Shown here: in pieces, positions 1-48,092 of the stretch
Position numbering within the stretch: position 1 is the first letter of the stretch
Layout: each line of letters starts with the position of its first letter
DNA from: a virus
DNA: 48,092 bases
Virus record (IMG/VR): IMGVR_UViG_3300023108_001461
Location: 1-48,092 of that record
Reading direction: 5' to 3' (one strand)
Notes under the pieces: model-generated
Database searches by the model: none
Told to the model about the DNA's origin: nothing
Seen by the model: the letters and a program-made list of their open reading frames with translations, nothing else
Made by a program: the position numbers and the translations under genes

Positions 1-205
1 AAAATAGCTGTGATAATCTTTGTGCTTCTGACGGTTCAAACTTTACTGTTTTACCATATCTTTTTCTTGCTTCACCTTCAAGTTCTACGTCTTTGCCAGT
101 AGCAATCATGTTAATCAACATGTCAAGGTACTTCCCGCTATGTTTCAATAGCAGTGCTTTACTTATACCAGCTTCGTTGAGAACTTTAAAATCAGTGAAC
201 TTCAT
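1..205 (-). CDS. Hypothetical protein, C-terminal end outside the window
   Basis: An open frame begins with ATG at 205 and runs off the left edge, so only the first 68 codons are visible. The start is MKFTDFKVLNEAG, followed by a basic and acidic stretch without membrane segments or a recognisable motif. The ATG directly follows the TAA of the upstream gene (stop at 206-208), which is the compact spacing seen through the whole minus-strand block and supports the start. I do not recognise a family. The MKFTDFKVLNEA opening resembles the N-terminus of several small T4-like phage proteins, but that is only an impression. It belongs to the same transcription unit as the 252-residue gene before it. 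Confidence 0.6.
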   Translation of the reverse strand, partial: MKFTDFKVLNEAGISKALLLKHSGKYLDMLINMIATGKDVELEGEARKRYGKTVKFEPSEAQRLSQLF

Positions 206-964
206 TTACCACTTCCTACAACTCCAGTATCTTGCTTTTGTTCTTGGACCTGGATTATCACAGTTGTGTCTCGCACGGAAACTTCTGCGTCTAGCAGGAT
301 TGGATTTTTTAATTTTCATGTCAGGATCACCAAAGTTAACTTTCTTAATATTTTTAGTCTTTGGATCTCTTACATATACTTTGAACTTCTTAACATCGCC
401 GCGCATAGGTTTGCCAAGTTTAACTTTGCGTCCTTGATATTCTGCTTCGTCCATTGATTTTCTATCACGTCTTAATTCTAAATATCTTTTTCCACTAGTT
501 GCTACCATACCCATTGCTTCTGCATCGCGTTGTGCTTGCTTTTGATTTGTTATTGGATAGCTTTTTTTAACTTCTAGTGTACCTGGGTCATAGACAATAT
601 ACATATTTCTATATTTTTCAAACTCTGATCTTTCGTCTATGCTTTCATCTTGGTCATCATTGTACCACATAACACCATATTCTTCAAAGAAATCATCACC
701 ATCATATGTTTCTTCTAATGGTGCTTCTTCATCTGTGCTTATTTCGATATCAAAATCTTCATAACCTAAACCTGTTACATATTCAACAAGTTTGTCAGCA
801 TATTCGTCTGCTTCTTCATCGGTAAGTTGTCTATTTAAAGGTATATGAAATACTGATGCTCCTTGCTCAGATTCTAAAAATTCACAACCTGGAAATACAT
901 CTTCATTTAGTCCTTCATGAAGTTCATCTGTGTTTTCCATTACTACTCTAATAAAATGTTCCAT
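206..964 (-). CDS. Conserved phage protein of unknown function with basic C-terminus
   Basis: A 252-residue soluble protein. The first 110 residues are very acidic (many D/E runs such as TDEEADEYADK). The last 65 residues are strongly basic and end in an Arg/Cys/Trp-rich segment (RRRSFRARHNC then PGPRTKARYWSCRKW). I recall this kind of C-terminal tail on several T4-like marine phage proteins, sometimes attached to unrelated N-terminal parts. It may be a nucleic-acid or metal-binding module, with conserved Cys, but I cannot assign a function. The start at 964 has a GGAAG Shine-Dalgarno stretch five bases upstream. It lies 9 bases downstream of the small structural-type gene at 974-1315. Confidence 0.7.
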   Translation of the reverse strand: MEHFIRVVMENTDELHEGLNEDVFPGCEFLESEQGASVFHIPLNRQLTDEEADEYADKLVEYVTGLGYEDFDIEISTDEEAPLEETYDGDDFFEEYGVMWYNDDQDESIDERSEFEKYRNMYIVYDPGTLEVKKSYPITNQKQAQRDAEAMGMVATSGKRYLELRRDRKSMDEAEYQGRKVKLGKPMRGDVKKFKVYVRDPKTKNIKKVNFGDPDMKIKKSNPARRRSFRARHNCDNPGPRTKARYWSCRKW

Positions 965-973
965 AATACTTCC

Positions 974-1315
974 TTAATGGTTTAATAAAATTTGGTGTAC
1001 AGTGCCTTGTGTATACTCTAATTTTGCTCTGATCCACACGTAATTTCCTGTAAAGTTTACAATTTTACTATCTGTAGCACTAGTTTCTGTATATGTATGT
1101 ACATCAAACCAATCTTCGTTAGCAGGCGTTACTGCAAGTGTTCCTTGTATTGTAATCGTACCTATTAAATCAGTATAATTATACTGAATCGTATGTATTC
1201 CGTCACTACGTCCGTAGTAACCGTCGCCCTTATACTTGTCACCAGTTACGGTTTGAGTAGAGCTATCCGCTGGATGCGTTTGTTGTGTTAAAATTGTTTC
1301 ACTATTACTTGGCAT
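974..1315 (-). CDS. Small putative virion protein
   Basis: A 113-residue protein rich in Thr, Ser, Tyr and beta-strand pattern (for example IGTITIQGTLAV and WIRAKLEYTQGTV), without charged clusters or membrane segments. This composition is typical of small beta-sandwich decoration or baseplate proteins of T4-like marine phages, so a virion role is an inference. It has its own late-type promoter octamer GATAAATA that ends only four bases before the ATG, and no Shine-Dalgarno sequence follows the promoter. The octamer overlaps the TGA stop of the preceding gene. No other in-frame ATG exists, so the start is firm. Confidence 0.7.
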   Translation of the reverse strand: MPSNSETILTQQTHPADSSTQTVTGDKYKGDGYYGRSDGIHTIQYNYTDLIGTITIQGTLAVTPANEDWFDVHTYTETSATDSKIVNFTGNYVWIRAKLEYTQGTVHQILLNH

Positions 1316-1319
1316 ACAG

Positions 1320-1327
1320 TATTTATC
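1320..1327 (-). promoter_or_regulatory. T4-like late promoter octamer GATAAATA
   Basis: The octamer matches the NATAAATA late motif of T4-like marine phages. It overlaps the TGA stop of the upstream gene and is followed by CTGT and then the ATG of the 974-1315 gene, a spacing of four bases. If transcription starts as in T4, the mRNA is leaderless. Confidence 0.65.
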
Positions 1328-1988
1328 AACTTTGCGTTATGTTGATATACTTGTCGACACGCTTGATATTGCCACCTAGTGCGATAGATAAAAGGTTAAG
1401 CACCTTTTCGTTTTTTGCAAATATGTAAAAACCCTGTGTATAACCGTCATTTTTAATATTTTCAATACAAATTTGACCAGCCTTAATTAGTGATGGATTA
1501 TTCTCTATCCATTTGCCTGCACCAGGGTTTACTTTGTTTCCTAGTGTAACTTTGTATTCGTATTCGATTGGTTTTTCAGTATAGATTGTATTTGGTTGTA
1601 AATCAACTTGCTTATTTGGTTCATGAATACTAACAATTTTATCATGCATAAGGTTTTTTATTTTATCTACTATAGAATATTCTTTAGTATAAAGAGCTAA
1701 ATGTGATTGTTCAACTCTTAATTTATAATCCTCATAATTTAAACTTTGGCAAATATTGAAAAATAATTTAGCATCTAAAAAAGAGTTTATTTCTAGAGGC
1801 TCTGTGGTCCTATAACCCTTCCTCCATATTAAAGGTCTACCAAGCTCGTAATCTAATTGGATATAGTCTAAAACTTCTCTAGTATATCCGAACTTTTTTT
1901 CTCTAAATATTGGAGCAAGCTGTAGTCTTAGGTCAATTTTGTACGGATAAATGTCATAAAAAAGTTTTGTTGTCTCAAGTGTTTTCAA
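1326..1988 (-). CDS. Conserved T4-like phage protein of unknown function
   Basis: About 220 residues. An ATG at 2012 in the same frame would give 228 residues but lies deep in clpA and lacks a ribosome site. I prefer the TTG at 1988 (or 1991), which has AAAGGAG 7-10 bases upstream and yields MKTLETTKLFYDIYPYKIDL, an opening I associate with a conserved cyanophage/pelagiphage family. The body is mixed alpha/beta with many Tyr, Lys and Ile. There are no membrane segments or enzymatic signature that I recognise. The gene overlaps the end of clpA by about 14 bases and is presumably co-translated with it. Its function is unknown. Confidence 0.65.
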   Translation of the reverse strand: MKTLETTKLFYDIYPYKIDLRLQLAPIFREKKFGYTREVLDYIQLDYELGRPLIWRKGYRTTEPLEINSFLDAKLFFNICQSLNYEDYKLRVEQSHLALYTKEYSIVDKIKNLMHDKIVSIHEPNKQVDLQPNTIYTEKPIEYEYKVTLGNKVNPGAGKWIENNPSLIKAGQICIENIKNDGYTQGFYIFAKNEKVLNLLSIALGGNIKRVDKYINITQS

Positions 1989-4212
1989 CAACGTGCTCCT
2001 TTGTTTGTACATCTAAATATATTTCATTATCTTTAACTGTAATGTTTACAGAACCACCGTTTTTAAGGTCACCAAATAACATCATGCGTGACAACGGACG
2101 TTTAATATCCTTGTCAATTACACGTTGTAGCGGTCTTGCGCCCATACGTTTATCAAAACCTTTATCTACTAATACATCAAGTGCTTCGTTATCAAGATTA
2201 ATTTTGATATTCTTTTGTGTAATCATATCTGTAAGTTCTACTAAGAACTTGCCTACAATTTTCATCATTACTTCTTTAGTCAATGCACCAAAAGTAATTG
2301 TTCCATCTAATCTGTTTCTAAATTCTGGAGCAAAATATTTCTTTAGATCTGTATCTTCATAATCTTTTTCGCCACCATCAAAACCAATTGAATTTTTCTC
2401 AGCTTCTTGTGCACCTAAGTTAGTTGTAAGAATCAAAACACAATTCCTTGCATCTGCTTCTTTACCATTAGAACCTGTTAGTTTACCATTGTCCATAACT
2501 TGTAATAAAATCTGTGAAACATCTGGATGTGCTTTTTCAACTTCGTCTAGCAGTAGCACACAATTAGGATTTTCTTGTAATTTTGTAATTAACAATCCTT
2601 GGTTTTCTTCATAGCCTACATAACCTGGAGGCGAACCAATTAGTTTTGCCACAGAGTGTTTCTCTTGATATTCACTCATATCAAAACGTACTAGTTGTAC
2701 ACCTAATTGTTTTGCAAGTTGTTTTGCTGTCTCAGTTTTACCTGTACCTGTTGGACCCATAAACACAAACGATCCAATAGGTTTGTCTTCTGCCTTCAGT
2801 CCTGCTTGTGCAACCAGTATTTTATCAACAACTTCTTCAATTGCTTTGTCTTGTCCGTATACTGCTTTCTTTAAATTTTCTTCTAAGTGTTTTAGATTGT
2901 CAGTTTCTTTTTCAGCAACCTGCTCTTCAGGCATTTTAACAATTCTAGCAAGTTCAAATTGTATTTCTTCTACGCCAATTTTTCTTTCTACGTCTTTGTC
3001 TTTAAGATTAAATCTAGAACATGCAACGTCTATCAAATCAATAGCTTTATCAGGCAGTTTTTTGTCAGGCTGATACTTAACGCTTAACTTGATTGCTTCT
3101 TCAATTGCTTCTTCTGTAATATTTGTTTTATGATAATCTTCGTAATATTTTTTAATTCCATTTAAAATATCTTTCGTTACATCTTTGCTAGGTTCGTCAA
3201 CTGTAACACGTTGGAAGCGGCGCATCAATGCTCTATCTTTTTCAAAATATTTGCGGAATTCTTCCCATGTAGTTGATGCAATGACTTTTAGATCACCTTT
3301 TGAAAGTGCAGGTTTTAACATATTTGCTAGATCATTTGAATTACCTTGTCCGCCTGATCCTGCACCACTCATCATATGTGCTTCGTCAACAAACATAATT
3401 GTTTTGCCCTTCTTTTTAAGAGCATGTAAAATCATTTTAAAACGTTCTTCAAAATCACCTCTGTATTTTGATCCTGCTAACATTGCGCCAATATCTAAAT
3501 TATAAACATTGTATTCTTTAAGGAATTCTGGTACATTACCCATTACAATATTATAAGCCATACCCTCTGCAATAGCAGTTTTACCAACACCAGGATCACC
3601 AACTAACAAAACATTGTTTTTTGCACGTCGACCTAGTGCTAGTGCAATACTTTCTAGTTCATCTGATCTACCAATAACTGGATCTACTTTTTGTTTTTTA
3701 ACTTCTTCATTTAAATTTGTAGTAAATGCACGTAAAGCTCTTGTTGCTTCACCGGTCATTTCTTCATCTTGTAGATCTTCAATTTCACTACTTACATATT
3801 CTGCAAATGAATCTTTTTGAACTTTTGATTTATGCAAATAATAAACACTTACACATTTCTTTTCTGCAAGTATACTTATAAGTACGTCTGATAATTCAAT
3901 TGCACTTCGTCCACTAAACAAAACTTGTGTAAACGCTCTATTTAGAACCCGTTCGACAGTCTGTGTTTTTTTAGGTTTGAATTTTGAATCTGTAATCTTT
4001 AATTCGTCACAGTTGTTCTTCAAATGATGCTCAAGATTCTGTTTTAGGTAATCTAAATCAGCACCATATCCTTTTATGACATTAATAAAATTTTCTTCAC
4101 ATAACATTGCAAACAATAAATGCTCTACAGTCACATATTCATGACTAAGTTTTTTAGCATCTTTAATTGCTTTTTCAAATACAACCTGTAATGTTTCGCT
4201 CGGTTCTACCAT
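1975..4212 (-). CDS. clpA: ClpA-type AAA+ unfoldase
   Basis: A 745-residue protein, close to the usual ClpA length. The N-domain spans about 1-140. The first AAA+ module has Walker A GDPGVGKT at 205-212 and Walker B VDEAH near 275-279. The second has GPTGTGKT at 486-493, LLDEVE near 554-559 and the FRNRLD sensor region near 631-636. The tripeptide IGF at 609-611 sits where the ClpP-docking loop lies in ClpA, so the protein probably docks on host ClpP to unfold and degrade proteins; no phage clpP is visible here. The gene follows dnaJ and has its own sigma70-type promoter overlapping the dnaJ stop. AAGGAG lies about 13 bases before the ATG, slightly long. ClpB is less likely because the long middle coiled-coil domain is absent. 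Confidence 0.93.
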   Translation of the reverse strand: MVEPSETLQVVFEKAIKDAKKLSHEYVTVEHLLFAMLCEENFINVIKGYGADLDYLKQNLEHHLKNNCDELKITDSKFKPKKTQTVERVLNRAFTQVLFSGRSAIELSDVLISILAEKKCVSVYYLHKSKVQKDSFAEYVSSEIEDLQDEEMTGEATRALRAFTTNLNEEVKKQKVDPVIGRSDELESIALALGRRAKNNVLLVGDPGVGKTAIAEGMAYNIVMGNVPEFLKEYNVYNLDIGAMLAGSKYRGDFEERFKMILHALKKKGKTIMFVDEAHMMSGAGSGGQGNSNDLANMLKPALSKGDLKVIASTTWEEFRKYFEKDRALMRRFQRVTVDEPSKDVTKDILNGIKKYYEDYHKTNITEEAIEEAIKLSVKYQPDKKLPDKAIDLIDVACSRFNLKDKDVERKIGVEEIQFELARIVKMPEEQVAEKETDNLKHLEENLKKAVYGQDKAIEEVVDKILVAQAGLKAEDKPIGSFVFMGPTGTGKTETAKQLAKQLGVQLVRFDMSEYQEKHSVAKLIGSPPGYVGYEENQGLLITKLQENPNCVLLLDEVEKAHPDVSQILLQVMDNGKLTGSNGKEADARNCVLILTTNLGAQEAEKNSIGFDGGEKDYEDTDLKKYFAPEFRNRLDGTITFGALTKEVMMKIVGKFLVELTDMITQKNIKINLDNEALDVLVDKGFDKRMGARPLQRVIDKDIKRPLSRMMLFGDLKNGGSVNITVKDNEIYLDVQTKEHVVENT

Positions 4213-4243
4213 ATTATTTTATTATCTCCTTAAACTAGTCCTT

Positions 4244-4272
4244 AGTATATACAATTTTCTTCAATTAGTCAA
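4244..4272 (-). promoter_or_regulatory. Sigma70-type (likely early) promoter for clpA
   Basis: Minus strand reads TTGACT, then exactly 17 bases, then TATACT. The -35 box overlaps the TAA stop of dnaJ. A start near 4237 would give a leader of about 25 bases containing AAGGAG before the clpA ATG at 4212. Confidence 0.75.
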
Positions 4273-5110
4273 TGCCTTTTTTTGCCAATCTCTTTTTTAT
4301 CTTCCTAATAGCATCTACTTCAGTAATACCTAAATTTTTAGGCATAATTGCGTTAATTTGTACAAGCATGTTACCTTTTGACCCTGTTCTTACATCAGGC
4401 CAACCGTGGCCAGTAACACTTAATCTAGTACCTGGATTAGTTCCTGGGGGTATATTCAGCTTAATTACACTTCCATCTAAAGTTTTTAAGTTGACTGCTC
4501 CCCCTGTAATTAAGTCAAAAATATCAATATTAATTACTGTATTAATATTTAATCCATTCAATGTATATTTACTGTGTGGTTGGACATTAATTTGTACATA
4601 TAAATCTCCTCTTTGTCCGTTTGGTAATTGTTCACCAAAACCACTGTATCTAATTTTATTACCATGTTGGGCACCTTTAGGTATTTGTATTTCTACTGTT
4701 TCTTCCCTACCAGTTCTAAGCCTGTATGTACCTATTATTGTCTTTCCTCTATATGCTTCTTCAAAATTTATTTTTACTGCTATTGTAATATCTGCTCTTT
4801 GCCTTTGTCTTTGAGCTTGGAACGGATTAAACCCAAACGCTTGGAATATATCTTCAAATCCTCCTGGCATACCTCCGTCAAATCCATCAGTACTATATCT
4901 AAAGCCATTCATGTCTGGCTGTGGATTATCATATGCTTGCCTTTTTTGAGGATCTTTTAGTGTGTCGTATGCTTCGTTGATTTGTTTGAATCGAGTATCA
5001 TCACCACCTGTTCTATCAGGATGGTTTTCCATAGCAAGTTTTCGGTATGCTTTCTTTAATTGTTCTGGAGATGCATCTTTATTGACACCTAGGGTTTGAT
5101 AGTAGTCCAT
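4265..5110 (-). CDS. dnaJ: DnaJ-like co-chaperone (CbpA type, no zinc finger)
   Basis: A 281-residue J-domain protein. The J domain occupies about 1-62, with the Hsp70-activating HPD at 30-32. A short Gly/Phe-rich linker follows (about 70-100), then the two beta-barrel substrate-binding domains typical of DnaJ class B (about 105-270). The CxxCxGxG zinc repeats of class A DnaJ are absent, so it resembles CbpA. It would stimulate host DnaK on phage or host clients. It directly precedes clpA, suggesting a joint role in remodelling and proteolysis. A GATAAGTA octamer ends five bases before the ATG, so expression may be late and leaderless. The start is fixed by the conserved DYYQTLGV opening. Confidence 0.93.
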   Translation of the reverse strand: MDYYQTLGVNKDASPEQLKKAYRKLAMENHPDRTGGDDTRFKQINEAYDTLKDPQKRQAYDNPQPDMNGFRYSTDGFDGGMPGGFEDIFQAFGFNPFQAQRQRQRADITIAVKINFEEAYRGKTIIGTYRLRTGREETVEIQIPKGAQHGNKIRYSGFGEQLPNGQRGDLYVQINVQPHSKYTLNGLNINTVINIDIFDLITGGAVNLKTLDGSVIKLNIPPGTNPGTRLSVTGHGWPDVRTGSKGNMLVQINAIMPKNLGITEVDAIRKIKKRLAKKGID

Positions 5111-5115
5111 ACATC

Positions 5116-5123
5116 TACTTATC
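5116..5123 (-). promoter_or_regulatory. Variant late promoter octamer GATAAGTA for dnaJ
   Basis: One mismatch to NATAAATA. It is followed by GATGT and then the dnaJ ATG at 5110, the same five-base spacing as at other late genes here. The same GATAAGTA variant recurs at 15747-15754, which supports it as a real site. Confidence 0.45.
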
Positions 5124-5127
5124 GTAG

Positions 5128-5502
5128 TTATTTGTTAGATTTACTAGATCCGGTATACAAGCCAAACCATGCCGCGCCAGCACCAACTACGATAGATACT
5201 AAACCTGATTGTTCCATAGTAGGATCAGGTAGTTCCATATACCATATTACAACTTTGTACAATAAAATAATGTATACTGTTATAAAGATACGAGGGAAAA
5301 TTCTCCAACTATCAACAGCTTTTGCCATATGTATAACTTTAACGTAAGGATTAGGTCCTAAGTCCTTAACACTTGTATCTACTTCTAAATCAAGTTTAAC
5401 TTTTTTGCTTACACCTTCACTTGCGGCAGGAACTACTATCTCTGCATCAGCTTTAGGTGCAGGTTGTTTTGCTTCTAATTCCTCAAGACTTTTTCTTGGC
5501 AT
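5128..5502 (-). CDS. Putative holin-like membrane protein
   Basis: A 124-residue protein. The frame is open further upstream to 5523, but the ATG at 5502 is preceded by GGAGGG seven bases upstream and starts MPRKSLEELEAKQ. The first 65 residues are hydrophilic. Two membrane segments follow: one around 70-92 (IFPRIFITVYIILLYKVVIW) and one around 102-118 (GLVSIVVGAGAAWFGLY). I recall a very similar C-terminal half in marine phage proteins annotated as holins. It lies next to the endolysin and spanin genes, so a role in timing membrane permeabilisation is likely but inferred. It overlaps the end of the next gene upstream by 20 bases. Confidence 0.6.
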   Translation of the reverse strand: MPRKSLEELEAKQPAPKADAEIVVPAASEGVSKKVKLDLEVDTSVKDLGPNPYVKVIHMAKAVDSWRIFPRIFITVYIILLYKVVIWYMELPDPTMEQSGLVSIVVGAGAAWFGLYTGSSKSNK

Positions 5503-5779
5503 TTTTACCCTCCAGTTTTTCAATTCGTTTTTCTAATTCGTCTATTTTTTTTGTTACAAAAGGATACTTTTTACGCCAAGCATCATCTGGTTGTTGCAAC
5601 CAAGTCCAACCCCAACGTTCAACTAGGTAATCAACACAAAGATCAAATTTAGCATATAACCAAAGTCCTAGTCTAGTGCTTTTGAAATATGTTGAAAATG
5701 CTAATCCAAAAAGTGAACCTACAAGTGCAGTATAAATCCATAAACGATCACTTGCCATACGTTCTATCATTTCCCACAT
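5483..5779 (-). CDS. Small membrane-anchored protein of the lysis region
   Basis: A 98-residue protein with one hydrophobic segment near 14-31 (IYTALVGSLFGLAFSTYF), a Trp-rich middle (WGWTWLQQPDDAWRKKYPF) and a charged coiled-coil C-terminus rich in Lys and Glu. It may be a second holin or antiholin component, judged only from topology and location between the holin-like gene and the CHAP lipoprotein. A late octamer AATAAATA at 5802-5809 gives a predicted 17-base leader containing AGAAAGGA, a normal ribosome site. No family was recognised with confidence. Confidence 0.6.
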   Translation of the reverse strand: MWEMIERMASDRLWIYTALVGSLFGLAFSTYFKSTRLGLWLYAKFDLCVDYLVERWGWTWLQQPDDAWRKKYPFVTKKIDELEKRIEKLEGKNAKKKS

Positions 5780-5801
5780 AGTATATCCTTTCTACTATGT
5801 G

Positions 5802-5809
5802 TATTTATT
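5802..5809 (-). promoter_or_regulatory. T4-like late promoter octamer AATAAATA
   Basis: It matches NATAAATA, lies inside the 3' end of the CHAP lipoprotein gene, and is 22 bases before the ATG at 5779. The predicted leader holds the Shine-Dalgarno stretch AAAGGA. Confidence 0.65.
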
Positions 5810-6272
5810 CAGACCAACGTCTAATTCCTAGAGCTTTCTTTGGGTCATAATAGTCATATCTTACAGTATTGTATTGATTTCCACCTAAGATAATATAACG
5901 TCCATCATTAGAGCGTCCTACATAGAATCCAACATGCCCCTTCCAATCTGAATTGCCACGAGGAAATACAACTAAATCTCCACGTTGTATGTCTTGTGGA
6001 TTTATAGGTGCTCCCCATTGTAAAAAACTCCTAGCCATTAGAGGAGAATCACTTATAGAATTAGAACCAGGTATTCCTTCTAGTTCTAATATTGCATTTA
6101 CAAAAGCCGCACACCATTCTGTACGCACAGGATCTACTCCAACGAATTCTTTTATCTGTTGTCTATTTTGATATTCATTCAAACCTATATAATCGCTTGC
6201 TGTAGCGACTATATCTGTCGTTGGAGAACAAGAGGCCAAAAATATGGCAAATATAATATGTTTATGTTGCAT
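5805..6272 (-). CDS. CHAP/NlpC-P60-like peptidoglycan hydrolase with lipoprotein signal
   Basis: A 155-residue protein. The N-terminus is a short hydrophobic signal with lipobox FLASC, Cys15 being the predicted lipidated residue. The domain resembles the TIGR02594 group: Cys54 in EWCAAFV, His113 in KGHVGFYVG and Asn132 in ILGGNQ form the expected Cys-His-Asn set. It would cut peptide bonds in peptidoglycan from the membrane-anchored side. Phage hydrolases are usually soluble, so a lipoprotein form is unusual. A late octamer ends four bases before the ATG. It sits between spanin-like and holin-like genes, consistent with lysis. It could alternatively remodel the wall of an already infected cell. 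Confidence 0.8.
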   Translation of the reverse strand: MQHKHIIFAIFLASCSPTTDIVATASDYIGLNEYQNRQQIKEFVGVDPVRTEWCAAFVNAILELEGIPGSNSISDSPLMARSFLQWGAPINPQDIQRGDLVVFPRGNSDWKGHVGFYVGRSNDGRYIILGGNQYNTVRYDYYDPKKALGIRRWSE

Positions 6273-6276
6273 AACA

Positions 6277-6284
6277 TATTTATT
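6277..6284 (-). promoter_or_regulatory. T4-like late promoter octamer AATAAATA
   Basis: The octamer overlaps the stop of the spanin-like lipoprotein gene and is followed by TGTT and the ATG at 6272, a spacing of four bases. It leaves no room for a Shine-Dalgarno sequence in a transcript made from it. Confidence 0.6.
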
Positions 6285-6735
6285 TGAAGGGATTTAATTT
6301 ATCTAGTACTGATTCTTGTGGAGCGGAATTTTGCGCCTCTACTTCTGCTTGAGCGCCTTCTATTTGTGCATTTGCATTTTCAAGTGCTTGCTCACTATTT
6401 TCGTAATAATTTTGATAAGCGGCAATGATTGCTTTTTGTTGTTGTAACAGTTTCATAATATCACTCATATTCATTGCAAGTATTTCATAACCGTCATCTG
6501 TTAGTCCAATAAGCACAGGATCTTTTTTATCTGCTTTTAATTTATCCCAAACTTCTTGAGCATTTTCTTCGTTTATTACTACCCATTCTAAATCTTTTAG
6601 TCTTAATTCTTCAGCTGGCGGTAAAACAAGTTTAGGCTTTTCAATTGGCTTAGCACTAATCTCAATCATTTTAGGTTTTGCTGTACAACCTGCTAAAAGT
6701 GCTACTGCAATTATACCTACTATAATGTGTTTCAT
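6280..6735 (-). CDS. Lipoprotein, putative outer-membrane spanin subunit
   Basis: A 151-residue protein starting at the ATG at 6735, which overlaps the TGA of the upstream gene as ATGA and has AAGGAAAA before it. The signal peptide MKHIIVGIIAVALLAGC ends in lipobox LLAGC (Cys17). The mature part is hydrophilic, with a Pro-rich start, an alpha-helical middle and an Ala/Gln/Glu-rich coiled coil near the end. Its position next to a membrane-anchored coiled-coil protein and two cell-wall hydrolases fits the outer-membrane partner of a spanin pair. It is longer than typical Rz1-type o-spanins, so another periplasmic lipoprotein role remains possible. Confidence 0.6.
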   Translation of the reverse strand: MKHIIVGIIAVALLAGCTAKPKMIEISAKPIEKPKLVLPPAEELRLKDLEWVVINEENAQEVWDKLKADKKDPVLIGLTDDGYEILAMNMSDIMKLLQQQKAIIAAYQNYYENSEQALENANAQIEGAQAEVEAQNSAPQESVLDKLNPFK

Positions 6736-7229
6736 AGATTTTTCCTTTTCCACGCATCTGATTGTATATTAGGATCAAAGTTTGGATTTGCATCTCTCCA
6801 ACACTCTGGATTTATCTCACTTGGTTTAGTTGCACTAAGTTCTTTTTCTGTAAGTTGACTTCCACTAAATATTTCTAAACAACGTTGTGCATTTTTTGTT
6901 GCATTATTCAAAACACGTTCTGTCGAATCAGGCCTTGCTAAACCTGCCGCACCAATATCATGTCTGGAAAGTCTGTTTTCTAAAGCACGATTTCTATCGT
7001 TTATATCATTCCATTCTGCTTGTAGTCTAGTGTTTTCTTTTTGCATAGATTCGAAAGCGGCAGTTTGTGCCGCTAACGCTTGTTCATTAGTTTGTACTGC
7101 TGTTTCTAATTTAGCATTGTTTTGTGTAAGGATTTGAATTCGTTCTTGTGTGTCTGTGTAGTACCAATATCCTGCACCACCCATTAAACACATTAAAGCA
7201 AACATTACTAATGCTAATTTAGCACCCAT
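6732..7229 (-). CDS. Putative inner-membrane spanin (Rz-like)
   Basis: A 165-residue protein with an N-terminal membrane anchor (about residues 4-24) followed by a long Gln/Ala/Glu coiled coil (about 30-95) and a C-terminal globular tail with two Cys (RCLEIF, NPECWRD). This is the architecture of an inner-membrane spanin reaching across the periplasm. It is translationally coupled (ATGA) to the lipoprotein gene that follows and lies six bases after the endolysin gene, the classical endolysin-Rz-Rz1 order. The function is inferred from topology and context. Confidence 0.7.
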   Translation of the reverse strand: MGAKLALVMFALMCLMGGAGYWYYTDTQERIQILTQNNAKLETAVQTNEQALAAQTAAFESMQKENTRLQAEWNDINDRNRALENRLSRHDIGAAGLARPDSTERVLNNATKNAQRCLEIFSGSQLTEKELSATKPSEINPECWRDANPNFDPNIQSDAWKRKNL

Positions 7230-7234
7230 ACCAC

Positions 7235-8083
7235 CTACCCTAGTAATTTTCCCAGTGTTTTTGGTCCTACAATACCGTCAGCTACTAAGCCTTGGCTTGC
7301 TTGCCATTCTTTGACGATACGTGCAGTACCTGGACCAAAGATGCCATCAGCAGGAGAAATATTTAATTTCTCTTGTACTTCTGCTACTAATGGACCACGT
7401 GATCCTTGCTTCACTGTTTGGTTATAATCGATAGTTGGTTCTTCATAATCGCCACCAAGTACATCAATTGCATGTAGATAGTGTTTTTTACGATCGTCTA
7501 AACCAATTGTGCCGCCGTTGATACGTTTAGTTGCACCAACAACGTCCATTGCATCACAGTATTTGTTAATGCCATTTGTATCCCAGAACCAACATGCTGA
7601 ATCTAGTGCGCCTTTTTTAGTGCGTACATAGTCAACTGCTTCTTCTGGTGACATATCTACTGCTTCACCAAATTTTGTATAGTTATAACGTCCTGTGAGT
7701 TGTAGTATTCCACCACCCCTAAAACGCCAACCGTCGCCACTATCAGTATCGCCGTTATCCATGCGACCTGCATATATAACGTTTGCAATTCTTTCAGGCT
7801 GTCTATGATAATCTTGTGCATTTCTACCTGCCCTGATAAAGTATTTCGGGAAGATTTTATTTAGAGCCGCGGCGCTATAGTTTAAGTTTTCACTTAGTAC
7901 CCTAAAGCCGCCTGATTCGTGCCCACACTGAGCAAGAAACATTGCAACCCTTTCGATTGTATCGACTTCCCATAGAGGTAATATCTCACACATTGCCTCA
8001 TACCATTCTTTCCAATCGTCTCTATGAATAAGCTCTTCAGCCATCCATTCTTCAAATTCAAATTTAAAATGTTCTTTAGCCAT
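7235..8083 (-). CDS. Endolysin: GH19 chitinase/lysozyme domain plus peptidoglycan-binding domain
   Basis: A 282-residue enzyme. The frame continues upstream to a GTG at 8128, but the ATG at 8083 has AGGATCAGGAAA just before it and overlaps the preceding small gene by eight bases, so I chose it. Residues about 35-215 form a glycoside hydrolase family 19 fold with catalytic Glu56 (GHESGG) and Glu65 (SENLNYS) and a typical FRGGGILQLTGRYNY segment. Residues about 223-282 are a PG_binding_1 repeat (LVAEVQEKL and DGIFGPGTARIVKEWQ). It would cleave the glycan backbone of peptidoglycan at lysis. No signal peptide is present, so it needs a holin to cross the membrane. Confidence 0.9.
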   Translation of the reverse strand: MAKEHFKFEFEEWMAEELIHRDDWKEWYEAMCEILPLWEVDTIERVAMFLAQCGHESGGFRVLSENLNYSAAALNKIFPKYFIRAGRNAQDYHRQPERIANVIYAGRMDNGDTDSGDGWRFRGGGILQLTGRYNYTKFGEAVDMSPEEAVDYVRTKKGALDSACWFWDTNGINKYCDAMDVVGATKRINGGTIGLDDRKKHYLHAIDVLGGDYEEPTIDYNQTVKQGSRGPLVAEVQEKLNISPADGIFGPGTARIVKEWQASQGLVADGIVGPKTLGKLLG

Positions 8084-8228
8084 TTTCCTGATCCTTGTTT
8101 TCGCACTGTTTGCATCTACAATGGTCACATACCTTTATTTGATAAGTTGCACCATTATAGTCTGTTTCAAGTCTATGGTACGGTATACCGCAGTGTGATG
8201 GATGACCGCAATTTTGACAAGTGTGCAT
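8076..8228 (-). CDS. 50-residue Cys-rich (zinc-ribbon-like) protein
   Basis: A small gene with ATG at 8228 and TAA at 8076-8078. The product MHTCQNCGHPSHCG continues to a second cluster CDHCRCKQC. Cys4, Cys7, Cys13 and Cys34, Cys37, Cys39, Cys42 with several His could bind one or two zinc ions. It overlaps the endolysin start by eight bases, and a late octamer CATAAATA ends five bases before its ATG, so it appears to be the first gene of the late lysis unit. The function is unknown; a small nucleic-acid-binding or metal-binding protein is a guess from the Cys pattern. Confidence 0.65.
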   Translation of the reverse strand: MHTCQNCGHPSHCGIPYHRLETDYNGATYQIKVCDHCRCKQCENKDQENG

Positions 8229-8233
8229 AATGG

Positions 8234-8241
8234 TATTTATG
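8234..8241 (-). promoter_or_regulatory. T4-like late promoter octamer CATAAATA
   Basis: It matches NATAAATA, overlaps the TAA stop of the 8237-8953 gene, and is five bases from the ATG at 8228. With T4 geometry the first transcribed base would be the A of that ATG. Confidence 0.6.
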
Positions 8242-8953
8242 ATATACGTTCTACTACCAGAGTTTTTCCGGCATTTTCAAATGTTAATTTATTACCGTAT
8301 TTTGTAATATTATAGTCACCTACATATTTAGAAAGGAATATAATTTCAGCAAAATCATTTACATTTATAGTTTCTTCTAAACTTTCTAATATTGCTTCTT
8401 TTTCGCCAAAGTCTATATATTTAAAATGTACAGGATCTGCGTATGCTTTTTTGATTGTTAAAATATCATCTATCATGTTTACATCTTCAACGTAGCTACG
8501 GTTGAAAAAGTTTTTATAATTACTTAAATTACTTTCATTTACTTTTTGATCATATACAGCTGGATCAGTAGGCATAAATTCGTCTAAATTTTCTCTAGTT
8601 AATGGACGGCTTGTAAAATCTTTATAGTATCTAAATTTAAAATTTTCAATATCAGCAAGTTTTCCTACACCGTCAACAATTTCCATAATCTCATCATATG
8701 ATCTATGGCTTCTTTCCATTTCAACAAATACTTTGTAAGTTCCGTCTCTTTGTTCGCCTGGAGTCTTGTCAGCGTCTAATACAAAAGAATAACCTTTTTC
8801 TATAAATTGTTCTAGATCTACAGCCGCATTGTTATCTTTTACACTAAAACTTAAAGTAACAATGTCTCGGTCTTCACCCATTTTTGATTTAAAAGCATCT
8901 ATTTCAAAAATATGGTCTACCATATGTTTTAAGTCATGTTTCAACAAACCCAT
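8237..8953 (-). CDS. Conserved phage protein of unknown function
   Basis: A 238-residue acidic, soluble protein with no membrane segment. The pattern alternates alpha and beta (for example DIVTLSFSVKDNNAAVDLEQFIEKGYSFVLD). There are no Cys clusters, no Walker motifs and no repeats. The start overlaps the TAA of the preceding gene (TAATG), and both genes are presumably expressed from the late octamer at 9516-9523, which suggests a virion or assembly role. I recall similar proteins in marine T4-like phages but no function. Confidence 0.65.
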   Translation of the reverse strand: MGLLKHDLKHMVDHIFEIDAFKSKMGEDRDIVTLSFSVKDNNAAVDLEQFIEKGYSFVLDADKTPGEQRDGTYKVFVEMERSHRSYDEIMEIVDGVGKLADIENFKFRYYKDFTSRPLTRENLDEFMPTDPAVYDQKVNESNLSNYKNFFNRSYVEDVNMIDDILTIKKAYADPVHFKYIDFGEKEAILESLEETINVNDFAEIIFLSKYVGDYNITKYGNKLTFENAGKTLVVERIS

Positions 8954-9489
8954 TATACTGTTCCTTCAGCTGGTACTTCAGCCGCTACTTGATCAGCGGG
9001 TTGAGCCTCTACTCCTGGTGCTGTAGCTGTGTCAGTAGCATCAACAGCAGGTTCTTGGTTTATATCTAAAGATTCTCTATAACCTTCATATATATCTGCA
9101 ATTAATTTTTTAGGCATCTGTATTTCTACAACCCAAATAGGCTTTTTGTCTAGTTTACCTTTTTTAGTACCAGGTCTAATATCATCAGGTGTCTTAATTC
9201 TTCTTGGTTGTATGACATCGTCTTTTGCGTAACTTACTTTACAGTCATAATCAACTAGTCTTTTGCCACCCATAGGATCCGGCATGTTTTCTCTTGGCCA
9301 CATAAATTTTGCAGTTACCCAATGCCTATCAATTTTCGGACCTTCTAATAGTTCACCGTTTTTCCAATTCTCGTAAACATATAAATCAAGGGTATCTAAT
9401 ACTCTTTCATAGTCTTTTAGCACTTGAAATGCAGTATTGCTTTCATATACTGTTTCTATATTTTTGATTAAATTTTCGATATCATACAT
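8953..9489 (-). CDS. Conserved T4-like phage protein, possible virion protein
   Basis: A 178-residue protein. The frame extends to 9561, but the ATG at 9489 (MYDIENLIKNIET) lies downstream of a good late promoter and has GGAA nine bases upstream; the longer version would start before the promoter. The middle contains RHWVTAKFMWPRENMPDP and RRIKTPDDIRPGTKKGKL, which look conserved. The last 30 residues are a low-complexity Ala/Val/Glu/Pro tail. There are no membrane segments. It is the first gene of a late unit that continues into the lysis cassette; a structural or assembly role is inferred only from that. Confidence 0.65.
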   Translation of the reverse strand: MYDIENLIKNIETVYESNTAFQVLKDYERVLDTLDLYVYENWKNGELLEGPKIDRHWVTAKFMWPRENMPDPMGGKRLVDYDCKVSYAKDDVIQPRRIKTPDDIRPGTKKGKLDKKPIWVVEIQMPKKLIADIYEGYRESLDINQEPAVDATDTATAPGVEAQPADQVAAEVPAEGTV

Positions 9490-9515
9490 TTTATAATTCC
9501 ATAAGTTACTACACT

Positions 9516-9523
9516 TATTTATC
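9516..9523 (-). promoter_or_regulatory. T4-like late promoter octamer GATAAATA
   Basis: It lies in the divergent intergenic region upstream of the gene starting at 9489, with a predicted leader of about 20 bases. It reads leftward, away from phoH. Confidence 0.65.
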
Positions 9524-9566
9524 GCAAAACAAAACCAAACAGAAGTTTTTTCTCTCTGCATTTTTA

Positions 9567-9574
9567 GGTAAATA
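9567..9574 (+). promoter_or_regulatory. Possible promoter motif GGTAAATA upstream of phoH
   Basis: A one-mismatch relative of the late octamer on the plus strand. The only other plus-strand gene (38363) also has an NGTAAATA motif (38350-38357). No good sigma70 site is visible before phoH. A start near 9580 would give a leader of about 56 bases with a perfect 14-base palindrome (AGGGCTATAGCCCT, 9582-9595) at its 5' end. Confidence 0.3.
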
Positions 9575-9610
9575 TATGTGTAGGGCTATAGCCCTCCGGG
9601 CAACGCTCTA

Positions 9611-9629
9611 CTCCATATCCATATAGGAG
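9611..9629 (+). promoter_or_regulatory. Hairpin covering the phoH ribosome binding site
   Basis: CTCC-ATAT-CC-ATAT-A-GGAG can fold with CTCC/GGAG and ATAT/ATAT pairs around a two-base loop and one bulged A. GGAG is the core of the Shine-Dalgarno AGGAGGA of phoH (ATG at 9636), so the fold would mask translation initiation. This is a visual prediction only. Confidence 0.35.
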
Positions 9630-9635
9630 GACTAG

Positions 9636-10355
9636 ATGGGAGCAAAAAGGAAAGCCGCACAGCGGCACAAAAACTTCAACAATATTGTTGATTTTAATTC
9701 GTTCACTCAAAAGAAAAAGATCGTAAATTTAATTCCCCGTAATAAACATCAAGAAGAATACATATTAAAGCTACTAGATCCAACTAAAGACATAGTCTTT
9801 GGCATTGGGCCGGCAGGTACGGGAAAAACTCTGCTCGCAGTACAAGTGGCAGTAAAGATGTTTAAAGAAGGCAAAGTTGACAAAATTATTGTTACTAGAC
9901 CTGCGGTAAGTGTTGATGAAGATCTGGGCTTTTTACCAGGTACGCTAGAACAAAAAATGGCGCCATGGACTAGGCCTATATTTGATGTGCTACGAGAATA
10001 CTTTAATGCTCGCGAAATAGAAGGTATGATCGAAGAAGGAATAGTTGAGATTGCACCATTAGCATACATGCGAGGCAGAACATTTAAGCATAGCTTTATA
10101 TTGGCAGACGAAATGCAAAATGCCACACCCAACCAAATGAAAATGTTACTAACACGATTAGGCGAAAATTCAATGATGGCAGTTACAGGCGATCTAGCGC
10201 AGGCAGATAGGCTTCAAGATAACGGTTTAATAAGTTTTACTAAACTGTTAGAAACAATTCATACAGATCATTTGGACATAGTCCGTTTTTCAAAAGGAGA
10301 TATAGAAAGACACGAAGCAGTTAAAGAAGTGCTCCACGTATATGGAGATTCATAA
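9636..10355 (+). CDS. phoH: PhoH-family P-loop ATPase
   Basis: A 239-residue protein with Walker A GPAGTGKT at 58-65 and a Walker B region ILADEMQNATPNQ, the signature of PhoH. The C-terminal half contains MAVTGDLAQADR, also typical. PhoH is a predicted ATPase/RNA-helicase-like protein widely found in marine phages; its role there is unsettled, and a link to phosphate stress is only by name. It is the sole large plus-strand gene in the left half, with a strong AGGAGG ribosome site, and its 3' end converges on thyX with a shared hairpin. The short N-terminal basic segment replaces the KH or PIN domains of some relatives. Confidence 0.92.
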   Translation: MGAKRKAAQRHKNFNNIVDFNSFTQKKKIVNLIPRNKHQEEYILKLLDPTKDIVFGIGPAGTGKTLLAVQVAVKMFKEGKVDKIIVTRPAVSVDEDLGFLPGTLEQKMAPWTRPIFDVLREYFNAREIEGMIEEGIVEIAPLAYMRGRTFKHSFILADEMQNATPNQMKMLLTRLGENSMMAVTGDLAQADRLQDNGLISFTKLLETIHTDHLDIVRFSKGDIERHEAVKEVLHVYGDS

Positions 10356-10356
10356 A

Positions 10357-10378
10357 GAAAGGGGCTTATGCCCCTTTC
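10357..10378. terminator. Bidirectional hairpin between phoH and thyX
   Basis: GAAAGGGGC - TTAT - GCCCCTTTC forms a perfect nine-base-pair stem with a four-base loop just after the phoH stop. On the minus strand the thyX TAA stop falls at the loop and stem edge, so thyX codons form one arm. The flanking T run is short (TTTAT on the minus strand), so termination may be only partial. Confidence 0.7.
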
Positions 10379-11049
10379 AATTCTTCTGCTAATGGAAATA
10401 TTTCCGAAATAACTTTTGCACACTCATGTGCAATTTCCATGTGTTCTTTTTGTGTGCCATTAGCACCGCGTAGTTCAATGTAATGTATCCAGCTACGTAG
10501 TGTACCATTCATATACAATCTAGTTTTTGTTAGACCTTCTGGAAGCACTACTCTAGCTTGTTCTTTTGCTATTCCCGAAGCAATCGCCCATTCATATGCA
10601 CGTTTTGCTCTAAAGATAACATCTTGTTGTTCTTCTGCCCAACGTTGCTTTAGTGCTAAATCTTTATCACTATCACCAACGTCTATGCTGTTTTGACGAT
10701 TTTTTGTGTCTTGTAATCTTGCTTCTCTAAGGACAAATTGATTACCAAATTCTGCTGGATCTGCATAACGCTGGCTAAACTCTTGGAATGCAAAACTACG
10801 ATGTCGCACAATTTGATGTGCAATATCTCTTGTGGTATCAATTTCTAAACAAGCGTTTACCATTTCTAAAGGAGACCAGTGTGCATGTTTAATCAAATAT
10901 TTTATAAGTTTTTCACTTGTTTCTTTATTCATTTGATTACTTGGATTGCTTACCCTTGCACAAAAAGCTATGAGTTCCTGTACATCTTCAATGCCTTCTG
11001 CTTTAAAGTTATCGCTAGGCTTACTGTAACTTACTAATTGAACGGCCAT
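10366..11049 (-). CDS. thyX: Flavin-dependent thymidylate synthase ThyX
   Basis: A 227-residue enzyme that methylates dUMP to dTMP with methylene-tetrahydrofolate, FAD and NADPH. The ThyX signature is present: Arg82-His83-Arg84, then seven residues, then Ser92, with Arg94 and Tyr95 (SQRY). The early HWSPLEM and the later EGLTKTRLYMNGTLRSW segments are typical substrate-binding parts. It supplies dTTP for phage replication. It is the last gene of the block led by the gp44 and ferredoxin genes, overlapping the small coiled-coil gene by 16 bases and ending in the phoH hairpin. Confidence 0.95.
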   Translation of the reverse strand: MAVQLVSYSKPSDNFKAEGIEDVQELIAFCARVSNPSNQMNKETSEKLIKYLIKHAHWSPLEMVNACLEIDTTRDIAHQIVRHRSFAFQEFSQRYADPAEFGNQFVLREARLQDTKNRQNSIDVGDSDKDLALKQRWAEEQQDVIFRAKRAYEWAIASGIAKEQARVVLPEGLTKTRLYMNGTLRSWIHYIELRGANGTQKEHMEIAHECAKVISEIFPLAEELKGA

Positions 11050-11216
11050 TCTTTTTTTGCTCCTTTTAAAATGTTTAGTCTGTCAGTCAAAAAACTAATT
11101 GTAGTATGAATATGACCAGTGTCATGCTCTTGGATTAGTGTTTTGTAATATTCTATTTCTTCTTCTAGTACGTTTATGCGTACAATATCATTTATAAGTT
11201 TTTTATTTTTAGTCAC
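11034..11216 (-). CDS. Small coiled-coil protein of unknown function
   Basis: The open frame reaches 11315, but it would overlap the ferredoxin gene by more than 100 bases. I place the start at the GTG at 11216 (or 11219), which overlaps the ferredoxin TAA and gives about 60 residues: [24 protein letters not shown] and onward. The product is a charged helix with Leu/Ile heptads, likely a short coiled coil. It sits between ferredoxin and thyX. No function is recognised. The start codon choice is the weakest part of the call, since the Shine-Dalgarno sequence is poor. Confidence 0.5.
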
Positions 11217-11565
11217 CACGGCCTGGCTTCTCCGAAAAATGTTCCTCAAACTTATTAGGAACACCGTCCCATTCTTTTGCTTCTTCTTCGCTAGGCTTTT
11301 CATCATGCACTGCACTTACAACAGGCCATACTTCAGCATATTTTTTGTTTATGCCCATCCATTTAGTAAGCTCGTCACCTTTTAGCTGATTGTCTGGAAG
11401 TATCGCATCAGCAGGACATTCTGGTTCACATACACCGCAATCAATACATTCATCTGGATTAATTACAAGCATATTTTCACCTTCGTAGAAACAGTCAACC
11501 GGGCAAACTTCAACACAAGTCATGTGTTTGCATTTGATACAGTTATCTGTAACTAAATATGTCAT
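11209..11565 (-). CDS. fdxA: Seven-iron ferredoxin (FdxA type)
   Basis: A 118-residue ferredoxin starting at the ATG at 11565, which has GAGGT about nine bases upstream; the frame continues to 11586 but without a ribosome site. Cys9, Cys12, Cys17, Cys21 with Pro22, Cys25, and Cys40, Cys43, Cys46, Cys50 with Pro51 match a [3Fe-4S][4Fe-4S] ferredoxin. The C-terminal 60 residues ([28 protein letters not shown]) match bacterial FdxA. It would carry low-potential electrons to a redox enzyme in the infected cell. It is coupled by an ATGA overlap to the 2OG-oxygenase before it. A phage copy of this type is unusual; cyanophages carry plant-type PetF instead. Confidence 0.92.
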
Positions 11566-12137
11566 TTTATTACCTCTTCTAACCATGTGGTTAATATGTA
11601 TTTGTCTCCTTTTAAAGGAGTATTTCCCCTATGCGTATATGTCCAATCTGCAGGCCATATCAGCAATCTATTCTTACGAGCGTTAATACGCTTCTTTTGA
11701 TATAAGAATTCTGTTTCTCCACCGTTTGCAATAGTGTTTAAGTAAAGTTGCACTACCATTTTACGTGTTGTTTCTCTACTTGTGCTTTCATAATGCCACT
11801 GATGATATCCGCCACCTTCTTCAATCATTTTCATTTTTAATTGTTTAGTTTGATATTCTCTTTCGTGTAGTATACTAAATTTTTCATAGTATTGCGGACA
11901 AATTTGGTCTTTTAATACTTGAAAAAAGTATTCTGCAAAATGTGGATGTACATCATGTATCCGCATTGGGTCCATAAAATATAACTGCGTATCATCTCTT
12001 AGATGTTTTGGCATGTATTGCCCTTGATAAGCACCTAAATCACTAAACGTGTGAAAATATTTTATTAGTTCATCAATCCATTTTTCATCAAAAAAATCTT
12101 CAAACTGACCTATAAAGCCATCAAATTCTACATTCAT
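11562..12137 (-). CDS. 2-oxoglutarate/Fe(II)-dependent oxygenase (prolyl-4-hydroxylase-like)
   Basis: A 191-residue protein. The C-terminal half has the double-stranded beta-helix pattern of the 2OG-Fe(II) superfamily: HYE in [11 protein letters not shown] gives the first His and acid ligands, GGETEFLY follows, then a distal His in YTHRGN and a conserved basic residue after it. It would hydroxylate a protein or small-molecule side chain using O2 and 2-oxoglutarate. The target is unknown. It is translationally coupled by ATGA to gp44 upstream and to ferredoxin downstream. Such oxygenases are common in T4-like marine phages. Confidence 0.85.
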
Positions 12138-13048
12138 AATCTTGCCAATCTAATTAGTGTTGCCGATAAATTTATTTCAGGATCAGCTACAAGTGTATGA
12201 TCTACTAATCCTTGTTTAATTGTTAATACTGCTGTGTCTTGTTTTTCTTCATCACCAAATAATTCAATATTGTCATATAACCAACGATAAATTTCTTCCA
12301 TTTCTTCAGGACGAACTGTTCCACAAAGCAGTTTCCGCGCATCGTGAATCTTGCCTGCTTTGAAAAGTTCCACCATGTCAAGTTTCCAATCACTTTCGCC
12401 TGTATCTCCTTCATGTGGAGCAAGCAAACTACCATCTTGACAATTCATTTGTACCATGTTGATACACTTACGCAAGTCTGGATAAGTTGCTTTTACATAA
12501 GTGTCTAGTATATCAAGATCAGGAGTAACACCTTCTGTAATACAAATCTCTGCAACACGAGCAGTAAACTCTGTTTGATCAATCTTTGCAATGTGGAAGC
12601 CTTGACATCTTGAATGTAGTGCAGGAATAATTCTGTTTGGATAATTACATGTCAAAATAAATCTACTTGTTGTATGATATTCTTCCATAACACCACGTAG
12701 TGCGGCTTGTGCATTTGGTGACAAATAGTCAGCCTCATCTAGTAGTACAACTTTAAAGTCACCAAATGGAATCATCTGTACAAAGTTAACAATTTTATCA
12801 CGAACGTCATCAACACTGTTTGTTCTACTAGCATTGATTTCAAGTATGTCTAGATCGTTTACTTCAAGCTCATTAAAAAGTAATTTAGCAAGAGTAGTTT
12901 TACCAATACCAGCATTGCCACTAAAAAGCAAATGCGGAATAGTTTTATCTTTGATCCATGTTTTAACTTGGTTTCTTTGTGCGTCATCTCTAAATACATA
13001 ACCGTCTACTGTTTTAGGACGATATTTCTCTACCCATAATTCTTTCAT
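12134..13048 (-). CDS. 44: Sliding-clamp loader ATPase (T4 gp44 type)
   Basis: A 304-residue AAA+ protein of the RFC small-subunit/gp44 class, opening LWVEKYRP. Walker A GNAGIGKT is at 44-51, Walker B LLDEAD at 102-107 and the arginine-finger SRC motif at 146-148. As a tetramer with gp62 it loads the gp45 clamp for replication and late transcription. In T4 gene 62 follows directly; here a 2OG-oxygenase follows, so gp62 is encoded elsewhere or is too divergent to see. It overlaps the upstream 54-residue gene by ATGA and is driven by the sigma70-type promoter at 13231-13259. Confidence 0.93.
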   Translation of the reverse strand: MKELWVEKYRPKTVDGYVFRDDAQRNQVKTWIKDKTIPHLLFSGNAGIGKTTLAKLLFNELEVNDLDILEINASRTNSVDDVRDKIVNFVQMIPFGDFKVVLLDEADYLSPNAQAALRGVMEEYHTTSRFILTCNYPNRIIPALHSRCQGFHIAKIDQTEFTARVAEICITEGVTPDLDILDTYVKATYPDLRKCINMVQMNCQDGSLLAPHEGDTGESDWKLDMVELFKAGKIHDARKLLCGTVRPEEMEEIYRWLYDNIELFGDEEKQDTAVLTIKQGLVDHTLVADPEINLSATLIRLARL

Positions 13049-13209
13049 TTCTTATTATTTTCCATTCCTATTCCGACTAAAATTAAGAATACATAAAGTA
13101 AAGGCCAAGCCCATCCTGTGAGATGCCCTGTTACATGTAATACCATAAGTGCTATTCCTGCCAAACCAGCAGTACCAACACCAGTGTTTTTTTGTTCTGG
13201 AAACTTCAT
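13045..13209 (-). CDS. 54-residue membrane protein
   Basis: A short gene with ATG at 13209 (AGGAG about nine bases upstream) and TGA overlapping the gp44 start. The product starts MKFPEQKNTGVG and has two hydrophobic stretches, about 13-30 and 34-48, separated by HLTGWAW, so it is probably a small hairpin membrane protein. Its sigma70-type promoter and first position in the replication unit suggest early expression. The function is unknown; it could be a small host-takeover or membrane-docking protein. Confidence 0.65.
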   Translation of the reverse strand: MKFPEQKNTGVGTAGLAGIALMVLHVTGHLTGWAWPLLYVFLILVGIGMENNKK

Positions 13210-13230
13210 TATAAACTCCTATTGTCTTTT

Positions 13231-13259
13231 AGTATATAGGATATTATTATAAAAGTCAA
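13231..13259 (-). promoter_or_regulatory. Sigma70-type (likely early) promoter for the gp44 unit
   Basis: TTGACT, 17 bases, TATACT on the minus strand. The -35 box overlaps the TGA stop of the HAD gene. The predicted leader of about 15 bases carries AGGAG before the ATG at 13209. Confidence 0.78.
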
Positions 13260-13840
13260 GTACTTTTAGCAGTAATTATATTGAAAATTTCTTGCCAATT
13301 TTGGACTCTAATACAACCGTTATAATCTTCATTGTATCTATGGGACATCAATATAGGTTTATGTCCTGCTCTTAAACCAGCTTCACAGTTTTCGGGCTTG
13401 TCTTCAATCCACCAATGACCTGGCTCGTATTCCTTAAGAATGTCGTCTTTGTCTGCACCAGTGTCAATACATCTTACCCGTCTAATAGTTCCTCGTCCAA
13501 AAATTTCTTCTAAATTAGTTGTGCGTAGCATACCAGCAAATTTATCTGTACTCAAACTAGTAATACATTCTATGTGCCAATGATAACTAGCAAATTTATG
13601 AATTACATCTACTGCATCACGCAATGGCTTTAAGTAGCCAATCCATGCACTTTCATTAAAGATTTTAACATTTTGGTCTGACTCTTCTTTGGTAATTCCG
13701 TATCTAACAAATTGTTTGTAATTTGTAGGTTCAACTACTGCATAGCCACGTGTTTGCATCCATGCATCAAATGACGTTTCCCAATCTAAAAGGACACCAT
13801 CAACATCCGCAAGAATCTTACGGTTCCGTTCGTAATTCAA
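13256..13840 (-). CDS. HAD-superfamily phosphatase (5'-nucleotidase-like)
   Basis: A 194-residue protein with HAD motif I DVDGVLLDW (Asp12 nucleophile, Asp14), a Ser/Thr motif II in CITSLSTDKF and a motif IV acid in HWWIEDKPENC. The compact size without a large cap resembles 5'(3')-deoxyribonucleotidases, so it may dephosphorylate nucleotides, consistent with its neighbours mazG and thyX; the substrate is not certain. The start is a TTG at 13840 with AGAGGTT upstream; no in-frame ATG is suitable. The gene lies in tight tandem with the Bax-inhibitor-like gene. Confidence 0.78.
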   Translation of the reverse strand: MNYERNRKILADVDGVLLDWETSFDAWMQTRGYAVVEPTNYKQFVRYGITKEESDQNVKIFNESAWIGYLKPLRDAVDVIHKFASYHWHIECITSLSTDKFAGMLRTTNLEEIFGRGTIRRVRCIDTGADKDDILKEYEPGHWWIEDKPENCEAGLRAGHKPILMSHRYNEDYNGCIRVQNWQEIFNIITAKST

Positions 13841-13851
13841 TTTTTAACCTC

Positions 13852-14529
13852 TTATTCTCTATTTCCTAACAATGCAAGTAGCATTTGAAATAGATTGATA
13901 AAGTTTAGATACAAGCTAATAGCAAATTGTATGCCATAACGTGGATCGCCACCATGTGAAAGATAAATGTTTTTTGCGTTTTGTGTATCCCAAGCAGTTA
14001 ATCCTGTAAAGATAAACACACCTAAAATACTAATAGTAAACATTAGTGCAGAACTTGCCATAAACAAGTTTACAATACTTGCAATAATAATACCAATTAA
14101 GCCCATGAACAAGAAATGTCCGAAGCCTGTTAGGTCACGCTTTGTTGTGTAACCCCAAAGACTTGCACCGCCAAAGGTTGCGGCGGTAATAAAAAATACT
14201 TGTGTAATACTTGCACCAGTATAAACTGCAAAAATAGGAGCAAGTCCAACTCCCATAACTGCTGTGAATGCGTAATAAAAATTACGTAGTTTTTCATATG
14301 CCCAATTGCGTCCTGCAAATGAATACCAAAGAATCATTCCTAATGGAGCAAGTGCAAAAAGCCATAAAGAGCCTGCCATAGCAAAAAGCAAGCCTGAAGA
14401 ATAAACAAACCATGCCACCACTCCACTTACAGCTAGTCCTGCCGCTGTGTGGTTATACATATTAAGCATGAATTCACGCAATCCTTCATCATATAATTTT
14501 TGTTGTCTAAGTGCTTCTGTTCTCATCAT
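13852..14529 (-). CDS. Bax inhibitor-1 / YccA-family membrane protein
   Basis: A 225-residue protein with about seven membrane segments from residue 25 to the end, in the order and spacing of the BI-1 (TMBIM) family. Conserved features include the WDTQNAKNIY segment before the last helix and the final SLYLNFINLFQMLLALLG. Bacterial members are proton-sensitive calcium leak channels, and E. coli YccA inhibits the protease FtsH, as does lambda CIII by another route. A phage copy could protect from FtsH or membrane stress, which is inference. The best match in style is to alphaproteobacterial members. It overlaps mazG by ATGA. Confidence 0.88.
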   Translation of the reverse strand: MMRTEALRQQKLYDEGLREFMLNMYNHTAAGLAVSGVVAWFVYSSGLLFAMAGSLWLFALAPLGMILWYSFAGRNWAYEKLRNFYYAFTAVMGVGLAPIFAVYTGASITQVFFITAATFGGASLWGYTTKRDLTGFGHFLFMGLIGIIIASIVNLFMASSALMFTISILGVFIFTGLTAWDTQNAKNIYLSHGGDPRYGIQFAISLYLNFINLFQMLLALLGNRE

Positions 14530-14933
14530 AAATCACCTTCTTTTCTATTTTCACTGTAAAATACATCAAACTCGCCACCTGGATAACGTGCTTTTAATTT
14601 ATTAACATTTTCTGCTACTACATCGTTAGGATCGATACCAAGAGCGCGGCAACTATTAATCCAATACCACATAATGTCACCAAGTTCTCGTTTGCAATGA
14701 AATACAGTTTCATCGTCCATAGGTTTACCTTGGAAGATACATTTTTTAACAATTTCTGCAAATTCTCCTCCTTCACTTGCAATACCAATCGCACCTGTCA
14801 TTAGCAATGATGGATTAATTCCTGCATCACTTAATACTTCCATGCGTTTGTTCATAGCACCAAAAGCATTACTTTCACTACTAGTTACTTCTTGTACAAA
14901 ATCCATGTACGAATTTAGATCTACTTTATTCAA
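14526..14933 (-). CDS. mazG: MazG-like nucleotide pyrophosphohydrolase
   Basis: A 135-residue all-alpha NTP pyrophosphohydrolase. Metal-binding acids lie in EGGEFAE (Glu54, Glu57, Glu60) and RELGD (Glu83, Asp86), followed by a NVNKLKARYP segment typical of the family. MazG hydrolyses NTPs or (p)ppGpp-like alarmones to monophosphates, and marine phage versions favour dGTP or dCTP in published work. The start is TTG at 14933 with AGAGGT about five bases upstream. It is coupled to the Bax-inhibitor-like gene and fits a nucleotide-pool role with ThyX and the HAD phosphatase. Confidence 0.9.
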   Translation of the reverse strand: MNKVDLNSYMDFVQEVTSSESNAFGAMNKRMEVLSDAGINPSLLMTGAIGIASEGGEFAEIVKKCIFQGKPMDDETVFHCKRELGDIMWYWINSCRALGIDPNDVVAENVNKLKARYPGGEFDVFYSENRKEGDL

Positions 14934-14942
14934 TTTAACCTC

Positions 14943-15347
14943 TTACTTTGCAAATTCATCTGCACTAATTTTGTCAGGTGAAAAATCTCCAACACTTGAT
15001 TTACCCATTTGTACATCGTTTGGTTTTTCTTCTGACCATGCAAGAATACTTTCTGTTTCAACCATACGTAGTTCTAGTTCTTCTTCTCCGTCTTTGATTG
15101 AAACACCTCTGGTCCAACGACCATGTTCTACAAGCACCCAATCTCCAACATTATAAATGTCTTTGTTTTTAGGTCCTTTAGAATATACTTTACCCCATCT
15201 AGGATAAATGCCTCTTACATTTCCATCGTCTGTTGTTAGTATGATACCTCCTTTAGTTTTTTGTTCACCAAAAAACATATCACTAACAATAACTCTATCT
15301 CCGATGGCTGTAAGTTTACCTTCAAAAGTTTTCAAGTGTACTGACAT
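14943..15347 (-). CDS. GroES-like co-chaperonin (T4 gp31 analogue)
   Basis: A 134-residue protein. Residues about 10-95 follow the GroES barrel: LTAIGDRVIV at 12-21, and a mobile loop EQKTKGGIILT with GGIIL at 33-37 that would bind GroEL in place of the GroES GGIVL. VGDWVLVEHGRW matches the later GroES strand. The C-terminal 40 residues are extra and acidic. Phage co-chaperonins such as gp31 replace host GroES so that GroEL can fold the capsid protein. It is preceded by AGAGGTG and is coupled to the gene upstream at 15347. Confidence 0.85.
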   Translation of the reverse strand: MSVHLKTFEGKLTAIGDRVIVSDMFFGEQKTKGGIILTTDDGNVRGIYPRWGKVYSKGPKNKDIYNVGDWVLVEHGRWTRGVSIKDGEEELELRMVETESILAWSEEKPNDVQMGKSSVGDFSPDKISADEFAK

Positions 15348-15727
15348 TATTCACCTCTTTTAACAAAATTGCCGTCTTCGTCTTCGACCCACTCATCCTG
15401 TGCATCAGCTTGTTCTTGTTCCTTTGCAATTTGCGCGGCTTTCTTTTGCGCTCTTGTTTTAGGAACAGGAGTTTCTTCTGCTTTTCTTTGCTCTCTAGTG
15501 ATTACTTCATCTGGAGCCGCCGCAGGATTGTCTGCATAGTAGTCACGTAAAATATCTTCTCTTTTACGTGAAATTTTACCACCTGCACCCAATTCATCGC
15601 CACGTGCATTTACACGAGCATTTCCTACTGCTGGAGTGAGTTCGTTACGTTGACGAAGCATATCCATATCGATTTGCTTGCCTTGCATTGTTCTATAGGT
15701 TTTTCTACCTGTTTGTCTAACTGCCAT
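15347..15727 (-). CDS. Conserved T4-like phage protein, possibly structural
   Basis: A 126-residue, highly charged protein with no hydrophobic core for long stretches. Its start MAVRQTGRKTYRTMQGKQID and the segment RNELTPAVGNARVNARGDELG look like a conserved marine T4-like phage family. The second half is Lys/Glu/Ala/Gln-rich and probably helical or disordered. AAAGGAG lies about seven bases before the ATG, and a GATAAGTA octamer precedes it. Its role is not known; co-transcription with a co-chaperonin suggests an assembly-related function. Confidence 0.65.
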   Translation of the reverse strand: MAVRQTGRKTYRTMQGKQIDMDMLRQRNELTPAVGNARVNARGDELGAGGKISRKREDILRDYYADNPAAAPDEVITREQRKAEETPVPKTRAQKKAAQIAKEQEQADAQDEWVEDEDGNFVKRGE

Positions 15728-15746
15728 AACGTTCTCCTTTGTCTAA

Positions 15747-15754
15747 TACTTATC
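15747..15754 (-). promoter_or_regulatory. Variant late promoter octamer GATAAGTA
   Basis: The same one-mismatch variant as at dnaJ, 20 bases before the ATG at 15727, so the predicted leader of about 14 bases contains AAAGGAG. It overlaps the 3' end of the DnaE-like gene. Confidence 0.45.
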
Positions 15755-16307
15755 TCATGAACTCTCGCCAATCCAGGCCATATTGGATTGAATCGATTCT
15801 ATGTACGCCTATCAAATACAACACATAACTAGCAACACTTGATCCGCGTCCTACGCCCCATACAATATTGTTCTCACGCATAAAGTCTACAAGATAAACC
15901 ATATAGCGTAGTAAGTCAATCATACCACGCTGTCTATATTCTTCATACTCTTCAGAAACTCTAGTCCATTCTTTTGTTGTTAAAATATTATTATCGTCTG
16001 GATCTTGTAGTTTTTCCATTAAAGTTGCTTGTAGCCAGTTTAATACATTTAACGTTTTGTATTCATCAGGCATAAACCATTCACTTTGACATACACCGTC
16101 AAAAGTCTTTTGATCTACATCTAGTGGAATATATTTTTGTAATGGAGATAGTCCTTGTTCTTCCATTGCATTGTTAAATTTATCTACTTCATCACTTGGG
16201 TCACACAGAACCACATGAACTTTATCCGAATGACCTGAATAGATCATATTCATAAGATCTTTATTTGTAAAACGAGGAATACCTAGTTCATCTGTTTTCA
16301 TTAGCAT
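15750..16307 (-). CDS. DnaE-related protein (fragment of bacterial Pol III alpha fold)
   Basis: A 185-residue protein whose last 60 residues resemble the start of the polymerase core of bacterial DNA polymerase III alpha: a helix ending DFMRENNIVWGVGRGSSVAS, then YVLYLIGV and a terminal LDWREFM. GRGSS at 153-157 corresponds to the GxGRGS nucleotide-binding motif. The catalytic Asp residues that follow in full DnaE are absent, so it cannot be a polymerase. I recall short DnaE-like proteins in T4-like cyanophages. It might act as a decoy for host Pol III partners or have a new role. The start may be the ATG at 16307 or at 16301. Confidence 0.6.
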   Translation of the reverse strand: MLMKTDELGIPRFTNKDLMNMIYSGHSDKVHVVLCDPSDEVDKFNNAMEEQGLSPLQKYIPLDVDQKTFDGVCQSEWFMPDEYKTLNVLNWLQATLMEKLQDPDDNNILTTKEWTRVSEEYEEYRQRGMIDLLRYMVYLVDFMRENNIVWGVGRGSSVASYVLYLIGVHRIDSIQYGLDWREFMR

Positions 16308-16313
16308 ATATGT

Positions 16314-16342
16314 ATATTAACTGATATTAATCAAATTGTCAA
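16314..16342 (-). promoter_or_regulatory. Sigma70-type (likely early) promoter for the DnaE-like gene
   Basis: TTGACA, 17 bases, TAATAT on the minus strand, inside the 3' end of the 78-residue gene. The expected start near 16307 coincides with the first ATG, so this transcript would also be leaderless or nearly so. Confidence 0.65.
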
Positions 16343-16553
16343 GAGGAGAATCGCCTTTTTCATTCATTTTAGAACGTTCTTTTACTCTACGTGTTTCTGC
16401 TTCAATCTTATATGTTTCTAGAACAGTTGTAATTTGGTCTCTAACCTGTGGATTTTGTGTCATCCAATATTTTTTATTCAATTCAAATATTTTATCTTCT
16501 ATTTCTTTATCAGAGAAACTACTTAAATCATCAATTAATGGATTAAATGACAT
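16317..16553 (-). CDS. Small conserved phage protein
   Basis: A 78-residue protein starting at the ATG at 16553 (MSFNPLIDDLSSFSDKEIED). The frame extends to 16616 inside the upstream gene, but that region is only a shadow. The product is a charged helical protein: LSDKE-like segment, KKYWMTQNPQV, then a helix with many Arg/Glu. I associate this layout with a conserved protein of cyanophages and pelagiphages of unknown function. It overlaps the end of the 16543 gene by 11 bases and contains the promoter of the next gene in its 3' end. Confidence 0.65.
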   Translation of the reverse strand: MSFNPLIDDLSSFSDKEIEDKIFELNKKYWMTQNPQVRDQITTVLETYKIEAETRRVKERSKMNEKGDSPLDNLINIS

Positions 16554-17124
16554 TGTTGAAGTGGCCTTTGTATTCACCAAATACAGTTGTACCACCATCA
16601 TATGTCCAAAATTCAAAGATATACGGATGTGCAGATGTATCTATAGTTGGTGTGTTTGGAAATCCTGTAGGTACTTTTAGGAATGTTCCTGCACCTTCTG
16701 TTTCCCAAGTTACCGTGTCTGCTTGATCTCTGCCAAACAATGATACTCTGATTAACGCATATCTACCACTTGCAGGCCAATCTGTAAGTGTTAGTGTAAG
16801 GTTAGATCCGGTTGAAGGAGCAATAGTAAAGTTTTGATAATGGCCGCTTTCAAAACTTATGTTTGTATTGATCTGCAATACACCACCATTATACATTGTT
16901 GATGTACCTTTAAGTGTATTTGCATTGGTAATATTATTACCACCAAAATCGTTAGCTTGATCTAATCTTGCTCTTGTAGTTTGCAAACTTGAAATTTCGC
17001 TTTGTGCAGTTTGTAAACCTGTTTTGACTAATCCAAAGTTATCTCTAAAACCTTGAGAGTCGTTGTCTTTACCTGCTTGAGGATAGTTTTCATCTATTCC
17101 TTCATATACTATATTACTGGCCAT
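16543..17124 (-). CDS. Putative virion or fibre-associated protein
   Basis: A 193-residue protein. The N-terminus contains NYPQAGKDNDSQGFRDNFG, then a coiled stretch (LQTAQSEISSLQTTRARL), then a beta-rich region (NLTLTLTDWPASGRYALIRV and onward) ending in YIFEFWTYDGGTTVFGEYKG. The N-terminal module looks like a divergent relative of the DGTGD-REAFRKVNENF module that starts three fibre proteins downstream, so attachment to the same baseplate site is possible. A late octamer and AGGAG precede the ATG. It is likely a short fibre or whisker-type protein. Confidence 0.7.
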   Translation of the reverse strand: MASNIVYEGIDENYPQAGKDNDSQGFRDNFGLVKTGLQTAQSEISSLQTTRARLDQANDFGGNNITNANTLKGTSTMYNGGVLQINTNISFESGHYQNFTIAPSTGSNLTLTLTDWPASGRYALIRVSLFGRDQADTVTWETEGAGTFLKVPTGFPNTPTIDTSAHPYIFEFWTYDGGTTVFGEYKGHFNNVI

Positions 17125-17140
17125 ATTTTTCTCCTACATA

Positions 17141-17148
17141 TATTTATC
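17141..17148 (-). promoter_or_regulatory. T4-like late promoter octamer GATAAATA
   Basis: It lies 16 bases before the ATG at 17124; the predicted leader contains AGGAG. It sits just after the stop of the 829-residue fibre gene. Confidence 0.7.
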
Positions 17149-17151
17149 GTA

Positions 17152-19641
17152 TTAGGCATTGTATGCAAAATTATTGAATAGCACATATTGTTCATTACTG
17201 TTACCTGTAGTGCTATCAATCAGATATCTGTCAATTTCTAAGTCTAAATCTTTTAAATCATATGAACTATTTTTTAAATTTGTAAGCACAGTTTGACTAT
17301 TTCCTGGCTTCAAATAGCATAATGGTATTGCCAATACAAATCCAGGTTCTTGTGTGCCTGATTCTTGAGGAGTACGCATCCATAACGGTAAAAAGTCATA
17401 CTCTGTTCTACCTAAAGTTTTGATACTATTTTGCATATTATCAATATTTGCAAGGTATTTTTTGCCTCCACCGCCGCTTACTAAAAAACCACCGTCGTCA
17501 GCTTTTGGAGCATTTCTTTCTCCAAACTTAAATGGATCGCTATCTGTATGAGCAGTAGCAGTTAAAACAGTACTACCATCTTCACTTAAAACTGTATCTC
17601 CAAGATCTAGTTGTGTATCACTAGTTGTAAATTTGTATTGTTCGTTGTTTCTGTTTGTTGGATCGCCACTAGCAGTTAGCGTAGGATAACCTTCTTGTTG
17701 ACTTGTGTATTTTCTATTTGTATCATAAGTCATAGTATCAGCTGTAATTTTTTGATTATTTTTAATTTTAAAAGAATCTCTAGCTGTTCCTACAGATGGT
17801 TTAGCAGGGTCTATTACTTCTAAATAAATTATTTCATAAACTTCATTTTGGGTGCCTGGTGTTTTCGCAATAGCTGACTTTACATCTCCGATTCTATATC
17901 TGCGTTTCTTATGCCACTTTTGACTAGCCCCAAATACTTGTTCTAGTGTAGATGTTTCTATACCTGCATATGCTAATATTTTGATATCTCTTTGTAGTCC
18001 ATAATTTGGATCATTAGGTCTATAAACTAAGCTAGGTGGAAAGTTTGCAGGATCATTTATATATTGACTAAATCTATCACGCTTATCTTCTTTTAAGAAC
18101 GGCTTCATGTATAAATTACTATACTGTCTATCATCATCGTCAATAACTTCAATTGAAAATTCTTTAGTTTCTGCACTGTAACCAAATCTATCTTTTGCTT
18201 CTGCTGTAAATTTGTATATTCTATCTACGCTTGTAGTGTCTCCATCAAATGTAAGATCATCATTATCAAAAATAGTTAGTCCGTCTTTTTCACTGTCGCC
18301 AAACTGCACTACTCTACCTGTGATTTCTCCGTTGTATTGTAGTGTTAGTCCTGGAGGTAATCTACCTCCTACAAGTGTATAAATTAATGGAGCGTCAGCT
18401 ACAGTCGTACTAGCTTCTACTCTAAATACACTACCGAAGTTTGCAGGAATAGTGCCTAGATTTGTTTGAGTTAACCAAGTTATTTTACTATCAATATCAC
18501 CTAATAACTTTACAGTGAATGTTCTATCTCTATATGCTACAACATCAACAACATTGTTTTCAGATAATATTAAGTTAGCTCTTACTGTAAATTTGTATTC
18601 TCTAGTAACAGCAGGTTGATATCCTACTCTGCCTGCAACTTCTCCTGTGCTAGAATCTAATGCCATTCCGGGAGGTACTTGGCTTGCTGTATTATCATCG
18701 TTAGTTGTTAACAATTCATATTGTATTGCACCTCTTTGATTTTCGTTTTTTAATACGTCTAAAAACAAAGTGATATAATTATTAGCTCTTCGATAACCTA
18801 AGTCTGGCGGAGTTACCCAAATAGGCCATCTAATATAGGTATTGTCAGCTGTAAATACACCAGTACCAACTTGAACAATTACGTTGTCTGCTCGTAAAAA
18901 ATCTTCTCCTACAACATACAATATAAAGTTTCTTTTAACTATTGTATATCCATCTGTTACACTAACTCTAAATTCATAGTATCTATTTAATTTTTTTGGT
19001 GGATTGTAGATATAATTTTGTATAACTTGACCTTGATAAAATAAACTAGACACATTACTAAAATCATGTAGATACATATCGTAATTTCCTGTATCATACT
19101 GTCCTAGTTTACTGTCCTTATCTAATGCAAGTAATGGTTCTACAACTCCGCTTAACTTTCCTGTTTTTGATAAAGTTATACCTGGAGGTAGTACACCATC
19201 TCCTTTGTCAATGTAATATTCTAATGTTTCTCCTGTTGGAAAATCATCATCTTTTGCCATTAATTGGAAATCAACAACTTCATTATCTAATATAAAATAC
19301 CTATTGTTTAAAGGGTTATCTCCACCAGCTTTAAGAATTCCTTCAGGTGTAGTCCATACAGGTGAATCAGGGCCGTTTACAATGATACGATATGTACGGT
19401 CTTCAATATTATCATCTACAGTTGCTCTAATAACAAAACTAAAAGTTTGTGTTCTATTAACTTGGTAAGGTGTGCCTATTATTTGATTGTCTTTTAGTCT
19501 TAAACCAGGAGGTAGTTCTCCCGAAATAATTTTAAGACTAGGATTAGTATTTGGAACTAAAGGTAAACCTATACTTACTGTTGTTTCCTCTTCAACAGTT
19601 GCTATTGTTTGTCCTGTTTCTATTGTCCAAAAATCTGCCAT
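17152..19641 (-). CDS. Large structural protein with repeated putative-Ig (He_PIG) domains
   Basis: An 829-residue beta-rich protein. At least four modules carry the He_PIG hallmark, a PPG(L/I/M) turn followed about ten residues later by a GxxxG-type strand: near 41-56 (GELPPGLRLKDNQIIGTP), near 148-165 (GVLPPGITLSKTGKLSG), near 319-337 (VPPGMALDSSTGEVAGR) and near 424-440 (RLPPGLTLQYNGEITGR). Residues 500 onward are less repetitive. Such Ig-like stacks form fibres or host-contact proteins on virions. The role in receptor binding is inferred from the fold and from its place at the end of the fibre cluster. No signal peptide is present. Confidence 0.78.
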   Translation of the reverse strand: MADFWTIETGQTIATVEEETTVSIGLPLVPNTNPSLKIISGELPPGLRLKDNQIIGTPYQVNRTQTFSFVIRATVDDNIEDRTYRIIVNGPDSPVWTTPEGILKAGGDNPLNNRYFILDNEVVDFQLMAKDDDFPTGETLEYYIDKGDGVLPPGITLSKTGKLSGVVEPLLALDKDSKLGQYDTGNYDMYLHDFSNVSSLFYQGQVIQNYIYNPPKKLNRYYEFRVSVTDGYTIVKRNFILYVVGEDFLRADNVIVQVGTGVFTADNTYIRWPIWVTPPDLGYRRANNYITLFLDVLKNENQRGAIQYELLTTNDDNTASQVPPGMALDSSTGEVAGRVGYQPAVTREYKFTVRANLILSENNVVDVVAYRDRTFTVKLLGDIDSKITWLTQTNLGTIPANFGSVFRVEASTTVADAPLIYTLVGGRLPPGLTLQYNGEITGRVVQFGDSEKDGLTIFDNDDLTFDGDTTSVDRIYKFTAEAKDRFGYSAETKEFSIEVIDDDDRQYSNLYMKPFLKEDKRDRFSQYINDPANFPPSLVYRPNDPNYGLQRDIKILAYAGIETSTLEQVFGASQKWHKKRRYRIGDVKSAIAKTPGTQNEVYEIIYLEVIDPAKPSVGTARDSFKIKNNQKITADTMTYDTNRKYTSQQEGYPTLTASGDPTNRNNEQYKFTTSDTQLDLGDTVLSEDGSTVLTATAHTDSDPFKFGERNAPKADDGGFLVSGGGGKKYLANIDNMQNSIKTLGRTEYDFLPLWMRTPQESGTQEPGFVLAIPLCYLKPGNSQTVLTNLKNSSYDLKDLDLEIDRYLIDSTTGNSNEQYVLFNNFAYNA

Positions 19642-19643
19642 AA

Positions 19644-20204
19644 TTAAATGCCATTCATATCACTGCTTATACCTTGTACTGGACTTGTTACAGTTCCGTA
19701 ATCAACATCTGTGGTTAAACGTAGGTAATCAGCGTGTGACTGAACAGTCATTATAATTTCGCCAAAATCTAAATCTGAATCAAAAGCTGATACGCCGCCA
19801 CCAGTACCGCCGGTATTTGTAATTGTAAGAGTGTTTCCAACTAAAGTTGTTTGTATGCCTGGACCACCGTTTATATTGAAAACATCACCGTCATCGATAT
19901 TGCTACTACCCTGGTCTGATACATATAAAACGCCTTGTAAATTTGTACTTATTTGTACATTATTCCCTGCAACAGTTGATATTGTTAAAGCACCACTTGT
20001 AGTAATATTATTAAAAGTTAGTGCATCTCCAACCTTGCCTGCAAAAATTGCTTCTCCCGATCCTAAGTTTGATCCAGTAGTTGATTCAGGTTGACGTAAA
20101 TCTAGTTCGTCAAAATTTTCATTTACTTTGCGGAACGCTTCTCGTAAATCGTCACCTGTCCCGTCATTTGCAATTTGTCCTATGTTTATAGTTTGAATAG
20201 TCAT
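19644..20204 (-). CDS. Short tail-fibre-like protein with shared N-terminal module
   Basis: A 186-residue protein. Residues 5-34 (INIGQIANDGTGDDLREAF then RKVNENFDEL) form the same module that opens the 649- and 2502-residue fibres. The middle is beta-rich and repetitive (NNITTSGALTISTVAGNNVQI), followed by a Gly-rich TGGTGGG hinge and a C-terminal domain. A late octamer and AAGGATA lie upstream. It is probably an adaptor or short fibre that docks on the same site as the giant fibres. Confidence 0.75.
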   Translation of the reverse strand: MTIQTINIGQIANDGTGDDLREAFRKVNENFDELDLRQPESTTGSNLGSGEAIFAGKVGDALTFNNITTSGALTISTVAGNNVQISTNLQGVLYVSDQGSSNIDDGDVFNINGGPGIQTTLVGNTLTITNTGGTGGGVSAFDSDLDFGEIIMTVQSHADYLRLTTDVDYGTVTSPVQGISSDMNGI

Positions 20205-20222
20205 ATCAGTATCCTTCGTATG

Positions 20223-20230
20223 TATTTATC
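20223..20230 (-). promoter_or_regulatory. T4-like late promoter octamer GATAAATA
   Basis: It lies 18 bases before the ATG at 20204, directly after the stop of the Gly-rich fibre gene. The predicted leader of about 13 bases contains AAGGA. Confidence 0.7.
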
Positions 20231-20233
20231 AGG

Positions 20234-21253
20234 TTACGCTCCCCATGCGAATCGTACAGCACCATTTCCGCCATTTTGTCCAGCATGTGATAAAAACCAT
20301 CTGTAGTAATAGTTTGTTCCACCGCTGATAATAGTTTGGTTACGGATACGACCACCAGCGCCACCGCCTCCTCCAGCGCCATACGCATTACCAACAGCAG
20401 TACCGCCATTACCACCATCTCCTGCACCTGTATAGTTGTAATTACTTGTACCCAAAGGCGGAGCATCTGTACCATTAGCGCCTTGATTTGTACCGTCGTT
20501 TAAATATACTCCACCACCATCTCCACCTGGAGATGCTTTATAATAATTAAATCCACCTGAGCTTCTATAAAAATCACCACGACCGTAACCACCATCTCCA
20601 GCAGTCCTTGGTCCACCGCCGCCTCCTGGTCTAACTTCATCAGCTTTATTTCTTCCTGTGCCTGACCCTATTGTAGTGTGTATAGTAGTTGTAATACTAA
20701 GTAAATGTAAACTTGTAACAGCTCCTGCTCCACCAGAGCCGCCAGTACCACCTGTACCGCTTGCCGCTAATCCGCCACCTGCTGTTCCGGAAACACTGTC
20801 TGTTTCTTCCGCAACATTGTGTTTTATTGTAGTGTTTCCTCCGTTAGTAGCATTTGTTACTGTTCCTGCTTGTGGATATTTTGTTGAACCTGAACTACTT
20901 GATGTAGTCACAATTTCAAAAGGTGAGTTTGTGCTAACACTACCTCCACTTCCGCCTTGACCTACTACTACAGTAAACGTATCTCCAGGTTGAACAGAAA
21001 CACCTTCATAGTGTGTCCAATTGCCGCCACCGCCGCCTCCACCTGATCCGTAGGAATATTGTCCGGGTTGTCCACCACCACCGCCACCTACCATAAAAAT
21101 ATCTAATACGTATATATCGTCTGGAACAGTGAAAGTGCCATTTGTTGTAAAAACTTCTTCCCCTGTTGGAGGAGTTATAGAAGTGTCATTTATTGTAACA
21201 GCTATGGAGTTACCTTGATCATCTAATGTAAGTGTAAAAGTTTCTGCTCCCAT
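20234..21253 (-). CDS. Glycine-rich adhesin carrying the C-terminal part of a split Calx-beta domain
   Basis: A 339-residue protein. Residues 1-25 (GAETFTLTLDDQG then AVTINDTS) are the last strands of a Calx-beta repeat whose first part ends the preceding 2114-residue protein. Then come TNGTFTVP, DIFMVGGGGGG and long polyglycine runs, as in phage adhesins with polyglycine-II loops such as gp38-type tip proteins. The same order (Calx-beta end, GTFTVP, Gly-rich) occurs inside the 2114-residue protein near its residue 820, so this is a duplicated module. The start ATG has AGGATTAAGAA before it. It is likely a receptor-binding or tip protein. Confidence 0.78.
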   Translation of the reverse strand: MGAETFTLTLDDQGNSIAVTINDTSITPPTGEEVFTTNGTFTVPDDIYVLDIFMVGGGGGGQPGQYSYGSGGGGGGGNWTHYEGVSVQPGDTFTVVVGQGGSGGSVSTNSPFEIVTTSSSSGSTKYPQAGTVTNATNGGNTTIKHNVAEETDSVSGTAGGGLAASGTGGTGGSGGAGAVTSLHLLSITTTIHTTIGSGTGRNKADEVRPGGGGGPRTAGDGGYGRGDFYRSSGGFNYYKASPGGDGGGVYLNDGTNQGANGTDAPPLGTSNYNYTGAGDGGNGGTAVGNAYGAGGGGGAGGRIRNQTIISGGTNYYYRWFLSHAGQNGGNGAVRFAWGA

Positions 21254-21264
21254 TTCTTAATCCT

Positions 21265-24200
21265 TTAATCAGTTGTATTGTCAGCTGTAACATTGATTGT
21301 AACACTTGCAGAATTACTCAGTACTGTAAATGTACCAGTTAAACTTACACCTCCTATGTCAGCACTACTTACACCAGTAATTGTATAAGGAACATTTGTA
21401 CCATCAGGAACATTTGTTGTGTCAAGTGTAACTGTGAAACTCTGTCCTTCGTTCACTGAAGTTGCACTTGCTGATAGTGCATACGTTGGTGTAGGTGCTT
21501 CTGGTTGAATGTTTGTAGAATAATCTAAAGGCATCTTACGCCATGTGTAATCGCTTGAATTTGTAACAGTTCCATTAGTTGCGCCTGCTGTTGTAGGGAA
21601 TACTGATTCTCCAATAGTTATACCTACTACAGTTAATTCGTCTATTGAACTGGTTGCAATATTAACACTTGACCATTGACCTACTTCTGTATAAGTAAAT
21701 TGATCAAATTGATCATCTGGTGTTGGTGCTGGATTTATAGGAACACTAGCAACTAAGGCTTGTTGCGCTGTATTGTTGTATACACTAATACCGTATCCGC
21801 CTACAAACAATCTATTATTTGGATCAAGAGTATTATCTATTGCACAGGTATTAGCGATTAAATAATGTCCGCCTCCTTGATCAGTTGTATATATACCAAC
21901 TTCATTTTCAGTTAAACTGTCATTGAATCCTGTAACTAACATTTTGTCTGACCCAGTAGCTGTACTTCTAATTTTTCCTACAGCAAAAACTTTATCGTTT
22001 ACACTATCATAAGCTATGTCATTTACAACAGGATAAGTAGATGTTCTTGTTGTGCTATTAAGTTGCCACTCGTTTGTTCTTAAACCAGTTGTACCGTCTA
22101 ATTTAATTACATGTGATCTCCAAGTGTTTGGATCTGTTACTCCGATGTAAATGGAATCAATAGATCCGTTTTCAGCTAATTTTAATGCAAGACCACTTGG
22201 TTCTGCATCGTCATTTAGATAATACCATCTTGCAAATAGTAGAGCAAAAGTAGAACTAAATTTCCATAGTCTTGTAGCAAATTCTTCGTTATTAGTGCCA
22301 CTTGGTTGTTTTTCTCTACCATATACTACATACTGATCATTTAAGCCATCGCATTCAACAAAGTAACCTTCCATAAGTCTATCTGAAGGAGGTGCTTTGT
22401 ATTGTCTTACAACATCACCATTTGTAATGTCTAACTCCATAATAAACATTGCGCTTTGTGTAGCAGAGTTGTTTAACAACGTTCCAACAACTATTAAGTT
22501 ACCCGAACTGTTAATTTTTATGTCGTGTGCTTTGTATGCATACCCGTCTGAATCTGCATAAGTTCTATACCAAAGATTTGCGCCAGAAGAATTTGTTTTA
22601 GTTACATATAATTTACTAGGATAGTCAACTGCTGGAGTTTGTGTTTTCCAATTCCATTCTCCTGTATATGCAAGATAGTGATTTTCCGACGCATCAGTAA
22701 CAGATTGTCCTGGAATAATATTATCAGTTCCTGTCCTATTATAGATTGTCGATCCTCTATCAGATACTTTTTCCCAAAAATGTCTGTTACCGGATCCTAA
22801 TCTCGATCTGTGTGCAGTAATTGTATATCCTCTACCTGCAAGTGCAATTTTGTTTATTTCTCTATTTTCTGTAGGAGTATAAAGTCCTAAAGTTATCCAG
22901 TGATCTTTAGATATATAAATTTCTCCGTGCATACTATTATGCACAGAACACTGATAGTATTTTCTTCCATCTACTGTAGGTGTGTATTCTATCACAGCAC
23001 TTGTAGTACCGTTATTTTGAACATTGTTTACAGCTGATGCAGTTCCTGTTACTTGGTTTTCCTTCAAGTAAAACGGATGACTAGGCGCATTTACAGTCCA
23101 AGATATTGTATCACCTTGATCTATAACAATATTAGGATTAAGACCACTAATAATTCCATTTCTATCACTTCCTGCTGTCCATGTATAACCTGTATTACCA
23201 CTATTTACTACTGTTCCTGTATGATTAACCTGTGTGCCGTCACTTGTATCATTTATAACTATGCTAGTTGTAGCTACAACATCTCCACTATAATTTGTAT
23301 CACCAGGATTATATAAATCAACAGTCATAGTTTCTATTCCGTCAAATAAATTATCTGCGGCTATTCCTATATTGATACTGTTGGACAAGACATTTAATGC
23401 TGTAGTTGCTACATCTCCAGTCCAAGTAACTGATGGAGTGAACGAACTTGTGTCAGCTTGTTGTATGCCAGAAATTCTAATAGGTAACTGTGTTGCATCT
23501 TCTGTAAGATTATTTGTTATAGATACACTAACTTGGCTACCTTCATTTACACTGTCTTTACTTTTATTAAGAGTAAATGTAGGAGCATTGAATTGTCTTT
23601 GTGATCCTGGATACACAAATAATAATCCACCGTCTTGTCCAGTTTCAGCTCTACTTTGTGATCCTGCTGGTGCAAGACCCATAATACCTATTCCACCTGC
23701 TCCAGCACCAACTTCATATGCTGAAACACTTGAAACTTCATTACCAACGGCACCGTCTGCTGTTTGATAAACATCACCTGCACCTGTAATTGATAGTATA
23801 GCTCTACTTGTACCTCTTGCTCCTGATAATCCACTAAGTCCTCTTGTAAGGTTGGCACCACCACCGTGTCCGCCTCTTACTGTCCCTGTGCCACTTTGCC
23901 AATTTTCAATGAACGTGTGTCCACCACCACTTCCTACTGTAGCAGTATTTAAATCTACTGCTTGATCTCCTTGAGCTACTAAAAATTCTCCTAACGATGT
24001 AGTGTTTGCATAAGTTGCTCCTGTGTTAGCGCCACCTCTGTATTCAATACTATAGATAGTTTCACCTGCACTTTCAATATATCCTGCACTACCTCCATTA
24101 CCAACTGTGTAAGGCACACTTTCAAAAGTACATCCTGTTGCTTCAACATGGTGTTTGATGTAATAAGTCATTTGCGGAAGAGATGCATCTGCACTATAAT

Positions 24201-27200
24201 CTTGGAACTTCATTGTATTAGCATCGAGAACACTTCTTCCAGAAGTCTTTTCTAATCTTGCAACATACCTTGGCGTAGTAGCACCTGCGCCTTGTTTGAA
24301 CACAATGTATATAGAATCATAAATATCCCAAGTAGAAGTAACATTATCAGCAAAGAATCTATTGATTCTTTCCATAAAAAATCCAGGATATGAAACATCA
24401 TAGTCTGCTGTGCCTGAAGGTCTGTTGTCTAATTTGACACCTAAAAATTGAGATCCGCCATTGTAATCATCAACTTGAAACATTTTTGTAGACTGTGTAC
24501 CTGTAGTTGATCTTGCACCTGGTGCTAATTTCCAGTTTCCATCATTTGCACCTATATCAACATTTAGTATTTGATATCTATTTTTACTAACACCATCTAT
24601 TACTTCAGTTTGAGGAAAACCTTGATCACCAACGCCTCCTGTTCCAGATCCGCCGCCTCCGCCACCTATAACCATTTTGCCATGTGCGTAAGGATACGAC
24701 CAACCACCTTGGCCTCCTTGTTGATAACCAGTAAATGCAGATGATCCAGTTGCTACTGAGCCTCCAAGTCCTCCAGCTACACCTGCATCAAGCATAGGTG
24801 CTTCACTACCATATCCGTTTTTATTCTGTGCGGAACTTATTTTTCCACCTTCTATTGTATATGTATTACTACCAATTGTAAAAGAAGTGTCTCCGCCATT
24901 GTTTGCACCAATTCCTCCTGCACCTACAGTATAAGAAATAACTTGCCCTGCTGTTACTGTAATATTATTAAGCCAGCCTGTACCTCCTGCACCTCCTCCG
25001 CCAGTTAGCTGTCCTGCACCTAGAGCGGCAGTTGAACCAGAACCTGCTCCTCCACCAACTGCAAGTATGCTCAAACTTGTAACACCTTGTGGAACTGTAA
25101 AAGTACCGCTACCTGGTGTAGTAATCGGTTCTTGTCCTTGCACAAGTGTTGTACTTGTATCATTTATGGTAACACTAGCACTAACACCTGTTACACTTGC
25201 TAAACTTATTACAAATGTTTCTTCGCCTTCTGTAGTAAAGTCTTCACTTACATTAATTGTAACTTGTGTTGCACTGCCTACTATAAAGGAACCTGTTAGA
25301 GATGCACCACCTATGTCTGTGCTATCAACACCTGTAATAATATAATCTTGTTGTACTCCGTTTATTGGATTATCAACAATAAGATCAACAGTAAATGATT
25401 GACCTTCGTTAACTGCTCCTACACTTGCTACTAGATTATAAGTTGTTGGACTATTACTGGTATCATTAATAGTAATATCAATATCAATACCTTGTACATT
25501 TAGTGCGAAATTTAAAGTTTCTAATCCTTCAAGTTGTCCATCTGCCGCTATTTGATACGTCCTTGACATATCACTGCCTACAGTAAAGTTACCTGTTAAA
25601 GGTTCACCGCTTATATCTTCTGAACTTACGCCTGTAATTGTATAAGGTATAGAAGTCCCTGACAACACGTTATCTGCTGTAAGAGTAATTGTTGTTGACT
25701 CACCTTCTCCAAGATTTGTTCTAGTAGCACTAAGAGCATAAGAAGGATCAGGTGAACTAGTATCAGCTATTGTAACATTAACACTTGTTGATGTACCATC
25801 AATAGATAAAGTAAAAGTTTCGTTACCGTCGTCAAATGTATTATCTTCAGTAGCAGTAAATGTTTTTACCATAGTTACACCTACAATAAAATTACCTGAT
25901 AGCAATTCTCCGCCTATGTCTTCAGTTGATACACCTGATATTGTGTAAGGTATGATAGTACCATTGACTAGGTTTGTTGTTTGTAGAGTAATGGTAAAAC
26001 TTTGCCCTTCGTTTACACTTGTTGTTGATGTAGTTAACGCATAAGTTGGGGTTGCATCTTCTTGAACTAAAGTAATTGTTTCTTCACCTGCAATAGTTAC
26101 AACATTTGGATCGTTAAATTCTTGGAATGCGTATCTATTATATCCACCCCATAAACTTCTTTGGTTAGTGTAATCACTACCAGTGTTTCCGTTCACATCA
26201 ATTTGTGCTTTTGAATTTGATGTTACCCAAGTTTTATTATTTGCAGGTGTTGCATTTGGTTGGACTTCTCCGTAGGTAGCAACAATACCTGCTATTTGTG
26301 GAGCGGCCATACTAGTACCACTTATGTTTGTAATTCTAAAAGCATTATTAAGTGGATATGCACCATCAGTGAATTTGTTAGTGGTACTTGTTGCACTCAT
26401 AATATCTACGCCTGGAGCATAAACATCTACACCCGGTCCTGCATTAGAAAACGTAGCTTTTTGTTCATTACCGTCGCCATCTAATGCGCTGTCAATTGCA
26501 CCTACAATAATTGCTTCTGTGCTATATGGTGAAGCGCCTCTATGATAATAACGCTGACCGTAAAAAGTACTATTATAATAGTTGTTATAATCCGGATCGT
26601 TTTCGTCAGCTATTTTATGATAACTATTACCTGCGGCAATTACAACATTTACACCTTCGTCAATTAGTTCTTCTACATCTGCATCAACACTTGCTATTCT
26701 AATAGGATGTTGGTAGCCGATACCATCAAACACTCCTGTCATGCCATATGCTGTATTACGTGAACTTCCAGTCCAGTTTGTGCCTCTATAATTACCTCCA
26801 CTTATAAATTGATATCTACTAAAGTAGCCCCAGCTCATGTTAACCACAGTTGGTCTTTTTACACCTGTTGATGGATCTATTGGTTTATTTCTATGCCATA
26901 ATTTAATAATATCAAAAATATCAGAAATAGGAATTCCAGTATTTGGATCGCTGGAACCTTCTAGTCCTGCAATTTTTATACTGTAAATTCTTGCGTTCTT
27001 TGCCCAACCATATGTTTTTCCTGCCGCAATACCTGCACAATGGGTACCGTGTCCGTCATAATCTGTATAATGACCTTCTGGCATTGTTCCTGAAAGCCCA
27101 CTAGCCGCATACCAATCTATTTCTTGTACTCTACTGTTACCATTAGTATCTTGGAATTCTGGATGATCTGCTTGTATACCCGAGTCTTGAACAATAAAAT

Positions 27201-27609
27201 CTACGCCTTCTCCAGTTAAAGTATGATCAAAGCCGCCTGTAACAGTACCATCACTTAAATAAGGATTAGATAATGCAATCATTCTACGCAATCCCCAGTT
27301 TACAAAATCTCCTGAATCTAATGTAGTTTTTGTAAAGTCTCCTGTTTGAGTAGTGTGTGGTGTAATAATAATATCTGTTCTATCAGCTATATCTAGTTCA
27401 ACTGCAAAAACTCTTGCATCTTTTTTAAGTTGTTCAGCTTCCTCTTCTGTTAAAAGATAATGTGTATTCCTTATTGATCCTGGGCGAGCGTTTGCAATAG
27501 TAACAGGTCTTTCAGGAATATAAGGTAACATATTATTTGCTACCATTTCCTTTTGAAAACTTACTGGATCTATACCTTTTTTAAGTGTTACAATATATTC
27601 TTTTTCCAT
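21265..27609 (-). CDS. Giant adhesin with subtilisin domain, Calx-beta repeats and cupredoxin-like module
   Basis: A 2114-residue protein. Residues about 1-75 resemble a subtilisin propeptide. Residues about 125-460 are an S8 serine protease with all catalytic parts: Asp142 (QDSGI), His187 (DGHGTHCAG), Asn328 (AAGN) and Ser433 (GTSMAAP). Calx-beta repeats follow (about 515-820), a Gly-rich region (about 827-1340), another Calx-beta-like repeat (about 1343-1460), a cupredoxin-like module (about 1463-1563, with CSVHNSMH), a propeller-like region (about 1570-2040) and a Calx-beta repeat cut off at the C-terminus. The protease could trim the fibre itself or digest host surface proteins. AAGGATAAGAA precedes the ATG. 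No signal peptide is present. Confidence 0.85.
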   Translation of the reverse strand: MEKEYIVTLKKGIDPVSFQKEMVANNMLPYIPERPVTIANARPGSIRNTHYLLTEEEAEQLKKDARVFAVELDIADRTDIIITPHTTQTGDFTKTTLDSGDFVNWGLRRMIALSNPYLSDGTVTGGFDHTLTGEGVDFIVQDSGIQADHPEFQDTNGNSRVQEIDWYAASGLSGTMPEGHYTDYDGHGTHCAGIAAGKTYGWAKNARIYSIKIAGLEGSSDPNTGIPISDIFDIIKLWHRNKPIDPSTGVKRPTVVNMSWGYFSRYQFISGGNYRGTNWTGSSRNTAYGMTGVFDGIGYQHPIRIASVDADVEELIDEGVNVVIAAGNSYHKIADENDPDYNNYYNSTFYGQRYYHRGASPYSTEAIIVGAIDSALDGDGNEQKATFSNAGPGVDVYAPGVDIMSATSTTNKFTDGAYPLNNAFRITNISGTSMAAPQIAGIVATYGEVQPNATPANNKTWVTSNSKAQIDVNGNTGSDYTNQRSLWGGYNRYAFQEFNDPNVVTIAGEETITLVQEDATPTYALTTSTTSVNEGQSFTITLQTTNLVNGTIIPYTISGVSTEDIGGELLSGNFIVGVTMVKTFTATEDNTFDDGNETFTLSIDGTSTSVNVTIADTSSPDPSYALSATRTNLGEGESTTITLTADNVLSGTSIPYTITGVSSEDISGEPLTGNFTVGSDMSRTYQIAADGQLEGLETLNFALNVQGIDIDITINDTSNSPTTYNLVASVGAVNEGQSFTVDLIVDNPINGVQQDYIITGVDSTDIGGASLTGSFIVGSATQVTINVSEDFTTEGEETFVISLASVTGVSASVTINDTSTTLVQGQEPITTPGSGTFTVPQGVTSLSILAVGGGAGSGSTAALGAGQLTGGGGAGGTGWLNNITVTAGQVISYTVGAGGIGANNGGDTSFTIGSNTYTIEGGKISSAQNKNGYGSEAPMLDAGVAGGLGGSVATGSSAFTGYQQGGQGGWSYPYAHGKMVIGGGGGGSGTGGVGDQGFPQTEVIDGVSKNRYQILNVDIGANDGNWKLAPGARSTTGTQSTKMFQVDDYNGGSQFLGVKLDNRPSGTADYDVSYPGFFMERINRFFADNVTSTWDIYDSIYIVFKQGAGATTPRYVARLEKTSGRSVLDANTMKFQDYSADASLPQMTYYIKHHVEATGCTFESVPYTVGNGGSAGYIESAGETIYSIEYRGGANTGATYANTTSLGEFLVAQGDQAVDLNTATVGSGGGHTFIENWQSGTGTVRGGHGGGANLTRGLSGLSGARGTSRAILSITGAGDVYQTADGAVGNEVSSVSAYEVGAGAGGIGIMGLAPAGSQSRAETGQDGGLLFVYPGSQRQFNAPTFTLNKSKDSVNEGSQVSVSITNNLTEDATQLPIRISGIQQADTSSFTPSVTWTGDVATTALNVLSNSINIGIAADNLFDGIETMTVDLYNPGDTNYSGDVVATTSIVINDTSDGTQVNHTGTVVNSGNTGYTWTAGSDRNGIISGLNPNIVIDQGDTISWTVNAPSHPFYLKENQVTGTASAVNNVQNNGTTSAVIEYTPTVDGRKYYQCSVHNSMHGEIYISKDHWITLGLYTPTENREINKIALAGRGYTITAHRSRLGSGNRHFWEKVSDRGSTIYNRTGTDNIIPGQSVTDASENHYLAYTGEWNWKTQTPAVDYPSKLYVTKTNSSGANLWYRTYADSDGYAYKAHDIKINSSGNLIVVGTLLNNSATQSAMFIMELDITNGDVVRQYKAPPSDRLMEGYFVECDGLNDQYVVYGREKQPSGTNNEEFATRLWKFSSTFALLFARWYYLNDDAEPSGLALKLAENGSIDSIYIGVTDPNTWRSHVIKLDGTTGLRTNEWQLNSTTRTSTYPVVNDIAYDSVNDKVFAVGKIRSTATGSDKMLVTGFNDSLTENEVGIYTTDQGGGHYLIANTCAIDNTLDPNNRLFVGGYGISVYNNTAQQALVASVPINPAPTPDDQFDQFTYTEVGQWSSVNIATSSIDELTVVGITIGESVFPTTAGATNGTVTNSSDYTWRKMPLDYSTNIQPEAPTPTYALSASATSVNEGQSFTVTLDTTNVPDGTNVPYTITGVSSADIGGVSLTGTFTVLSNSASVTINVTADNTTD

Positions 27610-27618
27610 TTCTTATCC

Positions 27619-28476
27619 TTATGGTGCTGAACTCTTATATGGATGACTTACAGGTAAATTGCCTGTTAGTGCCCACTTGTGAGCAAGATAACCTTCTGCT
27701 TTTTCAAAATCTGTTATGTCTGTTCCGCCTGTGCCAGGAACGTCTGCTACTGTAAAAAACTCTGCCATTCGACCTTGCATTCGTTCGTTGGATCGGTTTT
27801 TAAATATTCTTAAATCCATATTTGTTTGTAGACTCTTGTCATAGTCATTCACAGGTGTAAATGCATTATCACCATTTACTCTAACAGCAATCTGGTTGCC
27901 TGTCTTGTTGAATATAGCACCAATAATAACCCAAGTGTCCTGTGCTATACCTGAATCAAAGTCTTGTTTGTTTCCTATGGTTGATGATATCCTGTTGGAA
28001 CTCAAAGCGTCCAGGTCCAACTCCCCATCAAATGCACTTGCATTGCCTGAACTTACAGCATAGTCTCTTTTTGGACTACCTGTAGTCTCTGTACTCCAGA
28101 AACTATCCTGTGTGTCGTTGATCTGATTCCATTGAAATACTCCAACTGCCCAGTGATTGCCACTGCTGGCTTGTGCAACTTCGTTGGTGGTTAAATCTTC
28201 CCCTGACGTAAATGTAAAAACAGTTTTGCCGTCCAGTGTATTTGCTTTATCGGGTAGGCCAGTAACTGTTACAACGGCATTGCCTGCTTTGTCTGCAACT
28301 CCTGTAACAGTGTTTCCACTTGGTACATTGAGCGTGTAATAGCCAGCGTCTGATGCATCTAGCCAAATAGCAGGAGATATATCTGTTGAAGGAGACCAAG
28401 CCGCCGGTGGCGAACTAAATGAGTTTGCTCTACGTCCTGCTGTAAAACTACCTGTTACTGTAGATATCAAAGGCAT
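27619..28476 (-). CDS. Fibre protein with LamG/concanavalin-like domain
   Basis: A 285-residue protein. Residues about 33-285 look like a LamG/concanavalin A-like jelly roll: AIWLDASDAG at the start, DGKTVFTF in the middle, and a terminal EKAEGYLAHKWALTGNLP segment that I recognise from many phage and bacterial laminin-G-like proteins. It would bind glycans on the host surface or on the fibre itself. It lies ten bases before the subtilisin-adhesin gene with GGAGGAG upstream of its ATG, all in the fibre operon. Base composition is slightly richer in G+C than its neighbours by eye. Confidence 0.75.
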   Translation of the reverse strand: MPLISTVTGSFTAGRRANSFSSPPAAWSPSTDISPAIWLDASDAGYYTLNVPSGNTVTGVADKAGNAVVTVTGLPDKANTLDGKTVFTFTSGEDLTTNEVAQASSGNHWAVGVFQWNQINDTQDSFWSTETTGSPKRDYAVSSGNASAFDGELDLDALSSNRISSTIGNKQDFDSGIAQDTWVIIGAIFNKTGNQIAVRVNGDNAFTPVNDYDKSLQTNMDLRIFKNRSNERMQGRMAEFFTVADVPGTGGTDITDFEKAEGYLAHKWALTGNLPVSHPYKSSAP

Positions 28477-28479
28477 CTA

Positions 28480-30429
28480 TTAAACTCCTCCAAATGCTAC
28501 CATTTGTCCTAGCACAACATATGTTCCGCCATCGTTTAATATTGTGAATGAAAAACTGTCTACTCCGTTTGCTGTTCCTGTTGGCGCACTGTTGCCTTGC
28601 CAAACTATTGTTTGTGCTACACCACCAATTTGTACTGCTGTGATTTCGTATTCTGTTCCACCTTGATCAATTACAACAGTTACATTGGTTGCGTATTCTG
28701 CTGTTAAATCTAAATTAGTAAAGTTTGCTGTAATATCACCTGCTGGTGCTGTTAGATAATGAACGTGTCCTGTTGAACAATCTAATGCTGTAACTCCTGT
28801 AGCACCGTTGGTTGTAGCAAACTTTTCTCTAACACCTTTTTCTATCTGTATGCCACCTGCTGTTGTGTTTAAAACTGCTGTGTTTGTGTGATAAAGTGTA
28901 GCAATACCGTTTGCGGCTGATATAGCAGTATTTGCCAATGCGCCATCTTGTATTCTAACAGTTGGACCGCTTATGATTAAAGTGCCTGTGTTGTTATCGA
29001 TGTTACCTGTTGTGCCACTGTGATATATTCTCATATCATTATCAGTGCCAAACCTAACTTCCTCATTATCGTCAAGGTCAATAGGTTTAGTAAGTCCTGA
29101 TGAGTCTAATGCTGTAATTGTTGCACCAGTAAAGTCTACACTTGTTGCACCTGTAAAGTCAACTGCACCTGTTGGAGCCATATTGTTTAATGTTGCCGCA
29201 TCTGTAATGCCATAACCAACAAGTGTAGTTGGTGTGCTAGTTAAATCACCAAATGCAACACTTGCCAAATAGTCAGTTCCTGCAACTGCCGCTGATATAT
29301 TACCTGCACCATCTGCTTTTACTATTCCTGTGATTGCACCTACTACTGGGTCTGTTTCTGTGTAACTTGTTAAGTATGAACTTAAATCTGGTGGAGTAAA
29401 TGTAAATGCACCTGTTAAATTATTATATGCTAGTGCGGCTGTGCCTGCACTTGCTGTTGATACACTTAATCCTGTAAGAGCAACTGCGTCTGTAATTCCA
29501 TAACCTGCTAATGTGGTTGGTGTTGATGTTAGATCTGAAAATGCACCTCCAAAATAGTTCGGTGCTGTCCATCCATAGCCTATTGCTGTTTTTGTAACAA
29601 CATCTCCTGTGTTACCACCTGCTAATAGATCTCCAATATCGTTTGGAATTATACTAGTTGTATCTGTTAAATCACTTACGTCTGCTGGAATAATATTCGT
29701 TGTATCTGTTAAATCACTTACATCTGCTGGAATTAAACTTCCGTTATCTGTTAAATCGCCTATGTCTGTTGCAGTTGCATTTTTCCATACACCGCCTACA
29801 TACATTTCTAAATTATTTGAATCAGTGTTAAAAATTAATGAACCGTCTGACAGGCCAGCTAAACCGTCTCTCGCGACTGTGTCATAGTCTGGTGGAACAA
29901 TTTTTGCAAATTCGTTTACAGTTAGTGTTCCATTTACAAAAAGTTGTGAACTGCTGTGTCCTATTTGTACATCACCACTTGCTACATCATATCCTATTTG
30001 TATGTCTTGTCCTGCTGTTTTTAGTTGTATTGAACTATCGCTGTATATCACTGTACCATTGTTAGATACTTGAACATAATCTTGTGCAGATACGTGTTGC
30101 ATTGTCACTGTGGTTCCAGCTTCAATTACAACATTGTCTGCTGTTGCTTCTATTTCAATATCTCCTGTAGGCCTTGTCCAAGTAGAACTTTCAATAGGAC
30201 CAACAACTTTACTGTTGTTACCATCAACAAGCATTGTACTGTCAGTACCGCTTACAGTACCTATAATATCACTTGTGATAGTTCCACCACCAAAGTTTAC
30301 ACTGTTAAGCTGTTTTACATCACTGTAAACTTCATCAAAGTTTTCGTTTATTTTCCTAAACGCTGTGCGTAATGGATCGCCATCACCTTTGTTAGCACTA
30401 GTTCCTATGTTTACTACTTGTTTAGTCAT
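28480..30429 (-). CDS. Tail fibre protein with shared N-terminal module and internal repeats
   Basis: A 649-residue fibre. It opens VVNIGTSANKGDGDPLRTAF, RKINENFDEVY, the docking-type module shared with the 186- and 2502-residue proteins. The middle has 14-residue repeats (DVSDLTDTT-IIPA, about 225-265) and two copies of a DLTSTPTTL-GYGITDA unit, typical of phage tail fibres. The C-terminal part is beta-rich (HVHYLTAPAGDITANF) and resembles the end domain of other marine fibres. The ATG overlaps the stop of the 2502-residue gene (TAATG), so the two are translated together. It is probably part of the long or side fibre. Confidence 0.82.
   Translation of the reverse strand: MTKQVVNIGTSANKGDGDPLRTAFRKINENFDEVYSDVKQLNSVNFGGGTITSDIIGTVSGTDSTMLVDGNNSKVVGPIESSTWTRPTGDIEIEATADNVVIEAGTTVTMQHVSAQDYVQVSNNGTVIYSDSSIQLKTAGQDIQIGYDVASGDVQIGHSSSQLFVNGTLTVNEFAKIVPPDYDTVARDGLAGLSDGSLIFNTDSNNLEMYVGGVWKNATATDIGDLTDNGSLIPADVSDLTDTTNIIPADVSDLTDTTSIIPNDIGDLLAGGNTGDVVTKTAIGYGWTAPNYFGGAFSDLTSTPTTLAGYGITDAVALTGLSVSTASAGTAALAYNNLTGAFTFTPPDLSSYLTSYTETDPVVGAITGIVKADGAGNISAAVAGTDYLASVAFGDLTSTPTTLVGYGITDAATLNNMAPTGAVDFTGATSVDFTGATITALDSSGLTKPIDLDDNEEVRFGTDNDMRIYHSGTTGNIDNNTGTLIISGPTVRIQDGALANTAISAANGIATLYHTNTAVLNTTAGGIQIEKGVREKFATTNGATGVTALDCSTGHVHYLTAPAGDITANFTNLDLTAEYATNVTVVIDQGGTEYEITAVQIGGVAQTIVWQGNSAPTGTANGVDSFSFTILNDGGTYVVLGQMVAFGGV
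29617..29765 (-). repeat. Tandem 42-base repeats in a fibre gene
   Basis: About three and a half imperfect copies with a 42-base period, seen as TGTATCTGTTAAATCACTTA at 29659 and 29701 and a diverged copy at 29743 (plus-strand text). They encode the 14-residue unit DVSDLTDTT-IIPA. Copy number could change by slippage and alter fibre length. Confidence 0.7.
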
Positions 30430-33400
30430 TACACTTTCCCCACAACTATTTCAATTGTTCCTTTGCCATCGCCTTCTTTAGCTTCTAGTGCTTTACCAAT
30501 AACACTTCCTATACCAGGATTGTTATTAGCTATTGCATAACCTTCAATAGCACTTGCTACAAGCATGTCACCCGGATTAACATTTCCGATTACTTTACAT
30601 TTTACTCGTCCTGTTAGTGCTACAGGTGTTACGTAATCACCTTGCAATTCACTGTTCATTAAGTATGCAGGATTTTCTGAAACTACTCCGAACACTCTTG
30701 TATCACCTTTGGTTGTAGTAGAAGTAACTTCTTTTGTTCCTCCTAGTACAACAACAGTTCCTATTTCATATTCAGCATCTGCTAGATAGTTTTCTGCCAA
30801 GTCAGCATAACGAGCTTTAGTTGCAGTACCATCAAATACACTTGCATATACTGTGTTATATCTTAAAGGTGAGCCGCCGCCCTGTCCAATGTTGTATACA
30901 TTATCAACATCAGGAACAACTCCTACGTTACTAAATTTAAATGGCGCTTTAGTTGCGGCCGCATCTGCAACCAATAAACTAATTTCACCTGCATTTGTTT
31001 TACCAGTACCAGCACCTATTGCTATACCTGTTGAACCTGTGCCTTTTTCGTTTGCCGCTTCAATAAATTGTGTGTAAATCCAATCTGAACTTAAACGTCC
31101 TGCATTGTTAAAAGTTGAATTTGTTTGTAGTGTACTTTGTGTATTTGCACCACTATTATCAATATCAATACTTGCCGCAAATTCAGCTGTAATTGCACTA
31201 GTACCAGTTGCTTCAAAAATTTGAGCACCACCTGGTGTAAGCATTTCAATTGTTGTTGCCGCGCCTGACTTAGGTTGTAAAATAGTATAAGAATCATTAG
31301 CACCAACTATTAAACCAGTTGTTCTAATTTTTCCATCGCTTTTTGTCATTACTAAACTATCACTACCGCCAGTTGTAGTAATTGGAACTTCTGTTGGAGT
31401 AGCACTTGCACCACTTATATTACCTAGTGCAGTAAGGTTAGCAATCTCTTGTATGTCAGCTAAGTCGACTGCACCACCTTTAAGTGTAACCCAGCCGTCA
31501 GTTACATCAAAGTCGTCACTATCAAAACTTGCAAGTCCTAGATCTGCTTGAGCAATACCAACTGCATCTGCTCTAGTAGTTGCCGCGTTCATTGCAAGTT
31601 TACTTTGTAGTATTCCTGCATCACTCTTAACATCAGCATTTACTATAGTGTCGTCTTTAATCATATATCCTACACTATAGTGATCGCTTTGCGTAGAAGT
31701 TATAAACTCAATTTGACTTGTTCCATCATCTCTACCGTTGGCATGTTCTAGCAACGGAGCAACATCTGCTTGATCACAAATTGGAACAGTTGTATTACCT
31801 GTGGCACCAGATACAGTTACACTTGTAATAGCACCATTTCCGTCAACTGTTGCAATAGTAATAGTTGCATCGTTTGCAGGAGTAGCACCACCTAATAAAG
31901 TTCCTGGTACAGTAAATGTTTCAGTGGCATCATAACCAGTACCTGCATTTGTTATGAGTTCAACATCGTATGCTAAACCTTTACTAACCCAGAATGCCGC
32001 GTCAATACCGTTACCACCTACTTCAGCGTTATAAGTTATACCTGGCGATGACAATGCTCTAATAAGAGTTTTTTGTGTTACTGCACCGCTTCCACTAAAA
32101 GCACTACCGCCAAATATTTCATTATAGGTTACTCTAATTGCATTACCTACAACAGCGTCTACAATAGTTTCAACTCTTTGAACCCAACCCTTAGCACTTC
32201 CTGCTTCAATAATACTACCTTGGAAGGTTGTATCAAACGGTCCATCTTGTATAGTAGAAGAATCTAAAAGTAAAATTTTGTTTCCTGTATAGTGTAAAAG
32301 TTGTCCACTGTAATAATCTCTATCAGGTATTGCACTATCTGAAGCAGGTTTTCTAACCATTACATCGCGTAATAAGTCTAAACTGTTTGAACTAGATGCT
32401 ACTTGATCAACATAGTTTTTGTTTGCCGCATCTGATCCTTGATCTGGAGCACTTACGTTAACAATTCTATTACTACCTAGGTTTAAATTTCCTACCATTG
32501 CGGCATGGCCATCTCTAGCAATAGCACCACCACCAATAATATTACCAATAGCAACACCGTTGTGATCCCAACCTAAACGTCTGTTTACATAACCACGTAC
32601 AGCGTTTTGTGTAGGGACAATGTCTGAAGCATTTTGAGTCATACCATCGTCTGTACTAAATTCAGCAACGACAACACCTCGTTTAAATCCAATACCATCT
32701 AAGTTAGATAGCGCAATACTACCTGCAAAAGTAACTGTACCAGTACCTTGGTCAACTGTAAAGAATCTACCTACACGGAAGAAACCATCTTGGTCAGTTG
32801 ACACGTAGAACACACGTCCCTTACTACGTTCTTGAACTTCGTAGGATTGGTTGTTCTGTCTACCTTGTCCTAATAGTACTGTTGGATAGTTTGTTTGGTT
32901 ATAAGATCCTGTACCAATATCTAAGAAGTCGTGTCCTGTAGCTCTTGTCAAAGAAATTTGAATTGTAATATCACCAGGCGCATCTTTAAGTAAGCCAACA
33001 CGTATAGTCAATGCTTGTGTACCAGATAAGTTCACAGGACTATGTAAGCCTCTTGCGTTTCCTGTTTTGTTTAGATCAATATAACCACTTGGAGTATATG
33101 GATCCATCACGTCAAAGAATTTTAGGATTGCGTAGCCTGATCTTGGTATATAGTCTGTAACCATATGGGTCTTACCGTTCCATGTAAAGCCCATTCCGCC
33201 TCTACGCAAACGTGCAACGTCTTGAACATCTGTAATAGGTTCAATAGCAATACCAACATCGCCTTTTGTATCACCTAGTGTTGTGCCGCCAAACCCTGGT
33301 TCAACAACAACATTTGTATATGTTTCATCTACAATACATCTTACATAATCAAATGTAGAATCAAGACCCATTAAAATTTGATTATCAGTAGGTAAATCTT

Positions 33401-36400
33401 CTCCAGTTGATTCTGTTGTTGTAAATGTTGTTGTTCTATAGGTATAGCCGTCTTTTTCATCAAACTCAAATGCTGTACTTGGACGTATTGTTAATCTATT
33501 TGTATCAAGGACATTGTCCATTACAAAAACTTGGTTTTGTCTGTAGTCAATTAAATGACCTTCTTCTAGTTGTTCTACAAGTCCGTCATTACTATATCCT
33601 GCTGTAGCAGTACTAAAGTTAACTTTGTAAACTTGTCCATCAAAGATCGGTGTGTCTGCTGTAGGCACTATAGTACCTGTAGTTGTTACAGTTTTTATTT
33701 GACCATTTGTGTCTACAGTGTCTACTGTGATAGTTGCATCATTAGTACTACTAGCACCATCTAGATTAATACCATCTACAACAAATGTATCACCAACTGT
33801 ATAGTTAATACCACCATTTCTAATGATTGCTACATAGTCGCCTGTTCCTGTACTATCTTTGTTTGAAAGTATTTTTTGAATGTCAAATTCTGCATTAGTA
33901 CCTGTTGCTGTTGGTGTAAATGGTACATCAATATGTCCGTCTACTCTAAAATCTTTTACTAGGTTGATACTAGAAGCTTCATATCTGGCAATAGTACCAT
34001 TTGTGTGCAGGATATTAAGTTCACCTCTGTTCTGTGGTTTTGATTCAAAATCAAATACATAGATGTTAATTTGTTCTGCATCTGCTCGTAAACTTGGGTT
34101 ACTTACATCAACTGGTTGTCCTAGGTTAGTACTTCCGTTTAATATTACATCAGCATTTATATCAAACAATCCACCTGACACATCTTTAAGATATAATTTT
34201 TTACCTGCTGTTTCAAAAACTACTGTACCTGTTGCAGATCCTTGTGTTACTTGGTGTCCTTTTTCCGCAATAGCAGGAACGCTTCCAATTGCTGTACTAA
34301 ATTCTAATATTGTTTCGGCTAAAGCAATCTTAGCTGGTTTAACCATATTATCACGTAGTGTTACAGCATCTGGAATTTCATTTGGATCTGAACCGTTTGC
34401 AACTAGACCGTATTCACCATATGCGTTAGAACCATTAAGTGATCTAATTTCACCACCATTGTTAGCGTAGTATGCTGTCCAACAATAGTAAGTAAACTGT
34501 GACACCATTTCTGATAAGCCACCGTTGTTAACAATTAATCCGTATCCTAAGTCGTTAACTTGTGTAAAGTCGTTACCTAGCATTGATCTTGCACCAGCTG
34601 TCTGTACAGTGATTTCAACTTTGTTTATCGCACTGACTGTATCTAAATCAACAGAACCATATACAGTGCCTGTAAAACCTTGTCCTACACCGAGTGAATC
34701 TTTGTTAGAACTTTGATCAAGAATTAATTCAGCTGTACCAGTTACCTGGTCCCAATTTCTTACAGCATTGACTTGGAAACGTCTACCTTCCATATAGAAT
34801 GGAGCAGGTACTTGAGGCTTTCTAACATACAAACCTTGTCCTGCTTGTGACTCAACTTGTAGTGTAAAATTATCTGTCTTGCCTACAACGTCCATTGGAA
34901 CGTTACCAGTAAACGCATCAACAAGCATACCACCTCTAAATGCTTGTCTGTTTAGAGATTGTGAAAAACTTGAACCTGTTTGACAATAAGGAGATTTAGT
35001 TAATACTTGTCCATCTGGATCAAGTACCATCATAAATCCGCCATGTCCTGTAACACTCAAGTTTCTAACAATAGTACCATCATTACAAAGGAAAACGTCA
35101 ATACCGTCTTTGTTATTTTTTGGAGGATTATAACCTGCATTGAAAGCAAAGGTTACACAATCAACTAGGTTATTAACCTCTGTAAGTGATTGTGTTTCAG
35201 AAGTTAACCTAGTATCAATTATTTGATCAACACCTGATTGTAAACTAGTGTAGGCAGTATTTTGTAGCACTGTGTTAGCAACAGTTTTAATTTGATTAAT
35301 TGCCGCTACTGTTTCATCTTCTTGTCCTGCAACAGCACCTGCATAATAAAAACCCTGATTCTTTAAACTTGCTCTGCGTCCGCCATAATCTAGATCTTCT
35401 GCAATACCTTCTACGATAAGTTTTGTATCTCTCAAACATTTAGTTTGATCGTATACAAACCCAGAAGTAAATGGTGCAATATTACCAGCAACTTGAGCAT
35501 TTATCCAAGCAATAATTTCTGCACCAATATAGTCTACATTATACGTTAAAAGTTTTGATGCTTGTTTATATCCACCTGCGTTGGTTGCACCAAAGTTACC
35601 TACGTTAACATCTTGTGCTGGATTAACTAGATAGTGTCTACCAAACCAACCTACTGGGTTACCTGTTAGCGGATCAACATATCTTGTACCACCTGTTGGT
35701 AAGTTAGGATCAGCTACTCCAGTGACACTGTTTGAATCACCTCTTAGGCCATCGAATTCTTCATCTCTATAAAAATATGTATTAGCCCAAGGAGATTGTG
35801 ATACTCTGTTTGCTGGTCTTATAATCACACGTCTAAATTCATCACCTTTGATAGATACGTTAGCAGGAAGTTTAATCGGAAAGTCTTCAAAATAAGTTCC
35901 TGATTCAACTCGCAAACTAATTTGGTTAAATTTAATAGTATTTGCATATTCAAGACCTTCACCTACTTTAAATTCTGTAGGTTCTAAAAGTTGAAGTTCA
36001 ATAATATCTGTATTTGCTGGATTAGTAGGATTTAGATCTTCACTTAGATACTCAATTACTCTACCAATTGCCCCTGATTCTTTACCTCTTACAACCTTAC
36101 CTGGTAACAAGTCTGTGTTGTCTGGATCACCTTGGTCAATATATCCATTAATTGAACCGTTAGGTACAGTGAGTTTGTAGGTGCTACCATCAATAATATC
36201 AGGAGCTGAAAATGCACTTCCGTCAGTGATTAGATCAGTAATTATATCATACTTGCTACCAATTTGTGATCTAGAAGTTGCGTCAACAGTCAAACTAATA
36301 TTAATATATTGTGTATAAAGAGTTTGATAACTTGTTGAAGGTGCAGTATTTTGTAATATTAAATCTGTTAATTGTTTTGCAAAAGTAATTGCCGCAAGTG

Positions 36401-37937
36401 TTTCAGTTGCTTGTGTAGTAGCGGCCGCTACAGCACTAGCATTTGCATAATATCTGATACCAGCTCTACGTGATAAAAAGTTTGCGTTGTTACCTGATAG
36501 AACATCAAGTTTAACAGCATCAATAATTAGTCCTACATCTCGTTTACATATTTCTTGATTATAAACAAAGTTAGGAAATGTAGTGTTAACATATTCAATA
36601 GTTTCTTCTTGAATGAATTTTTTGTTGTTGTCAATTAACTGTCTTAGATTTCCTCTACCTGCAGGTATTGTTTTTACATCAGCAGTTGTAACAGTAACAG
36701 GCACTGTAAATCCTGTGTGCGTAATTGTTTGTGCATAGTTACCTAATTCAAATTTGGATGCTAATTGTAATTCTTCAGCTTTTCTTGCCGCGGCACCTAT
36801 ACTTGCAAAAGCGTAACTTGGAGATCTACCAGCTTTACCTGGAGAAGTAGTTGCTCTTCTATCATCTCCTGATGTTGAAACATACAAGTTACTAACAGAT
36901 GTAGATTCAGCTTGATCGACATATAATTTTGTTGCTACCTGTAAATCGTCTGCAGATAATGCAGGAGTACCTGCTAGTGCGCCTGGATGATCATGTGCAT
37001 ACAAAGGCCCAGTCATCCTGTCACCTTGTCTACGAACTACAGCTTTTCTTGGAAGTGCTTCGCTAGTTAGATAGAAACCTTCCATGTTGATATCATACTG
37101 TTGGTCTGTAATAAAGTGCGTACCTGCCGCAACTGAACCTGTTATTGCAATAGGATTTGCATTAGCAATAGCATCTGCCGAATTGGCGTGCATACTCAAC
37201 GTATTATTGTCTACTACTCTAATGTAGTAGATATTGTCTGCAACAAGACCAGTTAAAGCAGTTCCTGTTGTTGTGTATTTGTAAGCAACACCGTTACTTG
37301 CTCTATCAAGTCCATGACTGGAAATCTGTATATTTTGTGTGCTTGTTACACCTGTAAGTTCTAACGTATATTCAGAAGCATCTGCTGGTTCGTCTCTAAC
37401 ACCGCCCATTTTTCCAGGTTGCATTGCTTTTGCATAACGTTGGTCATTATATTCTTTATCTGGAACTAAATCATGTATAGTGTAATTTCCACCATACTTT
37501 GTTGTAAATTCTGATGCCGCAGTATCTGTAATAGCGACATTACCAATTGAGTAACCATCTGCGTTAAGGTGTCCTGCTAGTTGTGGGTCTGGGTCACCTT
37601 GTATTTTTGTTCTACCTGCTTGAACTAAAAGTTTTCCACCTAGTGTAACATTAAAAACTATTGTGTCGTCTAGTGCGTTACCAGTAAGAGCTCCATCTGA
37701 AACTAATTCTAAAAATTCAATACCATCTTCTGCACTTTTTACTGCTAAAATTTTATTAGCATTTCCAGTGTAGTCTCCAGGTACATCACTTAGTGTAGTG
37801 AAAGTAATCTGACCTCCAATACCAAATACAGCATAAACCTCTCTAAAGTTTTCGTTTACTTTACGAAAGGATTCGCGTATACTATCACCGGTACCGTCGT
37901 TACCTTCAACACCAATATCAATTATTTCTCTTGCCAT
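30429..37937 (-). CDS. Giant tail fibre protein, 2502 residues
   Basis: The largest gene here. It starts IIDIGVEGNDGTGDSIRESF, RKVNENFREVY, the shared docking module. Two related internal segments (near 450-560 and 810-900) contain a Cys-x-Arg-Asp pattern (ICKRDVGLIIDAVKLD and KCLRDTKLIVEGIAED) followed by helices. Long beta-helix-like regions carry repeated TVDTNGQI/TVDGNGAI-type turns. The last 120 residues (ARYADLAENYLADAEYEIG and onward, with GDMLVASAIEG) form a conserved C-terminal domain I know from marine myovirus fibres, possibly a maturation or trimerisation domain. GGAG lies before the ATG. It is probably the main long tail fibre. Confidence 0.85.
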   Translation of the reverse strand: MAREIIDIGVEGNDGTGDSIRESFRKVNENFREVYAVFGIGGQITFTTLSDVPGDYTGNANKILAVKSAEDGIEFLELVSDGALTGNALDDTIVFNVTLGGKLLVQAGRTKIQGDPDPQLAGHLNADGYSIGNVAITDTAASEFTTKYGGNYTIHDLVPDKEYNDQRYAKAMQPGKMGGVRDEPADASEYTLELTGVTSTQNIQISSHGLDRASNGVAYKYTTTGTALTGLVADNIYYIRVVDNNTLSMHANSADAIANANPIAITGSVAAGTHFITDQQYDINMEGFYLTSEALPRKAVVRRQGDRMTGPLYAHDHPGALAGTPALSADDLQVATKLYVDQAESTSVSNLYVSTSGDDRRATTSPGKAGRSPSYAFASIGAAARKAEELQLASKFELGNYAQTITHTGFTVPVTVTTADVKTIPAGRGNLRQLIDNNKKFIQEETIEYVNTTFPNFVYNQEICKRDVGLIIDAVKLDVLSGNNANFLSRRAGIRYYANASAVAAATTQATETLAAITFAKQLTDLILQNTAPSTSYQTLYTQYINISLTVDATSRSQIGSKYDIITDLITDGSAFSAPDIIDGSTYKLTVPNGSINGYIDQGDPDNTDLLPGKVVRGKESGAIGRVIEYLSEDLNPTNPANTDIIELQLLEPTEFKVGEGLEYANTIKFNQISLRVESGTYFEDFPIKLPANVSIKGDEFRRVIIRPANRVSQSPWANTYFYRDEEFDGLRGDSNSVTGVADPNLPTGGTRYVDPLTGNPVGWFGRHYLVNPAQDVNVGNFGATNAGGYKQASKLLTYNVDYIGAEIIAWINAQVAGNIAPFTSGFVYDQTKCLRDTKLIVEGIAEDLDYGGRRASLKNQGFYYAGAVAGQEDETVAAINQIKTVANTVLQNTAYTSLQSGVDQIIDTRLTSETQSLTEVNNLVDCVTFAFNAGYNPPKNNKDGIDVFLCNDGTIVRNLSVTGHGGFMMVLDPDGQVLTKSPYCQTGSSFSQSLNRQAFRGGMLVDAFTGNVPMDVVGKTDNFTLQVESQAGQGLYVRKPQVPAPFYMEGRRFQVNAVRNWDQVTGTAELILDQSSNKDSLGVGQGFTGTVYGSVDLDTVSAINKVEITVQTAGARSMLGNDFTQVNDLGYGLIVNNGGLSEMVSQFTYYCWTAYYANNGGEIRSLNGSNAYGEYGLVANGSDPNEIPDAVTLRDNMVKPAKIALAETILEFSTAIGSVPAIAEKGHQVTQGSATGTVVFETAGKKLYLKDVSGGLFDINADVILNGSTNLGQPVDVSNPSLRADAEQINIYVFDFESKPQNRGELNILHTNGTIARYEASSINLVKDFRVDGHIDVPFTPTATGTNAEFDIQKILSNKDSTGTGDYVAIIRNGGINYTVGDTFVVDGINLDGASSTNDATITVDTVDTNGQIKTVTTTGTIVPTADTPIFDGQVYKVNFSTATAGYSNDGLVEQLEEGHLIDYRQNQVFVMDNVLDTNRLTIRPSTAFEFDEKDGYTYRTTTFTTTESTGEDLPTDNQILMGLDSTFDYVRCIVDETYTNVVVEPGFGGTTLGDTKGDVGIAIEPITDVQDVARLRRGGMGFTWNGKTHMVTDYIPRSGYAILKFFDVMDPYTPSGYIDLNKTGNARGLHSPVNLSGTQALTIRVGLLKDAPGDITIQISLTRATGHDFLDIGTGSYNQTNYPTVLLGQGRQNNQSYEVQERSKGRVFYVSTDQDGFFRVGRFFTVDQGTGTVTFAGSIALSNLDGIGFKRGVVVAEFSTDDGMTQNASDIVPTQNAVRGYVNRRLGWDHNGVAIGNIIGGGAIARDGHAAMVGNLNLGSNRIVNVSAPDQGSDAANKNYVDQVASSSNSLDLLRDVMVRKPASDSAIPDRDYYSGQLLHYTGNKILLLDSSTIQDGPFDTTFQGSIIEAGSAKGWVQRVETIVDAVVGNAIRVTYNEIFGGSAFSGSGAVTQKTLIRALSSPGITYNAEVGGNGIDAAFWVSKGLAYDVELITNAGTGYDATETFTVPGTLLGGATPANDATITIATVDGNGAITSVTVSGATGNTTVPICDQADVAPLLEHANGRDDGTSQIEFITSTQSDHYSVGYMIKDDTIVNADVKSDAGILQSKLAMNAATTRADAVGIAQADLGLASFDSDDFDVTDGWVTLKGGAVDLADIQEIANLTALGNISGASATPTEVPITTTGGSDSLVMTKSDGKIRTTGLIVGANDSYTILQPKSGAATTIEMLTPGGAQIFEATGTSAITAEFAASIDIDNSGANTQSTLQTNSTFNNAGRLSSDWIYTQFIEAANEKGTGSTGIAIGAGTGKTNAGEISLLVADAAATKAPFKFSNVGVVPDVDNVYNIGQGGGSPLRYNTVYASVFDGTATKARYADLAENYLADAEYEIGTVVVLGGTKEVTSTTTKGDTRVFGVVSENPAYLMNSELQGDYVTPVALTGRVKCKVIGNVNPGDMLVASAIEGYAIANNNPGIGSVIGKALEAKEGDGKGTIEIVVGKV

Positions 37938-37949
37938 TTCTTACTCCAA

Positions 37950-38300
37950 TTAAGCAGGTATTTGTAATTTGTCCATATCAAAATTCACACTAACTCCGCA
38001 ACCGCATGAACTTTTTGCATTAGGGTTAATAATATCAAACATACTGCCAAACACTTCTTCTTTATAATCTAAAGTTGTTCCTATTAAGAACATTATGCTA
38101 TGTGAACCTATAACTAGTCTACCTTCACCAGTTTCTATAATCTCGTCATCAAACTCTTTGCTATCAGTAAAACCCCATTCATATTCAAAACCTGCACATC
38201 CTCCACCTTTTAAATTAAGGCTAACAGCCCATACGTCTTTTTCTTTGCATAATTTGTTGATTTTATCTTTAGCAGATTGTGTAAGTGTCATAACAGCCAT
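37950..38300 (-). CDS. A-type Fe-S cluster carrier (IscA/ErpA/HesB family)
   Basis: A 116-residue protein with the three ligand cysteines of the family: Cys35 in GGGCAGFEY and Cys99 and Cys101 in SSCGCG near the end, with LTQSAKDKINKL at the start. It would accept and transfer [2Fe-2S] or [4Fe-4S] clusters to target proteins. A phage ferredoxin in the same window is a plausible client, and so is a virion or replication protein. HesB-like genes are common in T4-like marine phages. It has a late octamer with a predicted leader of about 16 bases. It sits just upstream of the giant fibre genes, which could put it under late control with them. Confidence 0.9.
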   Translation of the reverse strand: MAVMTLTQSAKDKINKLCKEKDVWAVSLNLKGGGCAGFEYEWGFTDSKEFDDEIIETGEGRLVIGSHSIMFLIGTTLDYKEEVFGSMFDIINPNAKSSCGCGVSVNFDMDKLQIPA

Positions 38301-38321
38301 ATTTTCACCCTTTGTCTAATA

Positions 38322-38329
38322 TATTTATC
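38322..38329 (-). promoter_or_regulatory. T4-like late promoter octamer GATAAATA
   Basis: It lies 21 bases before the ATG at 38300 of the Fe-S carrier gene and is the first octamer upstream of the fibre operon. It sits in the 62-base divergent gap with the plus-strand gene at 38363. Confidence 0.7.
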
Positions 38330-38349
38330 GTTACTTTTTATAAACTTAA

Positions 38350-38357
38350 TGTAAATA
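38350..38357 (+). promoter_or_regulatory. Possible promoter motif TGTAAATA
   Basis: A near match to the late octamer on the plus strand, followed by TACTT and the ATG at 38363, the same five-base spacing as several minus-strand late genes. An overlapping TATACT could instead be a -10 box, but no good -35 is seen. Confidence 0.3.
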
Positions 38358-38362
38358 TACTT

Positions 38363-38650
38363 ATGTTCTTAGAAATTTATAAGGTTAAAGCCCGGTATAC
38401 ACGCAAAAGTAAAACAGGAATTGAGCATGAATATTTTAGGGTGAAACAGTTTGTAAAGCTGGTATGTGATTGCTGTCAAGGTCAATTTACTAGGCCTAAA
38501 GGCAATATGGATCCTAAACGCCTAAATAACAATTATTTTCATGTTTGTGATAGATGTGATAGTAAAAGATTTGCACAAAAGAAAGGTGTAGAGCAAAAAC
38601 AAAAGTGGAACTACTCAGCAAGCAGTTCCACCCCAATTAATAAATTATAA
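38363..38650 (+). CDS. Small zinc-finger-like protein
   Basis: A 95-residue protein on the plus strand starting at MFLEIYKVKARYTRKSKTG; the frame is open from 38312, but the upstream part overlaps the divergent promoter. Cys35, Cys37 and Cys38 (CDCCQGQF) pair with Cys62 and Cys65 (CDRCDSKR), a four-Cys zinc site as in treble-clef or HNH-like fingers, with basic flanks. No His-Asn-His catalytic set is seen. I recall similar small proteins in cyanophages. It may bind nucleic acid. It ends two bases before the convergent 55-residue gene. Confidence 0.65.
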   Translation: MFLEIYKVKARYTRKSKTGIEHEYFRVKQFVKLVCDCCQGQFTRPKGNMDPKRLNNNYFHVCDRCDSKRFAQKKGVEQKQKWNYSASSSTPINKL

Positions 38651-38652
38651 TT

Positions 38653-38820
38653 TTAGTCTTCTTTTTTCCATATAGTCCAAGCGCCATAAGCAATCGCGAG
38701 TCCTGCCGCAATTTTAGCTAAAGGTGCTAAGAACAATACCATAAGCCCTAAAACAATCAAAGCCGCTCCATCCCAAGATGTACGCTCTTTAACACGACTG
38801 TCAATCCATTTTTTAATCAT
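38653..38820 (-). CDS. 55-residue membrane protein
   Basis: A short gene with ATG at 38820 preceded by AGGAGAATATT. The product MIKKWIDSRVKERTSWDGAA starts with a basic amphipathic helix and then has a hydrophobic hairpin (LIVLGLMVLFLAPLAKIAAG and LAIAYGAW), ending WKKED. Small proteins with a KERTSWDG segment followed by membrane helices are frequent in marine phages. The function is unknown. It is the last gene before the convergent plus-strand zinc-finger gene, in tandem with the 67-residue gene. Confidence 0.65.
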   Translation of the reverse strand: MIKKWIDSRVKERTSWDGAALIVLGLMVLFLAPLAKIAAGLAIAYGAWTIWKKED

Positions 38821-38829
38821 AATATTCTC

Positions 38830-39033
38830 CTATAAAATTCCGTTATGCTTTATTTCATTTAACGGTAGTACATTACCCATCTCATCAGTAATGATCTCTC
38901 CATTTATGGAACCTGCCATAACTTTCCGACCAGCGGAATTAACATAAAGAGTTGGTTTAATCTCGTCACCGTCAATCATTCTCTTTACGTTATGAGGCTT
39001 AGGTCTTCCTGTTGAAGCCTTGTATCCTGCCAT
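38830..39033 (-). CDS. Small conserved protein of unknown function
   Basis: A 67-residue protein: basic start (MAGYKASTGRPKPHNVKRM), then a beta-rich part VNSAGRKVMAGSINGEIITD and DEMGNVLPLNEI. There is no Cys and no membrane segment. AAGGAG lies nine bases before the ATG at 39033. The gene overlaps the last 49 bases of uvsE in another frame and has its own late octamer within uvsE, so it is probably expressed late while uvsE is early. The function is unknown. Confidence 0.6.
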   Translation of the reverse strand: MAGYKASTGRPKPHNVKRMIDGDEIKPTLYVNSAGRKVMAGSINGEIITDEMGNVLPLNEIKHNGIL

Positions 39034-40109
39034 AAATCTCCTTGTTGTTTATATTTATTGTAATGATCCAGCAATTTAATACTTGCCAAATTCTTTGCCT
39101 TACTTTCTACCATAATATCTGCATAATCTAAAAAGGATAAAGCCCAATCATTAACAGCATCATTCCACATAAAGTCTGAATGTGCTCTAAGTTTTGCTTT
39201 TTTGTATCCTGACTCTAGTAATGTAGTCATATCAGGTTTTTTATCTTTAGGAAAATTTACTAGTACATCTTCACGTGAAACAGAGTAGTGTATAACAGGA
39301 CGTACACCACGCCAACTTTCTATTACACGAGAATATCTATCGTCGGTTGGTAAAATATATTCGCCTTCACGGCACCAGTGATGGTGTATGTCAAGAACGA
39401 GTGCGACGTGGTCGGCAAGTTCGAGGCTGTGTTCAAGTCCCCACTTGTTTTCGTCGTTTTCGATTGTGATGGTGTTTCTCGCTTCTGGCGATAATCTTGG
39501 TAAGGCTTCAAGGATGCCTTGTGGACCCTTTCTACCAGAAATGTGGACGTTGTTTTTAAAGTCTTGGAACTGTTTACCGTATCCCATCCACCGTATGACA
39601 TCGGTGTGATATTCAAATTCTTCTATGCTCCTCTCTACTATTTCTTCACTATCTGAAGCAAGGACTGTAAATTGGCCTGGGTGCATTGAGAGTCTAACAT
39701 CCAAGCGTCTGGCTGTTTCGCCGACTGGCGCAAATTCTTTTTCGCAGTACGCAACCACATCTGGCAAGCGCCAAAAATAAGACCAAGTAGGCTCGGTATA
39801 AACAGGAAGTACATCGCTACCCAGTCTGACCATTCTAAGCTCAGGGGGAAGATTTCCAACATATTCAATCAACCTTTTGTATGACGCAATATTGTGGACC
39901 ATAATATCCCACAAGCGTTCTTCAGCAACTTCACGTGTTTGTCTGTTAAGCCACTGCACTGTTGTACTACGAGTATTTAGCGGTCGTTGTATTTCTTCAA
40001 GTAACTTTTTTTTCTGTGTTTGATCATAGTGCATGAACTTACATGCGAAACCAATACGTTTTTGTTGTGCTTTCAAAAAATCACCTGCTGTTGTAAATTT
40101 TAAATCCAT
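38985..40109 (-). CDS. uvsE: UV-damage endonuclease (UvsE/UVDE)
   Basis: A 374-residue TIM-barrel nuclease. Features include RIGFACKFM near the start, LSMHPGQFTVL with a metal-binding His, an ENDENKWG strand carrying a Glu ligand, ALVLDIHHHWC with His ligands, and VRPVIHYSVSRED. UvsE nicks DNA 5' of cyclobutane dimers and 6-4 photoproducts, so it would repair phage DNA in sunlit water. It has a near-perfect sigma70-type promoter about 60 bases before the ATG, which suggests early expression. The last 49 bases overlap the next gene. No clear Shine-Dalgarno sequence is seen before the ATG. Confidence 0.93.
   Translation of the reverse strand: MDLKFTTAGDFLKAQQKRIGFACKFMHYDQTQKKKLLEEIQRPLNTRSTTVQWLNRQTREVAEERLWDIMVHNIASYKRLIEYVGNLPPELRMVRLGSDVLPVYTEPTWSYFWRLPDVVAYCEKEFAPVGETARRLDVRLSMHPGQFTVLASDSEEIVERSIEEFEYHTDVIRWMGYGKQFQDFKNNVHISGRKGPQGILEALPRLSPEARNTITIENDENKWGLEHSLELADHVALVLDIHHHWCREGEYILPTDDRYSRVIESWRGVRPVIHYSVSREDVLVNFPKDKKPDMTTLLESGYKKAKLRAHSDFMWNDAVNDWALSFLDYADIMVESKAKNLASIKLLDHYNKYKQQGDLWQDTRLQQEDLSLIT
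39052..39059 (-). promoter_or_regulatory. T4-like late promoter octamer AATAAATA
   Basis: It lies inside the 3' end of uvsE, 18 bases before the ATG at 39033, with AAGGAG in the predicted leader. It separates late expression of the small genes from early uvsE. Confidence 0.65.
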
Positions 40110-40169
40110 TACTTATAATTGCCATTTCTATCATAATGCTTACTGTTATATAATGCATAATCAATACTT

Positions 40170-40198
40170 ATTATATAACCATTTCCTTGTAAAGTCAA
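40170..40198 (-). promoter_or_regulatory. Sigma70-type (likely early) promoter for uvsE
   Basis: TTGACT, 17 bases, TATAAT on the minus strand, the closest match to consensus in the window. The predicted leader is about 55 bases. The 40110-40229 gap otherwise shows no gene that I can support. Confidence 0.8.
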
Positions 40199-40229
40199 GA
40201 GCTTATACCAATAAAAAAAGTCCTTTAAT

Positions 40230-40811
40230 CTATCCATATCTAGTGTTAAAACTTACAGTCACTCTATTTTCTGTTGTATTTTCATCTGTAAAGTGTTCCA
40301 ACCAACTAGGAAAAAGTATAAGTTCTCCTTGTTTACATTCTATGCTTTGATTAGCCATATTATATTCATTTTCTGTAACTAAAAATTCATTCATTCTATA
40401 AGGTGTAATTGGAGACCTAAATAACAGGCTACAACTTCCTTCGTCTGCTATTGGATAAAACGCACCACTTACAACACTTAGTTCATGTCTATGAGGTTTT
40501 ACTGCACCTCCTACGCCAACTTTATTCATCCAACTGTTAGTAATGTGAACTTGTTTCAATCCATAGTGTTTAGTGTATTCATCAATACAACCTTGTAATG
40601 TATCTTTGAACTCTCTAAGCAACATATGATTTAACCAAACGTTGTCAGTTCTTTCATCATAAGAACTTTCACTGTTCCGCATAATAAGGTGACTTCCTGT
40701 TTTTGTTTTTTCAACTACATCTAATACCCTATTGTAATGAGGATGATCAGATAAATCAAAAGTCATTATAAGAGTTGGAAAGACAGCATGTTTCTTTTGC
40801 TCGATAAACAT
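40230..40811 (-). CDS. Putative 2OG-Fe(II) oxygenase, paralogue 1
   Basis: A 193-residue protein of the TIGR02466-like group. VKPHRHELSVVSGAFYP supplies a candidate metal His, GELILFPSWLEHF a later strand with the distal His, and NRVTVSFNTRYG the basic 2OG-binding end. It is clearly related to the next gene upstream over its whole length: both have HRHE, SG-(A/T)-(F/L), ITPYRM/TIPYRM and FPSWLEHF/YPSWLEHF. It would hydroxylate an unknown substrate. The start overlaps the TAA of its paralogue (TAATG). The first metal acid is not obvious, so activity is uncertain. Confidence 0.7.
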   Translation of the reverse strand: MFIEQKKHAVFPTLIMTFDLSDHPHYNRVLDVVEKTKTGSHLIMRNSESSYDERTDNVWLNHMLLREFKDTLQGCIDEYTKHYGLKQVHITNSWMNKVGVGGAVKPHRHELSVVSGAFYPIADEGSCSLLFRSPITPYRMNEFLVTENEYNMANQSIECKQGELILFPSWLEHFTDENTTENRVTVSFNTRYG

Positions 40812-41425
40812 TACAGCATCCTATACTTTGGGTAATCAGTATTAAACCCAATTGTAATTCTATCATCACAGTCAATTGGAGGAACAAAGTGTTCTAACCA
40901 ACTTGGATATAAAAGCAAATCACCTTGTTCAACTGTTTCTAAATGAGCATAACTGTAGCTTTCGTTTCGTGCATTAACTTTTTCATACATTCTATATGGA
41001 ATAGTAGGATTACTAAATGCAAGTCCGTGACTTCCTTTGGGTGCTTTCACAAATAATGTTCCGCTTATTACACTTCCTTCGTGTCTATGTCTTTGTACTC
41101 TACTACCTTTGTTCATAATATTAAACCAGCTGTCATTTAATTCTAAAGGTTCAATACTGTTATAATAGCAATAGTTTTGAACACACGCATGGATCATACT
41201 TTGTAGTTCTTCAAATTGACCTAACAAGAAAACACGTTCTCTCCAATTTTCTCTATATACACTAGTTACATCACCTTCGTGAATTTCTAGCTCACTACTT
41301 CCTTCAAAATCTTTTAGATTTTGAATAAGAGTATCCCAATGTTGGTATTCATCTTTACATTGGAACTTCATTATATTAATAGGAAATAATTCTATTAATT
41401 TTTTCTTTATTCCTGGCGTACTCAT
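40811..41425 (-). CDS. Putative 2OG-Fe(II) oxygenase, paralogue 2
   Basis: A 204-residue paralogue of the downstream gene. I start it at the ATG at 41425, which overlaps the TGA of the glycosyltransferase-like gene (ATGA); a TTG two codons earlier is also in frame. Key segments are VQRHRHEGSVISGTLFV, PTIPYRMYEKV, GDLLLYPSWLEHF and DRITIGFNTDYP. The pair probably arose by tandem duplication in the phage. The substrate is unknown, but neighbours encoding glycosyltransferase- and QueD-like proteins suggest modification of a sugar, base or surface structure. Confidence 0.7.
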   Translation of the reverse strand: MSTPGIKKKLIELFPINIMKFQCKDEYQHWDTLIQNLKDFEGSSELEIHEGDVTSVYRENWRERVFLLGQFEELQSMIHACVQNYCYYNSIEPLELNDSWFNIMNKGSRVQRHRHEGSVISGTLFVKAPKGSHGLAFSNPTIPYRMYEKVNARNESYSYAHLETVEQGDLLLYPSWLEHFVPPIDCDDRITIGFNTDYPKYRML

Positions 41426-42051
41426 TTCCAATTCTCCTTACACCAATTGTCTACACAGTTATGTGGATTAGGTTCGCCATGAAATACTGCAATGTTTGTG
41501 TTAGGAAGTATGTCAGGTTCTCCTGGTGTAACAAAGTTTCTTACACCGTCAATTCTATTCATAGGTGCTTTTTTACGCATTTCCCATTTATAACTTTGTA
41601 TCCAATCTTCTGGCCAAAATACGAAATCCTTTTTAACCATATGATACAACCAATCTTGATCTCCGTGGAATTTTTTTGTATATTGTTCTGGTGCTTTCAT
41701 AAATTCTTTGTATACATAAGGCATACTACCTATCTGCAATCTAAACACACTACTATTCATTTTATTCCAACCAGGCGCATTAATTCTATTGAAATCTCTA
41801 ATGACGCAAAACTTACCTGGGTGATATGTAAAAAGATTATCTATGTTCCTAAATACAATAACATCTAGATCTAAATACAATAATGTTCCTTCAAACGGAA
41901 TATCAGGATTGAAAAATCCTGGTTTATACCACCAACCAGACACATTAGGAAATTTCATTAATGGATGTACAATAATATCAGGATGTAAATTTGCGCCGTT
42001 TTCAGTAAAGCATACAAATTTAAAAGGTAGTGTTAGATTTCTTTTTACCAT
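41422..42051 (-). CDS. Glycosyltransferase-like protein with an unclear 5' end
   Basis: Taken from the first ATG (42051), 209 residues. TLLYLDLDVIVFRNIDNLF contains the DxD motif of GT-A enzymes such as GT8, and HGDQDWLYHMV is a typical later segment. It would transfer a sugar from a nucleotide sugar. The coding signal continues upstream of the ATG: the frame is open to 42129 and reads RYVACLKHGNKYSSDYVNTL, which is the expected first strand of the fold, but no ATG, GTG or TTG exists there. So either the start is non-standard, a frameshift has occurred, or the gene is damaged. The ATG at 42051 has no Shine-Dalgarno sequence. Confidence 0.65.
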   Translation of the reverse strand: MVKRNLTLPFKFVCFTENGANLHPDIIVHPLMKFPNVSGWWYKPGFFNPDIPFEGTLLYLDLDVIVFRNIDNLFTYHPGKFCVIRDFNRINAPGWNKMNSSVFRLQIGSMPYVYKEFMKAPEQYTKKFHGDQDWLYHMVKKDFVFWPEDWIQSYKWEMRKKAPMNRIDGVRNFVTPGEPDILPNTNIAVFHGEPNPHNCVDNWCKENWK

Positions 42052-42098
42052 ACTATAAAGAGTGTTAACGTAATCTGAACTATACTTGTTTCCATGTT

Positions 42099-42332
42099 TT
42101 AAACATGCAACGTATCTATTGCAATCTGTTCAAACCCAACTGCCCATCTATCTTCGTCTTTGATAGGAACAGCTGGACTAACAGGTTGAGGTGTTTGTAC
42201 TTGTACTGGTTGTTCTGTAGGTTTTTCAACCTTAGTAGTATTAACTGGTTCTTTAACTCCGGTTGCTTTTTCTCTTGCTTTACGTATTTTACGTTGTTGT
42301 TTAGTTTCACCAGGATAATACTTTTTAACCAT
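42099..42332 (-). CDS. Small Pro-rich protein of unknown function
   Basis: A 77-residue protein: a basic helix at the start (YYPGETKQQRKIRKAREKA), a Thr/Gln/Val/Pro-rich linker (PTEQPVQVQTPQPVSPAVP) and a short end DRWAVGFEQIAIDTL. It looks like a conserved small phage protein, with a basic head suitable for nucleic-acid contact. Its last 31 bases overlap the upstream open part of the glycosyltransferase frame. The ATG follows the QueD-like stop by a few bases. A competing 74-residue frame over the same bases has no such organised composition. Confidence 0.55.
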   Translation of the reverse strand: MVKKYYPGETKQQRKIRKAREKATGVKEPVNTTKVEKPTEQPVQVQTPQPVSPAVPIKDEDRWAVGFEQIAIDTLHV

Positions 42333-42339
42333 TTATACA

Positions 42340-42789
42340 TTAAGCCTCATAAATTGCACTATTAGCACCATGCTCTGCACATTCTACTTTTACGCAATAA
42401 CAACGATTGTTTGTTGCTTCACGTATAAGTTTGTCTGCAAAATTAAATGCATGTTCTGCAAATTTTTCTGCACCCACACCATCGAATTCTCTTACTTCGC
42501 ACAAGTCTTTATCTTGCAAATCATAAAAGTCTTGTTTGTGTGGATCATTTATGTCTACACAAGTTTTGTGATCGAAACTATCTTCAAGCCATGCTTTCAA
42601 AGGTTTTAGTCCACCAAAGTCTACTGCCCAATTTTTGTTGTCTAAATGATCACAACCGAATGTAAATGTAAACGCTAGACTGTAACCGTGTAGCAGATGG
42701 CAGTGTGAATGATCTGCATTAGGTTGACGGAACACTGCTGATAAACCAATATTGTGTCCGTAATGTTTTGTACTATAATGTTTTGCCAT
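42340..42789 (-). CDS. queD: QueD-like 6-pyruvoyl/6-carboxy-tetrahydropterin synthase homologue
   Basis: A 149-residue T-fold protein. CHLLHGYSLAF corresponds to the Cys-x3-His-Gly-His motif, FDHKTCVD to the catalytic Asp-His region and EHGANSAIYE to the pterin-anchoring Glu region. Two usual zinc His look changed: HGH is HGY (Tyr36) and the early aaH is AVF (Phe20), while extra His lie in DHSHCH (26-31). In bacteria QueD makes 6-carboxy-tetrahydropterin for 7-deazaguanine; phages use that pathway to modify DNA. No queC, queE or folE is in this window. AGGAG precedes the ATG, and a sigma70-type promoter lies upstream. Confidence 0.78.
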   Translation of the reverse strand: MAKHYSTKHYGHNIGLSAVFRQPNADHSHCHLLHGYSLAFTFTFGCDHLDNKNWAVDFGGLKPLKAWLEDSFDHKTCVDINDPHKQDFYDLQDKDLCEVREFDGVGAEKFAEHAFNFADKLIREATNNRCYCVKVECAEHGANSAIYEA

Positions 42790-42807
42790 AATTATCTCCT
42801 ATAAGTA

Positions 42808-42836
42808 TGGCGGCAGAATTAGAAGGGATGACGCCA
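42808..42836 (-). promoter_or_regulatory. Hairpin in the queD leader
   Basis: TGGCG and CGCCA form a five-base-pair stem around 19 bases in the leader of the QueD-like gene, a G+C-rich patch in an AT-rich gap. It does not match the preQ1-I riboswitch pattern that I know. The role is unknown. Confidence 0.25.
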
Positions 42837-42850
42837 AGTCCTATTGTTTT

Positions 42851-42879
42851 ATATTACACGATATTACTTATAAAGTCAA
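42851..42879 (-). promoter_or_regulatory. Sigma70-type (likely early) promoter for the queD unit
   Basis: TTGACT, 17 bases, TAATAT on the minus strand. The -10 box overlaps the TAA stop of the gene at 42854. It probably drives queD, the 77-residue gene, the glycosyltransferase and the two oxygenases. Confidence 0.7.
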
Positions 42880-43429
42880 GTGAAACATTTGGTTTAATCC
42901 AGGCTTCTGGTAAATTCCAGTCCGTTTCTTGGTAAATTTTGAATTTTTTTGTTGGATAGATTTCAAAAAGTTTACCTATTTGGTATATCCAATATCGAGG
43001 ATCGATTGCATGATGATCACTAGAATTATAATTTTTTGAATCTTTATAGATGTTGTTTACATTTTTATTTTTACTGTAAAGATCAAATCCTATTAGATTT
43101 ATTGTATCACTTAAATTACAAGCTACAAGAACTGCATATGGTCCGCTACCCCAATGAAAAGGTTCGTCTGGCCTTTGCGTTCCTTTATAGGGTAAGTCAG
43201 GAACTGTGTTAGTATTTGGATATGCTTTGAATTCGTCAAACCAATCTTTTCTAGTATACAGTTTAGCTTGGTATTTGTTTGTAATAGCTTCACGCATCAT
43301 TTTTCTATCTACACATACCAAATGGTCAACACTAAAATCACGTAGGATAGCATTACATCCTACTTTAGTATCTTCTATTGAATCTATATTGATATTACTA
43401 CGGCTTTCACCGTTTCCAATTACTAGCAT
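42854..43429 (-). CDS. Putative nucleotide-sugar/GT42- or DUF115-like protein
   Basis: A 191-residue protein. LVIGNGESRSNINID at the start and VGCNAILRDFSVDHLVCVD look like the Rossmann-like opening of sialyltransferase-like (GT42) and DUF115 proteins. SGPYAVLVACNLSDTINLIGFDLY gives a second Rossmann strand-helix. HHAIDPRYW may hold a catalytic His. This would fit sugar transfer, with the glycosyltransferase-like gene nearby, but the assignment is tentative. The late octamer AATAAATA ends five bases before the ATG, so late expression from a leaderless mRNA is predicted. Confidence 0.5.
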   Translation of the reverse strand: MLVIGNGESRSNINIDSIEDTKVGCNAILRDFSVDHLVCVDRKMMREAITNKYQAKLYTRKDWFDEFKAYPNTNTVPDLPYKGTQRPDEPFHWGSGPYAVLVACNLSDTINLIGFDLYSKNKNVNNIYKDSKNYNSSDHHAIDPRYWIYQIGKLFEIYPTKKFKIYQETDWNLPEAWIKPNVSLDFISNIV

Positions 43430-43433
43430 AAAT

Positions 43434-43751
43434 TTATTTATTAGGTTTTATATCGCCGACTTCTTTACTAATAAATTTAAATTCTTCTCTTACTTCACCT
43501 AAATTTTTGCTTGCTCTATGTAATGTGTTTACTAAATGTCTTATAGTGTATATAGTCCAAAACCACCAAATTACTGCTGTGGTAGCAAACATTGCTAGTC
43601 CTGTCCAGAATGCTTGTTTATAATCAATAATTTTAAAACACATCAATCCAACAGCAAACACTACAAATACGATTGGTACGAATCGTGCTAACCTATCCCA
43701 ACGTTCTACTTGCTTTTCTATTTTTAAAGTTTTTGCCTCTTCTTCTGTCAT
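43434..43751 (-). CDS. Two-helix membrane protein
   Basis: A 105-residue protein with a charged N-terminus (about 1-22), two membrane segments (about 24-42 FVPIVFVVFAVGLMCFKII and about 48-68 FWTGLAMFATTAVIWWFWTIY) and a charged, helical C-terminus (NTLHRASKNLGEVREEFKF). CAAGGAGG lies before the ATG. I recall such small membrane proteins in cyanophages without a known role. It could be a second holin-like protein, but it lies far from the lysis genes. Confidence 0.6.
   Translation of the reverse strand: MTEEEAKTLKIEKQVERWDRLARFVPIVFVVFAVGLMCFKIIDYKQAFWTGLAMFATTAVIWWFWTIYTIRHLVNTLHRASKNLGEVREEFKFISKEVGDIKPNK
43435..43442 (-). promoter_or_regulatory. T4-like late promoter octamer AATAAATA
   Basis: It overlaps the TAA stop of the 105-residue membrane protein and is followed by AATTT and the ATG at 43429, five-base spacing. 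Confidence 0.6.
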
Positions 43752-43813
43752 CTTTATTGCCTCCTTGACTCAAATTTTGAGCAAAGATATTTAATCCTTT
43801 TTTGTGGGTAATT

Positions 43814-44917
43814 CTATGATGCTATTAAGCCGAAAGGTTTCCATAATCCAGGAGTACCCTCACGTATGCATATCCAACCTACATAGCCTGTAGGAGTTGG
43901 ATTACTATTCCAAACTATATCTCCAGTATTGTAAATGCCATTGTCAGGAATAGCTGTTCCTGACTGCATCTTTTTACCTTCAATTTTAATTGGACCCGAA
44001 GTTGATATACTTACATCTGAATCTAAATTAGTTGTACCTACTCCTAATTTTCCATGTATGTTTACAACTGCATTGCCTGCGCCCTGTGTTCCTACTACGA
44101 TATTACCATTAGCTTTAACTACTAATCTTGTTGTATCATCTGTAATAATATGTAAATCGCTATTGGTCCAATTTCCTAATCTTATACCTGCATCAGACTC
44201 ACTGTCTATAATAAATTCAGCATCTAAATTTGCAACACTTATTGTACCGTTAGGCGCTTCTGTGCCTAGTCCTAATCTATTTGCACTAGCTTCCCAAAAC
44301 AAAAAATCATCAAACTGAACATTTCCGTTTACTTCTAGTCTTTCTAATATGCCTAAGCTAGAAAGATTACTATTTGTAACACTTGCTCCTAGTCCGTTTT
44401 CAGATAGGACTGGAACTCCGCCAATTGAAAATTCTCTACCTCTTTGTAGATCTAAATTCTCTGTACTAAAAAGTCTATGTGGATTTTCATGGTAAACAAA
44501 TTGCCTTGTGTAATCTGCACTTCTCCATTGTAATCCTTTTCCTGCTACAGAATCTCCTACAAACTCTAAACTTTCTGCTCTTTCTGCTCTTATGTCCGCA
44601 GTAAGTTCATTAACATGCAGTTTGTTTGCTGTTAGATCTCCATCTACTGTAAGATTACCTGCTACTGTAGTATCACCTATTAAAGTATCAGTATCAATTG
44701 CATCTACAGTAATACCGTCATCGTTTAAAAGCAACACCATTGTAGTTGCTTGATCGCTGATACCTGTACTAGAAAAATTTGTAATTAAACCACCGTGGAT
44801 TTTGTTTCCACTAATACTACGGTCATTTATAATTGGTGCTGGCGCTGGTGCAGATGTTAAATCTACAATAGCTTTTCCAAGCGAATCTAATGATTTGTTA
44901 AGATCTTCTGTGCTCAT
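43814..44917 (-). CDS. Tail-fibre or virion protein
   Basis: A 367-residue beta-rich protein. The middle contains TTVAGNLTVDGDLTANKLHV, a typical phage fibre repeat, and GNIVVGTQGAGNAVVNIHGK with GVGTTNLDSDVSI. The last 60 residues end in GIYNTGDIVWN, PTGYVGWICIREGTPGLWKP, a terminal domain I know from marine phage fibres. The first 30 residues form a coiled helix. It has a late octamer five bases before the ATG, overlapping the TGA of the upstream gene. Its separate location suggests a different fibre from the giant cluster. Confidence 0.78.
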   Translation of the reverse strand: MSTEDLNKSLDSLGKAIVDLTSAPAPAPIINDRSISGNKIHGGLITNFSSTGISDQATTMVLLLNDDGITVDAIDTDTLIGDTTVAGNLTVDGDLTANKLHVNELTADIRAERAESLEFVGDSVAGKGLQWRSADYTRQFVYHENPHRLFSTENLDLQRGREFSIGGVPVLSENGLGASVTNSNLSSLGILERLEVNGNVQFDDFLFWEASANRLGLGTEAPNGTISVANLDAEFIIDSESDAGIRLGNWTNSDLHIITDDTTRLVVKANGNIVVGTQGAGNAVVNIHGKLGVGTTNLDSDVSISTSGPIKIEGKKMQSGTAIPDNGIYNTGDIVWNSNPTPTGYVGWICIREGTPGLWKPFGLIAS

Positions 44918-44922
44918 GTAAG

Positions 44923-44930
44923 TATTTATC
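44923..44930 (-). promoter_or_regulatory. T4-like late promoter octamer GATAAATA
   Basis: It overlaps the TGA stop of the 430-residue gene (TGATAAATA) and is followed by CTTAC and the ATG at 44917, five-base spacing. Confidence 0.65.
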
Positions 44931-46221
44931 AGTTTACTTTAAGAAGCACTGTGTCTGGATTACAACGTCCGTTAAGTTTAGTATCTGTAGTTTTTATGTC
45001 ATCTAAAAACTTACGTAATTTTACTTTACCAGCATCTTTAAACTGTTGCAACTGTTCTGCTGGTTTACGCAGTGTTTTTTGAATACTTAATTTTTCATCA
45101 AAACCTTGAATTGTAGTGCCTTTTACAGTCAATCCTGTACCGTCTCTTTGTTGTCCTAATGGATCTATATTACTAGCAACATACTTTCCAATTTTTCTTG
45201 TTTTAACATTGAATACCCATAGCTCATTTGCCTTAATAATATTTTCAGGTGGAATACTTGTAATTTGGAATTTGTTATCAACCTTCAAATACTTCAATTT
45301 TTCTACAAGTTTTGTAGCACTTTTAGGTTTTCTCTTAGGTGGTTTTCTATTTGCTTTTGCTTTATCAACAACAAATTCTAACTCTTTTACAATACTGTTG
45401 ATTGCTTCTGTGTATTTTTTAATATCGCTCTTTTTAAGATGGCTATATCCTTCTTTGAGCTGTTCCCATAAATCTGCTTCAACTTCGCCCATTTTGGCAA
45501 GTTGTCCTTTTGTAGGCATACGTTCTAGTTCTTTGTAATCATCTAGAAGCCTATCGTACATTGGAATCATTTTACGTGCATGTGCGCCTGTAACATTTTT
45601 TTCTGTGAAGTGTTTTTTAAAATCAAATGCTTTAGGATCAAAAGTATCAGCATCAATGATATAACCTTCAAGCCATTCGTCAATGCCTTCACACATTGCA
45701 TATGCTTGCACTAATATACGTTCTTGTATGCTAAGTGGAGGGACTTCTTTTGCTTTCTTTTCTGCTACTTCTTTTCTATCCTCAACTACTGTGGCTCCTT
45801 CTTTAAGTGCCATTTCAATTCTTTGTCTTATAAATTTACTAGCTGGTTGAACTTGACCAGTTGTACCAGGAAGTGTTTGCCAGTATTCATTTTCCTTGCC
45901 ATTAAAATCTGGCATTCCAGCAAGAAGCATTTTACAATTAATAGCCGCTGTTACACTTATACTATGTGGCGGAGCCGCCTTAGCTAATTTAATTTGTGCA
46001 GGAGTATACTCTTGTGTTTTCATCCAATCAAAAACACTAGGCCACAAATCTGCAGGCTTATAATTTTCATAATACCATGCATGAGTACTTTGTTTGAATC
46101 TATGATATTTTTGGCCATCCCAATCTTCCCAACCGTCCCAACTAGGTGCAATAAGTTTTGCTCCACGTTTTACTCGAGGTGCGGCTCTCGGTGCTTTCTT
46201 TTTAACTTTGGGTAATGCCAT
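44929..46221 (-). CDS. Conserved phage protein of unknown function
   Basis: A 430-residue soluble protein with a very basic N-terminus (KVKKKAPRAAPRVKRGAK), a Trp-rich segment (SWDGWEDWDGQKYHRF), long charged helices in the middle and a beta-rich C-terminal part (ELWVFNVKTRKIGKYVA). I recall it as a conserved unknown of marine T4-like phages. It has no Walker motif or nuclease signature that I can see. The basic head suggests nucleic-acid contact. A strong sigma70-type promoter and GGAGAA precede the ATG, so expression is probably early. Confidence 0.7.
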   Translation of the reverse strand: MALPKVKKKAPRAAPRVKRGAKLIAPSWDGWEDWDGQKYHRFKQSTHAWYYENYKPADLWPSVFDWMKTQEYTPAQIKLAKAAPPHSISVTAAINCKMLLAGMPDFNGKENEYWQTLPGTTGQVQPASKFIRQRIEMALKEGATVVEDRKEVAEKKAKEVPPLSIQERILVQAYAMCEGIDEWLEGYIIDADTFDPKAFDFKKHFTEKNVTGAHARKMIPMYDRLLDDYKELERMPTKGQLAKMGEVEADLWEQLKEGYSHLKKSDIKKYTEAINSIVKELEFVVDKAKANRKPPKRKPKSATKLVEKLKYLKVDNKFQITSIPPENIIKANELWVFNVKTRKIGKYVASNIDPLGQQRDGTGLTVKGTTIQGFDEKLSIQKTLRKPAEQLQQFKDAGKVKLRKFLDDIKTTDTKLNGRCNPDTVLLKVN

Positions 46222-46246
46222 GATGTTCTCCTACCAACTATATGTC

Positions 46247-46275
46247 ACTATATAGTCAGAAAATTTAAAAGTCAA
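46247..46275 (-). promoter_or_regulatory. Sigma70-type (likely early) promoter for the 430-residue gene
   Basis: TTGACT, 17 bases, TATAGT on the minus strand, in the 57-base gap before the ATG at 46221. The predicted leader of about 19 bases contains AGGAG. Confidence 0.78.
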
Positions 46276-46278
46276 TGA

Positions 46279-46941
46279 TTATTGGAATTTTTTCTTAGAA
46301 TGAAATAGTTTTTTATAGGTTTGACCTTCTTTTAACTCAGTTTCTAATTGCTCTATTAGTATATTATGAGTCCATTCATCTCTTTTGAATGGAATAATTT
46401 GCATCAAAGGATCACCTTTGTTAATAGTAATAGTTCTATTGTGCAAAGAATATCCCGGAAATTCTACTGGTAGATCATGCTTATCAGTGTCTACTATTGC
46501 TGGAAATAAGTGTAAGTCAGGATTAAAAAAGAAAAAAGGCTGTACAAACAAGCAACTATATCCAGGAGGTGTTTTGACTATCCAAGGGTGTTTTATTTTT
46601 ACCCAATGACGTTTAGTGCCTTCAATTGTTACAGGACACATCTTATGATGATGTACAGAAAGATCGTAATTGACATCACTGTTCCAATCAAAACTTTCAA
46701 AATTTCCTGGTTCACTTTTAGGATTCATTGTAAGTTCGTATGGATTAGGAATGATATATCCACTAGTAATAAAATCAGTAACAGGAGGACACTGCTTTAT
46801 TGTTGGTATTGTAGGTCCTCCAGGATGAAGTTGTGTATCTTGTTTTAGTGTACGATACCAATCTGGAATAAGTTTTTTTGCAGGAACGATAGGTAACTTT
46901 TCTGCTACCTCTTTTTCTGCACAAATAAAATTAATATTCAT
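46279..46941 (-). CDS. Conserved T4-like phage protein (DUF6065-like)
   Basis: A 220-residue protein. The pattern INFICAEKEVAEKLPIVPAK, LIPDWYRTL, TIKQCPPVTDFITSGYIIP, then a HHHK segment, YSCLFVQPFFF and INKGDPLMQIIPFKR is that of a conserved unknown common in cyanophages and other T4-like phages. It may be a jelly-roll fold, judged from the strand pattern and conserved His/Pro. The start overlaps the ligase stop (TAATG). The family name is from memory and should be treated as a lead. Confidence 0.65.
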   Translation of the reverse strand: MNINFICAEKEVAEKLPIVPAKKLIPDWYRTLKQDTQLHPGGPTIPTIKQCPPVTDFITSGYIIPNPYELTMNPKSEPGNFESFDWNSDVNYDLSVHHHKMCPVTIEGTKRHWVKIKHPWIVKTPPGYSCLFVQPFFFFNPDLHLFPAIVDTDKHDLPVEFPGYSLHNRTITINKGDPLMQIIPFKRDEWTHNILIEQLETELKEGQTYKKLFHSKKKFQ

Positions 46942-48092
46942 TATATTTTTTCACCAGCTTCAAAACCTCTAAACGTTTTGAAACGTGGAAAGCGCAAACT
47001 GTATGTTTCACTATCTTGCGACTTTGTTCTAGCATCAGCTCTTATCTCAACTAACTGACCAATGAGATTAGAACGTTCAGCCCAGAACTGATCACGTTGA
47101 GCGTCAGTGAAGCCGCTCCCACAGTTAAGGCGATAATTGTATCCATCATCTTCTCCTTCTACGATTATGGCACCTAGTCTACCTTCATTGCGTCCAGTGC
47201 CTTCTTCGACGTCAACTACATTTAAAGTTATTTCAATAAACGGTTTTGCTTTTAACCAGCTGTGTGTTCTTTTACATTCATAAGGTGCATTTGTATCCTT
47301 GATCATAACACCTTCGTATCCACCGTCTACAGCCGCTTTATTAAGCTCTACAAAGCGTTCTTGTCCTTCGGGTGTACTTAGATCCACATCTTCCCAATCA
47401 AGTGCTTGTACGTGCTTTAAAACGCTTGTATTCTGTTCTACCCAAGCTGTTACTGCTTGACTTCTAAACGACTGTGGTTTGTCCCAAATACCTTTTTGGA
47501 AGTCTGCAAGTGGACACATATCAAACAAGTGTAGCACTGCATCATCTGATTGCTTGCCGTCTTTACGATGTACTTGCTTCATAAGGTCTTGGAAGTTAGC
47601 ACTCATAACTTCTCCATCTAGTACTAGATCATATGGAGCAGGTTTTGTTTTTAATACTTCTTCTATCTCTGCAATGATGTGACCAAAGTTATGAAATTGT
47701 TTTCCGTTACGGCTAAACATTTCTACTTTATTGCCACGGATGATTGTAATTACCCGTACACCATCTAGTTTAATTTCAATCTGCTTTTGACCTATCATTT
47801 TCTTTTCATGCTTGGCTGAGTCGTGAGCAAGTGGACATGTAAACACAGGAACAGTACCTGGTGCTACTTTGTTTACAGTTTTTTCGCTTACACCACAACG
47901 TAAGTCTTTGATAAGTATTCTGCGGTACCAACCGTTCCATTGTTCGGTTGTAGCAACACCCATTGCAAGTTCAATAGCATCACGAGCGGCGTGTCCTGTT
48001 AGTTCTCGATTTTGTAATTTTTCTGCAAGTTCTTTAAACACAGACCACGCAAGTCCTTGTCCAGTTAGCACATCTGAGCGTTCTGGTACTTG
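46941..48092 (-). CDS. ATP-dependent DNA ligase, 5' end outside the window
   Basis: At least 383 codons, open to the right edge; the GTG at 48071 is in frame but coding continues above it, so the N-terminus is missing. The adenylation motif I is KLDG (lysine codon at 47769-47771), motif III-like LDGEVMS follows, motif IV is YEGVMIKD and motif V is WLKAKPF. The OB-fold domain is at the end (GRLGAIIVEGEDDG to TYSLRFPRFKTFR). It would seal nicks in replication and repair like T4 gp30. It is followed by a TAATG overlap with the unknown gene. Confidence 0.92.
   Translation of the reverse strand, partial: QVPERSDVLTGQGLAWSVFKELAEKLQNRELTGHAARDAIELAMGVATTEQWNGWYRRILIKDLRCGVSEKTVNKVAPGTVPVFTCPLAHDSAKHEKKMIGQKQIEIKLDGVRVITIIRGNKVEMFSRNGKQFHNFGHIIAEIEEVLKTKPAPYDLVLDGEVMSANFQDLMKQVHRKDGKQSDDAVLHLFDMCPLADFQKGIWDKPQSFRSQAVTAWVEQNTSVLKHVQALDWEDVDLSTPEGQERFVELNKAAVDGGYEGVMIKDTNAPYECKRTHSWLKAKPFIEITLNVVDVEEGTGRNEGRLGAIIVEGEDDGYNYRLNCGSGFTDAQRDQFWAERSNLIGQLVEIRADARTKSQDSETYSLRFPRFKTFRGFEAGEKI

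Follow-up and report, generated by a model that had tools for sequence, protein, structure and literature searches.

A conserved clpA beside dnaJ in a large marine phage, a candidate unfoldase gene for a phage-encoded ClpAP-type protease

The window analysed here, the whole 48,092-base stretch of IMG/VR virus record IMGVR_UViG_3300023108_001461, is a fragment of a large marine phage genome in which clpA stands between dnaJ and a conserved gene of cluster c2, with the associated sequence elements collected in Table 1.

Table 1. Features of the dnaJ–clpA locus, in window positions
Feature	Position	Strand	Description
Cluster c2 gene	1326..2012	-	Conserved 228-aa phage protein; overlaps the clpA end by 38 nt
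clpA	1975..4212	-	745 aa; two-ring AAA+ unfoldase with N-domain
IGF ClpP-docking loop motif	2380..2388	-	Codons 609-611; counterpart of E. coli ClpA I617-G618-L619 in the alignment
Probable RBS of clpA	4226..4231	-	AAGGAG
Sigma70-type promoter upstream of clpA	4244..4272	-	TTGACT-N17-TATACT; 10/12; overlaps the dnaJ stop codon
dnaJ	4265..5110	-	281 aa; type II (zinc-less) J-protein; HPD at 30
Late-type promoter core upstream of dnaJ	5116..5122	-	ATAAGTA; ends 5 nt upstream of the dnaJ start codon

The clpA product is a full-length ClpA-type unfoldase, as the original prediction held, running from a Clp N-domain through two AAA+ rings to a D2-small domain (Pfam). TIGR02639, the ClpA equivalog model, is the best-matching model by a wide margin (residues 5–725, 877 bits), and as this score lies below the 993-bit cut-off the protein is filed as a divergent member of the ClpA family rather than as a strict equivalog. 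Alignment with E. coli ClpA (1ksf) spans residues 8–732 of the window protein (E 2e-202) at 44.7% identity; Walker A and B motifs, pore tyrosines and arginine fingers are present in both rings, and those Walker, pore and arginine-finger residues that were checked are invariant across an alignment of 68 unique marine ClpA rows. The protein is apparently complete, with its catalytic residues intact, and is predicted to be active. The neighbouring DnaJ, for which zinc fingers had been said to be lacking, matches the J-domain and the C-terminal domain (Pfam), retains HPD and contains neither a single cysteine nor CxxCxGxG, as befits a type II J-protein. A megablast search against sequenced phages returned no nearly identical relative.

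Rarity of such a protein in T4-like phages, also supposed at the outset, proved wrong for the group to which the window phage belongs: a survey found clpA to be common among these large phages, with 597 or more stretches of viral contigs coding for ClpA relatives, and ClpA has been described as a core gene of the moraphages, which are published jumbo-phage lineages (PMC12619734), and as conserved among RaK2-like phages (PMC6102473). GenBank phage records matching ClpA number 167, 78 of them nearly full length, some being mislabelled bacterial contigs; the best phage-labelled match, ‘Acinetobacter phage MD-2021a’ (L116, CAKLQF020000008.1), is a bacterial contig (argC, clpS-clpA, ynfA) and was treated as such. 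Phylogenetic analysis placed the phage ClpAs in one clade apart from bacterial ClpA with a support of 100, the long-branch sequence of the 735-kb phage assembly LR756501 (L120, LR756501.1) falling outside it; identity to bacterial ClpAs does not exceed ∼46%, except on four contigs filed under bacterial metagenome-assembled genomes (MAGs) whose ClpA groups with the phages. These four (L231, PBPT01000016.1, 335 kb; L232; L233; L234) carry the labels Neomarinimicrobiota, Halobacteroidaceae, Pelagibacter and Rickettsiales, and probably represent phage DNA that was binned together with bacteria. That ClpA is common in bacteria would suit a gene taken recently from a host and without a dedicated function in the phage, a reading already contradicted by the tree, and further disfavoured by the distance to the closest bacterial sequences outside the phage clade and by the core status of the gene in moraphages, such that its likelihood is very slight.

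Gene order around clpA is strongly conserved, with dnaJ upstream, directly or with one gene between, in 78 of 81 loci, and the c2 gene immediately downstream in 79. The intervening gene, present in 42 of the 81 loci (among L008–L078), encodes ∼169 residues with peptide deformylase motifs and overlaps the dnaJ end; its counterpart in phage Phosso is annotated as peptide deformylase, and dnaJ also adjoins clpA in Atu_ph07 and PA5oct, a spread of gene order that shows the dnaJ–clpA linkage to be old. A literature search found no paper on the pair in PA5oct. The c2 protein is modelled by AlphaFold2 with a pLDDT of 95.8, its fold finding no match in the PDB at E 0.001 or better, and its only matches are uncharacterised phage proteins, one of them from Atu_ph07. 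Endolysin and spanin genes lie further upstream, and clpA falls within a late cluster, near lysis and virion-type genes. A phage-encoded DnaK was considered as the partner of DnaJ and was found in only 2 of the 17 records searched, so host DnaK is assumed to take this part; a full DnaK gene lies ∼1 kb from that of ClpS on two phage contigs (L107 and L110 on record G036; L108 on record G039).

Two distinct promoter types had been assigned to the pair, sigma70-type for clpA and late-type for dnaJ, and both are real and conserved in the subclade of the window phage. The sigma70-type site of the window is marginal when taken alone (shuffle p ∼0.07) and is conserved in relatives: among unique loci in which no gene intervenes between dnaJ and clpA and the two stand 25 nt or more apart, all 20 hold a site scoring at least 10/12 and 17 reach 11 or 12, whereas none of 22 comparable gaps at other places in these loci reaches 11. 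No separate clpA site is found in 34 loci in which the deformylase gene overlaps dnaJ or in ∼10 in which clpA abuts dnaJ, a separate promoter being missing in about two thirds of relatives. An unsupervised count of 7-mers upstream of genes was headed by ATAAATA (67 occurrences against 7.6 expected), which has been published as the late-promoter motif of jumbo phage CBB (PMC5259590). Upstream of dnaJ the variant ATAAGTA dominates, and a late-type motif ends precisely 5 nt upstream of the ATG 41 times over 56 unique upstream regions. In many relatives (L003–L080), ATAAGTA or ATAAATA ends 4–5 nt before the start codon of both dnaJ and the c4 gene; a further late-type site lies at 1320–1326 of the window. 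With T4 late-promoter spacing, transcription from a motif 5 nt before the ATG would start at its A, so that the late transcripts of dnaJ and c4 may be leaderless, a subject on which a literature search found no paper for late transcripts. The dnaJ–clpA gap holds no stable terminator-like hairpin, and clpA is therefore probably also read late. The proposed timing, with clpA early and dnaJ late, thus stands as regards the two promoter types and holds only in part as a division, the dnaJ transcript meeting no such hairpin and most relatives having no clpA promoter of their own; clpA would be transcribed early from the host-sigma70-type promoter and a second time when late transcription starting at the dnaJ promoter reads through into it.

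Conservation is also marked at the ClpP-docking loop, where the IGF that had been reported as kept aligns exactly with the E. coli IGL. A check for its loss in close relatives found IGF in 67 of the 68 unique marine rows and LGF in the remaining one, so that glycine and phenylalanine are each present in 68/68 and isoleucine in 67/68, with the flanking loop columns varying widely. IGF recurs in the distant phages PA5oct, Atu_ph07 and Phosso; RaK2-like phages, although they encode ClpP, show a drifting motif (IGV, IGM, MNM, IGG), and the ClpA of LR756501 has MQGM at this position. Such drift, in phages whose clpA stands alone among virion genes, is consistent with a ClpA that works alongside DnaJ and chiefly without ClpP, unfolding or translocating proteins during virion assembly or disaggregation, as are the lysis and virion-type neighbours of the window gene and the translocase or assembly role proposed in a review (PMC7824862). 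This function is nonetheless improbable as the principal one, as a near-invariant docking motif in the marine clade would go unexplained if ClpP were unused, and ClpP and ClpS co-occur with ClpA.

Profile searches of the 48-kb window, itself a fragment, detected no ClpP and no ClpS, and the partners were sought in longer relatives. Among 46 contigs chosen for their ClpA, eight match the ClpP family model, six strongly (the contigs of L008, of 180 kb and with a 76% identical ClpA, L010, L020, L051, L063 and L068) and two weakly (G036, G039), the latter possibly representing another protease of the family. Relatives of 180, 245, 300, 332 and 357 kb encode both ClpP and ClpS; when contigs were chosen by ClpP instead, all three above 200 kb (245, 300 and 332 kb) carried ClpA and ClpS, and ClpS was found in 6/17 and 11/16 long contigs of two sets. 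Of 11 ClpA-encoding jumbo phage genomes, drawn from isolates or assemblies, 10 have ClpP and 10 a ClpS match (9 over the cut-off), counts that are not independent, since five of the genomes are close kin; LR756501, the only one of the 11 to encode neither, is likewise without IGF. Long relatives without ClpP or without ClpS comprise G015, G026, G045, G046 and G057, of which the 199-kb G057 has ClpP only, and the 330-kb G046 has ClpS and an IGF-bearing ClpA with no detectable ClpP. A further ClpP, from the MAG whose 335-kb contig holds a 73% identical ClpA, sits on a different contig of 102.7 kb and was accordingly not counted as a partner.

The phage partners keep the catalytic and pocket residues at most positions compared, the ClpP docking-pocket and ClpS N-degron contact positions being taken to be those of the E. 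coli proteins. The ClpP triad S97/H122/D171 is kept in 11/11 aligned phage sequences, and the docking pocket is largely hydrophobic, the position of E. coli Y60 not being kept in most; in the N-degron pocket of aligned phage ClpS, N34, D35, T38, V43 and K84 are kept in 9/9 and H66 and E79 in 8/9. An insertion of 10 residues in the handle region, after the catalytic histidine, occurs in ClpPs of marine phages and PA5oct (L103, L104, L105, L106, L129), and is missing from those of L101 and L102.

The original prediction had ClpA docking on host ClpP and redirecting degradation, of which the intact and strongly conserved motif stands and the host partner is weakened. In that account the phage itself lacks ClpP, and its ClpA, docked through IGF, competes with host unfoldases; the retained motif, the window without ClpP, and G046 with ClpA and ClpS are each compatible with it. 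Set against these, most of the longest relatives and 10/11 of the jumbo genomes encode ClpP and ClpS, and hijacking of host ClpP, although plausible enough to keep as a fallback, appears unlikely; it should probably yield to a phage ClpAP(S). The co-encoding of ClpP and ClpS in ClpA genomes, with the sole exception also lacking IGF, makes the phage-encoded system the most likely, and the window ClpA is here read, with a probability of about 0.6 and from sequence comparison, as the unfoldase of a phage-encoded ClpAP-type protease, specified in a compact block of dnaJ, often peptide deformylase, and clpA; for the window phage itself host ClpP could still serve, since no ClpP lies in the fragment. 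Hexameric ClpA would dock via IGF on phage ClpP, or on that of the host in phages lacking the gene, and would unfold substrates delivered by ClpS or by its own N-domain for degradation, while DnaJ with host DnaK would fold proteins or hand them over.

More tentatively, a widespread clade of large marine phages may inherit a complete phage-specific proteolysis system of ClpA, ClpS and extended-handle ClpP, coupled to DnaJ and peptide deformylase, which would amount to a self-contained N-degron protease beside that of the host, possibly with the c2 protein as an extra phage-specific factor; this wider proposal is speculative. The window clpA itself is confirmed as a conserved phage ClpA of known type. 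Phage ClpA has been annotated many times and is usually taken for a stray chaperone or for a means of hijacking host ClpP, and the linkage of dnaJ, deformylase and clpA, the near-invariant docking residues and the co-encoded ClpP and ClpS suggest instead that an entire regulated protease is encoded by a large phage group. PA5oct-type phages, propagating on the laboratory strain P. aeruginosa PAO1 and carrying dnaJ–clpA, ClpP and ClpS, would allow phage-driven degradation to be tested by gene removal; the paper on Paride, a PA5oct relative replicating in dormant cells, was checked for a link and does not mention Clp.

Among known systems, the ClpA–ClpP–ClpS machinery of E. coli has its domains in the order found in the window protein, which retains every catalytic, pore and docking residue as well as the N-domain residues E23, E28, T81 and R86, and whose relatives likewise encode ClpP and ClpS; the differences are an identity of 45%, the linkage of phage clpA to dnaJ, with deformylase often joining them, in place of clpS, and the handle insertion of one phage ClpP type. 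Atu_ph07 of Agrobacterium, whose Clp set has been published (PMC6102473), and Phosso of Sinorhizobium have dnaJ beside clpA (dnaJ-def-clpA in Phosso) and ClpP and ClpS elsewhere, but differ in their hosts, in their ClpAs (41–42% identical) and in the gene annotated immediately downstream of clpA. PA5oct and its kin (Paride, MIJ3, Callisto), the closest isolates to the window phage by clamp loader (55%), share IGF, ClpP with the handle insertion, ClpS and, in PA5oct, the dnaJ–clpA pair, whereas their ClpA is 42% identical and their host is P. aeruginosa. The moraphages (ClpA as VOG02072) are likewise large and aquatic and count ClpA among their core genes, and some also encode DnaJ and DnaK (PMC12619734). 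RaK2/121Q-like phages resemble the window phage as jumbo phages with full-length ClpA and matches to ClpP and ClpS, and depart from it in having no dnaJ annotated beside clpA, a solitary gene on the opposite strand with virion genes around it, and in their changed docking motif.

Follow-up and report, generated by a model that had tools for sequence, protein, structure and literature searches.

The question raised by this locus is why a gene for a tail protein should stop, and the next gene should start, in the middle of what appears to be a single protein domain. The window, by which we mean the whole stretch of DNA analysed, is a virus record of 48,092 bases, and both genes lie on its minus strand. 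The first gene (21265..27609) encodes a scaffold protein of 2114 residues with an N-terminal S8 peptidase, beta-sandwich repeats, an internal glycine-rich domain, and a C-terminal partial domain, here called the socket. The second gene (20234..21253) encodes a tip protein of 339 residues, consisting of a short N-terminal segment, here called the key, and a glycine-rich body (Gly_rich_2, PF21722, 38.7 bits; alignment A1). The 2114-residue reading frame ends in ...NVTADNTTD*, while the 339-residue reading frame starts with MGAETFTLTLDD, and an intact repeat available for comparison, SEDFTTEGEETF, is found within the 2114-residue protein. The junction reads ...ACA ACT GAT, then TAAAGGATTAAGAAATG, then GGA GCA GAA ACT..., with exactly 17 bases (21267-21251) between the GAT codon (21270-21268) and the GGA codon (21250-21248). 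These bases hold the stop codon TAA (21265-21267), the Shine-Dalgarno sequence AGGA (21261-21264), and the start codon ATG (21251-21253), so that the original prediction of a 17-base stop, Shine-Dalgarno, and start cutting a domain between two adhesin genes is confirmed letter for letter.

Several features surround this junction. The S8 peptidase domain of the scaffold protein (residues 140-467; 26209..27192, minus strand; PF00082, 107 bits) keeps D142, H187, and S433 invariant among relatives (alignment A2); a subtilase with apparently intact catalytic residues forms the N-terminus of a tail protein, and such a domain is also found near cyanophage tail genes. Three intact beta-sandwich repeats, with the same fold as the split domain, were located with a profile of natural intact copies at residues 521-618, 622-718, and 723-819 (25153..26049, minus strand). 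The gene that follows the tip gene (19644..20204, minus strand) encodes 186 residues and matches the N-terminus of T4 gp9/10 weakly, just below the Pfam cut-off (23.7 bits against 25). The same weak N-terminal match is common to the products of 28480-30429 and 30429-37937 on the same strand, and in these three proteins it is perhaps a common attachment module.

An assembly or sequencing artefact could have broken one gene in two; no point in support of this explanation was found. The same 17 bases are present in a second record, 3300022939_001431 (L001), which matches the window at 99.93% identity across 19,017 bases and makes a slip in the assembly of a single record unlikely; at least six lineages carry the split with different spacers. 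Independent contigs therefore rule out an assembly artefact as the source of the 17 bases, and we give this explanation practically no weight. Elsewhere in the window the 17-mer has one other match, with 3 mismatches, which is at chance level. Judging from gene spacing, short intergenic stretches made up of a stop, a Shine-Dalgarno sequence, and a start are ordinary in this gene-dense genome. What is special about the 17-base junction is its position, not its composition.

The domain that is cut had been labelled Calx-beta, and this label is not supported above threshold: PF03160 (Calx-beta) scored 13 bits on the whole 2114-residue protein against a cut-off of 27, and reached E < 0.1 in only 3 of 36 aligned domain copies. 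The domain is best termed a Calx-beta-like beta-sandwich. AF2 modelling of the socket, spacer, and key of contig L102 as one chain with contact forced (the in-frame stop TAG being read as Gln, with an alignment including 35 natural intact copies) gave a beta-sandwich with a pLDDT of 91. In this model the socket comprises strands A-E and the key strands F (82-88) and G (94-100); the split with its spacer falls in the E-F loop, which is less ordered (about 62). Based on this model, on conservation, and on alignment A4, the socket of the window corresponds to the last 74 residues of the scaffold protein, with the end ...TADNTTD (21268..21489, minus strand); the key corresponds to residues 2-26 of the tip protein (GAETFTLTLDDQGNSIAVTINDTSI; 21176..21250, minus strand; alignments A4 and A5, AF2 model). 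Modelled alone, the tip was poorly predicted (pLDDT 46.5), with the key lacking a strand, and was too poor for a fold search. A Foldseek search of BFVD with the sandwich recovered the fold in proteins of cyanophages and of other phages from the sea (E down to 1.8e-7); a search of the PDB gave no match at E <= 1e-3, the top 50 being other or generic Ig-like domains. The acidic residues E14, D44, and D70 of the socket and D101 of the key (A4 numbering) are invariant, and E82 of the key is nearly so. As a speculation, acidic residues from both halves may hold a metal ion between them, in the manner of Calx-beta domains.

Relatives were gathered through the tip, the 829-residue neighbour, the S8 domain, and a DNA pattern for the tip start, and all of those carrying the split are metagenomic fragments of uncultured marine T4-like phages. 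(The 829-residue neighbour is longer in L024 and L027, at 1132-1134 residues, which suggests a domain insertion.) The cut recurs at this position, between ...TD and M-[A/G]-x-E-T, in 13 contigs including the window, representing at least six diverged lineages. The spacer is 17 bases long in the window and in L004, 16 in L002 (TAGGAGAATATAAATG), 17 in L007, L008, L015, and L025 (TAAGGAATTTTAAAATG), 21 in L016, L017, L018, and L023, and 15 in L102, where the start is TTG. Every spacer includes a Shine-Dalgarno-like stretch that overlaps or adjoins the stop, followed by a start, and beyond this the spacers share no length, frame, or sequence. Since the same residue is cut in diverged relatives with different spacers, the arrangement is far beyond chance. 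In isolated phages, the proteins related to the S8 protein are those of cyanophages, with less than 40% identity and other C-termini, and the tip and key have no relatives.

These spacers bear directly on the possibility that ribosomes make a single fused protein at the junction, whether by bypass, by frameshift, or by reading through the stop. The halves do rejoin without loss, and readthrough would be in frame across the 15 bases of L102 and the 21 bases of the L016 group; however, gaps of 16 and 17 bases require different frame changes, and because the lengths of 15, 16, 17, and 21 bases cover all three frames, none of these events could be the shared mechanism. The features of gene 60-type bypass were not found, as the take-off and landing codons (GAT/GGA, GAC/GCT) are unmatched. 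Each spacer also contains its own Shine-Dalgarno sequence and start, and keys head genes that lie behind genes other than the scaffold gene. We consider a fused product very improbable, and judging from the sequences the mechanism shared at the junction is the stop, Shine-Dalgarno sequence, and start. The original prediction had offered that the insertion is bypassed or variable; the first is not borne out by spacers without a shared frame relation, while the second is true between lineages, both of spacer sequence and of tip identity.

A relative in which the halves are fused, with about 2450 residues, had also been anticipated, and one does exist: L026 encodes 2414 residues, with the halves joined as ...VTADTTTEGAETFTFTLD..., and natural fused forms in general join the socket and key halves in exact register. 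The fusion does not make the split recent, as had been proposed. In the S8-domain tree, a 12-row clade (support 100/99) has the split L102, window, and L004 as its three deepest branches, and the fused L026 and L021/L019 fall within that clade. A minimum of three changes is needed on this tree, and the simplest reading would be an old split with two fusions after it; alternatively, the 5' part of the gene may have recombined with the 3' part. At the C-termini of some fused relatives (L009, L019), a short domain ending in YYQC...HGSMHG replaces the glycine-rich tip. This domain looks plastocyanin-like by eye; the window protein also contains it internally (YYQCSVHNSMHG), and several distant S8 proteins end in it.

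The socket is among the most conserved parts of the scaffold protein. Across six diverged split lineages it is 80% identical, the remainder of the protein being at 54%, and it ranks at 98.8% in identity among all 74-residue windows of that protein; across seven lineages its dN is 0.09-0.32 and its dS 0.58-2.35. In split lineages it is also more conserved than the protease (80% versus 73%, and higher in 12 of 15 pairs), whereas the equivalent position in fused relatives, a set that mixes two clades, is less conserved than the protease (58% versus 66%). That the socket exceeds the protease only in split lineages is suggestive rather than a formal test of selection.

The other half of the domain is carried by the downstream genes. 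These start with M-[A/G]-x-E-T-F-T-L-T-L-D...DTS, a key containing the last two strands, and all 13 aligned keys keep M1, E4, T9, D11, D23, T24, and S25. Position 2 is always A or G, and either residue in this position in general permits removal of the initiator Met. The cargos behind the keys are glycine-rich tips, an FG-GAP propeller in L138 (seven repeats, 210 bits), and proteins of 265 residues in L138 and 201 residues in L004 without a confident family. L004 carries two key genes in a row behind a single socket. A search of cellular genomes gave 79 pattern matches, the best-scoring of which are unrelated proteins that have only the first 11-18 residues in common with keys, and these were rejected. 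No key-bearing gene accompanies the remote glycine-rich matches in L051-L054 and L057.

The natural exchange of tips can be followed at the split. In the 500 bases leading up to the start codon, L008 and L025 share 92-100% identity; from the start codon onward identity drops to 76% and then to about 50-60%. A near-identical socket thus bears two different tips, and by this comparison the seam is the split itself. In a second pair, the split L025 and the fused L026, the sockets are 62% identical in protein; in DNA, the keys are 64-80% identical, and past the end of the key the tip cargo is mostly 96-100% identical. On these alignments the same cargo occurs both as a separate protein and fused. 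Of the indirect evidence, this is the strongest for placing the split domain where the intact one sits. These seams, at the start codon and at the key end, together with the alignment in which the cargo is more variable than the key, would also fit a key that is a mere seam for recombination or is left over from an ancestor in which the gene was fused, with a split that helps tip genes to be exchanged, half domains that do not bind, and tips attached through other parts. On that view the socket would be a truncated, unfolded end and should decay, yet it is the most conserved stretch and has a low dN/dS; keys hold their amino acid pattern at synonymous divergence, even when located away from an adjacent socket. 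For these reasons we regard a seam or relic as unlikely.

Some halves are found on their own. L028 and L020 have a conserved socket from which the tip gene is cleanly absent (8985-9060 and 1036-1110, respectively), with the 186-residue gene following directly after about 30 bases. Conversely, L138 (4416-6545) and L148 (reverse complement, 5391-7574) each carry two tandem key genes at another locus, behind different genes, and a free socket was not found in either fragment. This locus follows genes for DNA polymerase III alpha, an esterase-like protein, and a GRYGAYDL protein, and its cargos include the FG-GAP propeller and glycine-rich tips. Linking through the DNA polymerase gene of L138 and L148 identified no contig holding both a socket and this locus, and searches through neighbouring genes and with a looser pattern found no key arrays besides these two. 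As a separate observation, the window encodes a free-standing fragment of 185 residues that is similar to a portion of DNA polymerase III alpha, with a GVGRGSS motif (15750-16307, minus strand), which is kept behind the tail genes in 13 of the 21 related records searched; L138 and L148 have a different fragment.

These unpaired halves could mean that the free socket binds another partner, either its own copy by domain swapping or another virion protein, and that the key likewise binds elsewhere. The socket and key, however, complement each other exactly within one domain, in the register in which fused relatives have them joined, and keys that act in trans from elsewhere in the genome would explain L028 and L148 equally well. 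We find other partners improbable.

The reading we prefer, and hold to be probable, is that two chains reassemble one domain non-covalently and so hold exchangeable tips. The S8-protease tail protein would terminate in an incomplete beta-sandwich, strands A-E, forming the socket, and the tip gene would be translated separately by reinitiation at the stop, Shine-Dalgarno sequence, and start. The first 24 or so residues of the tip would supply the missing strands F and G; removal of the Met, which A or G at position 2 would allow, should put the key in exact register, a register seen in the sequence. The key would then insert in trans into the socket, complete the domain, and hold the tip without a covalent bond. 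With a common key, tips could be replaced as whole genes or doubled, both of which are observed, or encoded elsewhere; they probably compete for one socket, and unlinked keys may be used in trans. We infer that the tip acts in receptor binding. The split is conserved at the same residue, its halves are complementary and under selection, keys are portable and tips have been swapped, and fused equivalents exist. Together, the shared split residue, the exact-register fusions, the L102 model, the conservation of the socket, the 13 keys on several different cargos, the two key genes behind the socket of L004, the key arrays of L138 and L148, and the swaps support the earlier idea that the domain is a docking point for a separately made tip, with the physical assembly of the chains being the presumed step. 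The forced contact in the single-chain L102 model, the poor model of the tip, and the sockets of L028 and L020 without an adjacent tip count against it, and as L138 and L148 are fragments, the use of their keys in trans is likewise presumed. A broader version, in which one conserved split beta-sandwich is a genetically encoded universal connector that makes the tail protein accept any of several tips bearing the 24-residue two-strand key, including those from unlinked arrays, and in which a single phage could carry a mixture of tips with no need to recombine, is plausible but slightly doubtful.

Parts of this arrangement resemble known systems. In chaperone-usher pili, another subunit contributes its N-terminal segment to complete an Ig-like fold that lacks one or more strands. 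Here both halves are present and complementary in sequence, with completion in trans presumed; the difference is that two strands (F and G) rather than one would be donated, and that the two chains derive from a domain that is intact in relatives. A periplasmic chaperone and usher would not be expected for the tail of a phage. The split CnaB2 domain (SpyTag/SpyCatcher) is likewise a small beta domain cut into a short terminal peptide and a remainder that reassemble, as would be presumed here, although that pair is engineered and this one is natural. Lys is absent from every socket and key examined, so that an isopeptide bond of the SpyTag type is not formed. In T2-type phages, a separate glycine-rich tip gene, gene 38, lies just behind the gp37 fibre gene, and gp38 is attached by its N-terminus and is interchangeable if the N-terminus matches (PMC12892980). 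The present tip gene is also separate, glycine-rich, and directly behind a scaffold gene, but the N-terminal region of gp38 that binds the gp37 trimer has about 113 residues, whereas here about 24 residues complete a half domain; the tip profile A1 gave no gp38 match among PDB sequences, and with a tip model at pLDDT 46.5 a polyglycine-II sandwich of the gp38 type would be conjectural. The outcome would be like that of gp37/gp38 and the principle like that of donor-strand complementation, and the tests made do not place the system in either. Branched tailspikes (Kuttervirus, G7C, and others) have a conserved N-terminal anchor behind which the C-terminal receptor-binding part is exchanged horizontally (PMC10408124), but these anchors are the spike's own attachment domains and not about 24 residues of a partner's domain. 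Marine T4-like phages carry a large variable host-recognition cluster (PMC7029224). In the open-access literature we found nothing relevant on split or strand-complemented phage tips, though this does not prove absence; what we did not see described there is the half-domain connector, exchange behind a conserved anchor being well known (PMC10408124).

The split explains why tip genes in these phages start in the middle of a domain. It also provides a warning, as such genes resemble annotation or assembly errors and could be wrongly merged. The natural socket and key pairs, with their graded divergence, are a ready series for compatibility tests. Known exchangeable receptor-binding tips normally bring their own anchor region. 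If the proposal is true, these phages would have a new way of attaching and swapping tips, through a natural split into socket and key that has been kept over deep divergence, with various cargos, and sometimes fused again.
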